Positions 1 to 64,000 of a stretch of DNA of 64,000 bases are shown in pieces. The stretch is taken from positions 3,224,001 to 3,288,000 of the forward strand of contig NZ_CP099222.1 of NCBI RefSeq assembly GCF_029717145.1, read 5' to 3'. The stretch's first letter is position 1. Each line of letters begins with the position of its first letter. The notes under the pieces were generated by a model. That model saw nothing but the letters and a program-made list of their open reading frames with translations. It was not told where the DNA came from and ran no database searches. The DNA is from Citrobacter freundii. Lineage in GTDB: Bacteria; Pseudomonadota; Gammaproteobacteria; Enterobacterales; Enterobacteriaceae. A program made the position numbers and the translations under genes.

Positions 1-179
1 CAATATTTGCAGTCTTCCGGACAAGCGCCGGTTTTTATCGACAACAACGTACTGACCTGTACCTGCTGCGGGTCAAAGTGCTGACGGTGGATCTGTTGCG
101 CTTCAAACAGCAGATCCAGCAGTGGTTTTTCAAATAATTCGGTAACTTGCGACATTGTCCAGCGAGAAGAATGAGCCAT
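1..179 (-). CDS. bioB: Biotin synthase BioB, N-terminal part (runs off the left edge)
   Basis: This is the 5' end of a radical-SAM biotin synthase, which inserts sulfur into dethiobiotin in the last step of biotin synthesis. The reverse strand encodes 59 complete codons beginning [11 protein letters not shown] and ending in ACPEDCKY, with a further Cys at the edge. The run CPEDCKYC is the CxxxCxxC signature that holds the SAM-binding 4Fe-4S cluster. The gene is divergent from bioA across the BirA operator, as in E. coli, and would head bioBFCD outside the window. Most of the gene is missing here only because the window ends. Confidence 0.95.
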
Positions 180-214
180 ATTGGTGTTCGTTTCATTTTG
201 AGTTTCGTGTAGAC

Positions 215-248
215 TCGTAAACCTAAATCTTTTTAATTTGGTTTACAA
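215..248. promoter_or_regulatory. bio operator (BirA repressor site)
   Basis: TCGTAAACC (215-223) and GGTTTACAA (240-248) form an inverted repeat with a 16-base spacer, close to the known BirA operator TTGTAAACC-N16-GGTTTACAA. It lies between divergent bioB and bioA, where the biotinyl-AMP form of BirA represses both directions. One half-site has a single mismatch (TCG for TTG). Confidence 0.93.
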
Positions 249-255
249 GTCGATT

Positions 256-1545
256 ATGACAACGGACGATCTTGCCTTTGACCAACGCCATATCTGGCAC
301 CCTTACACCTCGATGACCTCCCCACTGCCGGTGTATCCGGTAGCGCGCGCTGAAGGTTGTGAACTGATTTTAGCCAGCGGCGAGAGACTGATTGACGGGA
401 TGTCGTCCTGGTGGGCGGCGATCCACGGTTACAATCACCCGCAGCTGAACGCCGCGATGAAAACGCAAATCGACGCCATGTCACACGTGATGTTTGGCGG
501 CATTACCCATGCCCCGGCCATTGCACTGTGCCGCCAGCTGGTTGCCATGACGCCAGAACCACTGGAATGCGTTTTCCTCGCGGACTCAGGCTCCGTTGCC
601 GTGGAAGTAGCGATGAAAATGGCGCTGCAGTACTGGCAGGCAAAAGGCGAATCTCGCCAGCGTTTCCTGACGTTCCGTAACGGGTATCACGGTGACACCT
701 TCGGGGCGATGTCGGTCTGCGATCCTGACAACTCAATGCACAGTCTGTGGAAAGGGTATCTGCCGGAAAACCTGTTCGCCCCAGCCCCGCAAAGCCGGAT
801 GGGCGGCGAGTGGGATGAGCTGGATATGGTGCCCTTTGCCCGTCTGATGGCGGCCCATCGCCACGAGATTGCGGCAGTGATCCTGGAGCCTGTCGTTCAG
901 GGTGCAGGCGGCATGCGCATGTACCATCCCGAGTGGTTAAAGCGCATCCGTAAGATGTGCGATCGCGAAGGTATTCTGCTGATTGCCGACGAAATCGCCA
1001 CCGGCTTTGGCCGCACCGGTAAGCTGTTTGCCTGTGAACACGCCGACATTACGCCGGATATTTTATGTCTCGGCAAAGCGTTAACCGGCGGGACGATGAC
1101 CCTTTCTGCCACCCTGACCACTCGCCAGGTGGCGGAAACCATCAGTAACGGCGAAGCGGGCTGCTTTATGCACGGTCCGACGTTTATGGGCAATCCACTG
1201 GCCTGTGCCGTCGCCTCCGCCAGTTTGTCTCTGCTGGAGTCGGGCGAGTGGCGCTCACAGGTGGCTGCAATCGAAGCGCAACTGCGCCGCGAACTGGCAC
1301 CGGCGGCGGATTCGGCGTATGTCGCCGACGTGCGCGTTCTCGGTGCCATCGGCGTGATAGAAACCACCCACCCGGTGAAGATGGCGGCGTTGCAGAAGTT
1401 CTTTGTCGATCAGGGCGTATGGGTCAGACCGTTTGGCAAGCTTATCTACCTGATGCCACCGTATATTATCCAGCCCGAACAACTGCGTCGTCTGACCCAG
1501 GCGGTGAACGACGCCGTGCGCAATGCAACATTTTTTAGCGATTAA
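256..1545 (+). CDS. bioA: Adenosylmethionine-8-amino-7-oxononanoate aminotransferase BioA
   Basis: A PLP-dependent class III aminotransferase that converts KAPA to DAPA using SAM as amino donor, in cytoplasmic biotin synthesis. The 429 residues equal the E. coli length and start [20 protein letters not shown]. The motif [15 protein letters not shown] and the PLP lysine context [11 protein letters not shown] (near residue 274) are present. An upstream in-frame TTG at 238 would add six residues, but it sits inside the bio operator, so ATG 256 is chosen. Transcribed away from bioB and controlled by BirA. Confidence 0.97.
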
Positions 1546-1602
1546 TCGGCGGTAAACTGTGCGTTTTCTGGCTACACTTTTTGGCTAACGAGAGGAGTCG
1601 GC

Positions 1603-2079
1603 ATGAAACTTATCAGTAACGATCTGCGCGACGGGGACAAACTCCCGCATCGCCACGTTTTAAACGGCATGGGGTATGACGGGGACAATATTTCCCCGCA
1701 TCTGGCGTGGGACGATGTGCCCGCCGGGACCAAAAGTTTTGTCGTGACCTGTTACGATCCTGATGCACCAACCGGCTCCGGCTGGTGGCACTGGGTGGTG
1801 GTTAACCTGCCTGCAGATACCCGGGTTCTGCCGCAAGGGTACGGCTCCGGATTGGTTGCGTTGCCGGAAGGCGTGCTGCAAACGCGCACGGACTTTGGTA
1901 AAGCTGGCTACGGCGGCGCGGCACCGCCAAAAGGGGAAACGCATCGCTATATCTTTACGGTTCACGCGCTGGATGTGGAGCGTCTTGATGTCGATGAGGG
2001 CGCCAGCGGCGCGATGGTCGGATTTAACGTCCATTTCCATTCGCTCGCCAGCGCGTCAATTACCGCGATGTTCAGTTAA
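1603..2079 (+). CDS. ybhB: YbhB, phosphatidylethanolamine-binding (PEBP/Raf kinase inhibitor-like) protein
   Basis: A 158-residue PEBP-family protein, the same size as E. coli YbhB, probably cytoplasmic because no signal peptide is visible. The family ligand-pocket motifs appear as ISPHLAWDDVPAGTKSFVVT, then the CYDPDAP stretch, GWWHWVVVNLP and APPKGETHRYIFTVHAL. The ATG follows a good ribosome site (gagagga). It lies 57 bases after bioA, so read-through is likely, but no role in biotin synthesis is known. The biological ligand of bacterial PEBPs remains unsettled. Confidence 0.93.
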   Translation: MKLISNDLRDGDKLPHRHVLNGMGYDGDNISPHLAWDDVPAGTKSFVVTCYDPDAPTGSGWWHWVVVNLPADTRVLPQGYGSGLVALPEGVLQTRTDFGKAGYGGAAPPKGETHRYIFTVHALDVERLDVDEGASGAMVGFNVHFHSLASASITAMFS

Positions 2080-2166
2080 GCGTAGTGCCGGATGTCGGCT
2101 TCGCCTCATCCGGCCTACCAGGCAGACCGTAGGCCTGATAAGACGCATCAGCGTCGCCATCAGGCA
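2080..2166. repeat. REP/BIME palindromic repeats
   Basis: The gap between convergent ybhB and hutH holds 'gccggatg...catccggc' and 'taggcctgat...atcaggc' palindromes separated by about 40 bases, typical of enterobacterial REP units. Such elements often stabilise or end mRNAs from converging genes. Confidence 0.8.
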
Positions 2167-2171
2167 ATTTG

Positions 2172-3692
2172 CTACAGAAATTCAGGCAACAATTTCAACA
2201 GCGTTCCTTGCGCTAACAGCTCGGTCGCACACTCGATATCCGGAGCGAAAAAACGGTCCTGGGTATAATGTGAAACCTGTTCGCGCAAGGCCTGACGCGC
2301 CTGTTCCAGCAGCGGGCTTGAGGTCAGTCCTTCACGTAAATCGATCCCCTGACAGGCCGCCAGCCACTCCACGGCTATCACACCGCGCGTATTTGCCGCC
2401 ATCTCCCACAGTCGGCGACCAGCCGCAGGTGCCATGGAAACATGATCTTCCTGGTTGGCCGACGTGGGCAGGCTGTCTACGCTGTGCGGGTGTGCCAGCG
2501 CTTTGTTTTCACTGGCCAGCGCGGCGGCAGTGACCTGCGCAATCATAAAGCCAGAGTTAACCCCACCATTTTTGACCAGGAATGGCGGCAACTGCGACAT
2601 GTGTTTATCCATCATCAGCGCAATACGCCGCTCTGATAGCGCACCAATTTCCGCGATCGCCAGCGCCAGATTATCCGCCGCCATCGCCACCGGCTCGGCA
2701 TGGAAGTTACCGCCGGAAATCACATCCCCTTCTTCGGCAAACACCAGCGGGTTGTCCGACACAGCGTTGGCTTCAACTAACAGTACGTCCATCACCTGGC
2801 GCATTTGCGTCAGGCACGCGCCCATCACCTGCGGCTGACAGCGCAGGGAATACGGATCCTGCACTTTTTCACAGTTATGATGGGATTGCGACAGCGCACT
2901 GGCGTCGGTCAGCACATGACGATACAACATAGCGGCGTCAATCTGCCCGCGCTGTCCGCGCGCGGCATGAATGCGAGGGTCAAACGGACGACGTGAGCCC
3001 AGCACCGCTTCGGTCGTCAGCGCGCCGCACACCGTCGCTGAAGCAAACAGCTCCTGGGCTTCAATCAACCCACGCAGAGCAAAGGCGGTGGACGCCTGAG
3101 TCCCGTTCAGCAGCGCCAGCCCCTCTTTTGCCTCCAGCGTAATCGGCTCCAGTCCGGCTTTTTTCAATGCCTGCGTCGCCTGGAGCCATTCCCCCTGCCA
3201 GCGTGCTTTCCCCTCACCTAGCAAAGTCAGCGACATGTGCGCCAGCGGGGCCAGATCGCCCGATGCGCCGACAGAACCTTTCGCTGGGATCAGCGGGTAA
3301 ACTTCGGCGTTCACCAGCGCAATTAACGCTTCAATCACGCTCAGGCGAATACCGGAGAAACCGCGCGCCAGGCTGTTGATTTTCAGCACCATGATCAGAC
3401 GCACCATGGCATCATCCAGCGCGTTGCCAACGCCAGCAGCATGTGAAAGCACCAGCGAGCGCTGAAGATTTTGCAGATCTTCCGTGGCGATACGGGTCTG
3501 GGCCAGCAGGCCAAATCCCGTATTGATGCCGTAGGCCGTTCGCCCTTCGGCAACAATATTATTCACGCAGGCCACGCTGGCGTTGATGGCATCAACCGCG
3601 CTGGGGTCCAGACTCAGTTGTACCGGCTGCTGCCAGATCTCCCGTAGCTGCGTAAAACTCAGATGACCTGGTGTTAACGTAAGCTTAGTCAT
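2172..3692 (-). CDS. hutH: Histidine ammonia-lyase HutH
   Basis: Deaminates L-histidine to urocanate, the first step of histidine degradation. The protein has 506 residues. [12 protein letters not shown] holds the Ala143-Ser144-Gly145 triad that cyclises to the MIO electrophile, and NTGFG, NLVLSH-like and [13 protein letters not shown] motifs of the aromatic ammonia-lyase family follow. A longer reading from 3719 would run into hutU; ATG 3692 leaves one base after the hutU stop, which fits translational coupling. It is the second gene of the hutUH transcription unit. Confidence 0.96.
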
Positions 3693-3693
3693 T

Positions 3694-5379
3694 TCAGTCT
3701 TTCCCCTGCGTCCCGGCAATCATCGGTAAATTCAATCCTTGCTCAACGGCACATTCCACCGCGATGTCATACCCGGCGTCTGCGTGACGCATGACGCCCG
3801 TGGCCGGATCGTTATGCAGAACCCGAGCAATACGCGCGGCGGCTTCATCGGTGCCGTCACACACAATCACCATCCCCGCATGTTGCGAGAAGCCCATGCC
3901 GACCCCGCCGCCGTGGTGCAGCGACACCCAGGTTGCCCCGCTGGCGGTATTGAGCAGCGCGTTAAGCAGCGGCCAGTCGGACACGGCGTCAGAACCGTCG
4001 CGCATGGCTTCGGTTTCGCGGTTTGGGCTGGCAACAGAGCCAGAGTCCAGATGGTCACGTCCAATGACGATAGGCGCGGAGACTTCACCGCTGCGCACCA
4101 TTTCGTTAAACGCCAGCCCCAGTTTTTGCCGCCACTCCAGACCCACCCAGCAGATACGGGCTGGCAAGCCCTGGAAGTTAATCCGCTCACGTGCCATATC
4201 CAGCCAGTGGTGCAGGTGTTTATCGTCGGCAACAATTTCTTTTACTTTGGCATCGGTCTTATAAATATCCTGCGGATCGCCGGAAAGCGCCACCCAGCGG
4301 AAGGGACCAATGCCGCGACAGAACAGTGGACGAATATAGGCGGGTACAAAGCCAGGGAAATCAAAGGCATTTTCCACGCCCATCTCTTTGGCCATCTGGC
4401 GAATGTTATTACCGTAATCAAACGTCGGCACACCCATTTTGCTAAAGTCCAGCATTGCCTGTACGTGTGTGGCCATGGAACGTTTCGCCGCCTGCACCGT
4501 ACCCTGCGGATCGGATACCGCTTTTGCCTGGTACTCTTCCCAGCTCCAGCCGGACGGCAGATAACCGTGTAGCGGGTCATGAGCGCTGGTCTGATCGGTG
4601 ACCATATCCGGACGCACACCACGCTTCACCAGTTCCGGAACAACGTCGGCCGCATTCGCGCATAGCGCAATAGAAACGGCTTTACCCTCACGGGTGTATT
4701 TGTCGATACGCGCCAGCGCGTCATCCAGCGTTGTGGCCTGCTCATCCACATAGCGGGTACGCAAACGGAAATCGATACGGCTTTGCTGACATTCAATGTT
4801 CAGCGAACACGCGCCCGCCAGCGTCGCGGCTAACGGCTGCGCCCCGCCCATACCGCCAAGACCAGCGGTCAGTACCCAGCGTCCACTCAGGCTACCCTGA
4901 TAATGTTGACGTCCGGCTTCAACGAAGGTTTCATACGTCCCCTGCACAATGCCCTGACTGCCGATGTAAATCCAGCTCCCGGCGGTCATCTGGCCGTACA
5001 TCGCCAACCCTTTCGCATCCAGTTCGTTGAAGTGTTCCCAGGTCGCCCAGTGCGGGACCAGGTTGGAGTTGGCAATCAGCACGCGTGGCGCATTGTCGTG
5101 GGTTTTGAAGACGCCGACTGGTTTACCCGACTGGACCAGCAGCGTTTCATCGGCCTCCAGTTTGGTCAGCGCCTTGACGATGGCGTCATAGCATTCCCAG
5201 TCACGCGCGGCGCGACCGATCCCGCCGTACACCACCAGCTCATGGGGATTTTCCGCCACATCAGGATCGAGATTGTTCATTAACATGCGCAGCGGCGCTT
5301 CGGTCAGCCAGCTTTTGGCCGTTAAGGTGGTGCCGCGTGGGGCACGAATATCCTGCTGACGATACTTGCTGTGAGACAT
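3694..5379 (-). CDS. hutU: Urocanate hydratase HutU
   Basis: Converts urocanate to 4-imidazolone-5-propionate with tightly bound NAD+ as electrophile, second in the hut pathway. The 561 residues match the normal urocanase length. Recognisable blocks include [61 protein letters not shown] split across residues ~130-152, and [20 protein letters not shown] lies about eight bases before ATG 5379. It heads hutUH, with its own promoter and HutC-type operator upstream. Confidence 0.96.
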
Positions 5380-5400
5380 GACGGAAACTCCTCAGACTGA

Positions 5401-5483
5401 ATGTAGGCCGGATCAGGCGTATACGCCGCCATCCGGCACAGCGCCTGATGGCGACGCTAACGCGTCTAATCAGGCCTACGATG
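5401..5483. repeat. REP/BIME repeats upstream of hutU
   Basis: Two palindromic units ('taggccggatcaggcg...cgccatccggc' and 'gcctgatggcg...tcaggccta') lie between the hutU start and its putative promoter. They would sit in the 5' leader of hutUH mRNA or just after hutC. Confidence 0.75.
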
Positions 5484-5511
5484 AACGGTCACATTGGTTA
5501 AAAGTATATAC

Positions 5512-5523
5512 TTGTCTATACAA
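5512..5523. promoter_or_regulatory. Putative HutC operator in front of hutUH
   Basis: TTGTCTATACAA is nearly symmetric and matches, on the opposite strand, 11 of 12 bases of the sequence upstream of hutI (8566-8577). Two near-identical copies, one before each hut transcription unit, are what a shared HutC operator should look like. The assignment rests on this internal comparison plus the family preference of HutC for TGTATA-type palindromes. Confidence 0.72.
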
Positions 5524-5590
5524 TCAAACGCAAGATTATAATTAACAAGTAATCTACATTTTCGTCATACTGCGGCAGCAATCACGATTT

Positions 5591-6316
5591 TCAGGACATG
5601 AAGCGCCCTTGCAGACGATAGCGGGAACCCGGAAAAAGCAAACGAGCATGAGAGACAATGGATGACGCGGACCAGGTCTTGCGACGGATCAGCAGGCAGG
5701 GATCGTGTTCTTTAATGTTCAGCAGCGCGCACTCTTCCGCGCTGGCGCGAACCGCTTCGACAATATGCTCGCCTTCGGTCAACGGGGCGATCAGCGACAG
5801 ATAGGCGTGCGGCGTGGTCTGACTGTAATCCTGTGTCAGGTACTCCGGCACAATCTCCGCATTGACGCAGCGATCTTCAATTTGTACAGGTAGGGAGTTT
5901 TCAAAGTGCACCATGATCGAGTGATAAATAAAGGTACCTTCTTTAACGTTCAGCGCCGTGGCCTGCTGCGCGTTCGCTCGTGTGCTTTCCAGCTTCAGCA
6001 CCTCGCACCGATGCTGATGCTGGCGGGCGATAATTTCATCGGCAATGCTGCGAATTTCAAACAACGCGGACTGACCTTTCGGCTCGGCGACAAACGTACC
6101 GACGCCCTGCAAACGCACCAGCAGCCCCTCGTCAGTAAGCTCACGCAGCGCCCGATTAATAGTCATACGGCTAAAACCATACTGCGCGACCAACTCCGCT
6201 TCCGACGGGATGCGATCGTGAGGTTGCCAGATACCGCTGGCAATCTTTTCACTGATCTCCTGTTTTACCTTTTCGTAAAAAGGTGTCGGGGCAGAACGGG
6301 AGTGGGATGGGAGCAT
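5591..6316 (-). CDS. hutC: Histidine utilisation repressor HutC
   Basis: A GntR-family repressor of 241 residues. The N-terminal winged helix-turn-helix (about residues 13-78) shows FYEKVKQEISEKI, RIPSEAELVAQYGFSRMTIN and RLQGVGTFVA; a UTRA effector domain follows (about 95-235). Urocanate is the known inducer of the family. It is the last gene of hutIGC and lies upstream of hutUH on the same strand, so it should repress both units and itself. A ribosome site (AAGGA) precedes ATG 6316. Confidence 0.94.
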   Translation of the reverse strand: MLPSHSRSAPTPFYEKVKQEISEKIASGIWQPHDRIPSEAELVAQYGFSRMTINRALRELTDEGLLVRLQGVGTFVAEPKGQSALFEIRSIADEIIARQHQHRCEVLKLESTRANAQQATALNVKEGTFIYHSIMVHFENSLPVQIEDRCVNAEIVPEYLTQDYSQTTPHAYLSLIAPLTEGEHIVEAVRASAEECALLNIKEHDPCLLIRRKTWSASSIVSHARLLFPGSRYRLQGRFMS

Positions 6317-6381
6317 GCGTTAGCCTTCCTTACGCTGAAAAATGAGAGTGGAAAAATGGCGGCGTAACGCTATTCGACACG

Positions 6382-7323
6382 TCAGTGCCACCAGTGTGCG
6401 ATTTGCCAGCCAAGACGCGCCGCAACGCGCGCCGCGTTGCCATCATCGTCAAAACGGGGATTAAATTCAACCATGTCTACCGCCTGCAGCTTACCGCAGC
6501 GGCACAGGGGCTCAATCAGCCTCAGCAGCGTCGACAACGGCACGCCCAGCGCGGCGGGTGCGGACACAGCGGGCATTTCCCAGACCGGTAGAACGTCGAG
6601 GTCGATGGTCAGATAGATGACGTCTACGCTGGAGATAAACTGCGCCATCTGTGCCTGCGCGTTTTGACAGTGCAGATCCTCCACCACTGTAACCCCAAGC
6701 CGCTGCGCTTCATCCCACAGCGCCTGGGTGTTAGCCGCCCGGTTAACACCAAAGCAGGCGTAATGAAATTCACGCTGCTGCACGTCGCAAAGCTGCGCCA
6801 ACTGGCGAAACGGCGTTCCGGAGGTGGCCCGATCGGCATGGCGTAAGTCGAGGTGGGCATCGAGATTGACGATGCCCACGGTTAAGCGTGGGAACGCATC
6901 CAGCACACCTGCACCGTGGGCAAAGGCGGTTTCGTGCCCGCCCCCCAGCACGAAAGTGCGCATCTCAGCCTGCTGACAACGCTGTACCGCATGGCGTAAC
7001 GCCTGCTGCGCCCCTTCGAGATCGGGGGCTTGCGCCACAATGTTGCCCAGATCCACCAGCCGGTCATGGCCTTGGTGGCTGGCTAAATTCGCCAGCGCTT
7101 TACGCAGTGCATCAGGTGCGCCAGCCGCCCCCGTGCGTCCCTGATTACGCTTTACGCCTTCATCGCAGGCGAATCCCAGCAGCGCTATCTGTTCACGATA
7201 GTTTTCCGGGCTAAACGCTGCACTGAGCGTGATGGTCTGAAACAGGCGCAGCGCGTTGGGTGACTCAGCGCGATCATCACGACCTTGCCAAAGCGCGGGA
7301 GATGCGGGATGCCAGTGACTCAT
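6382..7323 (-). CDS. hutG: Formimidoylglutamase HutG
   Basis: A ureohydrolase (arginase family) that hydrolyses N-formimidoyl-L-glutamate to glutamate and formamide, the last step of the pathway. The 313 residues hold the Mn ligand motifs GGGHE, DAHLDLR and TIDLDVLP. Its ATG overlaps the hutI stop by four bases (ATGA), so translation is coupled. Having HutG rather than HutF means the pathway takes the three-product-step route and yields formamide. Confidence 0.95.
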
Positions 7324-8543
7324 GATGGTTGTCCTCGGAATACGCGTTGATACAGCGGGTTGCGGCCAGGTTCATACAGGATCTCAACCGGAAGGTGGGC
7401 GTCCCACACCACAAAGTCCGCCACGAACCCGGCCTTCAATTGCCCATGGGTCGCCTGACGACCAAGGGCTTGCGCCGCATGACGCGTGACGCCCGCCCAC
7501 GCTTCTTCCGGCGTTAAGCCAAACTGCACGCAGGCCATGTTCATCGCCCAGTGCAAACTGATAAACGGACTGGTACCAGGGTTGAAATCCGTCGCCACCG
7601 CCATTGGCACGTTATATTGACGTAGCCACTCCACCGGCGGGCGCTGTTTCTCTTTAAGAAAATAAAAGGCACCGGGTAGCAGGACCCCTACCGTGCCGCT
7701 GTGGCTCATCGCCGCCACGCCCGCTTCATCAAGATATTCAATATGATCGGCCGATAATCCGTGATAGCGACTTACCAACTGCGCACCACCGAGCAACGAC
7801 AGCTGTTCAACGTGGCCCTTAACCGGAATGCCCAACGCCTGAGCGGCCTGAAATACCCGTTCACTTTGCGCCAGGCTAAACCCAACGCTTTCACAAAACA
7901 GGTCGACAGTCTCAAACAGTCCCTGTTCCCACAGCTGCGGCAAAATGGTCTCGCACACCAGCGTAATATAGCCGTCAGGATCGTCACGGTATTCCGCCGG
8001 TGTCGCGTGCGCGGCCAGCAGCGTGGGGCTGATTTCAAGGGTATTTTCCGCCGCCAGCGCAGAGATCACGCGCAAAATTTTCTCTTCTGTCACCAAATCC
8101 AGACCATAGCCTGATTTCACTTCCAGCAACGTGACGCCTTCTTTTATCAGCCGTTCCATGCGCGCGCGCGCCACGGCAAGGAGCTGATCGTCAGATGCGC
8201 GGCGGGTCGCCGACACGGTGGCGTTTATGCCCCCACCCTGGGCGCTGATTTGCTGGTAAGACACACCATTCAGCCGCTGCTCCCACTCGCCTGCACGATT
8301 TCCGCCAAAAACCAGATGCGTGTGGCAATCAATCAAACCTGGCGTAACCAGCCGACCCTGCATATCAAAGGTATTGTCATGTGTGCGGTATAACGAGGAT
8401 TCAGGCACGATGGCGCGAATCTTGCCCTGTCGAATAATCAGCGCGTGACCGTCCACCAGCCCATACGGGGTATTACGTTCAGGATCCATGGTCGCCAGGC
8501 GGACGTTACGCCAGATGGCATCATCAGGGAAAAATTGCTGCAT
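7320..8543 (-). CDS. hutI: Imidazolonepropionase HutI
   Basis: An amidohydrolase-family metalloenzyme that opens imidazolone propionate to formimidoylglutamate. The 407 residues contain the metal-binding CHTH (within [13 protein letters not shown]), VKGHVEQLS and the Asp in [10 protein letters not shown]. An in-frame GTG at 8555 would add four residues, but ATG 8543 (MQQFFPDD) is preferred. First gene of hutIGC; the HutC-type operator lies about 23 bases upstream. Confidence 0.95.
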
Positions 8544-8565
8544 TCCACTCACCACTTGTCATAGG

Positions 8566-8577
8566 TTGTATAGACAT
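8566..8577. promoter_or_regulatory. Putative HutC operator in front of hutIGC
   Basis: TTGTATAGACAT is the reverse complement of the hutU site with one mismatch (TTGTCTATACAA versus ATGTCTATACAA). It lies just upstream of hutI. The rest of the 223-base gap to ybhC (8544-8766) shows AT-rich promoter-like sequence only. Confidence 0.72.
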
Positions 8578-8766
8578 TTATTGAGATCCTGCGGATATTG
8601 TCAACCTGAAGGGCGATAATTGTTATTTAATTGTGATATCAGGACGTTCTGCATCCGACATTGCTGCTATAAAAAACAACTTTTTACCTTTTCGCCTTTC
8701 CGTTTCGCTCAACTTAGTATAAAAAAGCAGGCTTCAATGGATAAATTTCAAAGCCCGGAGCAACCT

Positions 8767-10050
8767 GTGAACATTTCATCAGTTTCCCGTCTGGCGCTGG
8801 TAATGGCTTTTGGCGTGACGCTGACCGCCTGTAGCGCAACCTCGCCCGATCAAATTCCTTCCGACCAGACCGCGCCAGGCACCTCCTCGCGCCCGATTCT
8901 GTCGGCCAATGAAGCCAGCAATTTTGTCGCGGCTCATTATTTTTCTGCACTGACGCCAAACACCGCGCCGTGGTCCCCTTCTGCGATTTCTCTGCCCGCA
9001 AAGCCTGATTTTGTTGTCGGCCCGGCAGGGACTCAGGGCGTCACCCACACCACCATTCAGGCGGCGGTGGATGCAGCAATCATTAAACGCACCAACAAGC
9101 GTCAATATATTGCGATCATGCCGGGTGAATATCAGGGCACGGTTTATATCCCGGCAGCAACGGGCAGCCTGACGCTGTACGGCATGGGCGAAAAACCGCT
9201 TGATGTGAAAATTGGCCAAGCAATTGACGGAGAGATGAGCACCGCTGACTGGCGTCGTACGGTCAACCCAGGCGGTAAATATATGCCGGGTAAACCTGCG
9301 TGGTATATGTTTGATAATTGCCAGAGCAAGCGCGGTACCAACATTGGCGTACTGTGTTCTGCGGTCGTCTGGTCACAAAACAACGGTCTGCAGTTACAGA
9401 ACCTGACCATCGAAAACAACCTCGGCGACAGCGTGGATGCAGGTAACCACCCGGCCGTTGCTCTGCGTACCGATGGCGATAAAGTACAGATCAACAACGT
9501 CAACATTCTGGGTCGTCAGAACACCTTCTTCGTAACCAACAGCGGTGTACAAAACCGTCTGGAAAACGATCGTCAACCGCGTACGCTGGTGACAAACAGC
9601 TACATTGAAGGCGATGTGGATATTGTTTCTGGTCGCGGCGCGGTGGTATTCGAAAACACCGATTTCCGCGTCGTCAATTCTCGCACCCAGCAGGAAGCCT
9701 ACGTGTTCGCACCTGCCACGCTGTCGAACATTTATTACGGTTTCCTTGCCGTCAACAGCCGCTTTACAGCTGCCGGTGATGGCGTGGCGCAGTTAGGCCG
9801 CTCACTGGATGTCGATGCTAACACCAACGGTCAGGTGGTGATCCGTGACAGCGTGATCAACGAAGGCTTTAACATGGCGAAGCCATGGGGTGACAGCGTA
9901 ATCGGTAAGCATCCGTTTACCGGCAACACCGGTGCGGAAGACGACAAAGGTGAAATCCAGCGTAACCTGAACGACACCAACTTTAACCGCATGTGGGAAT
10001 ACAACAACCGCGGTGTGGGTAGCAAAGTGGTTGCCGAGCCGAAGCAGTAA
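8767..10050 (+). CDS. ybhC: YbhC, outer-membrane lipoprotein of the pectinesterase family
   Basis: A pectin methylesterase-fold lipoprotein; E. coli YbhC is an outer-membrane lipoprotein and acyl-CoA thioesterase activity has been reported for it. The start is taken as GTG 8767 because GGAG sits six bases upstream and this gives 427 residues, the E. coli length; the upstream ATG at 8737 lacks such a site. A signal peptide ends in the lipobox LTA-C22. The body is a right-handed beta helix, with GDVDIVSGRGAVVF corresponding to the esterase active-site block. Substrate in vivo is uncertain. Confidence 0.92.
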   Translation: MNISSVSRLALVMAFGVTLTACSATSPDQIPSDQTAPGTSSRPILSANEASNFVAAHYFSALTPNTAPWSPSAISLPAKPDFVVGPAGTQGVTHTTIQAAVDAAIIKRTNKRQYIAIMPGEYQGTVYIPAATGSLTLYGMGEKPLDVKIGQAIDGEMSTADWRRTVNPGGKYMPGKPAWYMFDNCQSKRGTNIGVLCSAVVWSQNNGLQLQNLTIENNLGDSVDAGNHPAVALRTDGDKVQINNVNILGRQNTFFVTNSGVQNRLENDRQPRTLVTNSYIEGDVDIVSGRGAVVFENTDFRVVNSRTQQEAYVFAPATLSNIYYGFLAVNSRFTAAGDGVAQLGRSLDVDANTNGQVVIRDSVINEGFNMAKPWGDSVIGKHPFTGNTGAEDDKGEIQRNLNDTNFNRMWEYNNRGVGSKVVAEPKQ

Positions 10051-10059
10051 ACGTCATTC

Positions 10060-10137
10060 TCTTATGTAGGCCCGGTAAGCGCATGCGCCACCGGGCAATG
10101 TGCCGGATGGCGACGAAAACCGCCATCCGGCCTACAG
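10060..10137. repeat. REP/BIME repeats between ybhC and ybhJ
   Basis: Between two converging genes lie 'taggcccggtaagcg...cgccaccgggc' and 'gccggatggcg...cgccatccggc', paired REP units that can fold into hairpins in either transcript. Confidence 0.8.
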
Positions 10138-10143
10138 TAAGCC

Positions 10144-12408
10144 TTACATCAAACGCGCTTTATTCGCGTTAATCAAACTTCCTGCCTTGATGATTTCACG
10201 CTCTTCCGCCGTCAGACTTTCCATATACAGGCTAATTTCACTGACCGACCCATTCTCATACAGTACGTATGCGGTAATCTCGCGACTGCATGCGTCCAGC
10301 GCGCGACGAATACCGGGAATGTAAATATAATCACCCACCTCGAAAGACGGCTTCCCGGTCATCTGCAGCGGCAGCATCCCCCAGTTGATGACGTTGGAAC
10401 GGTAACGCTTGGTGGCATATTCCTCGGTGATATTCGCCAGCCCACCAATCACGCGCTGGCAGCTTGCCGCCTGCTCACGCGCGGAACCATCTCCCGGTTT
10501 GACGGCATAAATCATGCTGCCAATCCCCGTTTCCAGTGGCACAACATCTTCCTGACCGGCAATCTGACGAATACGGTCGAAGATGGGTGACAATGCGCTG
10601 TTCACACCACCAGCCCGTCGCTGTTTTTCCAGCTCAGCAGTAGCTTTACTCCTCCCCACGTAACCGGGATCCCGCCGTGAAAGCGTAAATTCCGCCAACC
10701 CTAAAGGATTTGAGCGATAGGACGACGTCTCCCCGGATGGGATCAGCTCGTCGGTCGTCGTCACTTCATCAAGAATTTTCGAGGCGACCTTCAACAAAAT
10801 ATTGTCAGTCAGTGCGCCAAGCTCCGGCCAGTCTTTAATATTGGGACCATAGATTAACGCCTGCTGCGTGGCACCTTTCACAAAGCCCTGATACACACGA
10901 CTTTTATAAGGCGCAGGGTCAAATGCATAGGCCGGAATTTCGTCCCAACAGTCCAGGTCGGTTGCCGGGGTCAGGAATCCGCCGTTTACCGCTGTTGCGG
11001 CTATGGAACGCGCGTCCATCAGCGCCACGGCTGACATTTGCCCGTTGCCCGGCTTCGAGCCTTCGCGGTTAGGGAAATTACGTGTGGTATGGCGAATGCT
11101 CAGCCCGTTATTGACTGGTGTGTCACCCGCGCCGAAGCAAGGGCCACAGAACGCAGTTCGGATAATGGCACCCGCGCCCATCAAATCCGCCACCACGCCT
11201 TTCTTCGCTAAGTCCATAAACACCGGCTGTGATGAGGGGTAGACCGCCAGCGAGAAGGTGTCGCTACCGCAGGATTGACCGCGTAGCGCACTGGCGGCGG
11301 CAATCACGTTTTCGTAGTTGCCGCCCGAGCACCCGGCAATGATCCCCTGCTGTACTTTTAAACGCCCATTCTCAACTTTGTCGAGCAGTGAGAGGCTGGC
11401 TTTCCCTTGCGCGATACGCGCAGATTCAATTTCGATCCCGCGAAGAATATCGGTGAGATTCTCATTGAGGGTGTCAATTTCATAGACGTTGCTGGGGTGG
11501 AAAGGCAGCGCGATCATTGGCTTGATGGCGCTCAGATCAACATAAATACAGCCATCGTAATACGCCATCGGCTGCGGGTTCAGCAGGCGATAGTCTTGCT
11601 CACGGCCATGTAGCGCCAGCCAACTGCGGGTTTCGTCATCCGTTTGCCAGACGGAGCTCAGACAGGTGGTTTCTGTCGTCATCACATCAACGCTGTTGCG
11701 AAAATCTGTGGAGAGAGACTTAATACCCGGACCGACAAACTCCATCACTTTATTTTTGACGTAGCCGTTTTTAAACACCGCGCCGATAATAGCTAGCGCG
11801 ACATCCTGCGGCCCCACGCCAGGTGCCGGTTTTCCGGTCAGATAGACCGCAACAACGTCAGGATAATCAACATCCCAGGTATCGTTTAACAGTTGCTTGA
11901 CCAGCTCGCCGCCACCTTCACCGACTGCCATTGTGCCCAGTGCGCCATAGCGCGTATGGCTGTCTGAGCCGAGGATCATTTTTCCGCCGCCGGCCATCAT
12001 CTCACGCATATATTGATGGATCACCGCAATATGTGGAGGCACAAAAATGCCCCCATAGCATTGCGCCGCGGACAGCCCGAACAGATGATCGTCACCGTTA
12101 ATGGTCCCGCCTACCGCACATAATGCGTTATGGCAGTTGGTCAACACGTAAGGCAACGGGAAACGCTCCATACCTGAAGCTTTCGCTGTCTGAATAATGC
12201 CGACAAAGGTAATATCGTGTGACGCTAATGAGTCAAACTTAATTTTAAGCTTGTTCATATCTCCCGACGTATTGTGTGCCGACAGAATCGACCAGGCGAT
12301 AGTCCCTTTTTTCGCGTGATCTTTTTCGATATGCCCGGAACAATGTTCCTCGGTTAACAGTTCATTGTTTTCGGAGAGAAAGACGCCTTTCTCATATAAT
12401 TTAATCAT
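10144..12408 (-). CDS. ybhJ: YbhJ, aconitase-family hydratase
   Basis: A protein of 754 residues of the aconitase/IPM-isomerase superfamily. Cluster-binding cysteines are present in [10 protein letters not shown] and [14 protein letters not shown] (the CxxC pair), with a swivel domain at the C-terminus ([12 protein letters not shown]). ATG 12408 is chosen because GGAG lies six bases upstream; a reading from 12438 adds ten residues without support. It is the third gene after ybhH and ybhI. A (de)hydration of a tri- or dicarboxylate is expected, but the substrate is not known. Confidence 0.9.
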
Positions 12409-12499
12409 CACATACTCCATCGTACAACGCCCGCACAAATACCGTGCACAAAGGCATTGTTAATCAATAAATTTAATAGGCTGAAGATTGACGTGTTAT

Positions 12500-13933
12500 T
12501 TACAACATATTCCAGTCAATCAACATGCTCCACCACCATACGCCCAGGGTGATATGCACAATAAAAGTTAAGAATGTCAGCATGCCGCCAACCAGCCACC
12601 ACGATTTAATGTCGTTATAGCCCACACCGAAAATAACCGGACCCGCCGCGCCGCCATAATGGGTTACCATTCCGCCATATGAGTTAGAGAACAGTAATGC
12701 CAGAGCCGTTAACATCAGTGGTGCACCAGAGACATTCGCTAACATGGCAAAGACGGGCATCATCGCCACAATATAAGCGCTACCGGAAGCGAAGAAATAG
12801 CGGACAATAATACTCAGAAACAAAATAACGAAGAAGGCTACATTGCTATGATTGTCAAAAGAGAGGTTATTTTTGAACAGTTCAGCTAACCAGTCAAAAA
12901 ACTTCACTTTCGATAATAAAGAACTCAGGCCAATAATTCCGCCGTACCAAATTAAGGTATTCCAGCCCCCTTTATTTTTTACCACATCATCCCAGGTCAC
13001 TACGCCCAAGAGGAGCATCGCGCCCATCACTACAATGGCCACCGTTGATTCATCAACGCCGAGGCTTTTACTGAAGATCCACCCTAATAGTGCAAGAACA
13101 AAAATGCCCAACAGCATTTTTTCTCGCCCTTTCATCGGCCCCAGTTCCTGGAGCCCGGCTTTGGCGATGGTTTTGTTATCCACTTTGGTAATTTCAGGCG
13201 GATACATAAAGTAGATAACTAATGGAGTCAGGAGCAACATCACAATACCAGGTAAACTCGCCGCCAGCGCCCATCCGCCCCAACTTAACTGCAGGTGACA
13301 GATATCGTTAATCATTTTCAATGCCAGGATGTTGCCTGCCATGGCGGTAAAAAACATATAGCTGGTGGTTTTGGTGACCATATAGACCGTCATCATCAGG
13401 TAATGGCCAACACGGCGTGGGCTTCTGTCTGGTTCAGACCCCAATGCCACCGCCACGCTATTGATGATTGGCAGCACAATCCCTCCCGCTCGCGCGGTGT
13501 TAGATGGTGTTGCTGGCGCCAAAACCAGGTCCAGAAAAACAGTGACGTAGCCTAGCCCCAGTGTGGTATTCCCGATTTTGCCGATCAAAATATAGGCAAT
13601 GCGCTTGCCCAGACCGGTAGTCACAAACGCGGCACTTAGCGTAAATGCAGAGAAAACCAGCCACGTGGTGCCTGACGCATAACCGCTGAGAACGCTGCTG
13701 GTTTTTAGTACGCCGTGACCTAAATTACCGACCACGACCATTGATGCCGCGACGGCAATCAACAACACTACCGGCTCAGGAAAAGGTTTGATCACCAACC
13801 CGACAATAGCGGCAAGATAAATACCGAAAAGAACCCAGGCCAGTTCCGTTAATCCTGCTGGCGCAGGAATAATGCCAATAATACAGGGGATCGCCAATAT
13901 AACGATTAGCTTCCATAATGATTTCACATTCAT
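12500..13933 (-). CDS. ybhI: YbhI, DASS-family (divalent anion:sodium symporter) transporter
   Basis: An inner-membrane transporter of 477 residues, as in E. coli, with about 11-12 hydrophobic segments. The DASS/CitT family carries di- and tricarboxylates; motifs such as LAPATPSNTARAGGIVLPII and the SNSYGGMVTHYGGAAGPVIFG re-entrant hairpin are visible. ATG 13933 (MNVKSLWK) is used instead of an upstream in-frame codon. Placed between an aconitase homologue and a PrpF homologue, it probably imports their substrate. Confidence 0.92.
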   Translation of the reverse strand: MNVKSLWKLIVILAIPCIIGIIPAPAGLTELAWVLFGIYLAAIVGLVIKPFPEPVVLLIAVAASMVVVGNLGHGVLKTSSVLSGYASGTTWLVFSAFTLSAAFVTTGLGKRIAYILIGKIGNTTLGLGYVTVFLDLVLAPATPSNTARAGGIVLPIINSVAVALGSEPDRSPRRVGHYLMMTVYMVTKTTSYMFFTAMAGNILALKMINDICHLQLSWGGWALAASLPGIVMLLLTPLVIYFMYPPEITKVDNKTIAKAGLQELGPMKGREKMLLGIFVLALLGWIFSKSLGVDESTVAIVVMGAMLLLGVVTWDDVVKNKGGWNTLIWYGGIIGLSSLLSKVKFFDWLAELFKNNLSFDNHSNVAFFVILFLSIIVRYFFASGSAYIVAMMPVFAMLANVSGAPLMLTALALLFSNSYGGMVTHYGGAAGPVIFGVGYNDIKSWWLVGGMLTFLTFIVHITLGVWWWSMLIDWNML

Positions 13934-14013
13934 GTGGTATTCCTGATTTATACGTACAGGCAATCTCGCGAAATAAATCCAGTATCCGCGATGCATAACC
14001 GTTTTAATTAACG

Positions 14014-15069
14014 TTATGCGGGAAGGTAAACCTCACCAGAAAATATTTTCCGGGCGGTGCGAATCACCGAGGCGCGAATAGCCGTAGCATCATCACTTTC
14101 ATTACTCAAATAAATATCCAGTGAGCCACCGGGGTGTTCAATGCTGATATTTCCATACCCTACCCCCGGTGCTACCTGCTGAGTTACCGTCCCAGCAATC
14201 ACGCAACTGCTGGCAATGGCAATAGCGCCAGTGATCGCCAGCGCTTTATGGCAAGCGTGAGGCATAAAATAGCGCACAGTAATTGCACCACTCTGCTGCG
14301 GCGCTGAAATAAGGATAGGTTTAGGAATGACCATATTGGAAACATCCCCTAACCCCATAGCCAGCCCTGCCTGACAGCGAATAGATTCCATGCGTGCTAA
14401 TAATTCTGAGTCAGCATCCAGTTCTTCCGGTGATTCATAACCGGTTTTGCCCAGATATTCAGCGGGAATAATCACCACCGGTGTCGCCATATCTATACAG
14501 GTCACCGGAACGGTATCAAAATAATCACGATGGTTCCCCGTTGGGAAAATACGTCCTGTTTTGGATCCCGCAGCATTCAGGAACGTGAGTGCCACAGGCG
14601 CTGACGTACCCGGTACGCCGTCTATTTTTACCGGGCCTTCATATTCAACAACACCTTGCGGCGTCTGCACATCGGCTTCAATAAATGTATTGGTGTTTAT
14701 ATTGCGAATCCGTACGCGCGTCGTCGGCGCTGTGGCGGCAATCAGCCCATTTTCGATGGCGAATCCCCCAACGGCGGAAAGCATATTGCCGCAATTTGGC
14801 GTGGTATCGACACGTTGTTCATGCACCAAAACCTGAGCAAATAAATAATCAATATCTGCCTGTGGGTCGGTTGAACGGCTGATAATCGCCACTTTACTGG
14901 TTAGCGGATTACCCCCACCAATACCGTCGATTTCCAGCGCATTCCCGGAACCCATAATTTTAATCAATACATCATCACGCTGCGTTTTCTCTTGTGGTAG
15001 ATGTTCTGCTAATAAAAATGCGCCTCTGGAGGTTCCTCCACGCATCATAACGCAAGGTATTTTTTTCAC
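14014..15069 (-). CDS. ybhH: YbhH, PrpF-like isomerase
   Basis: A PrpF/DUF453 family protein with a diaminopimelate-epimerase-like fold. It begins KKIPCVMMRGGTSRGAFL, and the twin half-domain cysteine contexts are DTTPNCGNMLSAVG and PHACHKALAITG. GTG 15069 is preferred (351 residues; E. coli 350) because GAGG lies eight bases upstream, whereas ATG 15096 has no ribosome site. Relatives isomerise aconitate or 4-oxalomesaconate double bonds. With ybhI and ybhJ it suggests a route for an unsaturated tricarboxylate; the substrate is inferred, not shown. Confidence 0.9.
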   Translation of the reverse strand: MKKIPCVMMRGGTSRGAFLLAEHLPQEKTQRDDVLIKIMGSGNALEIDGIGGGNPLTSKVAIISRSTDPQADIDYLFAQVLVHEQRVDTTPNCGNMLSAVGGFAIENGLIAATAPTTRVRIRNINTNTFIEADVQTPQGVVEYEGPVKIDGVPGTSAPVALTFLNAAGSKTGRIFPTGNHRDYFDTVPVTCIDMATPVVIIPAEYLGKTGYESPEELDADSELLARMESIRCQAGLAMGLGDVSNMVIPKPILISAPQQSGAITVRYFMPHACHKALAITGAIAIASSCVIAGTVTQQVAPGVGYGNISIEHPGGSLDIYLSNESDDATAIRASVIRTARKIFSGEVYLPA

Positions 15070-15248
15070 GCCAATGCCCTCAACTATATTATTCATATTA
15101 AAGACAGGATTACATGCGTGAAATACGCTGGCTAATGACTTTGTTGTCGTAATTAGTGACTTTTTTTTATTAATTCAAGATTAACATTGGCAGGTAAACT
15201 GGTCGCTCTATCAGGACAGAACGTCCCTTAACCTTGTCTGGAGTCGGA

Positions 15249-16193
15249 ATGAAACATGAATTATCGAGCATGAAAGCATTTGTCACGCTGGCAGAGTCCA
15301 ATTCTTTTAACAATGCGGCTAAGTTACTTAATATTACGCAACCTGCATTAACACGTAGAATAAAGAAAATGGAAGAGTATTTACACACTCAACTATTTGA
15401 GAGAACAACCCGCAAAGTCACATTAACAAAAGCAGGCCAGTTGTTATTACCAGAAGCCCGTGAATTAATTAGAACCCTAGATGAAACAATCTTTAATATC
15501 AGCAAAATGAATACACATTATCACGGGATGGTAACGTTATCCTGTATCCCTACCGCCGTTTTCTATTTTTTACCGTTGGCGATCGGCAAATTTAATGAGC
15601 TATATCCCAATATTAAGGTGCGAATTATTGAACAAGGTACGAATAATTGTATGGAATCCGTACTTTGCAACGAGGCTGATTTTGGCATAAACATGAACAA
15701 CATCACAAATTCTTCCATTGAATTCACCCCGCTGGTTAACGAACCCTTTGTTCTGGCATGTCGGCGCGATCATCCGCTCGCCCATAAACAGCTGGTCGAA
15801 TGGCAAGAACTGGTGAATTGCAAATTAATAGGCGTGCGTTCGTCGAGCGGTAACCGATTGCTGATTGAGCAACACCTGGCAGATAAACCGTGGAAGCTGG
15901 ATTGGTTTTACGAGGTTCGCCATTTATCCACCTCGCTTGGCCTGGTGGAGGCTGGGCTGGGGGTTTCCGCGTTGCCAGGGTTGGCCATGCCGCACACGTC
16001 GCATCCAACGCTGATCGGCATCCCGCTGGTTGAGCCGGTGATTAGGCGCACGTTAGGCGTTATTCGGCGTAAAGATGCGGTGCTCTCTCCTCCCGCTGAA
16101 CGCTTTTTTTCTCTGCTGTTAAATCTGTGGGCCGAAGAGAAGGACAACTTGTGGCGACCGATTTCCGATCTCCAGGGGAAACAGAGTGCCTGA
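15249..16193 (+). CDS. ybhD: YbhD, LysR-family transcriptional regulator
   Basis: A LysR regulator of 314 residues. The winged helix-turn-helix covers about residues 1-62 (SMKAFVTLAESNSFNNAAKLL, ITQPALTRRIKKMEEYL) and a periplasmic-binding-protein-like effector domain follows from about 90. ATG 15249 has GGAG five bases upstream; an in-frame TTG at 15234 is less likely. Divergent from ybhHIJ across about 180 bases, the usual layout for control of the neighbouring operon. The effector is unknown. Confidence 0.9.
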   Translation: MKHELSSMKAFVTLAESNSFNNAAKLLNITQPALTRRIKKMEEYLHTQLFERTTRKVTLTKAGQLLLPEARELIRTLDETIFNISKMNTHYHGMVTLSCIPTAVFYFLPLAIGKFNELYPNIKVRIIEQGTNNCMESVLCNEADFGINMNNITNSSIEFTPLVNEPFVLACRRDHPLAHKQLVEWQELVNCKLIGVRSSSGNRLLIEQHLADKPWKLDWFYEVRHLSTSLGLVEAGLGVSALPGLAMPHTSHPTLIGIPLVEPVIRRTLGVIRRKDAVLSPPAERFFSLLLNLWAEEKDNLWRPISDLQGKQSA

Positions 16194-16245
16194 TGGCGGC
16201 TAATGCCTTATCAGGCCTACGAAGCGTGTGCTTATCGTAGGCCAT
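16186..16245. repeat. REP repeat between ybhD and pgl
   Basis: 'gcctgatggcggctaatgccttatcaggcctacg' followed by 'cgtaggcc' forms a REP hairpin between converging genes; it starts at the very end of ybhD. Confidence 0.75.
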
Positions 16246-16258
16246 TTGGCATAAAGTC

Positions 16259-17344
<1,086 letters not shown>

Positions 17345-17420
17345 TCAGAATTTTGTCCGGTTGCCGACTCGGTGTACCATGCCCAAAGACACAATTCTCA
17401 ACCTTAATCTGGAATAACTG

Positions 17421-18239
17421 ATGACCACTCGCGTGATTGCCCTGGATTTAGACGGTACGTTGCTGACCCCGAAAAAAACCTTACTGCCCTCTTCTCTCGA
17501 AGCGCTCTCGCGCGCCAGAGAAGCCGGCTACCAACTTATCATTGTCACAGGTCGCCATCACGTTGCTATTCATCCTTTTTATCAGGCACTGGCGCTGGAT
17601 ACACCTGCAATTTGCTGTAATGGCACTTACTTGTATGATTATCAGGCAAAAAAGGTTCTGCAATCCGATCCCCTTCCCGTTGATCAGGCACTGCAACTGA
17701 TCGATCTGCTGGAGGCACATCAGATCCACGGTCTGATGTATGTAGACGATGCCATGCTGTATGAGCGCCCGACCGGGCATGTGGTACGTACCGCAAACTG
17801 GGCGCAAACCCTGCCGCCGGAGCAGCGTCCCACCTTTACCCAGGTCCCCTCACTGGCGCAGGCCGCACAGGACGTTAACGCCGTCTGGAAATTTGCCCTG
17901 ACCGACGAAGATATTCCTAAGCTGCAGCATTTTGGCAAGCACGTTGAGCAACAACTGGGGCTGGAGTGCGAATGGTCATGGCACGATCAGGTCGACGTGG
18001 CCCGCAAAGGCAACAGCAAAGGAAAACGCCTGACCCAGTGGATTGAAGCGCAGGGCGGGTCAATGGAGAATGTCATCGCCTTTGGCGACAACTTTAACGA
18101 TATCAGTATGCTGGAAGCCGCAGGCACCGGCGTGGCGATGGGCAATGCAGACGACGCGGTCAAAGCCCGCGCCAATATCGTGATTGGTGACAACACCACC
18201 GACAGCATCGCCAAATTTATTTATTCTCACCTGCTGTAA
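17421..18239 (+). CDS. ybhA: YbhA, HAD-superfamily (Cof-type) phosphatase
   Basis: A HAD-IIB phosphatase of 272 residues. The nucleophile motif DLDGT occupies residues 9-13, the Thr/Ser of motif II is in IIVTGRHH, and motif IV is IAFGDNFNDISML. E. coli YbhA dephosphorylates pyridoxal phosphate and other sugar phosphates in vitro. Its stop codon abuts the stop codon of modC on the other strand with no base between. Confidence 0.93.
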   Translation: MTTRVIALDLDGTLLTPKKTLLPSSLEALSRAREAGYQLIIVTGRHHVAIHPFYQALALDTPAICCNGTYLYDYQAKKVLQSDPLPVDQALQLIDLLEAHQIHGLMYVDDAMLYERPTGHVVRTANWAQTLPPEQRPTFTQVPSLAQAAQDVNAVWKFALTDEDIPKLQHFGKHVEQQLGLECEWSWHDQVDVARKGNSKGKRLTQWIEAQGGSMENVIAFGDNFNDISMLEAAGTGVAMGNADDAVKARANIVIGDNTTDSIAKFIYSHLL

Positions 18240-19298
18240 TCAGGCGGTTATCGACACGCTCTTAATTTGCGCGTACAGCCACAGGCCAGGTTTGATGCCC
18301 AGTTCATCCCTGGCCCACGGGCTGATCCTCGCCCACAGCGTTTTACCGCCGACCTCAAGCTGCACTTCCACCTGCCCGTTGTCGTCATAGCACTGCGCGA
18401 CCTTGGCGCGCAACACGTTGCGAATACTGGTCTGCTGCGGCGGTTGTAATACCAGTGATACATCCGAGGCCTGAATACGAATACGCAGCGCGGTTTGCAG
18501 CGGCTGCTCCAGTTTATTAACCCACAGATGCTGGTCGCCCAGCGCCAGCGCGGTCATTGAATAATGCGGATGATGTTCTAGCACGCTGACTTTGAGGATG
18601 CTGCTTTGCTGTTCTTTCGGTAGCCAGGGGTGCATCACGCTGCTGCCCCAGACATCCTCCAGCGAGCCAAACGCTTTTACCTGGCCGTTCTCCAGCACCA
18701 TCACTTTATCGGCCAGATGCAAAATCTCATCCAGCGAATGGCTGACATACAGCATCGGGATGTTGATTTCGCGCGCCAGGCGTTGCAGGTAGGGTAGCAG
18801 TTCACGCTTACGCGGAATATCCAGTGACGCCAGCGGCTCGTCAAGCAGCAGCAACTCAGGCGCGGTCAGCAGCGCCCGACCAATGGCCACGCGCTGTTTT
18901 TCACCGCCGGAAAGGCTACCAGGCAGGCGCTCGAGTAGCGGTTCAATCCCTAACAACGTCACCAGCTTATCAAACTGCCCGGCCATGCTTTTCGCCATGC
19001 CGTAGCGCAGGTTACCGCGCACTTTATAATGCGGGAACAGGCGCGCATCCTGAAAAACGTAGCCGACCCGGCGTTTTTCAGGGGTTAAACAGATGCCATT
19101 TTCTACATCGTTCAACACCCGACCGTTGAGCACAATGCGCCCGGACTGCGGCTTCGTCAGTCCGCTAATGGCGTTAATCAGCGAGGTTTTGCCCGCCCCG
19201 GACACGCCAAAAATCGCGGTAATGCCAGTGGCGGGTAACGTTTCGTTGAGCGTCAGACAGTGCGAGCCTAACGTCTGGGTGAAATTCAGTTCCAGCAT
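18240..19298 (-). CDS. modC: Molybdate ABC transporter ATP-binding protein ModC
   Basis: The ATPase subunit for molybdate import (352 residues, as E. coli). Walker [10 protein letters not shown] is at residues 31-39, followed by [16 protein letters not shown] and Walker [13 protein letters not shown]; a C-terminal Mop/TOBE domain (about 285-350) can bind molybdate. ATG 19298 lies two bases after the modB stop. Last gene of modABC. Confidence 0.96.
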
Positions 19299-19300
19299 GA

Positions 19301-19990
19301 TTATCGCCCCGTCCGTTCGCGGCTGATGCGCGCCAGCCACTCAGAAATCAGTAGCGAAATTAACGCCAGCACAATAGAAATCAGGCAAAGTCTCGCCGCC
19401 GCGCTTTCACCGCCAGGAGTCTGAATCAGGGTGTACATCGCCGAAGGGATAGTGCGGGTTTCGCCAGGAATATTGGAAACGAAGGTGATCGTCGCGCCGA
19501 ACTCGCCGAGCGAGCGGGCAAATGCCAGCACCGTGCCGACAATAATGCCCGGTAGCATCAGCGGCAAGGTGATGGTCAGGAATACGCGCCAGCGACCGGC
19601 CCCCAGCGTACGGGCGGCCTGTTCCAGCTTGACGTCCACGCCTTCAAGCGCCAGACGGATGGCCCTCACCATCAGCGGGAAAGACATCACCGCCGCCGCC
19701 AGCACCGCGCCGCGCCAGCTGAAGGCAAACGTAATACCAAACCAGTCGTACAGCCGCTCGCCGATAAATCCGCGTCGCCCCATGGCCACTAACAGCAGAT
19801 AACCGACCACCACCGGTGGCAGTACCAGTGGCAAGTGCAGCACGCTGTCGAGCAGAGCTTTACCTGGAAACGTGCAGCGCACCAGCAGCCAGGCAAAGAA
19901 GATCCCAAACGGCAGGCTGAACAGCACGGCCAGGGAAGAAACTTTCAGGCTCAGTATAACGGCCTGCCATTCAGGATCGCTGAGTATCAT
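19301..19990 (-). CDS. modB: Molybdate ABC transporter permease ModB
   Basis: An inner-membrane permease of 229 residues with five hydrophobic segments and the coupling-helix motif [15 protein letters not shown] for contact with ModC. Its ATG shares one base with the modA stop (TAATG), so the genes are translationally coupled. Confidence 0.96.
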
Positions 19991-20763
19991 TACTTGGTCG
20001 TAAATCCATAACGTTTAAAGATATCAGCAGCCTGCGGTCCTTTCAGGTAATCATAGAACGCGCTGACCGTGGCGTTAGAATGCCCATCAACAATCGCGAT
20101 AGGGTATTCGACTTTTTTGTGTGAATCTTCCGGGAACGTGGCGACTACTTTGACGCCTTTGCTGGCGACGGCATCGGAACCGTAAACAATCCCCAGCGGC
20201 GCTTCGTTACGTTCGACCAGCGCCAGTGCGCCGCGTACGTCTTCAGCTGGGGCCAGTTTCGGCGCCAGAGTATCCCATGCGCCCAGTTTTTGCAGCGCTT
20301 CTTTGGCATAAATGCCCGCCGGAACATGTTCCGGGTCACCGACCGCCAGACGCCCACCGTTCAACAGGTTGGTCCAGTTGGTTTTACTGTCGATGGCAAA
20401 CGCTTTCTGCTCGCTCGCTTTTGGCGCCACGACCACCAGGCTGTTACCGAGCAGCGTTTTACGTGATGCGGTGTCGATAGACTTTTTGTCTACCGCATAA
20501 TCCATCCATTTCTGGTCGGCAGAAATAAACAGATCGGCGGGCGCACCGGCTTCAATTTGGCGCGCCAGCGTAGAAGACGAGGCAAAAGAGGAGACGACGT
20601 CCACGTTCTTCTCTTTTTTATACTGGGCTGCAATGTCCTGCATCGCATTTGTCAGCGACGCCGCGGCGAACACCGTAATTTTGCCTTCATCCGCCAATGC
20701 ATGCCCGGCAACAGAAAGAGAGAGTGTTGCCCCTGCAAACAAGCGTAACCATGTACGTGCCAT
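19990..20763 (-). CDS. modA: Periplasmic molybdate-binding protein ModA
   Basis: The solute-binding protein for molybdate/tungstate (257 residues). A signal peptide ends around AGHALA-DEGK (about residue 24). The oxyanion-binding region follows in VFAAASLTNAMQDIA and SFASSSTLARQIEAGAPADLFISAD split over residues 58-85. First gene of modABC, with the ModE operator 20 bases upstream of its start. Confidence 0.96.
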   Translation of the reverse strand: MARTWLRLFAGATLSLSVAGHALADEGKITVFAAASLTNAMQDIAAQYKKEKNVDVVSSFASSSTLARQIEAGAPADLFISADQKWMDYAVDKKSIDTASRKTLLGNSLVVVAPKASEQKAFAIDSKTNWTNLLNGGRLAVGDPEHVPAGIYAKEALQKLGAWDTLAPKLAPAEDVRGALALVERNEAPLGIVYGSDAVASKGVKVVATFPEDSHKKVEYPIAIVDGHSNATVSAFYDYLKGPQAADIFKRYGFTTK

Positions 20764-20782
20764 CTGTAACTCCTTTGCGTTT

Positions 20783-20806
20783 CGTTATGTACGCAGCAAT
20801 ATAACG
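20783..20806. promoter_or_regulatory. ModE operator of the modABC promoter
   Basis: CGTTATGT-N8-ATATAACG reads on the minus strand as an imperfect inverted repeat of the ModE type (CGTTATAT...ACATAACG). It lies directly upstream of modA, where molybdate-bound ModE represses transcription. Confidence 0.9.
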
Positions 20807-20923
20807 ATTAATTCAGGATTTTCCCAGTGGTTATTCGTACCCATCAAAGGTTATATAAAGAAATTATCGGCAGGAAAAGCAGGATCTTGAGAAACTACAG
20901 GCACCGAAAACGAGCTGGAAGGC

Positions 20924-20956
20924 GAAAAAGATAAACGCCCGACTGAGCGGGCGTTT
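20924..20956 (-). terminator. Rho-independent terminator downstream of acrZ
   Basis: An 8-bp stem AAACGCCC/GGGCGTTT with the loop GACTGAGC, followed on the minus strand by ATCTTTTT. It lies six bases after the acrZ stop and shields modA from acrZ transcription. Confidence 0.88.
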
Positions 20957-20962
20957 GGGGAA

Positions 20963-21133
<171 letters not shown>

Positions 21134-21241
21134 TTAGCTGTATTTTAACCCCATAACGCAGAATTGCACTCCCCTTTTGTGCGGTCGACTTTGCGCGCGC
21201 CCGGTTTTCCGTCACAATATCCCTTTTGCCAGGAGCTTGAT

Positions 21242-22030
21242 ATGCAGGCCGAAATCCTTCTTACCCTGAAACTTCAGCAAAAGCTGTTTGCCGATCCCCG
21301 CCGCATTTCGCTGCTTAAGCACATTGCGCTTTCCGGCTCTATTAGTCAGGGCGCGAAGGATGCGGGCATCAGTTATAAAAGCGCCTGGGATGCCATCAAT
21401 GAGATGAACCAGCTCAGTGAGCAAACGCTGGTAGAGCGCGCCACCGGCGGCAAAGGCGGCGGCGGCGCGGTATTAACCCGCTATGGCCAGCGCCTAATCC
21501 AACTTTACGATTTGCTGGCACAAATTCAGCAGAAAGCGTTTGATGTCCTGAGCGACGACGACGCCCTGCCGCTGAACAGTTTGCTGGCAGCCATCTCCCG
21601 TTTTTCACTACAAACCAGCGCCCGTAACCAGTGGTTTGGCACCATTACCGCACGCGACCACTCTCAGGTTCAGCAGCATGTTGATGTCCTGCTTGCCGAT
21701 GGCGAAACGCGGCTGAAAGTCGCGTTGACGGCGCAAAGTGGCGAACGTTTAGGGCTGGATGAGGGTAAAGAAGTGCTGGTCCTGCTGAAGGCGCCATGGG
21801 TGGGGATCACCCAGGACGACGCTATCGCCCAGGCGGCTGATAACCAACTACAGGGGACCATCAGCCATATTGAGCGCGGCGCCGAACAGTGCGAAGTGTT
21901 AATGGCGCTGCCCGATGGCCAGACGCTGTGCGCCACGGTTCCGTCGGAAGACGCCGCGACGCTGCAAGAAGGCGCTAACGTCACCGCGTATTTCAACGCC
22001 GACAGAGTGATTATTGCCACGTTGTGTTGA
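21242..22030 (+). CDS. modE: Molybdate-responsive regulator ModE
   Basis: Represses modABC and activates molybdoenzyme genes when molybdate is bound (262 residues). The N-terminal winged helix (about 1-115) includes ISLLKHIALSGSISQGAKDAG and SYKSAWDAINEMNQ; two Mop/TOBE domains follow (about 125-190 and 195-262). ATG 21242 follows 'aggagcttgat'; a longer reading from 21164 has no ribosome site. Confidence 0.96.
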   Translation: MQAEILLTLKLQQKLFADPRRISLLKHIALSGSISQGAKDAGISYKSAWDAINEMNQLSEQTLVERATGGKGGGGAVLTRYGQRLIQLYDLLAQIQQKAFDVLSDDDALPLNSLLAAISRFSLQTSARNQWFGTITARDHSQVQQHVDVLLADGETRLKVALTAQSGERLGLDEGKEVLVLLKAPWVGITQDDAIAQAADNQLQGTISHIERGAEQCEVLMALPDGQTLCATVPSEDAATLQEGANVTAYFNADRVIIATLC

Positions 22031-22097
22031 GTCGATTGACATCGGCTCGCAGAACACGTATCCCTGTTGTTCATTGCTGCAAAACATGGGATATAAA

Positions 22098-23570
22098 ATG
22101 TCATCGTTGCAAATTTCGCAAGGCACGTTTCGTCTGAGCGACACAAAAACGCTCCAGTTGAATACGTTGACGTTGAACGCGGGGGATAGCTGGGCGTTTG
22201 TCGGTTCTAACGGCAGTGGGAAATCCGCGTTAGCGCGTGCGCTGGCGGGGGAATTGCCGCCGTTAAAAGGCGAGCGTCGCTGTCAGTTCACGCGTATCAC
22301 CCGACTCTCCTTTGAGCAGTTGCAACAACTGGTCAGCGACGAATGGCAGCGTAATAACACCGATCTCCTCAGCCCCGGCGAAGACGACACCGGACGCACG
22401 ACGGCAGAAATCATTCTCGATGAAATCAAAAATCCAGCGCGCTGCAAAGCGCTGGCGCAGAAGTTTGGCATTGCGCATCTGCTCGACAGGCGTTTCAAAT
22501 ACCTCTCTACCGGCGAAACACGTAAAACCCTACTTTGTCAGGCGCTGATGTCGGAACCGGAATTGCTGATCCTGGATGAACCGTTTGACGGACTGGACGT
22601 TGCGTCACGTCATCAGTTAGCGGATTTGCTCGCCACGTTGCATCAGGCAGGTATTACGCTGGTGCTGGTCCTCAACCGCTTTGATGAGATTCCAGAATTC
22701 GTGCAGTTTGCTGGCGTCCTCGCGGATTGCACCCTGACTGAAACCGGCGAGAAAGCCGGTTTACTGCAACAGGCATTGATAGCCCAGCTTGCGCATAGCG
22801 AACAACTGGCCGGGATTACATTACCCGAACCCGATGAACCCTCTGTTCGCCGTACGTTGGCCGATCACGAGCCGCGTATTGTGCTCAACGATGGCGTGGT
22901 CTCGTATAACGATCGCCCTATTCTGCATCACTTGAGCTGGCAGGTGAATCCAGGCGAACACTGGCAAATTGTCGGCCCAAATGGCGCGGGGAAATCCACC
23001 CTGCTCAGCTTAATCACCGGCGATCACCCACAGGGTTACAGCAACGCACTGACGCTGTTTGGTCGTCGTCGCGGCAGCGGTGAAACCATCTGGGATATTA
23101 AAAAACACATTGGCTATGTCAGCAGCAGCCTGCACCTCGAGTACCGCGTCAGTACCACGGTACGCAACGTGATCCTCTCCGGTTATTTTGATTCGATCGG
23201 TATCTACCAGGCGGTTTCTGACCGGCAGCGTAAGCTGGTACAGCAGTGGTTAGACATTCTGGGCATCGATAAGCGTACTGCCGACGCGCCGTTTCACAGC
23301 CTTTCCTGGGGTCAGCAGCGACTGGCGCTGATTGTTCGCGCGCTGGTTAAGCACCCTACTCTGTTAATCCTCGATGAACCCTTGCAGGGGCTGGATCCGC
23401 TGAATCGCCAGTTGATCCGCCGTTTTGTTGATGTGCTGATCGGCGAAGGTGATACCCAGTTGCTGTTCGTTTCTCACCACGCCGAGGATGCGCCAGCCTG
23501 TATTACGCATCGACTGGAGTTTGTGCCTGACGGCGAGATCTATGGCTATCGACAAACGTCCCTGGAATAA
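22098..23570 (+). CDS. modF: ModF, tandem ABC ATPase
   Basis: A cytoplasmic protein of 490 residues with two fused ABC domains. The first has GSNGSGKS (about 37-44) and LILDEPFDGLDV; the second has GPNGAGKS (about 293-300), WGQQRLALIVRALV and LILDEPLQGLDPL. No membrane segments. Its exact function is unknown; it is co-located with modE and was once called phrA. ATG 22098 matches the E. coli start. Confidence 0.94.
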   Translation: MSSLQISQGTFRLSDTKTLQLNTLTLNAGDSWAFVGSNGSGKSALARALAGELPPLKGERRCQFTRITRLSFEQLQQLVSDEWQRNNTDLLSPGEDDTGRTTAEIILDEIKNPARCKALAQKFGIAHLLDRRFKYLSTGETRKTLLCQALMSEPELLILDEPFDGLDVASRHQLADLLATLHQAGITLVLVLNRFDEIPEFVQFAGVLADCTLTETGEKAGLLQQALIAQLAHSEQLAGITLPEPDEPSVRRTLADHEPRIVLNDGVVSYNDRPILHHLSWQVNPGEHWQIVGPNGAGKSTLLSLITGDHPQGYSNALTLFGRRRGSGETIWDIKKHIGYVSSSLHLEYRVSTTVRNVILSGYFDSIGIYQAVSDRQRKLVQQWLDILGIDKRTADAPFHSLSWGQQRLALIVRALVKHPTLLILDEPLQGLDPLNRQLIRRFVDVLIGEGDTQLLFVSHHAEDAPACITHRLEFVPDGEIYGYRQTSLE

Positions 23571-23636
23571 TAAACATGTTATTTCAGGCAAGCTGTTCCG
23601 TTCACCTCATATATATAGCTTCTCCGATGCCACACT

Positions 23637-23676
23637 ACCCGTGAACGGGTAAAGGGCGCTCTCCGCCACGCCCTTT
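23637..23676. terminator. Two adjacent strong hairpins after modF
   Basis: ACCCGT-GA-ACGGGT (23637-23650) is followed at once by AAAGGGCG/CGCCCTTT (23651-23658 with 23669-23676). They could end modF mRNA in the plus direction, or end a minus-strand transcript of the folded element to the right. Neither strand has a long T-run directly after, so a classical terminator is not certain. Confidence 0.45.
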
Positions 23677-23696
23677 ACAATCCCGGCTCCCGGCGG

Positions 23697-23837
23697 GAAA
23701 ATTGCCACTTAGTGGTCCCCTCCGCTAATTCCTCCAGGCTACCGGGCCGGGCGCGAGGAAGCGTCCATGCAAAACGCGCCCTGAACCCGCATCCCTGCGG
23801 GTTCTCCCGGCCTTACGGAAACTCGTCGGCAATTTTC
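23697..23837. ncRNA. Highly structured RNA-like element, class not certain
   Basis: A 141-base unit closed by a perfect 10-bp stem (GAAAATTGCC 23697-23706 with GGCAATTTTC 23828-23837). Inside lie a GGCC/GGCC-type junction stem (23745-23748 with 23809-23812), a hairpin GGGCGCG/CGCGCCC (23749-23755 with 23775-23781, 19-base loop) and a hairpin GAACCCGC/GCGGGTTC (23783-23790 with 23797-23804). Read on the minus strand, the two-hairpin core resembles my recollection of phage C4/P4 CI-type antisense RNAs. On the plus strand, a 140-base riboswitch such as the Moco motif cannot be excluded. The strand is undetermined and no coding sequence fits. Confidence 0.4.
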
Positions 23838-24094
23838 AGCCGGACCAGCCCACACCTAACCACCGGTGTTGTTATTTGAACTTACCTGAACAGAGAAATT
23901 AATTTGACTGAAAGTCAGAGCGCTGAAGCGACATCCTGCTCCGGGCTAATACATTTTCCATACATGTCTAACTGACGTGCTGTACGCATTGGACGCCCAT
24001 TTTTTTACCTGCTTTTTCGGATAAATGGCGCAGTCGTGAACAAACCCTATGATTTACAATTAAAAAAAAGACGCTAAACGGTGAAAACACTGAA

Positions 24095-24110
24095 GTGTAA
24101 ACGATTCCAC
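24095..24110. promoter_or_regulatory. GalR/GalS external operator OE
   Basis: GTGTAAACGATTCCAC matches the E. coli gal external operator and lies 79 bases before the galE start. It pairs functionally with the internal operator inside galE for loop-mediated repression. Confidence 0.92.
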
Positions 24111-24117
24111 TAATTTA

Positions 24118-24163
24118 TTCCATGTCACACTTTTCGCATCTTTGTTATGCTAGGATCATTCCA
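24118..24163 (+). promoter_or_regulatory. gal promoters with CRP site
   Basis: The sequence 'attccatgtcacacttttcg' matches the CRP site region of E. coli gal, and overlapping -10 elements TATGCT (24146-24151, P2) and TAGGAT (24151-24156, P1) follow. Conservation with E. coli implies the same cAMP-CRP switch between P1 and P2. Confidence 0.85.
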
Positions 24164-24188
24164 TACCATAGGCTTAACGGAGCGAATT

Positions 24189-25205
24189 ATGAGAGTATTG
24201 GTTACAGGTGGTAGCGGTTACATCGGAAGCCACACGTGCGTGCAGTTACTGAAAAACGGTCACGACGTAGTGATCCTTGATAACCTCTGCAACAGTAAAC
24301 GCAGCGTACTGCCCGTTATCGAGCGTTTAGGCACGAAGCATCCGACCTTCATTGAAGGGGATATCCGCAACGAAGCGCTGATCACCGAAATTCTCCACGA
24401 TCACGCCATTGATACGGTCATTCACTTTGCCGGTCTGAAGGCCGTAGGTGAGTCTGTTGCCAAACCGCTGGAATACTACGACAACAACGTCAACGGTACC
24501 CTGCGTCTGGTAAACGCGATGCGCGCCGCCAACGTCAAGAACTTCATCTTCAGCTCCTCAGCCACAGTCTATGGCGATCAGCCGCAAATTCCTTACGTTG
24601 AAAGCTTCCCAACCGGAACCCCGCAAAGCCCGTACGGCAAAAGCAAACTGATGGTCGAGCAGATCCTGACCGATCTGCAAAAAGCCCAGCCAGAGTGGAG
24701 CATCGCGCTGCTGCGCTACTTCAACCCGGTTGGCGCACATCCGTCAGGCGATATGGGCGAAGATCCGCAGGGCATTCCCAACAACCTGATGCCTTACATT
24801 GCTCAAGTTGCCGTTGGCCGCCGCGAGTCGCTTGCCGTATTTGGCAACGACTACCCTACCGAAGATGGTACCGGCGTTCGCGATTACATCCACGTGATGG
24901 ATCTCGCCGACGGGCACGTTGTCGCTATGGAAAAACTGGCGGGTAAACAAGGTGTGCATATTTATAACCTCGGCGCGGGCGTCGGCAGCAGCGTACTGGA
25001 CGTAGTCAACGCCTTCAGCAAAGCCTGTGGTAAACCGATTAACTACCATTTTGCACCGCGTCGTGACGGCGATCTTCCCGCCTACTGGGCAGATGCCAGC
25101 AAAGCCGATCGCGAATTAAACTGGCGCGTAACCCGCACGCTGGACGAAATGGCACAAGACACCTGGCACTGGCAGTCACGCCATCCGCAAGGATATTCGG
25201 ATTAA
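24189..25205 (+). CDS. galE: UDP-glucose 4-epimerase GalE
   Basis: Interconverts UDP-galactose and UDP-glucose (Leloir pathway; also supplies UDP-galactose for cell-surface sugars). An SDR-family enzyme of 338 residues with the NAD-binding GGSGYIGSHTC at the N-terminus, catalytic Ser in SSSATVYG, and the YxxxK pair in SPYGKSK. ATG 24189 follows 'ggagcgaatt', and an upstream in-frame start at 24147 lies inside the promoter. First gene of galETKM. Confidence 0.97.
   Translation: MRVLVTGGSGYIGSHTCVQLLKNGHDVVILDNLCNSKRSVLPVIERLGTKHPTFIEGDIRNEALITEILHDHAIDTVIHFAGLKAVGESVAKPLEYYDNNVNGTLRLVNAMRAANVKNFIFSSSATVYGDQPQIPYVESFPTGTPQSPYGKSKLMVEQILTDLQKAQPEWSIALLRYFNPVGAHPSGDMGEDPQGIPNNLMPYIAQVAVGRRESLAVFGNDYPTEDGTGVRDYIHVMDLADGHVVAMEKLAGKQGVHIYNLGAGVGSSVLDVVNAFSKACGKPINYHFAPRRDGDLPAYWADASKADRELNWRVTRTLDEMAQDTWHWQSRHPQGYSD
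24208..24223. promoter_or_regulatory. GalR/GalS internal operator OI, inside galE
   Basis: GTGGTAGCGGTTACAT lies in codons 7-12 of galE and is the E. coli internal gal operator. With OE, 113 bases away, it allows the GalR repression loop. Confidence 0.9.
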
Positions 25206-25214
25206 GGACACGTC

Positions 25215-26261
25215 ATGACGCAATTCAATCCTGTCGATCATCCACACCGCCGCTTTAACCCGCTTACCGGGCAGTGGATCCTCGTCTCACCACATCGCGC
25301 CAAACGCCCCTGGCAAGGGGCGCAGGAGACACCGTCTAAGCAGGTTCTCCCTGCACATGACCCGGACTGCTTCCTGTGTGCAGGTAACACACGCGTAACC
25401 GGTGATAAAAACCCGGATTACACCGGCACCTACGTATTTACCAATGATTTTGCCGCGCTGATGTCCGACACCCCGGACGCACCGGACAGTCACGATCCGT
25501 TGATGCGCTGTCAGAGCGCACGTGGAACCAGCCGTGTCATTTGCTTCTCACCCGATCACAGCAAAACGCTGCCGGAACTCAGCGTGCCTGCGCTGACGGA
25601 GATTGTGAAAACGTGGCAGACGCAAACGGCCGATCTGGGGAAAACCTATCCCTGGGTACAAGTGTTTGAAAATAAAGGCGCAGCGATGGGGTGCTCGAAC
25701 CCACATCCGCACGGTCAGATTTGGGCCAATAGCTTCCTGCCCAATGAAGCAGAGCGTGAAGACCGCCTGCAAAAAGACTATTTCGCTGAGCAAGGCAAAC
25801 CGATGCTGGTCGATTACGTCCAGCGTGAACAGGCAGACGGCAGCCGCACGGTGGTGGAAACCGAGCACTGGCTGGCGGTCGTGCCTTACTGGGCGGCATG
25901 GCCGTTTGAAACGCTGCTACTGCCTAAAGCACATGTGCTGCGTATTACCGATTTGACCGACGCGCAGCGTGCCGACCTGGCGCTGGCGCTGAAGAAACTG
26001 ACCAGCCGTTACGACAATCTGTTCCAGTGTTCTTTCCCTTATTCCATGGGCTGGCACGGCGCACCGTTTAATGGCGAAGAGAATCAACACTGGCAGCTGC
26101 ACGCGCATTTTTATCCGCCCCTGCTGCGTTCCGCGACCGTGCGTAAATTTATGGTCGGTTATGAAATGCTGGCGGAAACCCAGCGCGACCTGACGGCAGA
26201 ACAAGCCGCCGAGCGTTTGCGTGCGGTCAGTGACATCCATTTTCGCGAATCCGGAGTTTAA
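25215..26261 (+). CDS. galT: Galactose-1-phosphate uridylyltransferase GalT
   Basis: Exchanges UMP between UDP-glucose and galactose-1-phosphate (348 residues, HIT-like superfamily). The zinc Cys pair CFLC and the catalytic HPHGQ motif ([14 protein letters not shown]) are present. It starts nine bases after galE. Confidence 0.97.
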
Positions 26262-26264
26262 AAA

Positions 26265-27413
26265 ATGAGTCTGAAAGAAAAAACACAATCTCTGTTTGCT
26301 GAAACATTTGGCTACCCTGCCACCCATACGATTCAGGCGCCCGGTCGCGTCAACCTGATTGGCGAACATACCGACTATAACGACGGCTTCGTTCTGCCTT
26401 GCGCCATCGACTACCAAACCGTGATCAGCTGTGCGACGCGTGACGATCGCATCGTGCGCGTGATTGCCGCTGACTACGAGAATCAGGTTGATGAGTTTTC
26501 TCTCGACACGCCGATTATCGCCCATGACAGCCAGCAGTGGTCGAACTATGTCCGCGGCGTGGTAAAACACCTGCAAAAGCGTAATAACGCCTTTGGCGGT
26601 GCCGATCTGGTGATCAGCGGCAATGTACCGCAGGGCGCTGGCTTAAGCTCCTCAGCGTCGCTGGAAGTAGCGGTCGGCACCGTGTTCCAGCAGCTTTATC
26701 ACCTGCCGCTCGACGGCGCGCAGATTGCCCTGAACGGTCAGGAAGCCGAAAACCAGTTCGTCGGTTGCAACTGCGGCATCATGGATCAGCTGATTTCCGC
26801 GCTGGGCAAGAAAGATCATGCGCTACTGATCGACTGCCGTACGCTGGGTACCAAAGCGGTCTCCATGCCTGAAGGCGTCGCCGTGGTGATCATTAACAGT
26901 AACTTTAAGCGTACGCTGGTCGGCAGTGAGTACAACACCCGTCGCGAGCAGTGCGAAACCGGCGCGCGCTTCTTCCAGCAGCCCGCGCTGCGTGATGTCA
27001 GCCTTGAGGCATTCAACGCCGTCGCCCATGAGTTGGACCCGATCGTCGCCAAACGCGTCCGCCACGTGATCACCGAAAATGCCCGTACCGTGGAAGCCGC
27101 TGATGCCCTGGCAAAAGGTGACCTGCTGCGCATGGGCCAGTTGATGGCGGAATCTCACGCCTCCATGCGCGATGACTTTGAAATTACCGTGCCGCAAATT
27201 GATACCCTGGTGGAGATCGTCAAAGCGACCATCGGCTCCCAGGGCGGCGTGCGCATGACCGGCGGCGGCTTCGGCGGCTGCATTGTGGCGCTGATCCCTG
27301 AAGCGTTGGTTCCTGCGGTACAGCAGGCTGTCGCTGCGCAGTACGAAGCGAAAACCGGTATCAAAGAAACCTTCTATGTGTGTAAATCTTCACAAGGAGC
27401 CGGACAGTGCTAA
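26265..27413 (+). CDS. galK: Galactokinase GalK
   Basis: Phosphorylates D-galactose (382 residues, GHMP kinase family). Motif 1 is [19 protein letters not shown], the ATP loop is [17 protein letters not shown], and motif 3 is [13 protein letters not shown]. It starts three bases after galT, with an AAAAATG context. Confidence 0.97.
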
Positions 27414-28447
27414 ACGAAATTCCCGTCATGGCCCCCGATGGCCAGCCGTTTCGTCTGCTGACCCTGCGTAATGACGCAGGGATGGTGGTCAACCTGATGG
27501 ACTGGGGCGCAACGCTGTTATCGGCCCGCATTCCTCTGAGCGATGGTAGCGTGCGTGAAGCATTGCTCGGCTGCGCCAGCCCGGAGCAATATCCTGATCA
27601 AGCTGCGTTTCTGGGGGCATCGATTGGCCGCTACGCGAACCGTATCGCCAACAGCCGTTACACCTTCGCTGGTGAAACCATTGAATTACTGCCAAGCCAG
27701 GGTGAAAATCAGCTGCACGGCGGGCCGGACGGTTTCGATAAACGTCGCTGGCAGATAGTGAATCAGAATGATCGTCAGGTGCTGTTCGCACTGACCTCTG
27801 ACGATGGCGACCAGGGTTTCCCAGGCCACCTTTGCGCGACAGCGCAGTATCGCCTGACCGACGACAATCGCATTTCAATCACCTATCGCGCGACGGTCGA
27901 TAAGCCCTGCCCGGTGAATCTGACCAACCACGTTTATTTCAACCTCGACGGTGATAAAACCGATGTCCGCCAGCATAAGCTGCAGATCCTCGCCGACACG
28001 TATCTGCCGGTTGATGCGATGGGTATCCCACACGAGGGTCTAAAGCCAGTGGCGGGCACTTCTTTTGACTTCCGTACGCCAAAAGTTATCGCCAGCGAAT
28101 TTCTGACCGATGACGATCAGCGCCACGTAAAAGGTTACGATCACGCTTTCCTGCTACAGGCACAAGGTGATGTCCGTAAGCCGGTCGCGCTGCTGTGGTC
28201 GCAGGATGAAAAATTGCAGATGGAGGTCTACACCTCGGCCCCGGCTTTGCAGTTCTACTCCGGGAATTTCCTCGGCGGCACGCCGTCCCGTGGCCCAGAG
28301 GCGTACGCCGACTGGCAAGGTCTGGCGCTGGAAAGCGAGTTTCTGCCGGACAGCCCGAACCATCCGGAATGGCCGCAACCGGACTGCTTCCTGCGCCCGG
28401 GCGAAGAGTACGCCAGCGTGACGGAATACCGGTTTATTCCGGCCTGA
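27407..28447 (+). CDS. galM: Galactose mutarotase GalM
   Basis: Aldose 1-epimerase that converts beta- to alpha-galactose for GalK (346 residues). It starts at GTG 27407, overlapping galK by seven bases, with aaggag upstream (ending about six bases before). Active-site context includes [20 protein letters not shown] and LTNHVYFNL. Last gene of galETKM. Confidence 0.96.
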
Positions 28448-28458
28448 CGACTAACCAT

Positions 28459-28484
28459 GACGAGTCCAGTATCGGGCTCGTCGT
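28459..28484 (+). terminator. Likely gal operon terminator
   Basis: ACGAGTCC/GGGCTCGT pairs over a short loop twelve bases after the galM stop, followed by the modest T-run CGTTTATT. Weak T-tract, so partial termination is possible. Confidence 0.6.
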
Positions 28485-28627
28485 TTATTGCCCTCCCCCA
28501 ACCTACTCAAAGCCTCACCACCAAAAGCCAAAATCGCAACCTTGAGTTCACAAGAACCTTACACTGTGCAGCTATTTTCGCTATGGTTATGCGTAAGCAT
28601 TGCCGCTGACGCATTACGGCAATATAA

Positions 28628-28642
28628 TGAGAACTATTATCA
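28628..28642. promoter_or_regulatory. Fur box in front of gpmA
   Basis: TGAGAACTATTATCA matches 12 of 15 bases of the Fur 7-1-7 consensus TGATAATGATTATCA. It lies 28 bases before the gpmA start; iron control of gpmA is known in E. coli. Confidence 0.75.
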
Positions 28643-28669
28643 TTCAATGTGGTTTATAGGAGTGAGTGT

Positions 28670-29422
28670 ATGGCTGTAACTAAGCTGGTTCTGGTACGTC
28701 ACGGTGAAAGTCAGTGGAACAACGAAAACCGCTTTACCGGTTGGTACGATGTTGATCTGTCCGAGAAAGGCGTAGGCGAAGCAAAAGCGGCAGGCAAACT
28801 GCTGCGAGAGGAAGGCTACAGCTTCGATTTTGCTTACACTTCTGTGCTAAAACGTGCCATCCACACCCTGTGGAACGTACTGGATGAACTGGATCAAGCG
28901 TGGCTTCCGGTTGAAAAATCCTGGAAGCTGAACGAACGTCATTACGGCGCTCTGCAGGGTCTGAACAAAGCCGAAACCGCTGAAAAATACGGTGACGAGC
29001 AGGTTAAACAATGGCGTCGTGGCTTCGCGGTAACACCGCCGGAACTGACCAAAGATGACGAACGCTATCCGGGGCACGATCCGCGTTATGCTCAACTCAC
29101 TGACAAAGAGCTGCCGGTTACCGAAAGCCTGGCGCTGACCATCGAGCGTGTTATCCCTTACTGGAACGAAACCATTCTGCCGCGCATGAAAAGCGGTGAG
29201 CGCGTGATTATCGCCGCTCACGGTAACTCCCTGCGTGCGCTGGTGAAATACCTGGATAACATGGGCGAAGATGAAATTCTGGAACTGAACATTCCGACCG
29301 GCGTACCGCTGGTGTATGAGTTCGACGAAAACTTCAAGCCGATCAAACGTTACTATCTGGGTAATGCTGACGAGATCGCGGCAAAAGCGGCCGCCGTTGC
29401 CAACCAGGGTAAAGCAAAGTAA
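28670..29422 (+). CDS. gpmA: 2,3-bisphosphoglycerate-dependent phosphoglycerate mutase GpmA
   Basis: Interconverts 3- and 2-phosphoglycerate in glycolysis (250 residues). The histidine phosphatase motif [10 protein letters not shown] places catalytic His at residue 11; the second His is in [16 protein letters not shown] 28670 follows 'aggagtgagtgt'. A terminator follows 18 bases after the stop. Monocistronic. Confidence 0.97.
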
Positions 29423-29437
29423 TTTCTTCGCTGAATA

Positions 29438-29468
29438 TAAAAAAGCGCGGATTATCCGCGCTTTTTTT
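29438..29468 (+). terminator. Rho-independent terminator of gpmA
   Basis: AAAAGCGCGGAT/ATCCGCGCTTTT forms a long GC-core stem with seven Ts on the plus side and As on the other, so it may work in both directions. Confidence 0.92.
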
Positions 29469-29500
29469 ATTTCGCCGCTACCCGGCAGTCTGCGCAGAAA

Positions 29501-29531
29501 AGCCTGATGGCGCTACGCTTATCAGGCCTAC
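29501..29531. repeat. REP unit between gpmA and aroG
   Basis: 'agcctgatggcgctacgcttatcaggcctac' is a single REP palindrome between converging genes. Confidence 0.75.
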
Positions 29532-29540
29532 GAGACTCGG

Positions 29541-30593
29541 TTAGCCGCGACGCGTTTTGACCGCGTTTGCCAACTGGCGTAACACCGCATCAGTATCTTC
29601 CCAGCCGATGCAGGCATCGGTAATGCTCTTACCGTAGGTCAGCGGCTCGCCGCTATCCGGATTCTGATTACCTTCCACCAGATGACTTTCAATCATCACG
29701 CCAATAATCGCTTTCTCACCGCCAGCAACCTGTCCGCAAACGTCTTTCGCGACATCCATCTGCTTTTTAAACTGCTTGCTGGAGTTTGCATGGCTAAAGT
29801 CAATCATCACCTGCGGGGACAGACCTGCTTTAACCAGCCCTTCCTTCACGTCTGCAACGTGCTGAGCACTGTAGTTCGGCTCTTTACCACCGCGCAGAAT
29901 GATATGGCAGTCGCCATTACCACTGGTATTCACAATGGCTGAATGACCCCATTTGGTCACCGACAGGAAACAGTGCGGCGCGCCAGCGGCGTTGATGGCA
30001 TCAATGGCCACTTTGATCGTACCGTCGGTCCCGTTTTTAAAGCCAACCGGGCAGGAAAGACCTGACGCCAGCTCACGGTGAACCTGGGACTCCGTCGTGC
30101 GTGCGCCAATAGCCCCCCAGCTCATCAGATCGGCCAGGTACTGTGGGGTGATCATATCAAGGAATTCACCCGCTGCTGGCAAGCCGCTGTCGTTAATATC
30201 CAGCAGCAGCTTACGCGCAATGCGCAGGCCATCGTTGATCTGGAAGCTGTTATCCATATGCGGATCGTTGATCAGCCCCTTCCAGCCTACGGTGGTACGC
30301 GGCTTTTCAAAATAGACGCGCATGACGATTTCAAGCTCGTCTTTAAGCTCATCACGCAGCGCCAGCAGGCGAGCGGCATAGTCTTTGGCGGCTGCCGGAT
30401 CATGAATCGAGCACGGCCCGATCACAACCAGTAAGCGATCGTCGCTGCCTTTCAGAATTTTATGAATCGCTTTGCGGGCGTGAGCAACCGTATTTGCGGC
30501 ATTTTCAGTAGCAGGGAATTTTTCCAGCAGTGCGACCGGGGGGAGTAACTCGTTGATCTCTTTAATGCGTAAATCGTCGTTCTGATAATTCAT
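29541..30593 (-). CDS. aroG: Phe-sensitive DAHP synthase AroG
   Basis: Condenses PEP and erythrose-4-phosphate to DAHP, the first shikimate-pathway step, and is inhibited by phenylalanine. The 350 residues equal E. coli AroG. Motifs include VVIGPCSIHDP, RVYFEKPRTTVGWKGL, GARTTESQVHRELASGL and FSHANSSKQ. A TyrR box lies about 70 bases upstream of the start. Confidence 0.97.
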   Translation of the reverse strand: MNYQNDDLRIKEINELLPPVALLEKFPATENAANTVAHARKAIHKILKGSDDRLLVVIGPCSIHDPAAAKDYAARLLALRDELKDELEIVMRVYFEKPRTTVGWKGLINDPHMDNSFQINDGLRIARKLLLDINDSGLPAAGEFLDMITPQYLADLMSWGAIGARTTESQVHRELASGLSCPVGFKNGTDGTIKVAIDAINAAGAPHCFLSVTKWGHSAIVNTSGNGDCHIILRGGKEPNYSAQHVADVKEGLVKAGLSPQVMIDFSHANSSKQFKKQMDVAKDVCGQVAGGEKAIIGVMIESHLVEGNQNPDSGEPLTYGKSITDACIGWEDTDAVLRQLANAVKTRRG

Positions 30594-30910
30594 GATTATT
30601 CCAGCGTTGCCATACTTATATAAATGAATGCAATCCCTCCAATCTATATCTTCAGTTCTAAAGTGTAAACGGGGTTTTACACTTTGGACGGATTAATCCT
30701 GGAATAAGCCAAAAAAACGCAATAAAGTAGCGATAAACGAGATCCAAACTACAATTTATAACTGCAACAGCTTATTTTTTTATTAATTTCAATATTCTAT
30801 GCTGGTTTTAATTTTCATACTGAAATAGTTAACTACCTTCTGAGGATTTAACTGGCACATGCACTGTTGGAAGAGGTTATCCGACATATCGACCATAACA
30901 GGAGCATATT
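30594..30910. other. 317-base divergent gap aroG/ybgS
   Basis: AT-rich, with the aroG promoter and TyrR box on the left and the ybgS promoter on the right. ATAGTTAACTACC-type AT sequence and the ribosome site 'aggagcatatt' precede ybgS. No further gene seen. Confidence 0.7.
30664..30681. promoter_or_regulatory. TyrR box of aroG
   Basis: TGTAAA-N6-TTTACA is a perfect inverted repeat matching the strong TyrR box consensus. In E. coli, TyrR with phenylalanine/tyrosine represses aroG from this site. Confidence 0.92.
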
Positions 30911-31285
30911 ATGCAAATGACAAAGCTGGCCTCACTCTTTCTTACTGCCACTCTTAGCCTCGCCAGCGGCGCGGCGTTGGCTGCAGACGCAAACACGCAG
31001 TCAAATAACGGTCAGGCGAATTCTTCGGCGGATGCCGGGCAAACCGCACCGGACGCACGCGAGAACGTGGCACCGAATAATGTCGACAACAACAACGTTA
31101 ATTCGGGCGGCACCATGCTGCATCCGAACGGTTCATCAATGAATCATGAAGGGATGACCAAAGACGAGATGCACAAAAACTCAATGTGCAAAGACGGTCG
31201 TTGTCCGGATATCAACAAGAAGGTAGAGACCGGAAACGGTATCAACAATGACGTAGACACCAAAACCGACGGCACCACCCAGTAA
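30911..31285 (+). CDS. ybgS: YbgS-like small exported protein
   Basis: A 124-residue protein with a signal peptide ([25 protein letters not shown], cleavage near residue 25). The mature part is Asn/Asp/Gly-rich and low in hydrophobic residues, ending [22 protein letters not shown]. It belongs to the YbgS homeostasis-protein family (E. coli 126 residues). Predicted periplasmic; function unknown. A terminator follows. Confidence 0.92.
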
Positions 31286-31307
31286 AGCTAAAAATATGGC
31301 TAATAAC

Positions 31308-31332
31308 GGGAGAGCAAAAGCTCTCCTTTTTA
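31308..31332 (+). terminator. Rho-independent terminator of ybgS
   Basis: GGAGAGC-AAAA-GCTCTCC (31309-31326) is followed by TTTTTAATTTT. Confidence 0.92.
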
Positions 31333-31398
31333 ATTTTGTCAGCCCAAACCCGGTATGATGTCATACAGTAATGATGAGAATAACAAAGGGATGACATT

Positions 31399-32340
31399 AT
31401 GGCGCACTCACATACCCCCACTTCCCCTGACCTGCCCAAAGATAATAACGCCCGTCGACTGCTGTTCGCCTTCTGCATTACGGCGGGATTTATGTTCGTG
31501 GAGGTGGTCGGCGGGATCCTGTCAGGCTCGCTGGCGCTGCTGGCGGACGCCGGCCATATGCTGACAGATGCAGCCGCTCTGCTTTTTGCACTGCTGGCTG
31601 TCAGGTTTGCTCGCCGACCGCCGACCATCCGACACACGTTCGGCTGGCTGAGGCTCACGACGCTGGCCGCGTTTGTGAACGCTATCGCGCTAGTGGTGAT
31701 CACCATTTTAATCGTCTGGGAGGCGATAGAGCGCTTCTATACCCCACGGCCGGTAGCTGGCGGCATGATGATGGTGATTGCCGTGGCAGGTTTACTGGCT
31801 AACGTTCTTGCCTTTTGGGTGCTGCATCGCGGGAGCGAGGAGAAGAACCTCAATGTTCGCGCCGCGGCCTTGCACGTAATGGGCGATTTACTGGGGTCGG
31901 TTGGCGCGATCATCGCGGCGTTGATCATCATCTGGACCGGCTGGACGCCAGCGGATCCGATCCTGTCGATTCTGGTTTCCGTGCTGGTACTGCGTAGCGC
32001 CTGGCGGTTATTGAAAGATAGCGTGAACGAATTACTCGAAGGCGCACCGCTGTCACTGGATATTCCCGCGCTACAGCGCCACCTCAGCCGGAATATTCCT
32101 GAAGTTCGCAACGTGCACCATGTGCACGTCTGGATGGTGGGTGAAAAACCGGTGATGACGCTACATGTGCAGGTGGTTCCCCCGCACGATCACGACGCAT
32201 TGCTGGAACGCATTCAACATTTCCTGACGCATCATTATCAGATTGAACACGCAACGATCCAGATGGAATATCAGCCATGCAACGGACCGGACTGCCACCT
32301 GTATCAGGGACTGTCCGGCCATTCACATCACCATCACTAA
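31399..32340 (+). CDS. zitB: ZitB, zinc exporter of the cation diffusion facilitator family
   Basis: An inner-membrane Zn2+/H+ antiporter of 313 residues with six membrane segments. The transport-site pairs are in [18 protein letters not shown] (segment 2) and [19 protein letters not shown] (segment 5). A cytoplasmic metal-binding domain ends in the His-rich tail GHSHHHH, and the N-terminus is MAHSHTP. It overlaps pnuC tail-to-tail by four bases. Confidence 0.95.
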
Positions 32341-33056
32341 TGGGAGAGCGCGCGTGAGCCACGTTCGCGCGCGCTGTTCATCCACATCCTGCTGCCGTTA
32401 AGCGCAATAACGGTGAGGATCATGTATTCCAGCGACATCGCATACACACCTTGCAGGGCGAAGATCACCACGCTGATGACGTTAATGATCACCCACAGCA
32501 ACCAGTTTTCGACGTATTTCCGCGTCATCAGGATCATCGCCGCAATCGACAGCACCATCATGCAGGAGTCCCAGAACGGGAATGCATCGGGTTGCAACTC
32601 AGGTGCGGCAACCTGTAATCCCAGCCCTTGCATAATGTTCACGGCCATACGGGTCAGAAACGCGAAGACCGGATCGATAAATACCGTCATCAGACCAATC
32701 GCCACCACGCAAGCCGCCAGCCAACTTAGCGCTTTCGGCAGCGGCAGCCAGCGAATTTTCAGCTCAGCCTCATGTTGGCTGGTTTGTCGGGACCAGGCAT
32801 ACCAGCCGTAGATATTGGCGGCAAAAAAGAACACCTGTAATAACAGGCTGGCGTAGAGCTGGATCTGAAAAAAGATGATCGCAAACAGTGTGACGTTTAT
32901 CAGACCAAAGACGTAGTTGCTGATTTTCTCAAGGCTTGCCAAACCAATGCACAGTAAACCGGCAACGGTCCCCACCGCTTCAATCCATGACAGGTCGTAT
33001 CCCCCCGCGCCAATCGGGATATGAACCAAAATATTCTGCGTGCTAAAAAAATCCAT
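32337..33056 (-). CDS. pnuC: Nicotinamide riboside transporter PnuC
   Basis: An inner-membrane facilitator of 239 residues with about seven hydrophobic segments; uptake is driven by phosphorylation in the cytoplasm. The family block [11 protein letters not shown] (segment 3) and [16 protein letters not shown] (substrate-pocket W/N motif) are present. It lies 25 bases downstream of nadA, as the nadA-pnuC operon. Confidence 0.95.
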
Positions 33057-33081
33057 CTTTTCCCCCAGAGCAATAATTTAT

Positions 33082-34125
33082 TTAAGCTCGTAGTGTAGCC
33101 GCAAATTCCAGCATGCGGTTTAACGGCAATAGTGCCCCTTCTCGCAGCGCGTCATCAACCTGTATCTCATGGGCTGCCCCACCTTGCTCAAGGCCCTCTG
33201 CAATCGCTTTGAGGCCGTTCATCGCCATCCACGGGCAATGCGCACAGCTGCGACAGGTTGCCCCCTCGCCGGCCGTCGGGGCTTCAAGCAACTCTTTGTC
33301 CGGCACAGCCTGCTGCATTTTGTAAAAAATACCCCGGTCAGTCGCCACGATAAGCTGCTTATGCGGTAACGTTTTTGCCGCGTTGATGAGCTGACTCGTC
33401 GACCCCACGGCATCGGCCATATCGACTATTGCTTGAGGCGATTCAGGATGTACCAGCACGGCTGCGTCGGGATATAACCCTTTCATGCGCGTTAATGCCT
33501 GTGTTTTGAATTCATCATGGACGATACAGGCCCCTTGCCAACAAAGAACATCAGCTCCGGTCTGTTTTTGCACGTAGTTGCCCAGATGCTTGTCCGGAGC
33601 CCAGATGATTTTTTCACCTAAACTATCCAGGTGCTCAATAAGTTCAACCGCAATGCTGGATGTCACCACCCAGTCCGCACGCGCTTTCACTGCCGCCGAC
33701 GTGTTGGCATACACCACGACGGTGCGGTCCGGATGCGCATCGCAAAATGCACTGAATGCGTCGATTGGACAGCCCAGGTCTAAGGAACATTCCGCCTGCA
33801 GCGTTGGCATCAGAATGGTCTTTTCCGGGCTGAGGATTTTAGCCGTTTCGCCCATAAATCGGACCCCAGCCACCAGCAGCGTAGAGGCCGAATGCTTTGA
33901 TCCAAACCGCGCCATCTCCAGCGAGTCAGAAATGCATCCACCGGTTTCCTCAGCCAGCTGTTGGATCTCTGGGTCTGTATAATAGTGCGCCACCATTACA
34001 GCATCGCGCTCTTTTAGCAGGCGTTTGATTTTCTCGCGATAAAATTGTTTTTCATCTTCGCTCAGCGGCAGCGGCTTAGGCGGAAACGGATAAATTGCGG
34101 CTTCAGGGTCAAACATCACGCTCAT
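33082..34125 (-). CDS. nadA: Quinolinate synthase NadA
   Basis: Makes quinolinate from iminoaspartate and dihydroxyacetone phosphate in NAD synthesis. The 347 residues hold the 4Fe-4S ligands in [18 protein letters not shown] and the C-terminal [13 protein letters not shown] 34125 (MSVMFDPE) matches the E. coli start; a reading from 34185 adds 20 residues. A NadR box lies about 75 bases upstream. Confidence 0.96.
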
Positions 34126-34198
34126 CATGCTTTCTCGTTTTACTGGCTTAACGAAATAACCGAGTAAAAGCGTGACGTACGCCATAATCGGTTAGATT

Positions 34199-34216
34199 TG
34201 TTTTATATGCTAAACA
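34199..34216. promoter_or_regulatory. NadR box of nadA-pnuC
   Basis: TGTTTT-ATATGC-TAAACA differs by one base from the NadR inverted repeat TGTTTA-N6-TAAACA and sits upstream of nadA, a known NadR target in Salmonella and E. coli. Confidence 0.88.
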
Positions 34217-34260
34217 AGATAGCGGATTGGCGTAAAAAAGTCACAATAATTGCGTTGGAC

Positions 34261-34302
34261 AATGCCGGATGGCGACTGGCGTCTTATCCGGCCTACAGGT
34301 AC
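34261..34302. repeat. REP unit upstream of nadA
   Basis: 'aatgccggatggcgactggcgtcttatccggcctac' is a REP-type palindrome between the nadA promoter and the tRNA cluster terminator copy. Confidence 0.75.
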
Positions 34303-34379
34303 GGTGTCGATTTGTAGCTTCGTAGATCTGATAAGCGCGGCACCATCAGGAAAGTAGGTTCGAATCTTATAAATCGCAG

Positions 34380-34433
34380 ATAGCAAAAAGGCGCCTTTAG
34401 GGCGCCTTTTTACACTGGTGGGGCGTGCAGGAT
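34380..34433 (-). repeat. Duplicated terminator plus tRNA-Lys 3' fragment (54-base exact copy)
   Basis: Bases 34380-34433 repeat exactly at 34536-34589, an offset of 156. The copy contains the hairpin AAAAAGGCGCC/GGCGCCTTTTT (34385-34411) and the last 18 bases of a tRNA-Lys gene (34416-34433), after which homology stops. It reads as the scar of a lost tRNA gene or of an unequal exchange in the cluster. Confidence 0.85.
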
Positions 34434-34540
34434 GACTCGCTTCGCTCGCCCTCCGGGCCGTCGCCGTAAACGGCTCCGTTGTCTCACTGCGTTCGACCCG
34501 AACCTGCTGCAGGTTCGAATCTTTGAATTCCGTACATAGC

Positions 34541-34567
34541 AAAAAGGCGCCTTTAGGGCGCCTTTTT
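34541..34567 (-). terminator. Rho-independent terminator of the tRNA operon
   Basis: AAAAAGGCGCC-TTTAG-GGCGCCTTTTT lies four bases after the last tRNA-Lys gene on the minus strand, with T-runs on both sides. Confidence 0.92.
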
Positions 34568-34571
34568 ACAC

Positions 34572-34647
34572 TGGTGGGGCGTGCAGGATTCGAACCTGCG
34601 ACCAATTGATTAAAAGTCAACTGCTCTACCAACTGAGCTAACGCCCC
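34572..34647 (-). tRNA. tRNA-Lys(UUU), copy 1 (last in operon)
   Basis: 76 bases on the minus strand with encoded CCA end. Acceptor GGGGCGT pairs with ACGCCCC, the D-arm has GCTCAGTTGGTAGAGC, the anticodon loop is CTTTTAA (anticodon TTT), and the T-arm has GGTTCGAATCC. Identical in its body to the three other Lys copies. Confidence 0.98.
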
Positions 34648-34694
34648 CATATGGGGTTTACTGCTTTACTCTTTTCAGGAACCCACCGCAATAT

Positions 34695-34770
34695 TGGTGG
34701 GGCGTGCAGGATTCGAACCTGCGACCAATTGATTAAAAGTCAACTGCTCTACCAACTGAGCTAACGCCCC
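34695..34770 (-). tRNA. tRNA-Lys(UUU), copy 2
   Basis: Same 76-base tRNA-Lys gene with anticodon TTT and encoded CCA, separated from copy 1 by 47 bases. Confidence 0.98.
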
Positions 34771-34819
34771 ATACGGGTGTTGCCTGAAATATTTTTTACT
34801 CGGAACCACCAAAAATAAT

Positions 34820-34895
34820 TGGTGGGGCGTGCAGGATTCGAACCTGCGACCAATTGATTAAAAGTCAACTGCTCTACCAACTGAGCTAACGCCCC
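34820..34895 (-). tRNA. tRNA-Lys(UUU), copy 3
   Basis: Third identical tRNA-Lys gene, anticodon TTT, CCA encoded; only three bases separate it from the tRNA-Val gene. Confidence 0.98.
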
Positions 34896-34898
34896 GAG

Positions 34899-34974
34899 TG
34901 GTGGGTGATGACGGGATCGAACCGCCGACCCCCTCCTTGTAAGGGAGGTGCTCTCCCAGCTGAGCTAATCACCC
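34899..34974 (-). tRNA. tRNA-Val(UAC)
   Basis: 76 bases on the minus strand: acceptor GGGTGAT/ATCACCC, D-arm GCTCAGCTGGGAGAGC, anticodon loop with TAC in CCCTTACAAGG, T-arm GGTTCGATCCC, encoded CCA. Confidence 0.98.
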
Positions 34975-35009
34975 GATACTACGCTGGATACTGCTTACTG
35001 CTAAGTTAG

Positions 35010-35085
35010 TGGTGGGGCGTGCAGGATTCGAACCTGCGACCAATTGATTAAAAGTCAACTGCTCTACCAACTGAGCTAACGCCCC
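35010..35085 (-). tRNA. tRNA-Lys(UUU), copy 4 (first in operon)
   Basis: First gene of the cluster in transcription order Lys-Val-Lys-Lys-Lys; anticodon TTT, CCA encoded. E. coli K-12 carries seven tRNA genes (five Lys, two Val) at this locus. Confidence 0.98.
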
Positions 35086-35136
35086 ACTTTTTTTGCCGCT
35101 TTCGGGCTGTTTGATATCCCTTGGCAACGGCGGCAT

Positions 35137-35164
35137 ATATTACTGATTTCAGATTTTAGCGCAA
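35137..35164 (-). promoter_or_regulatory. Promoter of the tRNA operon
   Basis: On the minus strand TTGCGC (35159-35164) and TAATAT (35137-35142) are spaced by 16 bases, followed by a GC-rich discriminator GCCGCCG, as expected for a growth-rate and ppGpp-controlled stable-RNA promoter. Confidence 0.75.
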
Positions 35165-35210
35165 CAAAAATTTCGATGTAAATAACTCAACTGCTTAGGA
35201 ATCACACGAC

Positions 35211-35240
35211 GCGACCAGAAATAACACGATTTCTGGTCGC
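35211..35240 (-). terminator. Strong hairpin at the end of the tol-pal operon
   Basis: GCGACCAGAAAT/ATTTCTGGTCGC is a perfect 12-bp stem ten bases after the cpoB stop. No T-run follows on the minus strand, so it may protect the 3' end or need Rho rather than act alone. Confidence 0.65.
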
Positions 35241-35250
35241 ATGGTGCGCA

Positions 35251-36039
35251 TTACATCGCGCCGAGGCGTTTTTGCGCTTGTTTCGCGCCATCAGTACCAG
35301 GGTATTTAGTGATAACCTGTTGATAAACCGCTTTGGCTTTTTCTTTATCACCTTTGTCCTGCATGATGACGCCAACTTTGTACATCGCGTCTGCAGCCTT
35401 CGGTGATTTCGGGAAGTTTTTAACTACCGATGCAAAATAGAACGCCGCATCATCTTTTTTACCCTTGTTGTAATTCAACTGTCCCAGCCAGTAATTCGCG
35501 TTCGGCAGGTAGGTGGAATCAGGGTAATTTTTGATGAAGTTCTGAAATGCTTCAATCGCGTCATCCTGGCGGGATTTATCCTGCACCAGCGCAATTGCCG
35601 CATTGTAATCGGTATTCGCATCGCCAGAGCTTGCTGGAACGCCTGACGTCGCTGCTGCGCCTGCACCCGACGCAGGGGCCGCAGCCCCGCTCTGGTCGCC
35701 CGCTGCTGGCTGCGCCGCTGGCGTACCACCGCTGCTAAGACTGTCCATCTGCGTCAAAATCTGCTTCTGGCGCTCAACAACCTGATTCAGTTGATACTGA
35801 CTTTCCTGAATTTGACCACGCAGGGAATCAATATCGGACTGGTTATCGGAGAGTTGTTGCTGGAGTTGGGTTAAAAGCTGACTGTGAGCGTTAGAAATAC
35901 GCTCGAGTTGAGTGACACGGTCTTCGACCGAGCCTGAGCCGACACTACTGATTGGCGCCTGTGCAAAAGCGGCCCAAGGGGCCGCTATGCCAACCAGTAA
36001 CGACAGACTCAACAGGTGATGTCTGAAGTTACTGCTCAT
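35251..36039 (-). CDS. cpoB: CpoB (YbgF), Tol-Pal-linked coordinator of cell wall synthesis
   Basis: A periplasmic protein of 262 residues that links PBP1B-LpoB activity with Tol constriction in division. A signal peptide (cut after AAFA, about residue 26) is followed by a trimerising coiled coil (about 35-95, LERISNAHSQLLTQLQQQL), a Gly/Ala/Ser-rich linker (about 100-140) and TPR repeats (FIKNYPDSTYLPNANYWLG, KNFPKSPKAADAMYKVG, ITKYPGTDGAKQAQKRL). The start lies nine bases after pal. Confidence 0.95.
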   Translation of the reverse strand: MSSNFRHHLLSLSLLVGIAAPWAAFAQAPISSVGSGSVEDRVTQLERISNAHSQLLTQLQQQLSDNQSDIDSLRGQIQESQYQLNQVVERQKQILTQMDSLSSGGTPAAQPAAGDQSGAAAPASGAGAAATSGVPASSGDANTDYNAAIALVQDKSRQDDAIEAFQNFIKNYPDSTYLPNANYWLGQLNYNKGKKDDAAFYFASVVKNFPKSPKAADAMYKVGVIMQDKGDKEKAKAVYQQVITKYPGTDGAKQAQKRLGAM

Positions 36040-36048
36040 GCAATTCTC

Positions 36049-36591
<543 letters not shown>

Positions 36592-36601
36592 TTATTTATT
36601 A

Positions 36602-37894
36602 TCACAGATACGGCGACCAGGCAGGGAATTTAACCTGACCATCGGTTGCCGGAAGACGCGCCTTGAAACGCCCATCTGTAGAAACCAAATTCAGCACGGA
36701 TCCCATCCCCTGAGAAGAGCTGTAGATTACCATAGTGCCGTTAGGTGCCAGACTTGGCGTTTCATCCAGGAACGTTGACGACAGAACTTGTACGCCACCC
36801 GCTACCAGATCTTGTTTGGCAATGTGTTGCTGCCCACTGTTTGAGCTTACCATTACCATAAATTTACCGTCGCTGCTGACATCCGCATCCTGGTTTTGCG
36901 AACCTTCCCAGGTTATGCGCTGCGGAGCACCGCCGTTGACATTAACTTTGTATACCTGCGGACGCCCGGCCTGGTCAGACGTGAAGGCCAGGTTTTGGCT
37001 GTCCGGGAACCAGGTTGGTTCCGTGTTGTTGCTGCGACCATCAGTGACCTGACGGATTTGGCCAGAGCCAATGTCCATCACATACAGATTCAGACTACCG
37101 GTTTTAGACAGGGCAAATGCCAGTTTGCTGCCATCCGGAGAGAATGCTGGCGCACCGTTGTGACGCGGGAACGACGCAACCTGACGCACAGCGCCGTTAG
37201 ACAGCGTCTGGATAACCAGTGCAGAACGACCGCTTTCAAAGGTTACGTAGGCCAGTTTAGACCCGTCCGGAGACCATGCCGGAGACATCAACGGCTGCGG
37301 AGAGCGGTGAACCACAAACTGGTTGTAGCCATCGTAGTCAGACACGCGTAATTCATACGGGAACTGGCCACCGTTAGTCTGAACAACGTACGCGATACGG
37401 GTACGGAATGCGCCCTTAATACCGGTCAGTTTTTCAAACACTTCGTCACTGGCAGTATGGCCCGCGTAACGCAGCCACTGTTTGTTCACTTTGTAGGTGT
37501 TCTGTGCCAATACGGTACCCGGTGCACCACCGGTATCCACCAGCTGATAAGCCACGCTGTAGGAACCGTCCGGATTCGGCGTAACCTTACCGACTACTAC
37601 GGCATCAATACCCAGCGCAGACCATGCCGCAGGCTGAACTTCAGCCGCAGTGCCCGGCTGCTGAGGCAGACGAGACCGGTCTAATGGGTTGAATTTACCG
37701 CTGTTACGCAGGTCAGCGCCCACGATACCACCGATATCTTCAGGTGCAGCACCCGGCCCTGCCCACTGGAACGGGACAACACCAATCGGGCGCGCCGAGT
37801 CCACCCCTTGGGTGATCTCGATACGTACTTCTGCATGCAGCACCGCTGCCCACAGCATCAGAAAACCAAATGCTACTCGTAATGCCTGCTTCAT
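36602..37894 (-). CDS. tolB: TolB, periplasmic Tol-Pal propeller protein
   Basis: A periplasmic protein of 430 residues that docks with Pal and TolA. A signal peptide ends near VLHA-EVRIE (about residue 21); an N-terminal alpha/beta domain (to about 165) precedes a six-bladed propeller with [33 protein letters not shown] and [10 protein letters not shown] repeats. The second of two adjacent Met codons is taken as start. Confidence 0.96.
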
Positions 37895-38022
37895 CATATC
37901 TCCCTTATCTGGACCAAAAGCCCACGATAATTTAGCAGAATGTTAACAAACTCAAATACACAAAACTACCAGAACTCTGTCTCAACCTTAGACTGTTTTC
38001 GTCCGAAAATACGGAAAAACGG

Positions 38023-39243
38023 TTACAGTTTAAAATCCAGTTTGGCGTCTTTTATCTTTTCGTAAACAGCCTGGTTAGGCGGTTTAGGAATACTTGCCGA
38101 TCTCGCCGCCGCTAACGCGGCCTGGCATAGTGCAGGATCTCCACCTTCAGATGTCACACTCTTTAATCGTCCATCTGGTGCCAGGTTAATGTGCAGTACG
38201 CATTGTTTACCCTGGTAGAGGCCCGCATCAAACAGACGGCTCTGAATCGCGACCTGAATTTGCTTCGCGTAAGCGCTGATATCAGCACCTGTTGCGCCAC
38301 CATTCGCACCACTTGTACCACTGTCTTTCGACGGTTGTCCGCTACCTTTCGCGCCACCACCTGATTTCGGTGCATTCTTACCGGAGCTTAAGTCACCGAA
38401 CAGCTCGTCAACGCCAGAGGCTGCCGCGGCTTTCTCCGCCGCGGCTTTTTTGGCAGCAGCGGCTTTATCAGCGGCAGCTTTCTTGTCTGCGGCGGCCTTT
38501 TCTGCGGCAGCTGCTTTCTTGTCGGCGGCAGCTTTCGCGGCTGCAGCTTTCTCTGCAGCTGCAGCGGCCTTCTCTGCGGCGGCCTTCTCGGCAGCAGCTT
38601 GCTTAGCGGCTTCTGCTTGTGCTTTTTTCGCTGCATCTGCAGCAGCCTTGGCGGCTTGCGCCTCGGCAACTTTCTTCGCATCAGCGGCGGCTTTTGCTGC
38701 GGCGTCAGCCTCTGCTTTTTTCGCCGCGTCAGCGGCGGCTTTCTTCGCAGAATCTGCAGCTTGTTTCGCCTGAGCGTCCGCCTTGGCTTTGGCGTCTGCA
38801 GCAGCTTTCGCCGCCGCTTCTTCAGCCTGCTTCTGTTGCTCCTGCGCTTTCGCGGCCGCAGCTTCAGCCTGTTTTTGCTGTTCCGTCTGTTCGCGCACTT
38901 TTTCCTGCGCGGCTAAACGTTCTTTCTCTAGCTGCTTCAGTCGTTCCTGCTCGGCCGCCTGCTTCTCACGAAGTTCCTCGGCCTGCTGCTGCGCCTGCTT
39001 TTCACGCTGTTCTTCTGCGCGTTTCGCACTTGCCTGCTGCTGCTGTTGCCTGTCGTACTGTTGAACAACGGCACCAGGGTCGACCATGACGGCGTCAATA
39101 GACGAACCGCCACCGCCGCCTGAAGCATCAATGTGCTCATCGAACGAACTCCAGATCAGTACCGCAAATAAAATGACATGCAGCACCGCTGAAATAATTA
39201 TCGCCCGTTTGAGCTTGTCGTTTTGTTCGGTTGCCTTTGACAC
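38023..39243 (-). CDS. tolA: TolA, membrane-spanning energy-transducing protein
   Basis: An inner-membrane protein that reaches across the periplasm to Pal/TolB (406 residues). Domain I has one membrane segment (about 14-34). Gly-rich linkers flank domain II (about 60-285), a very long Ala/Lys/Glu/Gln helix of near-tandem repeats. Domain III (about 310-406) is the globular end with CVLHINLAPDGRLKSV. E. coli TolA has 421 residues; the difference lies in the repeat domain. Colicins and filamentous phages use it as a receptor. Confidence 0.96.
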   Translation of the reverse strand: MSKATEQNDKLKRAIIISAVLHVILFAVLIWSSFDEHIDASGGGGGSSIDAVMVDPGAVVQQYDRQQQQQASAKRAEEQREKQAQQQAEELREKQAAEQERLKQLEKERLAAQEKVREQTEQQKQAEAAAAKAQEQQKQAEEAAAKAAADAKAKADAQAKQAADSAKKAAADAAKKAEADAAAKAAADAKKVAEAQAAKAAADAAKKAQAEAAKQAAAEKAAAEKAAAAAEKAAAAKAAADKKAAAAEKAAADKKAAADKAAAAKKAAAEKAAAASGVDELFGDLSSGKNAPKSGGGAKGSGQPSKDSGTSGANGGATGADISAYAKQIQVAIQSRLFDAGLYQGKQCVLHINLAPDGRLKSVTSEGGDPALCQAALAAARSASIPKPPNQAVYEKIKDAKLDFKL

Positions 39244-39307
39244 TCTGGGTTCCCAAAAAACTGTTCGCCTGTTACGCGCTATCTTTCAAGCCAGGAATAC
39301 GCAGACA

Positions 39308-39736
39308 TCAAATTGGCTGCGTCATCAAGCCAACCGATTTCACGCCTGCGCTGTGTAACAGGTTCAGCGCTTTAATTATTTCATCATAAGGCACGTCTTT
39401 CGCACCACCGATTAAGAAGACCGTTTTCGGATTGGTCTGCAGGCGGCTTTTCGCTTCCGCGATAACCTGCTCCGGCGGCAGTTGATCCATTCTGTCTTTC
39501 TCAACCACCACGCTGTACTGCCCAACACCGGAAACTTCAATAATGACCGGTGGTTCGTCGTTACTGCTGACGGCCTGCGATTCGGTCGCATCCGGCAGAT
39601 CGACTTCCACGCTCTGGGTAATGATCGGCGCCGTTGCCATAAAGATCAGCAGCAGCACCAGCAGTACATCGAGCAGCGGTACAATATTGATTTCGGACTT
39701 AAGTTCGCGACGACCTCGTCCACGCGTTCTGGCCAT
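39308..39736 (-). CDS. tolR: TolR, proton-channel subunit of the Tol system
   Basis: An ExbD/TolR protein of 142 residues with one membrane helix (about 20-40). The proton-path Asp lies in INIVPLLDVLLVLLLIF. A periplasmic peptidoglycan-contact domain follows. It starts three bases after tolQ. Confidence 0.96.
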   Translation of the reverse strand: MARTRGRGRRELKSEINIVPLLDVLLVLLLIFMATAPIITQSVEVDLPDATESQAVSSNDEPPVIIEVSGVGQYSVVVEKDRMDQLPPEQVIAEAKSRLQTNPKTVFLIGGAKDVPYDEIIKALNLLHSAGVKSVGLMTQPI

Positions 39737-39739
39737 GGT

Positions 39740-40833
<1,094 letters not shown>

Positions 40834-41108
40834 TCTTACTGCCTCTTTGTTGGCTTCGCCCACTCACACCGGTTACTTACTTTTGTAAGCGCCAGGTGAC
40901 TCGCGTTCTTGCCGCCGCGATGCTTCAAGAATGTCGTTTGTATATCGCGTTGTATTCACTTTACATCCCGGTAATGCAACAAAAGTTAGAGCTTTTAACC
41001 GGTGCTACTATACGCGCGGGAATGATGCTTTGGAATGGGGGAAAGTAAACGGAGAGTAAAAAATTATGGGCTTATGCAAGCCCATAAATATTTAAGGATG
41101 TTTCTTAT

Positions 41109-41402
41109 TCAAAAGAAGAAGAAAATCAGACCAACCACCAGCACGATGTCGGCTATCAGCGGGCAGAAGATGCCCTGCCAGTGCACCGCGCGAGGACGAA
41201 ACCCGACGCCATGGATAATGCCAGCGCAGACCGCCCACATCAGCAGAAGGCCATGCCAGATTTCAAGCTCGCTGGTTTTTGCTGCGAAGCGTGAGGGATC
41301 CCAAAAAATACATCCTGCCAACACTAACGCCATGACTAAAGAAAGCGCCCGCAAGGGGCGCTTATCCATCGCGTTATATAACATCGCGATAACGTTGGTC
41401 AT
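41109..41402 (-). CDS. ybgE: YbgE, Cyd operon-associated membrane protein
   Basis: A 97-residue inner-membrane protein with three hydrophobic segments, encoded after cydABX in many enterobacteria. The block FWDPSRFAAKTSELEIWHGLLLMW is characteristic (about 33-56). Its ATG shares one base with the cydX stop (TAATG). Function unknown; an accessory role in bd oxidase assembly is suspected. Confidence 0.93.
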   Translation of the reverse strand: MTNVIAMLYNAMDKRPLRALSLVMALVLAGCIFWDPSRFAAKTSELEIWHGLLLMWAVCAGIIHGVGFRPRAVHWQGIFCPLIADIVLVVGLIFFFF

Positions 41403-41515
41403 TAGCTTTCTTCTGGCCCTGCTTTGCCTGCTTCGACATGCTCAAGCGCCAGCGCTGTGATTATCCCAAATGCACAGGCAAGAAGCGTTCCCAAAATCCA
41501 TGCGAAATACCACAT
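41402..41515 (-). CDS. cydX: CydX, small subunit of cytochrome bd-I oxidase
   Basis: A 37-residue single-helix protein starting MWYFAWILGTLLACAF and ending KAGPEES. It is needed for haem stability and activity of CydAB. It lies 14 bases after cydB. Shorter than usual ORF cut-offs but nearly identical to E. coli CydX. Confidence 0.96.
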   Translation of the reverse strand: MWYFAWILGTLLACAFGIITALALEHVEAGKAGPEES

Positions 41516-41529
41516 TTTAAGCTCCTTAC

Positions 41530-42669
41530 TTAGTACAGAGAGTGGGTGTTGTTTTCAATATCTTCTTTGGTGATACGACCGAACATTTTCCAATAACACC
41601 AGCTGGTGTAGAGCAGAATGATCGGTACAAACACCGCCGCAACCCAGGTCATCAGGTTCAATGTTCTCTGGCTGGAGGTAGCATCCCACATGGTCAGGCT
41701 GGCATTCATCATGGTGCTGGATGGCATCACAAATGGGAACATTGCGATACCCGCAGTCAGGATGATGCAGGCCAACGTCAGTGAAGAGAAGACGAACGCC
41801 CAGGCCCCTTTCTCCATACGAGACGTCAGGATGGTCAGCAGCGGCAGGGCTACACCCAGAGCCGGAACCAGCCACAGGATAGGTGCATTGTTAAAGTTCA
41901 CCATCCATGCGCCCGCAACTCGCGCGACTTCTTTGGTCATCGGGTTAGAGGCAGCGTGGTGATCCAGTGCAGAGGTCACAACATAACCGTCAATACCGTA
42001 CATCACCCAGACACCGGCCAGCGCGAAGCACACCAGAGTAACCAGCGCGGCAACCTGTGAAGTAGCACGTGCACGCAGGTGCAGTTCACCTACAGTACGC
42101 ATCTGCAGATAGGTCGCGCCCTGAGTGATGATCATGCCCACGCTTACTACACCGGCCAGCAGACCAAACGGATTCAGTAACTGGAAGAAGTTACCGGTGT
42201 AGTACAAACGCATGTACTCATCCATATGGAACGGAACCCCTTGCAGCAGGTTACCGAACGCCACACCAATGACCAGCGGCGGTACGAAGCTACCAATGAA
42301 GATGCCCCAGTCCCACATGTTGCGCCAGCGCATGTCTTCAATCTTAGAGCGGTAATCAAAACCGACCGGACGGAAGAACAAGGACGCCAGTACCAGAATC
42401 ATCGCCACATAGAAGCCGGAGAACGCAGCGGCATACACCATCGGCCAGGCAGCAAATAATGCGCCGCCCGCGGTGATGAGCCAAACCTGGTTACCATCCC
42501 AGTGTGGGGCGATGGAGTTAATCATAATTCGACGCTCGGTATCATTACGACCGAGGAAACGGGTGAGCATGCCCACCCCCATGTCGAAACCATCAGTGAC
42601 TGCAAAACCAATCAGCAGAATGCCAACCAGCAGCCACCAGATAAAACGCAATACTTCATAATCGATCAT
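41530..42669 (-). CDS. cydB: Cytochrome bd-I ubiquinol oxidase subunit II CydB
   Basis: An inner-membrane subunit of 379 residues with about nine helices; pairs with CydA in the high-affinity terminal oxidase. Starts MIDYEVLRFIWWLLVGILLIGFAVTDGFDMG split at residue 20; GNQVWLITAGGALFAAWP is the family block. It begins 15 bases after cydA. Confidence 0.97.
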   Translation of the reverse strand: MIDYEVLRFIWWLLVGILLIGFAVTDGFDMGVGMLTRFLGRNDTERRIMINSIAPHWDGNQVWLITAGGALFAAWPMVYAAAFSGFYVAMILVLASLFFRPVGFDYRSKIEDMRWRNMWDWGIFIGSFVPPLVIGVAFGNLLQGVPFHMDEYMRLYYTGNFFQLLNPFGLLAGVVSVGMIITQGATYLQMRTVGELHLRARATSQVAALVTLVCFALAGVWVMYGIDGYVVTSALDHHAASNPMTKEVARVAGAWMVNFNNAPILWLVPALGVALPLLTILTSRMEKGAWAFVFSSLTLACIILTAGIAMFPFVMPSSTMMNASLTMWDATSSQRTLNLMTWVAAVFVPIILLYTSWCYWKMFGRITKEDIENNTHSLY

Positions 42670-42684
42670 TTGACGACTCCTGTC

Positions 42685-44253
42685 TTAGCGTGCCGGCTGA
42701 GAAGTCACAGTGGACTGCTCGTAGTGATAACGACCGGTTTTCAGGCTGCTCGGGCCAAGGCGTGCGAACTTGAACATCAGGTACAGTTCAGCCACCAGGA
42801 ACAGGGTATACAGGCCGCAAATCAACAGCATCGAGAAGATCAGGTCGCCCGCAGTCAGTGACGAGTTCGCCACGGCTGTCGGTAGCACTTCACCTATCGC
42901 CCACGGCTGACGCCCGTACTCTGCAACAAACCAACCGGACTCAATCGCAATCCATGGCAGCGGAAGCGCATACAGCGCCGTGCGCAGCAGCCATTTTTTC
43001 TCACCGATACGGTTACGAATGACGGTCCAGAAGGAAACCGCAATGATAGCCAGCATCAGAATGCCGCACGCCACCATGATACGGAACGCAAAGTACAGCG
43101 GAGCGACACGAGGAATAGAATCTTTCGTTGCCTGCTGAATTTGTGCTTCGGTCGCGTCGGTCACTTTGTCGGTATAGCGTTTCAGCAGCAGACCATATCC
43201 CAGGTCTTTCTTCATGCTGTTGAACTGGTCACGAACGGCCTGATCGGTGGAACCCGCACGCAGTTCTTCCAGCATCTGATACGCTTTCATCCCGTTACGG
43301 ATACGCTCTTCGTGCTGCACCATCAGGTCTTTCAGACCAATGACCGGCGTATCAACAGAGCGGGTGGCAATGATGCCCAGCGCGTAAGGGATTTGAATCG
43401 CAAAATGGTTTTCCTGCGCATCCTGGTCCGGAATACCGAACAGCGTAAAGGATGCCGGTGCAGGCTGGGTTTCCCACTCTGCTTCAATCGCGGCAAGTTT
43501 GGTTTTCTGCACGTCGCCCATTTCGTAACCGGACTCATCACCCAGAACGATAACAGACAGAATGGCAGCCATACCGAAGCTGGCAGCGATGGCAAAAGAA
43601 CGCTTAGCAAATGCGAAGTCACGACCGCGCAGCATATAGTAAGAGCTGATACCCAGAACGAACATCGCGCCGCAGACATAACCAGACGCTACAGTGTGAA
43701 CAAATTTCACCTGTGCAACCGGGTTAAGCACCAGTTCAGAGAAGCTCAGCATCTCCATGCGCATGGTTTCGAAGTTGAAATCCGCTGCAATTGGGTTTTG
43801 CATCCAACCGTTCGCCACGAGGATCCACAGCGCAGACAGGTTTGAACCCAATGCCACCAACCAGGTGACGCACATATGCTGGACTTTACTCAGACGGTCC
43901 CAGCCGAAGAAGAACAGACCTACAAAGGTGGATTCGAGGAAGAAGGCCATCAAACCTTCGATCGCCAGCGGCGCACCGAAAATATCCCCGACATAGTGGG
44001 AATAGTAAGACCAGTTAGTCCCGAACTGGAACTCCATGGTCAGACCGGTAGCCACACCCAGAGCGAAGTTGATACCAAACAACTTGCCCCAGAACTTGGT
44101 CATATCTTTATAAATCTGTTTGCCGGAAAGGACGTAGACCGTTTCCATGATGGCCAACAAAAACGCCATACCCAGCGTTAGTGGCACAAAAAGGAAGTGG
44201 TACATCGCGGTCAAGGCAAACTGTAAGCGCGACAGTTCGACTATATCTAACAT
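42685..44253 (-). CDS. cydA: Cytochrome bd-I ubiquinol oxidase subunit I CydA
   Basis: The catalytic haem subunit of 522 residues, as in E. coli. Haem ligand His19 is in TAMYHFLF, His186 in [11 protein letters not shown] and Met393 in [10 protein letters not shown]. The Q-loop (about 250-380) is of the long type, with [21 protein letters not shown]. The second of two consecutive ATGs is preferred since GGAG is then five bases away. It supports respiration at low oxygen, matching the anaerobic context of the neighbouring glutamate operon. Confidence 0.97.
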
Positions 44254-44592
44254 CATGACTCCTTGCTCATCGCATGAAGACTCCGAGAGTGAACCCCGTT
44301 AGAAAGGGTCACACGCATGCCCCAATACAAATTTATTTGCGTCCTTCCACCGTCGCTCTTTCTTCTCATTTGAAGAAAGGACAATGATGAAAAGTTACAA
44401 ACATGTTAATAAAACACTCAAATTGATCCCGCAATTATATTACGCCGTAAAATCCTTACAATAAACAGGTTTTTATCGAGACAAATTTGCATTTTTCGAT
44501 AGTGATCAATTTATAGCTAATTTACCACTTTCAGACCAATTTGATCTGCAGCAATTTAACCTCATTTGATGAGGTTTACCAAGTTTTAAACA

Positions 44593-44606
44593 TTGATTTA
44601 AATCAA
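44593..44606. promoter_or_regulatory. FNR site in the cyd control region
   Basis: TTGATTTAAATCAA is a perfect match to the FNR consensus TTGAT-N4-ATCAA. It lies 340 bases upstream of cydA, in the known multi-promoter cyd region; it could also influence transcription to the right. Confidence 0.85.
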
Positions 44607-44904
44607 TTTACAGATTTAATGTTAATGATGTTTACCGATAACATGACTAGTGAATTTCATGTTAATTTCTTGTTTTACAATAAGTAATCATAGTTACCAT
44701 AAATGATAGATTATTAATTAAAATCCACACGATCTTTTAAGCCATCAAGATGGCAACGGTCAGGAGGTAGATAAAGAGTCACTCTTGCTGGGTAGCTCAC
44801 AGTTTTTTTTTAGCAAGCCATAACATTGTTATTTTATACAAATAATTCATTTTATTTTCACTTATAATTAACACCGAGATGTAACTATCTCAATCAGAAG
44901 TGAA

Positions 44905-44997
44905 ATGCGGCTGCATTCAGTGACTCTACTGAAGCGGGATCACCGCCGCGCGCCGAAACCCAAACATCATCGCCCAAAACATCATTATAAGTTATAG
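44905..44997 (+). CDS. Possible 30-residue basic small protein
   Basis: An ATG-to-TAG frame encoding a very basic, His-rich peptide (starts MRLHSVTLLKRDHRR; ends HHRPKHHYKL). TATAAT lies about 45 bases upstream, and AGAAGTG is only a weak ribosome site. It is the only GC-richer island in the cydA-glmS gap. It may be a leader peptide, a conserved sORF or chance. Confidence 0.3.
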   Translation: MRLHSVTLLKRDHRRAPKPKHHRPKHHYKL

Positions 44998-45479
44998 GTC
45001 ATTCCTTCTCTATGCTTATGCGGCAAAGATTAAATATGTTCCGAACAATCTATTATCATTTTTATCTTAAATTTAACAAAAAATATTTCTGCCATATAAG
45101 ATATATAAATAAAAAAACGTTATGTCGTTCACAAGTTATTTAGTGAACCTACCTTTTTATATTATTAAAAATCGCACATTAAAACCTCGCATAACAAAAT
45201 AAGATTTTGATCACAAAGATGGCAAGTCATTTATTAGTGAATTTACTAACAAAATGACAATGCGACAAAAACAACAACACAACTCATTGAATCATCACAG
45301 ATTTACCAAAATGCAATTATAACAATCATTTTAATCAGGATATTTTGAAAATAGATCAATTGCTTCCTTTTCAGCTTCCACAGAAACTCCGACTCTATTA
45401 AGAGGTTGTCACAATCCATGTTCTAAATATTAAAAAATAATTTTTACTTATTGACCATCAGCCCTACAGAGGATTCCCC

Positions 45480-45929
45480 ATGAAGAAATCTACACTTGTT
45501 ATTGGCGTTATCGGTGCTGACTGCCATGCAGTAGGCAATAAAGTTCTGGATCGCGTTTTTACCTCCCACGATTTTCACGTAATCAACCTCGGGGTGATGG
45601 TGAGTCAGGATGAATATATTGATGCCGCGATTGAAACAGGCGCGGATGCCATCGTGGTGTCATCTATCTATGGCCACGGTGATATCGACTGCCTCGGCTT
45701 GCGTGAGCGCTGCATCGAACGTGGCCTCGGCGATATTCTGCTCTATGTCGGCGGCAACCTGGTTGTGGGTAAACATGACTTTGCAGACGTCGAAGTGAAG
45801 TTTAAAGAAATGGGCTTTAACCGCGTCTTTGCACCAAGCCACGACCTGGAAGATGTTTGTGCGCTTATCACCAATGACATTCACCAACACAATGGCCTCG
45901 AGCAGCGTTGCCTGGAAGAGGCTATCTGA
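45480..45929 (+). CDS. glmS: Glutamate mutase sigma subunit (B12-binding)
   Basis: The cobalamin-binding subunit of glutamate mutase, which rearranges L-glutamate to (2S,3S)-3-methylaspartate with adenosylcobalamin. The 149 residues show the base-off motif DxHxxG as [12 protein letters not shown], with His16 as the cobalt ligand, and [12 protein letters not shown] for the nucleotide tail pocket. The name glmS is shared with glucosamine-6-P synthase; mutS is also used. First gene of the operon; 'agagga' lies upstream. Its stop overlaps the next start by one base. Confidence 0.95.
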
Positions 45930-47317
45930 TGCAAACAGTTTCTGTCGATATCGGCTCGACATGGACCAAGGCAGCCCTCTTCGCACATGAAGGTGAAGAA
46001 TTAACGCTGGTAAACCATGTCCTGACCCCAACCACCACACATCATCTGGCAGACGGTTTTTTTGCCAGCCTGAATCAGGTGCTAAATGTTGCCGATGCTC
46101 GCCCGTTACTGAAAAGCGGTGAAGTGCAGTTGAAATACTCCTCGTCAGCCAAAGGTGGACTCGCCGTTGCAGCAATGGGGCTGGTGCCTTCCATTACGCT
46201 GGAATCGGCCAAAGTAACCGCCCATTCGGCTGGCGCAAAAATCGCGCAATATTATTCGTACAAACTTAACCGCCATGACATTCAGGAGCTGGAATCATCA
46301 CCGCCAGACATCCTGTTGTTTACCGGCGGCACGGATGGCGGTGAAGAAAGCTACGGTCTGGCTAATGCGCGTGCACTGGCCGAGTCAAAGCTTGATTGCG
46401 CCATTATCTACGCTGGTAACCGCGACATTCAGGACGATGTGCAAACTCTCCTGGGACATAAAGATCTGACTACGGTAGATAACATCCTGCCCGATCTCGA
46501 CCACCCTAATCCGTTTGCTGCTCGTCAGGCCATTTGCGATGTGTTTTTGTCCCGTATCGTCAAAGGCAAAGGACTGGACGTTATTGTCGGTGAAACCGGC
46601 GAAGAGCCGATGCCCACGCCGTGGACGGTGTATGAACTGGTAAAAGCGATTAGCGACTACGACAGCGCATGGAAGGAATTCATGCTGATCGACATGGGCG
46701 GCGCCACCACGGATGTCTATTCAGCCAGCGCGAATACCCTCTCCCCTGACACCGTTCTGCACGGCGTCCCAGAACCCTTCGTCAAACGTACTGTTGAAGG
46801 CGATCTGGGGATGCGAGTTTCCGCCGTTGTCGTCGGAGAAAGCACGCAGGAAATGGTGAAAGTTATCTTTGCCCAACAGCCACAGCGCGAAGAGGCGTTT
46901 TACCGCTATCTGCGCCATCTGGTTGGGCAACCGGATTACCTGCCACTCAGCGAGGAAGAGAAATATTTCGACACCCTGCTGGCAGGTTTGTGCGTGGGCT
47001 ATGCCACTGAGCGCCACGCGGGCACTAAAAAGCAGGTTTGCACCTGCGTAGGTAACGTGGATTTACAGATGGGTCGCGATCTCACCACCGTACGCAAAGT
47101 TGTCGGTTCAGGGGGATGGCTCTCGCGCGCCAGCCAGTTTGATATTCATAACTGGCTCAAATATCGGGAGTTGGACGACCAGGGTAAAAGAATTCTGTTA
47201 CCGAATCAGTTTGAGTATTACCGCGATTCACATGGCCTGCTCCCTCTACTGGCAAACGTCGCCAGGCTGTACCCGCAAGCCGCTGCTCGCACCAGCATTC
47301 AGTGTTTAACCCTATAA
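45929..47317 (+). CDS. glmL: Glutamate mutase accessory protein GlmL (MutL)
   Basis: An ASKHA/actin-like ATPase of 462 residues, encoded between the two glutamate mutase subunits in all known operons. VSVDIGSTWTKAALF (phosphate 1) and EFMLIDMGGATTDVYS (phosphate 2) are visible. It is thought to reactivate the mutase by swapping damaged cobalamin, by analogy with diol dehydratase reactivases; direct proof is limited. ATG 45929 shares a base with the glmS stop, so an upstream reading is rejected. Confidence 0.92.
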   Translation: MQTVSVDIGSTWTKAALFAHEGEELTLVNHVLTPTTTHHLADGFFASLNQVLNVADARPLLKSGEVQLKYSSSAKGGLAVAAMGLVPSITLESAKVTAHSAGAKIAQYYSYKLNRHDIQELESSPPDILLFTGGTDGGEESYGLANARALAESKLDCAIIYAGNRDIQDDVQTLLGHKDLTTVDNILPDLDHPNPFAARQAICDVFLSRIVKGKGLDVIVGETGEEPMPTPWTVYELVKAISDYDSAWKEFMLIDMGGATTDVYSASANTLSPDTVLHGVPEPFVKRTVEGDLGMRVSAVVVGESTQEMVKVIFAQQPQREEAFYRYLRHLVGQPDYLPLSEEEKYFDTLLAGLCVGYATERHAGTKKQVCTCVGNVDLQMGRDLTTVRKVVGSGGWLSRASQFDIHNWLKYRELDDQGKRILLPNQFEYYRDSHGLLPLLANVARLYPQAAARTSIQCLTL

Positions 47318-47335
47318 AACTTAAGGCAGCTACGA

Positions 47336-48781
47336 ATGGAACTTCGAAATAAAAAACTGACCCATGACGAATTTATGACCGAAAGGCTGCAGGTGTTACA
47401 AACCTGGGAAACCGGCAAAGACGTTGAGAACTTCGAAGATGGCGTGAAGTACCAACAAACAATTCCAGACCAGAAGCGCTTCTCCCTCGCGCTGTTGAAG
47501 GCCGATCAGGAAGGTAAAACCCTGAGCCAGCCGCGTGCAGGCGTTGCATTAATGGATGAGCACATTGCGCTGCTCAAAACATTGCAGCAAGAGTGCGACC
47601 TGCTGCCCAGCACCATCGATGCTTATACCCGTCTGAACCGTTATGAAGAAGCCGCCGTCGGGATCCAGAAATCTATCGAAGCGGGTACGTCCAAGCTGAA
47701 TGGTTTACCGGTCGTCAACCACGGGGTTGCTGCCTGCCGCCGGATGACGGAATCCCTGGAGAAACCTATCCAGGTTCGCCACGGTACGCCAGATGCGCGC
47801 TTGCTGGCAGAAATTGCCATGGCCAGTGGTTTTACCAGCTACGAAGGTGGCGGTATCTCTTACAACATCCCTTACGCCAAGCGCGTCACCCTGGAAAAAT
47901 CCATCCGTGACTGGCAGTACTGCGACCGTCTGATGGGACTGTATGAAGAAAACGGGATTCGCATTAACCGTGAACCCTTTGGTCCGCTGACCGGCACCCT
48001 GATTCCGCCATTCATGTCTCACTCCGTCGCGATCATCGAAGGTCTGCTGGCGCTGGAGCAAGGCGTGAAGTCCATTACCGTGGGCTACGGCCAGGTCGGT
48101 AGCCTGACGCAGGACATTGCTGCGATTCAAGCGCTGCGTGAACTGTCACACGAATACTTCCATAACTACGGCTTCGACGACTATGAGCTGAGCACCGTAT
48201 TCCACCAGTGGATGGGCGGATTCCCGGAAGACGAAGCGAAAGCTTTCTCCGTCATCGCCTGGGGTGCGGCAGTGGCTGGCATGTCTGGCGCAACGAAAGT
48301 GATCACCAAGAGCCCCCATGAAGCATTTGGTATCCCGACTGCGGCAGCAAACGCCCAAGGCCTCAAAGCGTCACGTCAGATGCTGAACATGGTTAGCGAC
48401 CAGAAATTCCCGCAGTGCGCAGCCGTGGAGCAGGAAGTAGAACTGATTAAGAGCGAAGTCCACGCAGTGCTGAAGAAAGTCTTCGAACTGGGTAATGGCG
48501 ACATTGCACGCGGTACCGTGCTGGCCTTTGAAGCAGGCGTACTGGACGTGCCTTTCGCACCTGCAGCCTGTAATGCTGGCAAAATCCTGCCGGTTCGCGA
48601 TAACTCAGGCGCAATCCGTATTCTTGAAGCCGGCTCCGTACCGTTGCCGAAAGATATTCTCGCCCTGCACCACGACTACGTCGCAGAGCGCGCCCACTTT
48701 GAAGGCCGCAAGCCTTCTTTCCAGATGGTCATTGATGACATCAACGCCGTATCCCACAGTAAATTAATAGGAAGACCATAA
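47336..48781 (+). CDS. glmE: Glutamate mutase epsilon subunit
   Basis: The catalytic TIM-barrel subunit of 481 residues that binds glutamate and the adenosyl group. Blocks GLPVVNHGVAACRRMTE, RHGTPDARLLAEIAMASGFTSYEGGGISYNIPYAK split at residues 148-182, and HQWMGGFPEDEAKAF are characteristic, including the Arg residues that grip the substrate carboxylates. Its stop overlaps the mal start by one base. Confidence 0.95.
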   Translation: MELRNKKLTHDEFMTERLQVLQTWETGKDVENFEDGVKYQQTIPDQKRFSLALLKADQEGKTLSQPRAGVALMDEHIALLKTLQQECDLLPSTIDAYTRLNRYEEAAVGIQKSIEAGTSKLNGLPVVNHGVAACRRMTESLEKPIQVRHGTPDARLLAEIAMASGFTSYEGGGISYNIPYAKRVTLEKSIRDWQYCDRLMGLYEENGIRINREPFGPLTGTLIPPFMSHSVAIIEGLLALEQGVKSITVGYGQVGSLTQDIAAIQALRELSHEYFHNYGFDDYELSTVFHQWMGGFPEDEAKAFSVIAWGAAVAGMSGATKVITKSPHEAFGIPTAAANAQGLKASRQMLNMVSDQKFPQCAAVEQEVELIKSEVHAVLKKVFELGNGDIARGTVLAFEAGVLDVPFAPAACNAGKILPVRDNSGAIRILEAGSVPLPKDILALHHDYVAERAHFEGRKPSFQMVIDDINAVSHSKLIGRP

Positions 48782-50022
48782 TGAAAATTAAACAGGCCCT
48801 TTTCACAGCTGGCTACTCCTCATTTTATTTTGACGACCAGCAGGCCATTAAAGACGGCGCAGGTCACGATGGGTTCATCTATACCGGCACGCCGGTAACG
48901 CCTGGATTTACTTCTGTTCGCCAGGCGGGTGAATGCGTTTCGGTTCAGCTGATTCTGGAAAACGGCGCGGTAGCGGTCGGTGATTGTGCAGCCGTACAGT
49001 ATTCCGGTGCGGGCGGTCGTGACCCGCTGTTCCTGGCAGAGAACTTCATTCCGTTCCTCAACGATCACATCAAACCGCTGCTGGAAGGCCGCGATGTCGA
49101 TGCGTTCCTGCCAAACGCCCGTTTCTTCGACGAACTGAGCATTGACGGTCGTCTGCTGCATACCGCCGTTCGCTACGGCCTGTCTCAGGCGCTGCTGGAT
49201 GCCGCTGCGCTGGCGACCGGTCGTCTGAAAGTAGAAGTCGTATGTGACGAATGGCAGTTGCCATGTGTTCCGGAAGCGATTCCTTTATTCGGCCAGAGCG
49301 GCGACGACCGTTATATCGCCGTAGACAAAATGATCCTCAAAGGTGTGGACGTTCTGCCGCACGCGCTGATCAACAACGTCGAGCAGAAGCTGGGCTTTAA
49401 AGGTGAAAAACTGCGTGAGTATGTGCGCTGGTTATCCAACCGCATCTTAACCCTGCGCACCAACGAAGCGTATCAGCCTACGCTGCACATTGATGTGTAC
49501 GGCACCATCGGTCTGATTTTCGATATGGATCCGGTTCGTTGCGCCGAATACATCGCCAGCCTGGAAGTTGAAGCACAGGGCCTGCCGCTGTACATCGAAG
49601 GTCCGGTTGATGCCGGTAACAAACCGGATCAGATCCGCATGCTGACTGAGATCACCAACGAGCTGACTCGTCTGGGCTCCGGCGTGAAAATCGTGGCCGA
49701 TGAATGGTGTAACACCTATCAGGATATCGTCGACTTCACCGATGCGGGCAGTTGCCACATGGTGCAAATCAAGACCCCGGATCTGGGTGGTGTTCACAAC
49801 ATCGTTGATGCAGTGCTGTATTGCAACAAACACGGAATGGAAGCCTATCAGGGCGGCACCTGTAACGAAACCGAGATCAGTGCACGTACCTGCGTACACG
49901 TCGCGCTGGCCGCGCGTCCAATGCGCATGCTGATCAAACCGGGTATGGGTTTCGATGAAGGTCTCAACATCGTGTTTAACGAAATGAACCGCACCATCGC
50001 GCTGTTGCAGACTAAGGATTAA
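48781..50022 (+). CDS. mal: Methylaspartate ammonia-lyase
   Basis: Eliminates ammonia from 3-methylaspartate to give mesaconate. An enolase-superfamily enzyme of 413 residues, the same length as the structurally solved Citrobacter amalonaticus enzyme and very similar to it. The Mg2+ carboxylates are in LHIDVYG, LYIEGPVD and IVADEWCN, and the catalytic Lys in MVQIKTPDLGG. It overlaps glmE by one base, so mutase and lyase are made together. Confidence 0.96.
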   Translation: MKIKQALFTAGYSSFYFDDQQAIKDGAGHDGFIYTGTPVTPGFTSVRQAGECVSVQLILENGAVAVGDCAAVQYSGAGGRDPLFLAENFIPFLNDHIKPLLEGRDVDAFLPNARFFDELSIDGRLLHTAVRYGLSQALLDAAALATGRLKVEVVCDEWQLPCVPEAIPLFGQSGDDRYIAVDKMILKGVDVLPHALINNVEQKLGFKGEKLREYVRWLSNRILTLRTNEAYQPTLHIDVYGTIGLIFDMDPVRCAEYIASLEVEAQGLPLYIEGPVDAGNKPDQIRMLTEITNELTRLGSGVKIVADEWCNTYQDIVDFTDAGSCHMVQIKTPDLGGVHNIVDAVLYCNKHGMEAYQGGTCNETEISARTCVHVALAARPMRMLIKPGMGFDEGLNIVFNEMNRTIALLQTKD

Positions 50023-50025
50023 GAG

Positions 50026-51396
50026 ATGGCACGCACATTTAAGATCTTATCGCCTACGGCTATCCTGGGTTATGGCTTCCCGGAAGAAAGTTTTCGTAAA
50101 GCCATGGAAGAGTCACCGGATCTTATTGCTGTTGACGCGGGTTCCTCCGATCCTGGCCCCCACTACCTCGGGGCAGGTAAACCGTTTACCGACAGGGCCG
50201 GCGTAAAACGCGATCTGCGCTATATGATCGTAGCAGGCGTTAAGAACAACATCCCGGTGGTCATCGGCACAGCCGGTGGTTCAGGTGCTGCTCCGCATCT
50301 GGAGTGGTGTCGCCAGATTATCCATGAGATTGCGCAGGAAGAAAAACTGTCCTTCTCTATGGCGCTGATCCCGTCTGATGTCGACAAAGAGGTCGTTCAT
50401 CAGGCGCTGGATAACGGCAAAATCACCGCCCTGGATTTTGTCCCTGAACTGACTCACGAGGCGATTGAAGAGAGCACCTACATCGTCGCACAGATGGGCG
50501 TCGAGCCTTTCCAGCGTGCGCTGGAAGCCGGTGCGCAGGTGGTACTGGGCGGACGAGCCTACGATCCGGCCTGCTTCGCCGCACTGCCGATTATGCAGGG
50601 CTTTGATGAAGGTCTGGCGCTTCACTGCGGTAAGATCCTTGAGTGTGCTGCTATTGCCGCCACCCCGGGCTCCGGCTCAGATTGTGCGATGGGGATCATT
50701 GACGACAACGGCTTTACGCTGAAAGCGTTCAATCCAAAGCGTAAGTTCACTGAAACTTCCGCTGCAGCGCACACTCTGTATGAGAAGTCCGATCCGTACT
50801 TCCTGCCGGGACCGGGCGGCGTGCTGAACCTGAAGGCGTGTACCTTCACGCAGGTAAACGACGGCGAAGTGTATGTCAGCGGCTCACGTCATGAAGAGAC
50901 GCCGTATGCGCTGAAACTGGAAGGTGCACGTCAGGTTGGCTTCCGCTGCCTGACCATCGCCGGGACTCGCGACCCGATTATGATTGCCGGAATTGACACC
51001 ATTCTTGAAGAGGTACAGGCAAGCGTAGCACGTAACCTTTCACTGAATGATGACAGTATCCGCATGACGTTCCACCTGTACGGGAAGAACGGTGTGATGG
51101 GCAATCATGAGCCGATTAAAACCGCCGGTCACGAACTGGGGATTTTACTGGACGTGGTCGCACCAACGCAGGATATCGCCAACAGCGTCTGCTCGCTGGT
51201 GCGCTCTACCCTGCTGCACTACGGCTATGAAAATCGCATTGCGACTGCGGGCAACCTCGCTTTCCCGTTCTCGCCATCTGATATTCAGAGTGGTCCGGTG
51301 TATGAGTTCTCAATCTATCACCTGATTGAAGCAAGCGATGCACTGCGTTTTGATTTCCACATTGAACAGGTCACGCCAGAAGGAGTTCAGGCATGA
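50026..51396 (+). CDS. AtuA-like (DUF1446) protein, unknown step
   Basis: A 456-residue cytoplasmic protein of the AtuA/DUF1446 family, named after acyclic terpene use genes. Conserved-looking blocks are LIAVDAGSSDPGPHYLGAGK (about 32-51), IVIGTAGGSGAAPHLEWC-like (about 78-95), VVLGGRAYDPACFAALP (about 171-187) and LHCGKILECAAIAATPGSGSDC (about 197-218). No redox-cofactor motif is obvious. It starts three bases after mal and overlaps the DUF4387 gene by four bases, so the three are one translation unit. A role downstream of mesaconate/citramalate is possible but unproven. Confidence 0.8.
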   Translation: MARTFKILSPTAILGYGFPEESFRKAMEESPDLIAVDAGSSDPGPHYLGAGKPFTDRAGVKRDLRYMIVAGVKNNIPVVIGTAGGSGAAPHLEWCRQIIHEIAQEEKLSFSMALIPSDVDKEVVHQALDNGKITALDFVPELTHEAIEESTYIVAQMGVEPFQRALEAGAQVVLGGRAYDPACFAALPIMQGFDEGLALHCGKILECAAIAATPGSGSDCAMGIIDDNGFTLKAFNPKRKFTETSAAAHTLYEKSDPYFLPGPGGVLNLKACTFTQVNDGEVYVSGSRHEETPYALKLEGARQVGFRCLTIAGTRDPIMIAGIDTILEEVQASVARNLSLNDDSIRMTFHLYGKNGVMGNHEPIKTAGHELGILLDVVAPTQDIANSVCSLVRSTLLHYGYENRIATAGNLAFPFSPSDIQSGPVYEFSIYHLIEASDALRFDFHIEQVTPEGVQA

Positions 51397-51710
51397 AACA
51401 CTCAATTTGTTCACTGGCGCAGGTCATCCGTTCCAAAAATGCCGGACCGTACGAACTGGTTTTAGATATTTTATTTAAAACCAAGGAAGACTATCAACGA
51501 GTAAAAGCGTCCGAGCAATTAACACCGCAACTGATTGCTGGATTATATAATGTCGAGCCTGACTTTATTCATAACATTGTCTGGTTTGACCCGGCAAATG
51601 CGGTAAAGATCGTCATGCCTCGCGATATTATTTCCGGCAACGTCGGTGACAATGATGTTTATGGCGCGCAGCAACATGCTCCATTATTAAGTATTGAGTT
51701 CGATTTGTAA
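51393..51710 (+). CDS. DUF4387 protein, partner of the AtuA-like protein
   Basis: A small 105-residue protein starting MKHSICSLAQVIRSKNAGPYEL. It fits the DUF4387 family, which is typically encoded next to (or fused with) AtuA-like proteins. NAGPYELVLDILF and DNDVYGAQQHAPLL are the recognisable blocks. The ATGA overlap with the gene before it suggests a two-subunit complex. No enzymatic function can be assigned. Confidence 0.8.
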   Translation: MKHSICSLAQVIRSKNAGPYELVLDILFKTKEDYQRVKASEQLTPQLIAGLYNVEPDFIHNIVWFDPANAVKIVMPRDIISGNVGDNDVYGAQQHAPLLSIEFDL

Positions 51711-51798
51711 TAAAAAACAAAATAACAACCATTGGAGCACAGAATTCAGCAGTATCACAGTGCTTCGAAGTATTCATGCGGTTGGTCACAACAGGCGT

Positions 51799-51828
51799 GC
51801 GCCTGAGCTACTGTTCCAGCTCAGGTGC
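51799..51828 (+). other. Hairpin in the 168-base gap before the transporter gene
   Basis: GCCTGAGCT/AGCTCAGGT pairs over an eight-base loop within the largest gap inside the operon (51711-51878). No T-run follows. It may mark an RNA processing site or partial end that separates enzyme genes from transport genes. Confidence 0.5.
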
Positions 51829-51878
51829 CCGCCACCCTACACAATTTTCATTACCAGCCTTTATCCGATGGAGTACAC

Positions 51879-53183
51879 ATGAAGAAAATTAGTTTAACGA
51901 AGATGATCATATTAGGCCTGATACTCGGCATGATTGCCGGGGTGGCCATAAATAATATGGCCGCGGCTGAAACAGCAAAATCTTATGCAGCGGATATTTC
52001 TATTTTCACCACTATATTCTTACGTATGGTGAAAATGATTATCGCGCCATTGGTTATCTCCACACTGGTTGTTGGTATTGCCAAAATGGGCGATGCCAAA
52101 ACGCTGGGACGTATATTTTCTAAAACCTTTTTCCTGTTTATTTGCGCCTCTCTGGTGTCAATTGCGCTGGGTCTGGTTATCGTTAACATCTTCCAGCCAG
52201 GTGCGGGCATCAACTTTGTTCCGCATGACGTCGGTGCTGTCGCAGCCGTTAAGTCAGAGCCGTTCACGCTGAAAGTATTTATCTCGCACGCGGTACCGAC
52301 CAGTATCGTTGACGCGATGGCACGTAACGAAATCCTGCAGATCGTGGTGTTCTCAATTTTCCTCGGTTGCAGCCTGGCCGCCATTGGCGAAAAAGCCGAT
52401 CCTATCGTGAAGGTACTGGACTCGCTGGTACACGTGATGCTGAAGCTGACTGGCTACGTCATGCTGTTCGCACCACTGACCGTTTTTGCTGCGATTTCCG
52501 GTCTGATTGCCGAACGTGGTCTGGGTGTGATGGTGAGCGCCGGGATCTTCATGGGTGAGTTCTACCTGACGCTGGGTATGCTGTGGGCCATCCTGATTGG
52601 TCTGTCAACGCTGCTGATTGGTCCTTGCATCAGCCGTCTGACCAAATCCATTCTCGAACCGGCTCTGCTGGCCTTTACCACCTCCAGTTCTGAAGCGGCC
52701 TTCCCAGGCACGCTGGATAAACTGGAGAAGTTTGGCGTCTCTTCCAAAATTGCCAGCTTCGTACTGCCTATCGGTTACTCGTTTAACCTGGTCGGCTCCA
52801 TGGCCTACTGCTCCTTTGCCACCGTCTTTATTGCCCAGGCGTGCAACATCGAACTGAGCATGGGTGAGCAAATCACCATGCTGTTGATCCTGATGCTGAC
52901 CTCTAAAGGGATGGCGGGTGTACCGCGTGCGTCCATGGTAGTTATCGCCGCTACGCTGAACCAATTCAACATTCCGGAAGCCGGTCTGATCCTGCTGATG
53001 GGCGTCGATCCGTTCCTCGATATGGGTCGTTCTGCCACTAACGTAATGAGTAATGCCATGGGTGCTGCCATCGTGGGTCGTTGGGAAGGTGAACACTTCG
53101 GCCAGGGTTGTCGCGGAACTGCACCAGTGAAAACCCCGGAACAGGATCGTCCGGTTACTGAAACGGAAGTTGCTTTGTCTTAA
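51879..53183 (+). CDS. Dicarboxylate/amino acid:cation symporter (DAACS) homologue with altered ion site
   Basis: A GltP/DctA-type inner-membrane carrier of 434 residues with about eight helices and two hairpins. The HP1 serine motif TTSSSEAAFPGTL is normal. The conserved NxDGT motif reads NLVGSM (Val305 replaces Asp), and the C-terminal NVxGD reads NVMSN (Asn392 in place of Asp, a change also known from DctA). Gly-Arg before the latter (LDMGRSATN) keeps the amino-acid-type Arg. Likely substrate from context: glutamate, or exchange of glutamate with a C5 acid. ATG 51879 follows 'ggagtacac'. Confidence 0.88.
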   Translation: MKKISLTKMIILGLILGMIAGVAINNMAAAETAKSYAADISIFTTIFLRMVKMIIAPLVISTLVVGIAKMGDAKTLGRIFSKTFFLFICASLVSIALGLVIVNIFQPGAGINFVPHDVGAVAAVKSEPFTLKVFISHAVPTSIVDAMARNEILQIVVFSIFLGCSLAAIGEKADPIVKVLDSLVHVMLKLTGYVMLFAPLTVFAAISGLIAERGLGVMVSAGIFMGEFYLTLGMLWAILIGLSTLLIGPCISRLTKSILEPALLAFTTSSSEAAFPGTLDKLEKFGVSSKIASFVLPIGYSFNLVGSMAYCSFATVFIAQACNIELSMGEQITMLLILMLTSKGMAGVPRASMVVIAATLNQFNIPEAGLILLMGVDPFLDMGRSATNVMSNAMGAAIVGRWEGEHFGQGCRGTAPVKTPEQDRPVTETEVALS

Positions 53184-53202
53184 TCATTTGATAACTGCGA
53201 TC

Positions 53203-53304
53203 TGTAGACCGGGTAAGGCGTTTACGCCGCTATCCGACAAGAGAGCCACACCTGATGGCGACGCGAAGCGTCTTACCAGGTCGATAAGGTTTTTCCGGTC
53301 TACG
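53203..53304. repeat. REP/BIME inside the operon, between transporter and glutaminase genes
   Basis: 'gtagaccgggtaaggcg...cgccgctatccg' and 'cctgatggcgacgcgaag...ggtctac' form paired palindromes. REP units inside an operon commonly stabilise upstream mRNA and lower downstream expression. Confidence 0.75.
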
Positions 53305-53337
53305 GATCTTTTTTCACAACACCACCAGGAAAACACA

Positions 53338-54339
53338 ATGAATAAAACACTTCTCGGCGTAAGTCTCTTTTCTTTCAGCGTCTTGTTTAGCGCAACAACG
53401 TTCGCGCAAACCACGCCGGATTACGCCAAACTGATCGAACAGGCACACCAGAAATTTAAAAGTAACAATGACGGAAAAGTCGCCGACTATATCCCTGCTC
53501 TGGCGACCTATAGCCCGAAAAATTTTGCCATCACCATTGCCACCGTTGACGGCAAAATCTACCAGGTTGGCGATGTCAACAAACCCTTCCCGATGGAATC
53601 CCTGAGCAAAGTCTTCACCATGGCATTGGCTATGGAGCAGCATGGCCCACAGGTGGTTCTGGATAAACTCGGCGCCAATGCCACCGGCATGCCATTCAAC
53701 TCAGGCTTAGCCGTTGAACTGACTAAAGGCGCACCGGAAAACCCGCTGGTTAATGCCGGCGCAATGAGCACCGTTAGCCTGATTGAAGCCAAAGACAAAA
53801 CCGATCGTTGGAACAAAATCCTCGATAACCTGAACGTCTGGGCAGATGCCAAACTGACCGTGAACGAACCGGTGTTCAAATCTGAAATGGATACCAACCA
53901 GCACAACCAGGCGCTGGCGAAGCTGATGGAATCCTACAACAGCTTCTATGGCGACACCGACGAAGCCGTTGAAATTTATACCCGTCAATGCTCAGTCGAT
54001 ATCACCGTTGAGCAACTGGCCAAAATGGGTGCTGTCCTCGCCAACAAAGGAAAGTCTCCGTTTAACGGCAAGCAGTTGTTGAACGAAAAATATGTGCCGC
54101 AAGTATTGGCTGAAATGGCGATTGCCGGGTTGTACGACGGCAGTGGCAAGTGGCTGTATACCGTCGGCCTGCCGGCGAAAAGCGGCGTTGGCGGCGGAAT
54201 GGTTGCTGTTGTCCCGGGTGAATATGCGATAGCTGTTTATTCTCCGCCGCTGGATGAAGCCGGTAACAGCGTTCGTGCCCAGAAAACTATCGAATATGTC
54301 GCCGAAGCGACAAAAGCCAACGTCTTTTTAGCGAAATAA
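53338..54339 (+). CDS. glsA: Glutaminase with a predicted export signal
   Basis: A beta-lactamase-fold glutaminase that hydrolyses glutamine to glutamate and ammonia (333 residues). The nucleophile motif SxxK is S88-L-S-K91 in PMESLSKVFTMA; GNPLVNAGAM-like ENPLVNAGAMSTV, EIYTRQCSVDIT and LPAKSGVGGGMVAV blocks are present. Unlike the ordinary cytoplasmic GlsA (about 308 residues), it carries an N-terminal signal peptide (KTLLGVSLFSFSVLFSATTFA, cut near residue 23). ATG 53338 follows 'aggaaaacaca'. Export would feed periplasmic glutamate to the adjacent carrier. Confidence 0.93.
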   Translation: MNKTLLGVSLFSFSVLFSATTFAQTTPDYAKLIEQAHQKFKSNNDGKVADYIPALATYSPKNFAITIATVDGKIYQVGDVNKPFPMESLSKVFTMALAMEQHGPQVVLDKLGANATGMPFNSGLAVELTKGAPENPLVNAGAMSTVSLIEAKDKTDRWNKILDNLNVWADAKLTVNEPVFKSEMDTNQHNQALAKLMESYNSFYGDTDEAVEIYTRQCSVDITVEQLAKMGAVLANKGKSPFNGKQLLNEKYVPQVLAEMAIAGLYDGSGKWLYTVGLPAKSGVGGGMVAVVPGEYAIAVYSPPLDEAGNSVRAQKTIEYVAEATKANVFLAK

Positions 54340-54341
54340 GC

Positions 54342-54424
54342 CCGTGCCGGATAGCGCTAATGCGTATCCGGCCTCCTCGCTAAAACTTCTCCGGCCAGCA
54401 AAGTTTACTTTTTTGTTGGCCGGA
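54342..54424. repeat. REP unit and long hairpin before fumD
   Basis: A REP palindrome ('gtgccggatagcgc...gcgtatccggc', 54345-54372) is followed by TCCGGCCAGCAAA/TTTGTTGGCCGGA (54390-54424), a 13-bp stem with one G-U pair. Together they separate glsA from fumD mRNA. No clean T-run follows, so read-through is likely. Confidence 0.7.
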
Positions 54425-54462
54425 ACCGACGTTACCTAAAAACCTAAAGGTGAGAAGTAAAA

Positions 54463-56115
54463 ATGTCTAAACCATTTGTCTGGCAGGAACTCTTTGTTCA
54501 GAGTAAAGATAATACAGAATATGAATTACTCACTAACCAATACGTTACGGTAACTGAGTTAGACGGAGAGGAAGTGATCAAGGTGGCGCCTGAGGCGTTA
54601 ACCTTGTTGGCACAGCAGGCATTTTATGAAGCGTCCTTTTTCCTGCGCGCCGGACATTTGAAGCAAGTAGCCAGCATTTTGCACGACCCGCAGGCCAGCA
54701 GTAACGATAAATATGTCGCACTTCAACTGCTGCGCAATGCGGAAGTTTCCGCCAAAGGCGTACTGCCCAACTGCCAGGATACCGGCACCGCAACGATTGT
54801 TGCCAGCAAAGGACAGCAGGTCTGGACCGGCGGCGATGACGCGGAAGCATTAAGCAAAGGCGTGTATACCACCTTCACGGAAAATAACCTGCGCTATTCG
54901 CAAAATGCCCCGTTGGATATGTACACCGAGGTCAACACCCAAACGAACCTGCCTGCGCAAATCGACATCAGTGCAACTCCGGGTAACGAATACCGCTTCC
55001 TGTTCGTCAATAAAGGCGGCGGCTCGGCCAACAAAGCGGCGCTGTATCAAGAAACCAAGTCCATTCTGCAGCCAGAAAAACTCACCGCCTTCCTGATCGA
55101 GAAAATGAAATCACTGGGCACCGCTGCCTGTCCGCCGTATCACATTGCGTTCGTCGTGGGCGGGCTCTCTGCCGATCAATCGCTGAAAGTGGCGAAGCTG
55201 GCTTCAACAAAATATTACGATAACCTGCCAACCAGCGGCAACGAACTGGGTCAGGCGTTCCGCGATACCGCACTGGAGACGGCGTTGCTCAATGCCAGCC
55301 GCGAGTTTGGTATTGGCGCACAGTTTGGCGGTAAATACTTCGCGCACGACATTCGCGTCATTCGCCTGCCACGCCACGGTGGCTCCTGCCCTATCGCCAT
55401 GGCCCTCTCCTGCTCTGCAGACCGCAATATTAAAGCCAAAATTAATAAGCACGGTATTTGGCTGGAGAAACTTGAACATAATCCGGGAAAATTTATTCCC
55501 GATTCTCAGCGCGTAGAAAACAGCGGTCAGACCGTACAACTGAATCTGGATCGTCCGCTGCGCGAGATCATGCAGGATCTGTCCGTACTGCCGATTGGCA
55601 CCCGACTGTCACTCAGCGGCCCAATTGTCGTTGCCCGCGATATCGCCCATGCCAAGATCAAAGAACGTCTGGATAACGGCGAACCGATGCCGGAATACAT
55701 GAAAAATCACATTGTGTATTACGCCGGTCCCGCCAAAACGCCTAACAATCTGGCCTGCGGTTCAATGGGCCCCACTACCGGCGGGCGCATGGACGGTTAT
55801 GTCGATGCTTTCCAGGCAGCAGGCGGCAGTTTGATCATGTTGTCAAAAGGCAATCGCAGCAAGCAGGTGACCGATGCTTGTCAGAAGCATGGTGGATTTA
55901 ACCTTGGCAGCATCGGCGGCGCAGCGGCCCTGCTGGCCCAGCAGTATGTGAAGAGCCTGCATTGTCTTGAATATCCTGAACTGGGTATGGAAGCGGTGTG
56001 GATGATGGAAGTGAAAAATATGCCCGCCTTTGTATTAGTGGATGACAAAGGCAACAACTTCTTTAGTCAGTTTGAGCAGCAGCATCGCTGCACAACCTGC
56101 CCTGCAGGACATTAA
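54463..56115 (+). CDS. fumD: Class I fumarase/mesaconase FumD
   Basis: An iron-sulfur class I fumarase of 550 residues. The cluster cysteines are C104 (LPNCQDTGT), C223 (AACPPYH) and C317 (ALSCSADR), equivalent to FumA C105/C224/C318. The C-terminal domain has [19 protein letters not shown] and [15 protein letters not shown]. In E. coli O157:H7 the FumD homologue, clustered with glutamate mutase and methylaspartate ammonia-lyase genes, prefers mesaconate over fumarate and makes (S)-citramalate. The same job is expected here, directly after mesaconate formation. Confidence 0.93.
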
Positions 56116-56124
56116 GGAGCAACA

Positions 56125-56727
56125 ATGGAAGTGCGAGCCAATGACGACAGGCACCGCCAGCGTCAGCAGAAACTGAAAGATCAGGTTGATACCCGCGTGG
56201 CGGCGGCAACGGAAAAGAAAGGGATTTTGATTGTCTTCACCGGCAACGGTAAAGGAAAATCCACTGCCGCCTTTGGTACCGCGACGCGCGCGGTCGGCCA
56301 TGGAAAAACCGTTGGCGTCGCGCAGTTTATTAAAGGCCAGTGGGATAATGGCGAATACAACACGTTACAACCGCTCGGCGTTGAATTCCATATTATGGGA
56401 ACCGGCTTCACCTGGGAAACCCAGAACAAGGAAGCGGACATTGCGGCAGCAACGGTGGTCTGGCAGGAAAGTAAGCGCATGCTCGCCGATGCGCACTACG
56501 ACCTGGTCGTACTGGATGAACTGACGTATATGTTGGCGTATCACTATCTGGATACTCAGGAAGTGATCGCTGCCATCGAGAATCGTCCAGCCGAACAGAG
56601 CGTAATTGTCACGGGCCGCGGATGCCACACGCTTTTACTGGAACTTGCCGATACGGTCAGTGAGATGCGTCCGGTCAAGCACGCGTTTGATAGCGGTATT
56701 CAGGCACAAGTTGGGATTGACTGGTAG
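56125..56727 (+). CDS. cobO: Corrinoid adenosyltransferase, BtuR/CobO type (second copy expected in genome)
   Basis: Transfers adenosyl from ATP to Co(I) corrinoid, producing the adenosylcobalamin that glutamate mutase needs. The 200 residues show the unusual P-loop GNGKGKS at 40-46, QFIKGQWDNGEYN, and LVVLDELTYML. It starts nine bases after fumD ('aaggagcaaca') and closes the operon. Enterobacteria already have btuR beside the trp region, so this copy looks dedicated to local cofactor supply. The housekeeping copy is outside this window. Confidence 0.93.
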   Translation: MEVRANDDRHRQRQQKLKDQVDTRVAAATEKKGILIVFTGNGKGKSTAAFGTATRAVGHGKTVGVAQFIKGQWDNGEYNTLQPLGVEFHIMGTGFTWETQNKEADIAAATVVWQESKRMLADAHYDLVVLDELTYMLAYHYLDTQEVIAAIENRPAEQSVIVTGRGCHTLLLELADTVSEMRPVKHAFDSGIQAQVGIDW

Positions 56728-56739
56728 GAAAAACACGCT

Positions 56740-56759
56740 GGCCTACAATATTGTAGGCC
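56740..56759. terminator. Perfect 20-base palindrome after the operon
   Basis: GGCCTACAAT/ATTGTAGGCC lies between the converging adenosyltransferase and LysR genes. Without a T-run it resembles half of a REP-type hairpin rather than a complete terminator. Confidence 0.5.
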
Positions 56760-56769
56760 GGCGTTGTCA

Positions 56770-57672
56770 TCACGTCACTGACACCACAGATTTACCGAGT
56801 AACCAGTTACGGAAAGTCTGTAAATGCGGAGATTCCGCCTTCTCTTCACGCCACGTCATAATGAACCGGTTGCCGGTACGCATCGGGACATCGCAGGGAA
56901 TCACCATATCACCGCAGTCCAGATCGTGCTGAATAGCAAATCGGGGTAACAACGCGACGCCCAAATTCGAGCGTACCGCCGCGATCAGCATCGAGAGCAA
57001 ATCAAAGCGCGGACCTTTATTGACTAACGGACTGCTGACATCAGACAACGCAAACCATTCCTGCCAGCCTTTGATACGCGTACTTTGGTGCAACAGAGGA
57101 AACTCATTCAGCAGATCGGTTACCGCCAGCTTGCGATCGGCTTCGTTCAGCAGGCATCTGCTGCATACGGGTAAAATTTCCTCTTCGAAAAGGTACTCCA
57201 CCCCAGACCATGGCGAGTAAAAATCTTCCCGCATGATTGCCGCGTCGTATTCACGATTGAGAAAATCGCCGATATTCGCCAAAGAGTGAATATTAACGAT
57301 AATATCAGGGTTAAGTTTATTGAACTCACGTAAGTTAGGAATCAGCCAGTGCGTACTAAACGTAGGATTAACCGCCAACTCAATAACCTGCACGGTCGGT
57401 TGCCAGGTCATTATGGTGGTGGTGTCACGTTCCAGTTTGTTAAGCGTTTCCTTGACGATAGTTAAATAATGCTTCCCTGCCGCATTTAAGAAAATTCGCT
57501 TTTTGGCATGATTAAATAGCGCTGTATTTAGAAAGTCCTCCAGCGCATTCACCTGGCGAAAAACAGCACTTTGTGTCAACGCAAGCTCTTCTGCTGCCCG
57601 GGTATAACTTTCGTGACGCGCAACCACTTCAAAAGTTACCAGCAACTCCGTCTTCGGTATTTTTCCTCTCAT
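56770..57672 (-). CDS. LysR-family transcriptional regulator, probable local regulator
   Basis: A LysR regulator of 300 residues. The helix-turn-helix (about 5-65) includes LLVTFEVVARHESYTRAAEEL and LTQSAVFRQVNALEDFL; an effector-binding domain starts near 90. The second Met (57672) is taken as start because GGAAG sits five bases before it; Met at 57684 has none. Convergent with the glutamate operon and divergent from the methyltransferase gene. It could respond to a C5 acid or amino acid, but neither target nor ligand can be read from the sequence. Confidence 0.88.
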   Translation of the reverse strand: MRGKIPKTELLVTFEVVARHESYTRAAEELALTQSAVFRQVNALEDFLNTALFNHAKKRIFLNAAGKHYLTIVKETLNKLERDTTTIMTWQPTVQVIELAVNPTFSTHWLIPNLREFNKLNPDIIVNIHSLANIGDFLNREYDAAIMREDFYSPWSGVEYLFEEEILPVCSRCLLNEADRKLAVTDLLNEFPLLHQSTRIKGWQEWFALSDVSSPLVNKGPRFDLLSMLIAAVRSNLGVALLPRFAIQHDLDCGDMVIPCDVPMRTGNRFIMTWREEKAESPHLQTFRNWLLGKSVVSVT

Positions 57673-58077
57673 AACCTCTTCCATATGCAGCGTACAAAAT
57701 AAGTTTAATTTATAAAATAAATTTCATTACACCCAGACAAGCATCGAAAGTTATATTTTATTTTGTCCATTGATGTCATTGATCCAATCCATGATTTACT
57801 CACACTGAGGCGGATAAATATTAACCAATAATACGCAAGCCGGGCAATAAACACAATTTAAATAAGGTTAAACATGGGCAAATAGTGCTTATAAGTTCTT
57901 AATAATTTTTCAAATGATCTTGTTTATTGCAGAAAAAACTATGCGAGTTTAATCAATATTATTGCTGCGATATTTTAGGATAATTTAGTGTTATAACCAC
58001 CCGGCAAACGACTGCTTTAAATCATTCCTTGATGTAGTTTCTGCCATTCTAATGTTAGACGTGATAAAGGACACAAT
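57673..58077. other. 405-base divergent gap between the LysR and methyltransferase genes
   Basis: Very AT-rich with no reading frame of note. It must hold promoters for both genes. I saw no cobalamin-riboswitch core (no B12-box-like sequence) in it. Confidence 0.65.
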
Positions 58078-58866
58078 GTGAAAACTTTCGGAAAGGTCTG
58101 GCTCGTTGGCGCCGGTCCCGGTGATATATCGTTACTCACCCTCAAAGCAATGATGTGCATTAAGCAGGCCGATGTCATTATTTACGACAGGCTGGTCAAT
58201 CCTAAAATTTTGGAATGGGCGGCACCTGATTGCCAGCTCATCAATGTCGGCAAAAATCCGGGCTTTCATTGTGTGCCACAGGATGAAATCAACGCGTTGC
58301 TGGTCCAGTATGCTGAAACCCATCACCATATCGTGCGCTTAAAAGGCGGCGATCCTTACGTGTTTGGCCGGGGGGCTGAAGAAGTTGAGGATCTCGTGGA
58401 AATCGGCATACCTTTTGAAGTCGTACCCGGCATCAGTTCCACTATTGGCGGCCTGACCTGCGCCGGTATTCCAGTCACGCATCGCGATTATGCTTCAGGA
58501 TTTCACGTGGTCACCGGTCATACGCGTGAAGGAAATCAGCAGCAGGACTGGCGTCAGCTGGCCAAACTCAACGGTACGCTGGTTATCGTGATGGGGATCG
58601 CCAATCTGGCGTTTATTTGTGAAGAGTTGCTCATGGGGGGAAAATCTGCCGACACCCCCGCCGCTATTATCATGTCCGCTACGCGGGAGAATCAGCGCCG
58701 ACTGACTTGTACATTGGGGTCATTACTGAACAAAGCGCAGGAAGCGAACATCGTGCCACCCGCGCTGATCGTTATCGGTGAGGTTGTGACCCTAAGCGAC
58801 AGACTGTCTTTTATTCCTGAAGCCCTCGCGCTACCGGAAAGCCTCTACTGCGAAAGTCTCGCGTGA
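58078..58866 (+). CDS. cobA: Uroporphyrinogen-III C-methyltransferase (SUMT)
   Basis: Methylates uroporphyrinogen III at C2 and C7 to precorrin-2, the branch point to B12 and sirohaem. The 262 residues hold the signature VGAGPGD (10-16), the YDRLV block and GGDPYVFGRG. It begins at GTG 58078 with AAAGGA upstream; the nearby ATG at 58076 runs straight into TGA. It is a single-domain CobA, unlike fused CysG, so it is probably extra capacity for corrinoid synthesis beside a B12-dependent operon. It overlaps the pocR-like gene tail-to-tail by 22 bases. Confidence 0.93.
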   Translation: MKTFGKVWLVGAGPGDISLLTLKAMMCIKQADVIIYDRLVNPKILEWAAPDCQLINVGKNPGFHCVPQDEINALLVQYAETHHHIVRLKGGDPYVFGRGAEEVEDLVEIGIPFEVVPGISSTIGGLTCAGIPVTHRDYASGFHVVTGHTREGNQQQDWRQLAKLNGTLVIVMGIANLAFICEELLMGGKSADTPAAIIMSATRENQRRLTCTLGSLLNKAQEANIVPPALIVIGEVVTLSDRLSFIPEALALPESLYCESLA

Positions 58867-59738
58867 CGAAAAGACTGGGGTGACGTTTGATGCGCCGCCC
58901 GGAAAACACGGCAAAAGTAACTGGTTTGCGCGTACTGAAGTTTCCGGGCAATGCTGTCTATTGAATGCACAGGATCATGCAATAACTCGCCAGCTTTTTG
59001 CATTTTCTTCTGATTCACCCATGTTTTAAAATTCACTCCCTGACGCTTCTTAAAGAAGCGGCTAAAATAGTTAGCACTCAAACATACATGCGCTGCCACG
59101 GATTCAAGAGATAGCTCACTATATAAATTCTCATCAATATAACGTAGCGCTTCCATGAGTTTCTTTTCATGCCGGGAAAGCTCAGTAAAATAAATCTGCG
59201 GGGCGCTTACTTTAGGGTTATTAACCATTTCATCTACCGTATTCTTTCGTTCATAATTATTAACAATAAAGTTCAGTAAGTTTGCCGACGCGGTCAATAT
59301 ATTATTATCTACAACAATCACGCGATCCCATGCAGCCTTTATTTCAGGGTCGCTCATCCATTGTGATTGCTCATCTATAACTATCGTTTTATATTCCTGA
59401 TATTTGGCTCGTACTTGGCCACAGATAATAAAACCGCAAAGATTCCCTTCATTAATGAGTGGCATTGAGAAGAGGCTTAATCCTGCATAACAGCAGAGTA
59501 TTCTTGGTTTTAGCTGTTTTAACCCTTCAAAAGCGCAATACTTATCACACTTTTGACAACTCGCTCGGTACTGTTCATTGGTACGCATGAGTGTACAGAA
59601 TGCGTTAAAATTATGGCAATCCGATATCACCTTGCCTGTAACATCAATCACTACCGTCGCTAATCCTGTCGCTCTGGCAAAAACATCGGCGATGGAGAAA
59701 AAACACTGTAAGTCGTCATCCTTAATTTTCAGCGGCAC
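58845..59738 (-). CDS. PocR-like AraC-family regulator
   Basis: A 297-residue regulator with an N-terminal PocR sensory domain (about 8-165) and a C-terminal AraC double helix-turn-helix (about 195-295, SLESVAAHVCLSANYFSRFF, DSIARKLQYAQTSYFCRVF). The Cys cluster CQKCDKYC and ILCCYAG is typical of PocR domains. PocR of Salmonella switches on cob/pdu genes with propanediol. GTG 59738 is chosen because GGAGG lies five bases upstream; the TTG at 59753 is less likely. Here it probably couples corrinoid supply to the glutamate pathway; the signal is unknown. Confidence 0.88.
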   Translation of the reverse strand: MPLKIKDDDLQCFFSIADVFARATGLATVVIDVTGKVISDCHNFNAFCTLMRTNEQYRASCQKCDKYCAFEGLKQLKPRILCCYAGLSLFSMPLINEGNLCGFIICGQVRAKYQEYKTIVIDEQSQWMSDPEIKAAWDRVIVVDNNILTASANLLNFIVNNYERKNTVDEMVNNPKVSAPQIYFTELSRHEKKLMEALRYIDENLYSELSLESVAAHVCLSANYFSRFFKKRQGVNFKTWVNQKKMQKAGELLHDPVHSIDSIARKLQYAQTSYFCRVFRAAHQTSPQSFRHARLSQ

Positions 59739-59874
59739 GCCATCCTCCGGCAATGTTGATATTAAAGCCGGTAATATGCAGAATTTAGTCTAAAGAAAGA
59801 ATGATGCTGACCGCAAAAAATAATCTCATTTGTGAAGATGATTGTGATCAAATTTCAAGATGGTGGATTGCAGA

Positions 59875-59902
59875 AAATAAAAAAGGCCATCATCAGATGG
59901 CC
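59875..59902 (-). terminator. Rho-independent terminator of the suc operon
   Basis: GGCCATC-TGAT-GATGGCC on the minus strand is followed by TTTTTTATTTT, about 60 bases after the sucD stop. Confidence 0.9.
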
Positions 59903-59930
59903 AACCATGTCGAAACGGGAACAGCCCTTG

Positions 59931-59959
59931 ACCATATTGATAGTCAGGGCTGTTTTTTT
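59931..59959 (+). terminator. Hairpin with plus-strand T-run next to sucD
   Basis: ACAGCCCT/AGGGCTGT (59931-59938 with 59946-59953) is followed by seven Ts on the plus strand, so it would stop transcripts entering sucD in antisense. On the minus strand it lies 11 bases after the sucD stop, as a first 3' hairpin. Confidence 0.75.
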
Positions 59960-59964
59960 ACTTA

Positions 59965-60834
59965 TTACTTAATCACGGTCTTCAGCGCTTCGCCGATATC
60001 AGCCAGGCTGCGTACGGTTTTCACACCAGCGGCTTCCAGTGCAGCGAACTTCTCATCCGCCGTCCCTTTACCACCAGAGATAATCGCGCCCGCATGGCCC
60101 ATACGTTTGCCTTTCGGCGCGGTCACGCCAGCGATGTAGCCGACAACCGGTTTGGTCACATGATCTTTAATGTAAGCTGCGGCTTCTTCTTCCGCGCTGC
60201 CGCCGATCTCACCGATCATGACAATCGCTTCGGTTTGCGGATCTTCCTGGAACAGCTTCAGAATGTCGATAAAGTTAGAACCAGGGATTGGATCCCCACC
60301 GATGCCCACACAGGTGGACTGGCCGAAACCGTAGTCAGTGGTCTGCTTAACCGCTTCATAGGTCAGCGTACCGGAACGGGAAACGATACCCACTTTGCCC
60401 GGTTTGTGAATGTGACCCGGCATGATACCGATTTTGCATTCGCCCGGGGTGATAACGCCTGGGCAGTTCGGGCCAATCATACGCACGCCTGCTTCATCCA
60501 GCGCCACTTTCACGGTCAGCATATCCAGCGTCGGAATACCTTCGGTGATGGTGATGATCAGTTTGATGCCCGCGTTGACAGCTTCCAGAATGGAGTCTTT
60601 GCAGAACGGTGCCGGTACGTAGATAACTGACGCAGTCGCGCCGGTCGCTTCTACCGCTTCACGTACGGTGTTGAACACCGGCAGACCCAGATGGGTGGTG
60701 CCGCCTTTGCCCGGCGTAACGCCACCGACCATTTGTGTACCGTAAGCAATCGCTTGTTCTGAGTGGAATGTCCCCTGGCTGCCGGTGAAGCCCTGGCAGA
60801 TTACCTTGGTATCTTTATTAATTAAAACGGACAT
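59965..60834 (-). CDS. sucD: Succinyl-CoA synthetase alpha subunit SucD
   Basis: The alpha subunit of 289 residues, which binds CoA and carries the phosphohistidine. [18 protein letters not shown] is the CoA site; the active-site His is in [16 protein letters not shown]. It shares one base with the sucC stop (TAATG). Confidence 0.97.
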
Positions 60835-62000
60835 TATTTCCCCTCCACTGCGGCAACAACCTGCTGAGCTGCATCCGTCAGACTTTTCGCTGCAATAATA
60901 TTCAGGCCGCTGTCAGCCAATTTTTTCGCGCCGAGTTCGGCATTGTTGCCTTCCAGACGGACAACAACAGGTACGTTAACGCCCACTTCCGCTACCGCGC
61001 CGATGATACCGTCAGCGATCAGGTCGCAACGTACGATACCGCCGAAGATGTTAACCAGAACGGCTTTAACATTGTCGTCAGAAAGGATGATTTTGAACGC
61101 TTCGGTCACGCGTTCTTTGGTCGCGCCGCCGCCAACGTCGAGGAAGTTAGCCGGTTCGCCGCCGTGCAGCTTAACGATGTCCATGGTGCCCATCGCCAGG
61201 CCCGCGCCGTTAACCATGCAACCGATGTTGCCATCCAGCGCAACGTAGTTCAGCTCCCACTGTGCTGCCTGCGCTTCACGCGGATCTTCCTGAGACTGGT
61301 CGCGCATTTCGCGCAGGTCAGCCTGGCGGAACAATGCGTTGCCGTCAGCACCCAGTTTGCCGTCGAGGCAAATCAGGTCGCCTTGCTTGGTGACAACCAA
61401 CGGGTTGATTTCGATCAGCGCCAGGTCACGCTCAAGGAAGATGGTCGCCAGACCCATAAAGATTTTGGTGAACTGCTGAACCTGTTTACCTTCCAGACCC
61501 AGTTTGAATGCCAGCTCACGTCCCTGATACGGCATTGGGCCCGCCAGCGGATCCAGTGCGACTTTGTGGATCAGGTGCGGGGTTTCTTCCGCGACTTTTT
61601 CGATTTCCACGCCGCCTTCGGTAGAGGCCATAAAGACCACGCGACGGGAGCTACGGTCAACCACAGCGCCGAGGTAAAGTTCTTTACCAATATCGGTCGC
61701 AGCTTCAACCAGAATCTGATTTACCGGTTGGCCATTGGCATCCGTCTGGTAAGTGACCAGACGTTTACCCAGCCAGTGTTCAGCAAAAGCGCGAATGTCT
61801 TCTTTGCTGTTAACGACCTTCACACCGCCCGCTTTACCGCGGCCACCAGCGTGAACCTGACATTTTACTACCCATGGACCTGCGCCGATTTTAGAGGCAG
61901 CTTCTTCGGCTTCACGCGGAGTAGTACAGGCATAACCCACCGGTGCCGGTAAGCCATAGCGGGCAAAAAGTTGTTTTGCCTGATATTCATGTAAGTTCAT
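60834..62000 (-). CDS. sucC: Succinyl-CoA synthetase beta subunit SucC
   Basis: The ATP-grasp beta subunit of 388 residues. [19 protein letters not shown] (about 45-63) forms the nucleotide-binding loop, and [20 protein letters not shown] the Mg site. It lies 91 bases after sucB, with a REP-type hairpin in between. Confidence 0.97.
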
Positions 62001-62038
62001 GTGTTCTGTCCATCCTTCAGGTAATCGTTATCTTATAA

Positions 62039-62075
62039 CCCGTAGGCCTGATAAGGCCGCAGACCTACGGGGCAG
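62039..62075. repeat. REP-type palindrome between sucB and sucC
   Basis: CCCGTAGGCCTGATAAGGCC...GACCTACGGG forms a stem inside the suc operon and may tune the ratio of dehydrogenase to synthetase mRNA. Confidence 0.7.
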
Positions 62076-62091
62076 GTGATACTCTTTATAG

Positions 62092-63315
62092 TTACACGTC
62101 TAACAGCAGACGCGTTGGATCTTCCAGCAACTCTTTAATGGTCACCAGGAAGCCCACTGACTCACGACCATCGATCAAACGGTGGTCATAAGACAGCGCC
62201 AGATACATCATCGGCAGGATTTCAACCTTGCCGTCTACCGCCATCGGCCTGTCTTTGATGGCATGCATACCCAGGATGGCGCTCTGCGGCGGGTTGATGA
62301 TCGGCGTAGACATCAAGGAACCGAACACACCACCGTTAGTGATAGTGAAGTTCCCGCCCGTCAGATCCTCGACCGTCAACTTGCCGTCGCGACCTTTCAC
62401 TGCCAGTTCTTTGATATTTTTCTCGATGTCAGCCATACCCAGCAGGTCAACATTGCGCAGAACCGGAGTCACCAGGCCGCGCGGCGTAGAGACCGCCATG
62501 CTGACATCAAAGTAGTTGTGATACACCACGTCATCGCCATCGATAGAGGCGTTGACTTCCGGGAAGCGTTTCAGCGCTTCAACCACGGCTTTCACGTAGA
62601 ACGACATAAAGCCCAGACGGATACCGTGACGTTTTTCAAACGCATCACCGTACTGCTTACGCAGATCCATGATTGGCTTCATGTTGACTTCGTTGAAGGT
62701 CGTCAGCATCGCGGTGGAGTTTTTCGCTTCCAGCAGACGCTCGGCCACGCGCTTACGCAGACGGGTCATCGGAACACGTTTCTCACCACGCGCACCCAGT
62801 GCAGGTTGAGCGGCAGGTGCGGCTGCCGGTGCTTTGGCTTCCGCTTTCGCTGCCGGAGCTTTAGCCAGATGTTTTTCAACATCTTCACGAGTGATGCGGC
62901 CGCCGACGCCGGTACCATTAATGGCGCTGGCTTCGAGGTTATGCTCACCCAGCAGGCGACGAATCGCCGGGCTCAGGGCATCGTTATTCTGCTCGGAGAG
63001 CGAGGCCTGCTGGCGCTGCGCCGGAGTAGAATCTTTTTCTTCAGACTTGGCGCTGGTCTCTTTCCCGGCGCTGTTACCTTCACGCAGGCGACCGAGGATC
63101 TGGCGAGACGTGACGGTTGTCCCTTCATCTTCCAGAACCGCATCAAGAATACCGTCCGCTGATGCCGGTACTTCCAGTACCACTTTGTCAGTTTCGATTT
63201 CTACCAGCACTTCATCGCGCTTAACGCTATCGCCCGGTTTTTTATGCCAGGTCGCTACGGTTGCGTCAGCCACAGATTCAGGCAGGTCGGGAACAAGAAT
63301 ATCTACGCTACTCAT
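62092..63315 (-). CDS. sucB: Dihydrolipoyl succinyltransferase SucB (E2 of 2-oxoglutarate dehydrogenase)
   Basis: The E2 core of 407 residues (E. coli 405). The lipoyl domain (about 2-78) has Lys44 in [12 protein letters not shown] linker and the peripheral subunit-binding domain (about 112-150, [22 protein letters not shown] split) follow, then an Ala/Pro/Lys linker and the catalytic domain with [11 protein letters not shown] near the end. It starts 14 bases after sucA. Confidence 0.97.
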
Positions 63316-63329
63316 TATTTATCCTTTAT

Positions 63330-64000
63330 TTAATCGACGTTCAGCGCGTCATTTACCAGATCTTGTTGCTGCTTCTGGTGAACGGACATATATCCTACTG
63401 CCGGTGAGGCAGAGGCCGGGCGACCTGCGTAACGCAGAGCAGACCCAAATGGAATCACTTCACGGAAATGATGCTGGCTGCAGTACCATGCGCCCTGGTT
63501 GAGCGGCTCTTCCTGGCACCAGACAAAATCATGTACGTGAGCGTACTGTTTCAACACGTCCTGCATCGCTTTATGCGGGAACGGATAAAGCTGTTCGATG
63601 CGCACAATGGCAACATCTTTCTGACCATTCTTGCGGCGTTGCTCCAGCAGGTCGTAATAAACCTTACCAGAACACATTACAACGCGCTTCACGCCTTTCG
63701 GATCCAGTTCATCAATCTCGCCAATGGCTGGCAGGAACGCACCGTTAGCCAGTTCGTCCAGCGTGGACACCGCCAGCGGATGACGCAGCAATGACTTCGG
63801 TGACATCACCACCAGTGGACGGCGCATACCGCGCAGCGCCTGACGACGCAGCATGTGGTACACCTGAGCCGGGGTAGACGGGACGCAAACCTGCATGTTC
63901 TGCTCGGCGCAGAGTTGCAGATAACGTTCCAGACGCGCGGAGGAGTGCTCCGGACCCTGACCTTCATAGCCGTGCGGCAGCAGCATCACCAGACCACACA
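63330..64000 (-). CDS. sucA: 2-oxoglutarate dehydrogenase E1 SucA, C-terminal part (runs off the right edge)
   Basis: The last 223 residues of the thiamine-diphosphate E1 component. The visible part reads CGLV, then LLPHGYEGQGPEHSSARLER, PLVVMSPKSLLRHPLA, FVWCQEEPLNQGAWY and ends NDALNVD. The 5' end lies outside the window. Confidence 0.96.
   Translation of the reverse strand, partial: CGLVMLLPHGYEGQGPEHSSARLERYLQLCAEQNMQVCVPSTPAQVYHMLRRQALRGMRRPLVVMSPKSLLRHPLAVSTLDELANGAFLPAIGEIDELDPKGVKRVVMCSGKVYYDLLEQRRKNGQKDVAIVRIEQLYPFPHKAMQDVLKQYAHVHDFVWCQEEPLNQGAWYCSQHHFREVIPFGSALRYAGRPASASPAVGYMSVHQKQQQDLVNDALNVD

Follow-up and report, generated by a model that had tools for sequence, protein, structure and literature searches.

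A methylaspartate-pathway operon of Citrobacter freundii that carries homologues of citramalate lyase CmlAB

Gene content and relation to the published cluster

In the window, a 64,000-nucleotide stretch of Citrobacter freundii DNA, positions 45480-56727 are filled by ten intact + strand genes lying between a divergent cydA and sucD (Table 1). A preliminary description of this DNA had given exactly these bounds and this slot, and had seen that the genes run in one direction, but counted nine of them. The order is glmS, glmL, glmE, mal, cmlA (AtuA/DUF1446), cmlB (DUF4387), the carrier gene, glsA, fumD and the corrinoid adenosyltransferase gene. Internal stops are absent from all ten open reading frames, and every product scored above a Pfam cut-off. 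The overlaps or short gaps described earlier apply in part: the first six genes overlap or lie 3-18 nt apart, and larger gaps precede the carrier gene (168 nt), the glutaminase gene (about 154 nt) and fumD (123 nt). The full set was found in 13 of 15 other genomes of the genus, the remaining two stretches being clipped by the extraction coordinates, and its recurrence in those 13 indicates that it is not a chance assembly.

Table 1. Features of the operon and its flanks (positions in the window)
Feature	Position	Strand	Basis
Conserved TCACAAA, 5' of glmS	45211..45217	+	invariant in 29 aligned upstream regions
Conserved box TTGAAAATAGATCAATTG	45345..45362	+	17 bases invariant in 29 upstream regions
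glmS, glutamate mutase B12-binding subunit	45480..45929	+	TIGR01501 and NF002612 above cut-off
glmL, glutamate mutase accessory protein	45929..47317	+	NF040745, 509.8 bits (cut-off 475)
glmE, glutamate mutase large subunit	47336..48781	+	TIGR01503, 834.7 bits (cut-off 390.1)
mal, methylaspartate ammonia-lyase	48781..50022	+	TIGR01502, 546 bits (cut-off 286.15)
cmlA, putative citramalate lyase subunit A (AtuA/DUF1446 family)	50026..51396	+	PDB 9erq_A, E 9.5e-303
cmlB, putative citramalate lyase subunit B (DUF4387)	51393..51710	+	PDB 9erq_B, E 1.7e-63
SDF dicarboxylate/amino-acid:cation symporter, probable glutamate carrier	51879..53183	+	PF00375
glsA, glutaminase	53338..54339	+	PF04960; NF009020, 426 bits (cut-off 395)
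fumD, mesaconase/fumarase	54463..56115	+	NF011921 (PRK15392) equivalog, 1214 bits (cut-off 1060)
cobO/btuR-type corrinoid adenosyltransferase	56125..56727	+	TIGR00708, 243.3 bits (cut-off 167.75)
LysR-family regulator, candidate operon activator	56770..57684	-	PF00126 and PF03466
Extra uroporphyrinogen-III C-methyltransferase (SUMT)	58078..58866	+	TIGR01469, 310.6 bits (cut-off 185)
PocR-like AraC-family regulator	58845..59753	-	PF10114; PocR equivalog missed (270.8 against 500)

GlmS, GlmE and GlmL passed equivalog cut-offs, and Mal passed that of TIGR01502, in line with a methylaspartate cluster. FumD passed its own equivalog but fell short of the FumA cut-off (907 against 1105), consistent with a class I fumarase-type mesaconase, and is 86% identical to E. 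coli O157:H7 Sakai ECs_0757, the locus named in Table 2 of PMC4682846. These matches above curated cut-offs bear out the earlier proposals that glutamine and glutamate feed a methylaspartate pathway here and that the mesaconase is FumD. The carrier scored below the cut-offs of both the GltP and the DctA models; its substrate is probably glutamate. Judged by eye, the N-terminus of the glutaminase, MNKTLLGVSLFSFSVLFSATTFAQ, resembles a secretion signal, and the enzyme is probably exported. The genome also contains cbiD and a second PocR-domain gene, at G000:C1:1828656.

The operon is an ordinary one, already described, whose end point is corrected here. Kronen and Berg (2015) reported an enterobacterial glutamate-fermentation cluster and listed C. 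freundii among its hosts; their Fig 5 legend names GltP, FumD, CobA, LTTR, GlsA, SumT and DUF1446, with Fig 4 cited for GlmS, GlmE, MutL and Mal (PMC4682846). FumD activity was shown for O157:H7 (PMC4682846). The preliminary description had pointed to this relative, and the Sakai cluster does lie in the same slot, but it lacks glsA, and no SumT or PocR gene stands between its LysR gene and sucD. The clostridial methylaspartate cluster shares GlmS, GlmE, MutL, Mal and a class I fumarase-type mesaconase (PMC4682846, Fig 4 legend); its putative lyase is of the CitDEF type, whereas the Citrobacter operon has CmlAB in that place. DUF1446 had no assigned function in the published cluster and DUF4387 went unmentioned, whereas their Citrobacter counterparts match a solved citramalate lyase.

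A putative citramalate lyase and the last step of the route

The preliminary description ended the route at (S)-citramalate and is incomplete there, having left out the two genes at 50026-51710 that match CmlAB. The adjacent cmlA and cmlB overlap by 4 nt, and their products resemble both chains of PDB 9erq over the full length: CmlA aligns over 456/456 residues at 97% identity (Foldseek; model TM 0.94) and CmlB over 104/105 at 92% (Foldseek; model TM 0.98). The deposited pair, whose chain A and chain B sequences are the same in 9erq and 9evf, is thus close to the Citrobacter pair but not identical with it, and by eye its chain A resembles a protein of the Klebsiella oxytoca group. The ADP and pyruvate of 9evf are known from the entry title alone, "Citramalate lyase - ADP - pyruvate complex". 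Fold searches with the two models returned 9evf as the sole match at E <= 0.001 and thus no wider fold family, and literature queries on CmlAB, DUF1446 and DUF4387 gave no CmlAB paper among the matches listed, an unrelated cmlA crowding one query. The Citrobacter pair should have citramalate lyase activity, an assignment taken from the PDB molecule names and entry title; homology in sequence and fold points to a citramalate-cleaving enzyme within the cluster.

Because cmlA and cmlB match a solved citramalate lyase, the route should end in pyruvate and acetate, and we consider it very probable that this is a chromosomal catabolic operon for glutamine and glutamate breakdown by the methylaspartate route with that end point. 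In such a route, a probably exported glutaminase would release glutamate, which the SDF carrier would bring in. GlmSE, supplied with adenosylcobalamin through the adenosyltransferase and maintained by GlmL, would convert glutamate to 3-methylaspartate; Mal would split this into mesaconate and ammonia, FumD would hydrate mesaconate to (S)-citramalate, and CmlAB would cleave the latter to pyruvate and acetate. Flux through the pathway in this strain is a prediction from the gene content; against its operation in vivo, E. coli O157:H7 under the conditions tested showed no anoxic growth on glutamate, no Mal activity and no citramalate lyase activity (PMC4682846). The end product of the published cluster, unclear in 2015, may now be read, the structures placing a citramalate lyase inside the operon.

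A survey of 80 mal loci, 48 of them from Enterobacterales so that the counts are not independent, found cmlA and/or cmlB in 62, citF in six, a CoA-transferase with a CitE-like gene but no citF in five, and none of these lyases in seven. At none of the 80 did cml occur together with citF, and relatives of the CoA-transferase of locus L101 were confined to the five loci with a CitE-like gene and no citF. Where cmlA was present it lay just 3' of mal in 60 of 61 cases. Of the seven loci without a lyase, one (L122) lies on a truncated contig, and in another (L112) 6 kb separate mal from the mesaconase genes; at such loci the lyase may lie beyond the examined flank.

It is conceivable, though we lean against it, that CmlAB belongs to a third class of citramalate-cleaving enzymes, in which a nucleotide rather than an ACP or CoA thioester serves to activate the free acid, by way of an acyl-phosphate-like intermediate. 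If so, one glm-mal core would have acquired three final steps of unrelated kinds (CmlAB, CitDEF, and a family III CoA-transferase with a CitE-like protein), and a general chemistry could be given to the DUF4387 and AtuA families.

Upstream box, LysR gene and transcription

The conserved box stands 135 nt before glmS, and the upstream regions in which 17 of its bases are invariant are those of the window and of 28 loci hand-picked from the 80, all Enterobacteriaceae. Its T-N11-A dyad resembles a LysR-type operator, and the dyad together with the linked LysR gene suggests LysR-type control; the TCACAAA farther upstream resembles a CRP half-site. Of 76 loci, 32 contain a 15-mer of the box with at most one mismatch, and lysR was present at all 32; among 1520 randomised copies the 15-mer occurred in one. 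Sakai and a Salmonella plasmid carry the box without any mismatch. A lysR relative (27-63% identity) but no box at that threshold was seen at ten more loci, five of which, all Yersinia, carry a form with three mismatches. Within the Citrobacter genome the 17-mer, at two mismatches or fewer, gave one match, as did the reversed control. The LysR-type regulator at the 3' end has a candidate operator, on which it probably acts, and the box may help to trace the inducing condition that Kronen and Berg could not find.

All ten genes may form a single transcript, but this is not certain, because stable hairpins sit in three internal gaps (z -4.1, -4.0 and -6.5). A REP-type pattern, considered as an explanation of these hairpins, matches the window once, at 10102, outside the operon, so the hairpins are not classed as REP elements. 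Promoter and terminator scans gave no excess over shuffled sequence (16 against 15.4 and 18 against 17.3 sites, respectively), and at Rfam gathering thresholds nothing in the operon matched, so no cobalamin riboswitch was seen.

Alternative readings and genomic position

Could the operon instead stop at (S)-citramalate, to be excreted or cut by citrate lyase? Kronen and Berg left the fate of this compound unclear (PMC4682846), and the genome does have a citrate lyase cluster, in which citD, citF, citX and citG pass NCBIfam cut-offs and citE falls just below (437 against 443). The genome's only citF above cut-off (G000:C1:3379913-3381310) lies inside that cluster, about 105 kb from cmlA; the operon itself has no citF and hence not the citD, citE and citF of a CitDEF-type cluster. 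However, citrate-grown O157:H7 had citrate lyase activity without citramalate lyase activity (PMC4682846), and cmlA and cmlB, placed between mal and the carrier gene, match the deposited lyase structure, so we give this reading hardly any weight. The genome holds one AtuA-family gene and two HpcH/HpaI-family genes above cut-off; as these two encode the citrate lyase CitE and a GarL-type aldolase, that family offers no citramalyl-CoA lyase candidate. A main role in nitrogen supply or in acid tolerance through ammonia release, above fermentation, would draw on the glutaminase, whose part in acid resistance was noted by Kronen and Berg (PMC4682846), and on the ammonia that both glutaminase and Mal liberate. 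FumD and CmlAB would be needless for ammonia release alone, however, and glsA, besides missing from the Sakai cluster, was matched at 80% coverage of its DNA in 0 of 5426 E. coli genomes (partial matches to about one-fifth of the gene or less occurred in at least 28 among the matches listed), which makes such a main role unlikely.

The preliminary description also remarked on the neighbours, the low-oxygen oxidase cyd and the suc genes of the TCA cycle, which could give the position a functional meaning. Of 27 loci that have the ten genes in this order, 17 do have a divergent cydA on the left, yet cydA is absent within about 6.7 kb at eight of the 25 with enough left flank. One of these eight, L060, could still be the cydA-sucD slot, enlarged by additional DNA. 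The box is kept at L058, L069, L072 and L073, where no cydA is in view, and the ten-gene set with its box also occurs on the Salmonella plasmid. Since operon and box persist in these settings, proximity to cyd and suc appears dispensable, and we regard a functional link as highly unlikely; the catabolic route to pyruvate and acetate remains our preferred reading. In K-12 the sucD-cydA interval holds mngRAB, as had been stated, a different gene set annotated for mannosylglycerate uptake and cleavage. Among 5426 E. coli genomes the cluster is present in 1079 and mngAB in 3872, numbers that, compared as totals only, fit mutual exclusion.

A probable citramalate lyase and the predicted end point of the pathway

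The main update over the published cluster is the assignment of a citramalate lyase, itself already in public structure records. The preliminary description ended the pathway at (S)-citramalate and did not mention cmlA and cmlB; the match of their products to 9erq and 9evf moves the predicted end point to pyruvate and acetate. Both proteins matched these two entries in a PDB sequence search, with molecules named 'Citramalate lyase, subunit A (cmlA)' and 'subunit B (cmlB)'. AlphaFold2 models (mean pLDDT 83.9 for CmlA and 93.6 for CmlB) agreed with 9evf_A at a TM of 0.94 and 97% identity and with 9evf_B at a TM of 0.98 and 92% identity, respectively. A fold search with the models found no PDB entry besides 9evf at E 0.001, and neither protein matched an NCBIfam model at E 0.001. 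Entry 9evf, released 2025-10-08, bears the title 'Citramalate lyase - ADP - pyruvate complex'; the ADP suggests nucleotide-assisted cleavage by CmlAB, a mechanism that we regard as possible rather than probable. In the Sakai record (E. coli O157:H7, L001 10547-12231), cmlA is labelled a second 3-methylaspartate ammonia-lyase and cmlB an acyl-CoA synthetase, which look like misannotations.

Thus, the operon very likely specifies a whole pathway from glutamine or glutamate to pyruvate and acetate via CmlAB. Glutamine would be hydrolysed by the glutaminase, probably outside the cytoplasm, and the glutamate then imported; methylaspartate, mesaconate and (S)-citramalate would follow in turn, and CmlAB would cleave the last to pyruvate and acetate. 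GlmSE could obtain adenosylcobalamin through the adenosyltransferase encoded in the operon together with the corrinoid pathway of the cell itself. The genome carries cbiD, about 4 kb from its other PocR gene, and the extra SUMT and PocR-domain genes beside the operon may link corrinoid supply to it. The genome has one AtuA family gene, its sole citF over the cut-off lies in the citrate lyase cluster about 105 kb away, and its two HpcH/HpaI family genes over the cut-off are the citrate-cluster CitE and a GarL-type aldolase.

The operon that the preliminary description proposed in the cydA-sucD slot is real and well conserved, and its outline has been published by Kronen & Berg (2015; PMC4682846), who demonstrated activity of FumD from E. 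coli O157:H7. The Fig 5 legend of that paper lists GltP, FumD, CobA, LTTR, GlsA, SumT and DUF1446, and Citrobacter freundii is among the organisms in its text, so that the finding had already been described. In that work citramalate lyase activity was undetected and no conditions expressing the cluster genes were found.

Operon layout, control region and position beside cydA

The first six genes (glmS, glmL, glmE, mal, cmlA and cmlB) overlap or are spaced by 3-18 nt, and 9 nt separate fumD from the adenosyltransferase gene. Larger gaps precede the carrier gene (168 nt), the glutaminase gene (about 154 nt) and fumD (123 nt), and all three contain stable hairpins (z -4.1, -4.0 and -6.5) exceeding 200/200 shuffles in stability, which may be processing sites or boundaries of separate transcription units. 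The glutaminase gene, absent from the Sakai version, sits between two of these hairpins. Past the operon lie genes for a LysR regulator (-), the extra SUMT (+) and an AraC regulator resembling PocR (-). Citrobacter gillenii UMG736 (L049) matches 14 of 15 window query proteins at 99-100% identity; the fifteenth, sucD, would fall at or past the locus end. By this match the window most probably belongs to C. gillenii.

Features of the operon and its flanks in the window
Feature	Position	Strand	Remarks
cydA	42685-44256	-	named by comparison with annotated Sakai region
Ten-gene operon	45480-56727	+	all genes intact; flanked by divergent cydA and by sucD
cmlA	50026-51396		Pfam AtuA
cmlB	51393-51710		Pfam DUF4387
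Gap hairpins	51745-51860, 53184-53310, 54340-54440		around carrier and glutaminase
Extra SUMT gene and second PocR-domain regulator	58078-59753		between LysR gene and sucD
sucD	59965-60834	-	named by comparison with annotated Sakai region

Alignment of 29 upstream regions, from the window and 28 hand-picked loci, all Enterobacteriaceae, revealed three invariant elements: TCACAAA at 45211-45217, the 17-base run TGAAAATAGATCAATTG at 45346-45362, and AGGATT at 45470-45475, near the glmS start. Of 76 upstream regions, 32 contained the 15-mer box TTGAAAATAGATCAA with at most one mismatch, compared with 1 of 1520 randomised copies; a lysR gene (73-100% identity) was present at every one of these 32 loci. 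In ten more loci the lysR relative was more distant (27-63%) and the box was absent at ≤1 mismatch; five of them, from Yersinia, had a form with three mismatches. The box matches the T-N11-A pattern of LysR-type operators. At ≤2 mismatches the 17-mer occurred once in the genome, as an exact copy at this site; a reversed control pattern likewise gave one hit, so rarity is weak evidence and conservation carries the case.

The preliminary description had attached meaning to the cyd and suc neighbours, a reading that the comparison corrects. Divergent cydA lay to the left in 17 of 27 loci with the ten genes in order (once as an edge fragment only); the other ten comprised two cut contigs and eight loci without cydA within about 6.7 kb. 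The box was exact in Sakai and on a Salmonella plasmid, and was kept in L058, L069, L072 and L073, all without cydA in view. Because ten-gene loci and the box occur without cydA nearby, position beside cyd does not appear to be required. One of the eight loci, from C. amalonaticus (L060), retains the SUMT and PocR genes on its right; this locus is possibly the same slot enlarged by additional DNA.

Distribution of the operon

DUF4387 was found in 16 of 60 genomes searched: each of the 16 genomes from this genus, the window's own among them, carried it, and the other 44 in the sample did not. A Mal scan (best 80 of 90) also found it in Klebsiella, Salmonella, Enterobacter, Yersinia, Morganella and others, indicating that it is not genus-confined. 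Across the phylum, 7 of 398 genomes (own included) had a PF06368 match, six over the cut-off. All ten genes were present in 13 of 15 regions from other genus members, the remaining two being cut by the chosen coordinates. Among five further regions, L043 had all ten; in the other four, only weak glmE relatives (29-39%) were present, accompanied in some cases by weak matches to glmS, glmL or lysR.

Three sequences were counted at a coverage of 80% or more among 5426 E. coli genomes: the operon of the window was present in 1033, the Sakai stretch that runs from glmS into the carrier gene in 1079, and mngAB, from the K-12 occupant of the slot, in 3872. The window's glutaminase gene was found at 80% at the DNA level in 0 of 5426, and 28 E. 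coli genomes among the matches listed had a short match to it. A 416-kb Salmonella Macclesfield plasmid, typed conjugative, carries all ten genes and the upstream box (L002 6001-17145); transposase genes and a LysR gene lie downstream of the set. In two Escherichia loci (L074, L075) the carrier was not matched and the adenosyltransferase only in part, which suggests decay. In Yersinia aldovae (L085 11247) the best piece of the cmlA match covers only 51%; this gene is possibly broken or mis-sequenced.

Alternative last steps at mal loci

Mal was the sole query in a genome-contig scan from which the best 80 of 90 relatives were kept, 48 of them Enterobacterales by record title, so the sample is skewed to close relatives. 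With lyase genes called by tblastn (E 1e-3), 60 of these 80 loci had cmlA and cmlB, six had citF, five had a CitE-like gene without citF, seven had none of these, and 0 of 80 had cml and citF together. Single subunits occurred twice: cmlA in L124, a 3.8-kb contig, and cmlB in L127. Within this sample cmlA was immediately 3' of mal in 60 of 61 cmlA loci and upstream in L126. In an Enterobacteriaceae MAG (L080 11242-11694) the carrier gene directly follows mal, and cmlAB was not found.

At one CitE-like locus, L101, Pfam models place a family III CoA-transferase gene between mal and the CitE-like gene, with a class I fumarase adjacent. Relatives of this CoA-transferase (63-80% identity) adjoin mal at the four remaining CitE-like loci (L097, L103, L108 and L110), and none was found at E 1e-10 in the rest of the best 80 of 90 mal loci. 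The pairing of CoA-transferase and CitE-like genes beside mal suggests that these five loci may complete the last step by a CoA-ester route. Bacillota, to which L118 and L126 were assigned by record title, include both cml loci (L111, L114, L118, L119, L124, L126 and L127) and citF loci (L120, L121, L123, L125 and L128), which suggests that one lyase has taken the place of another.
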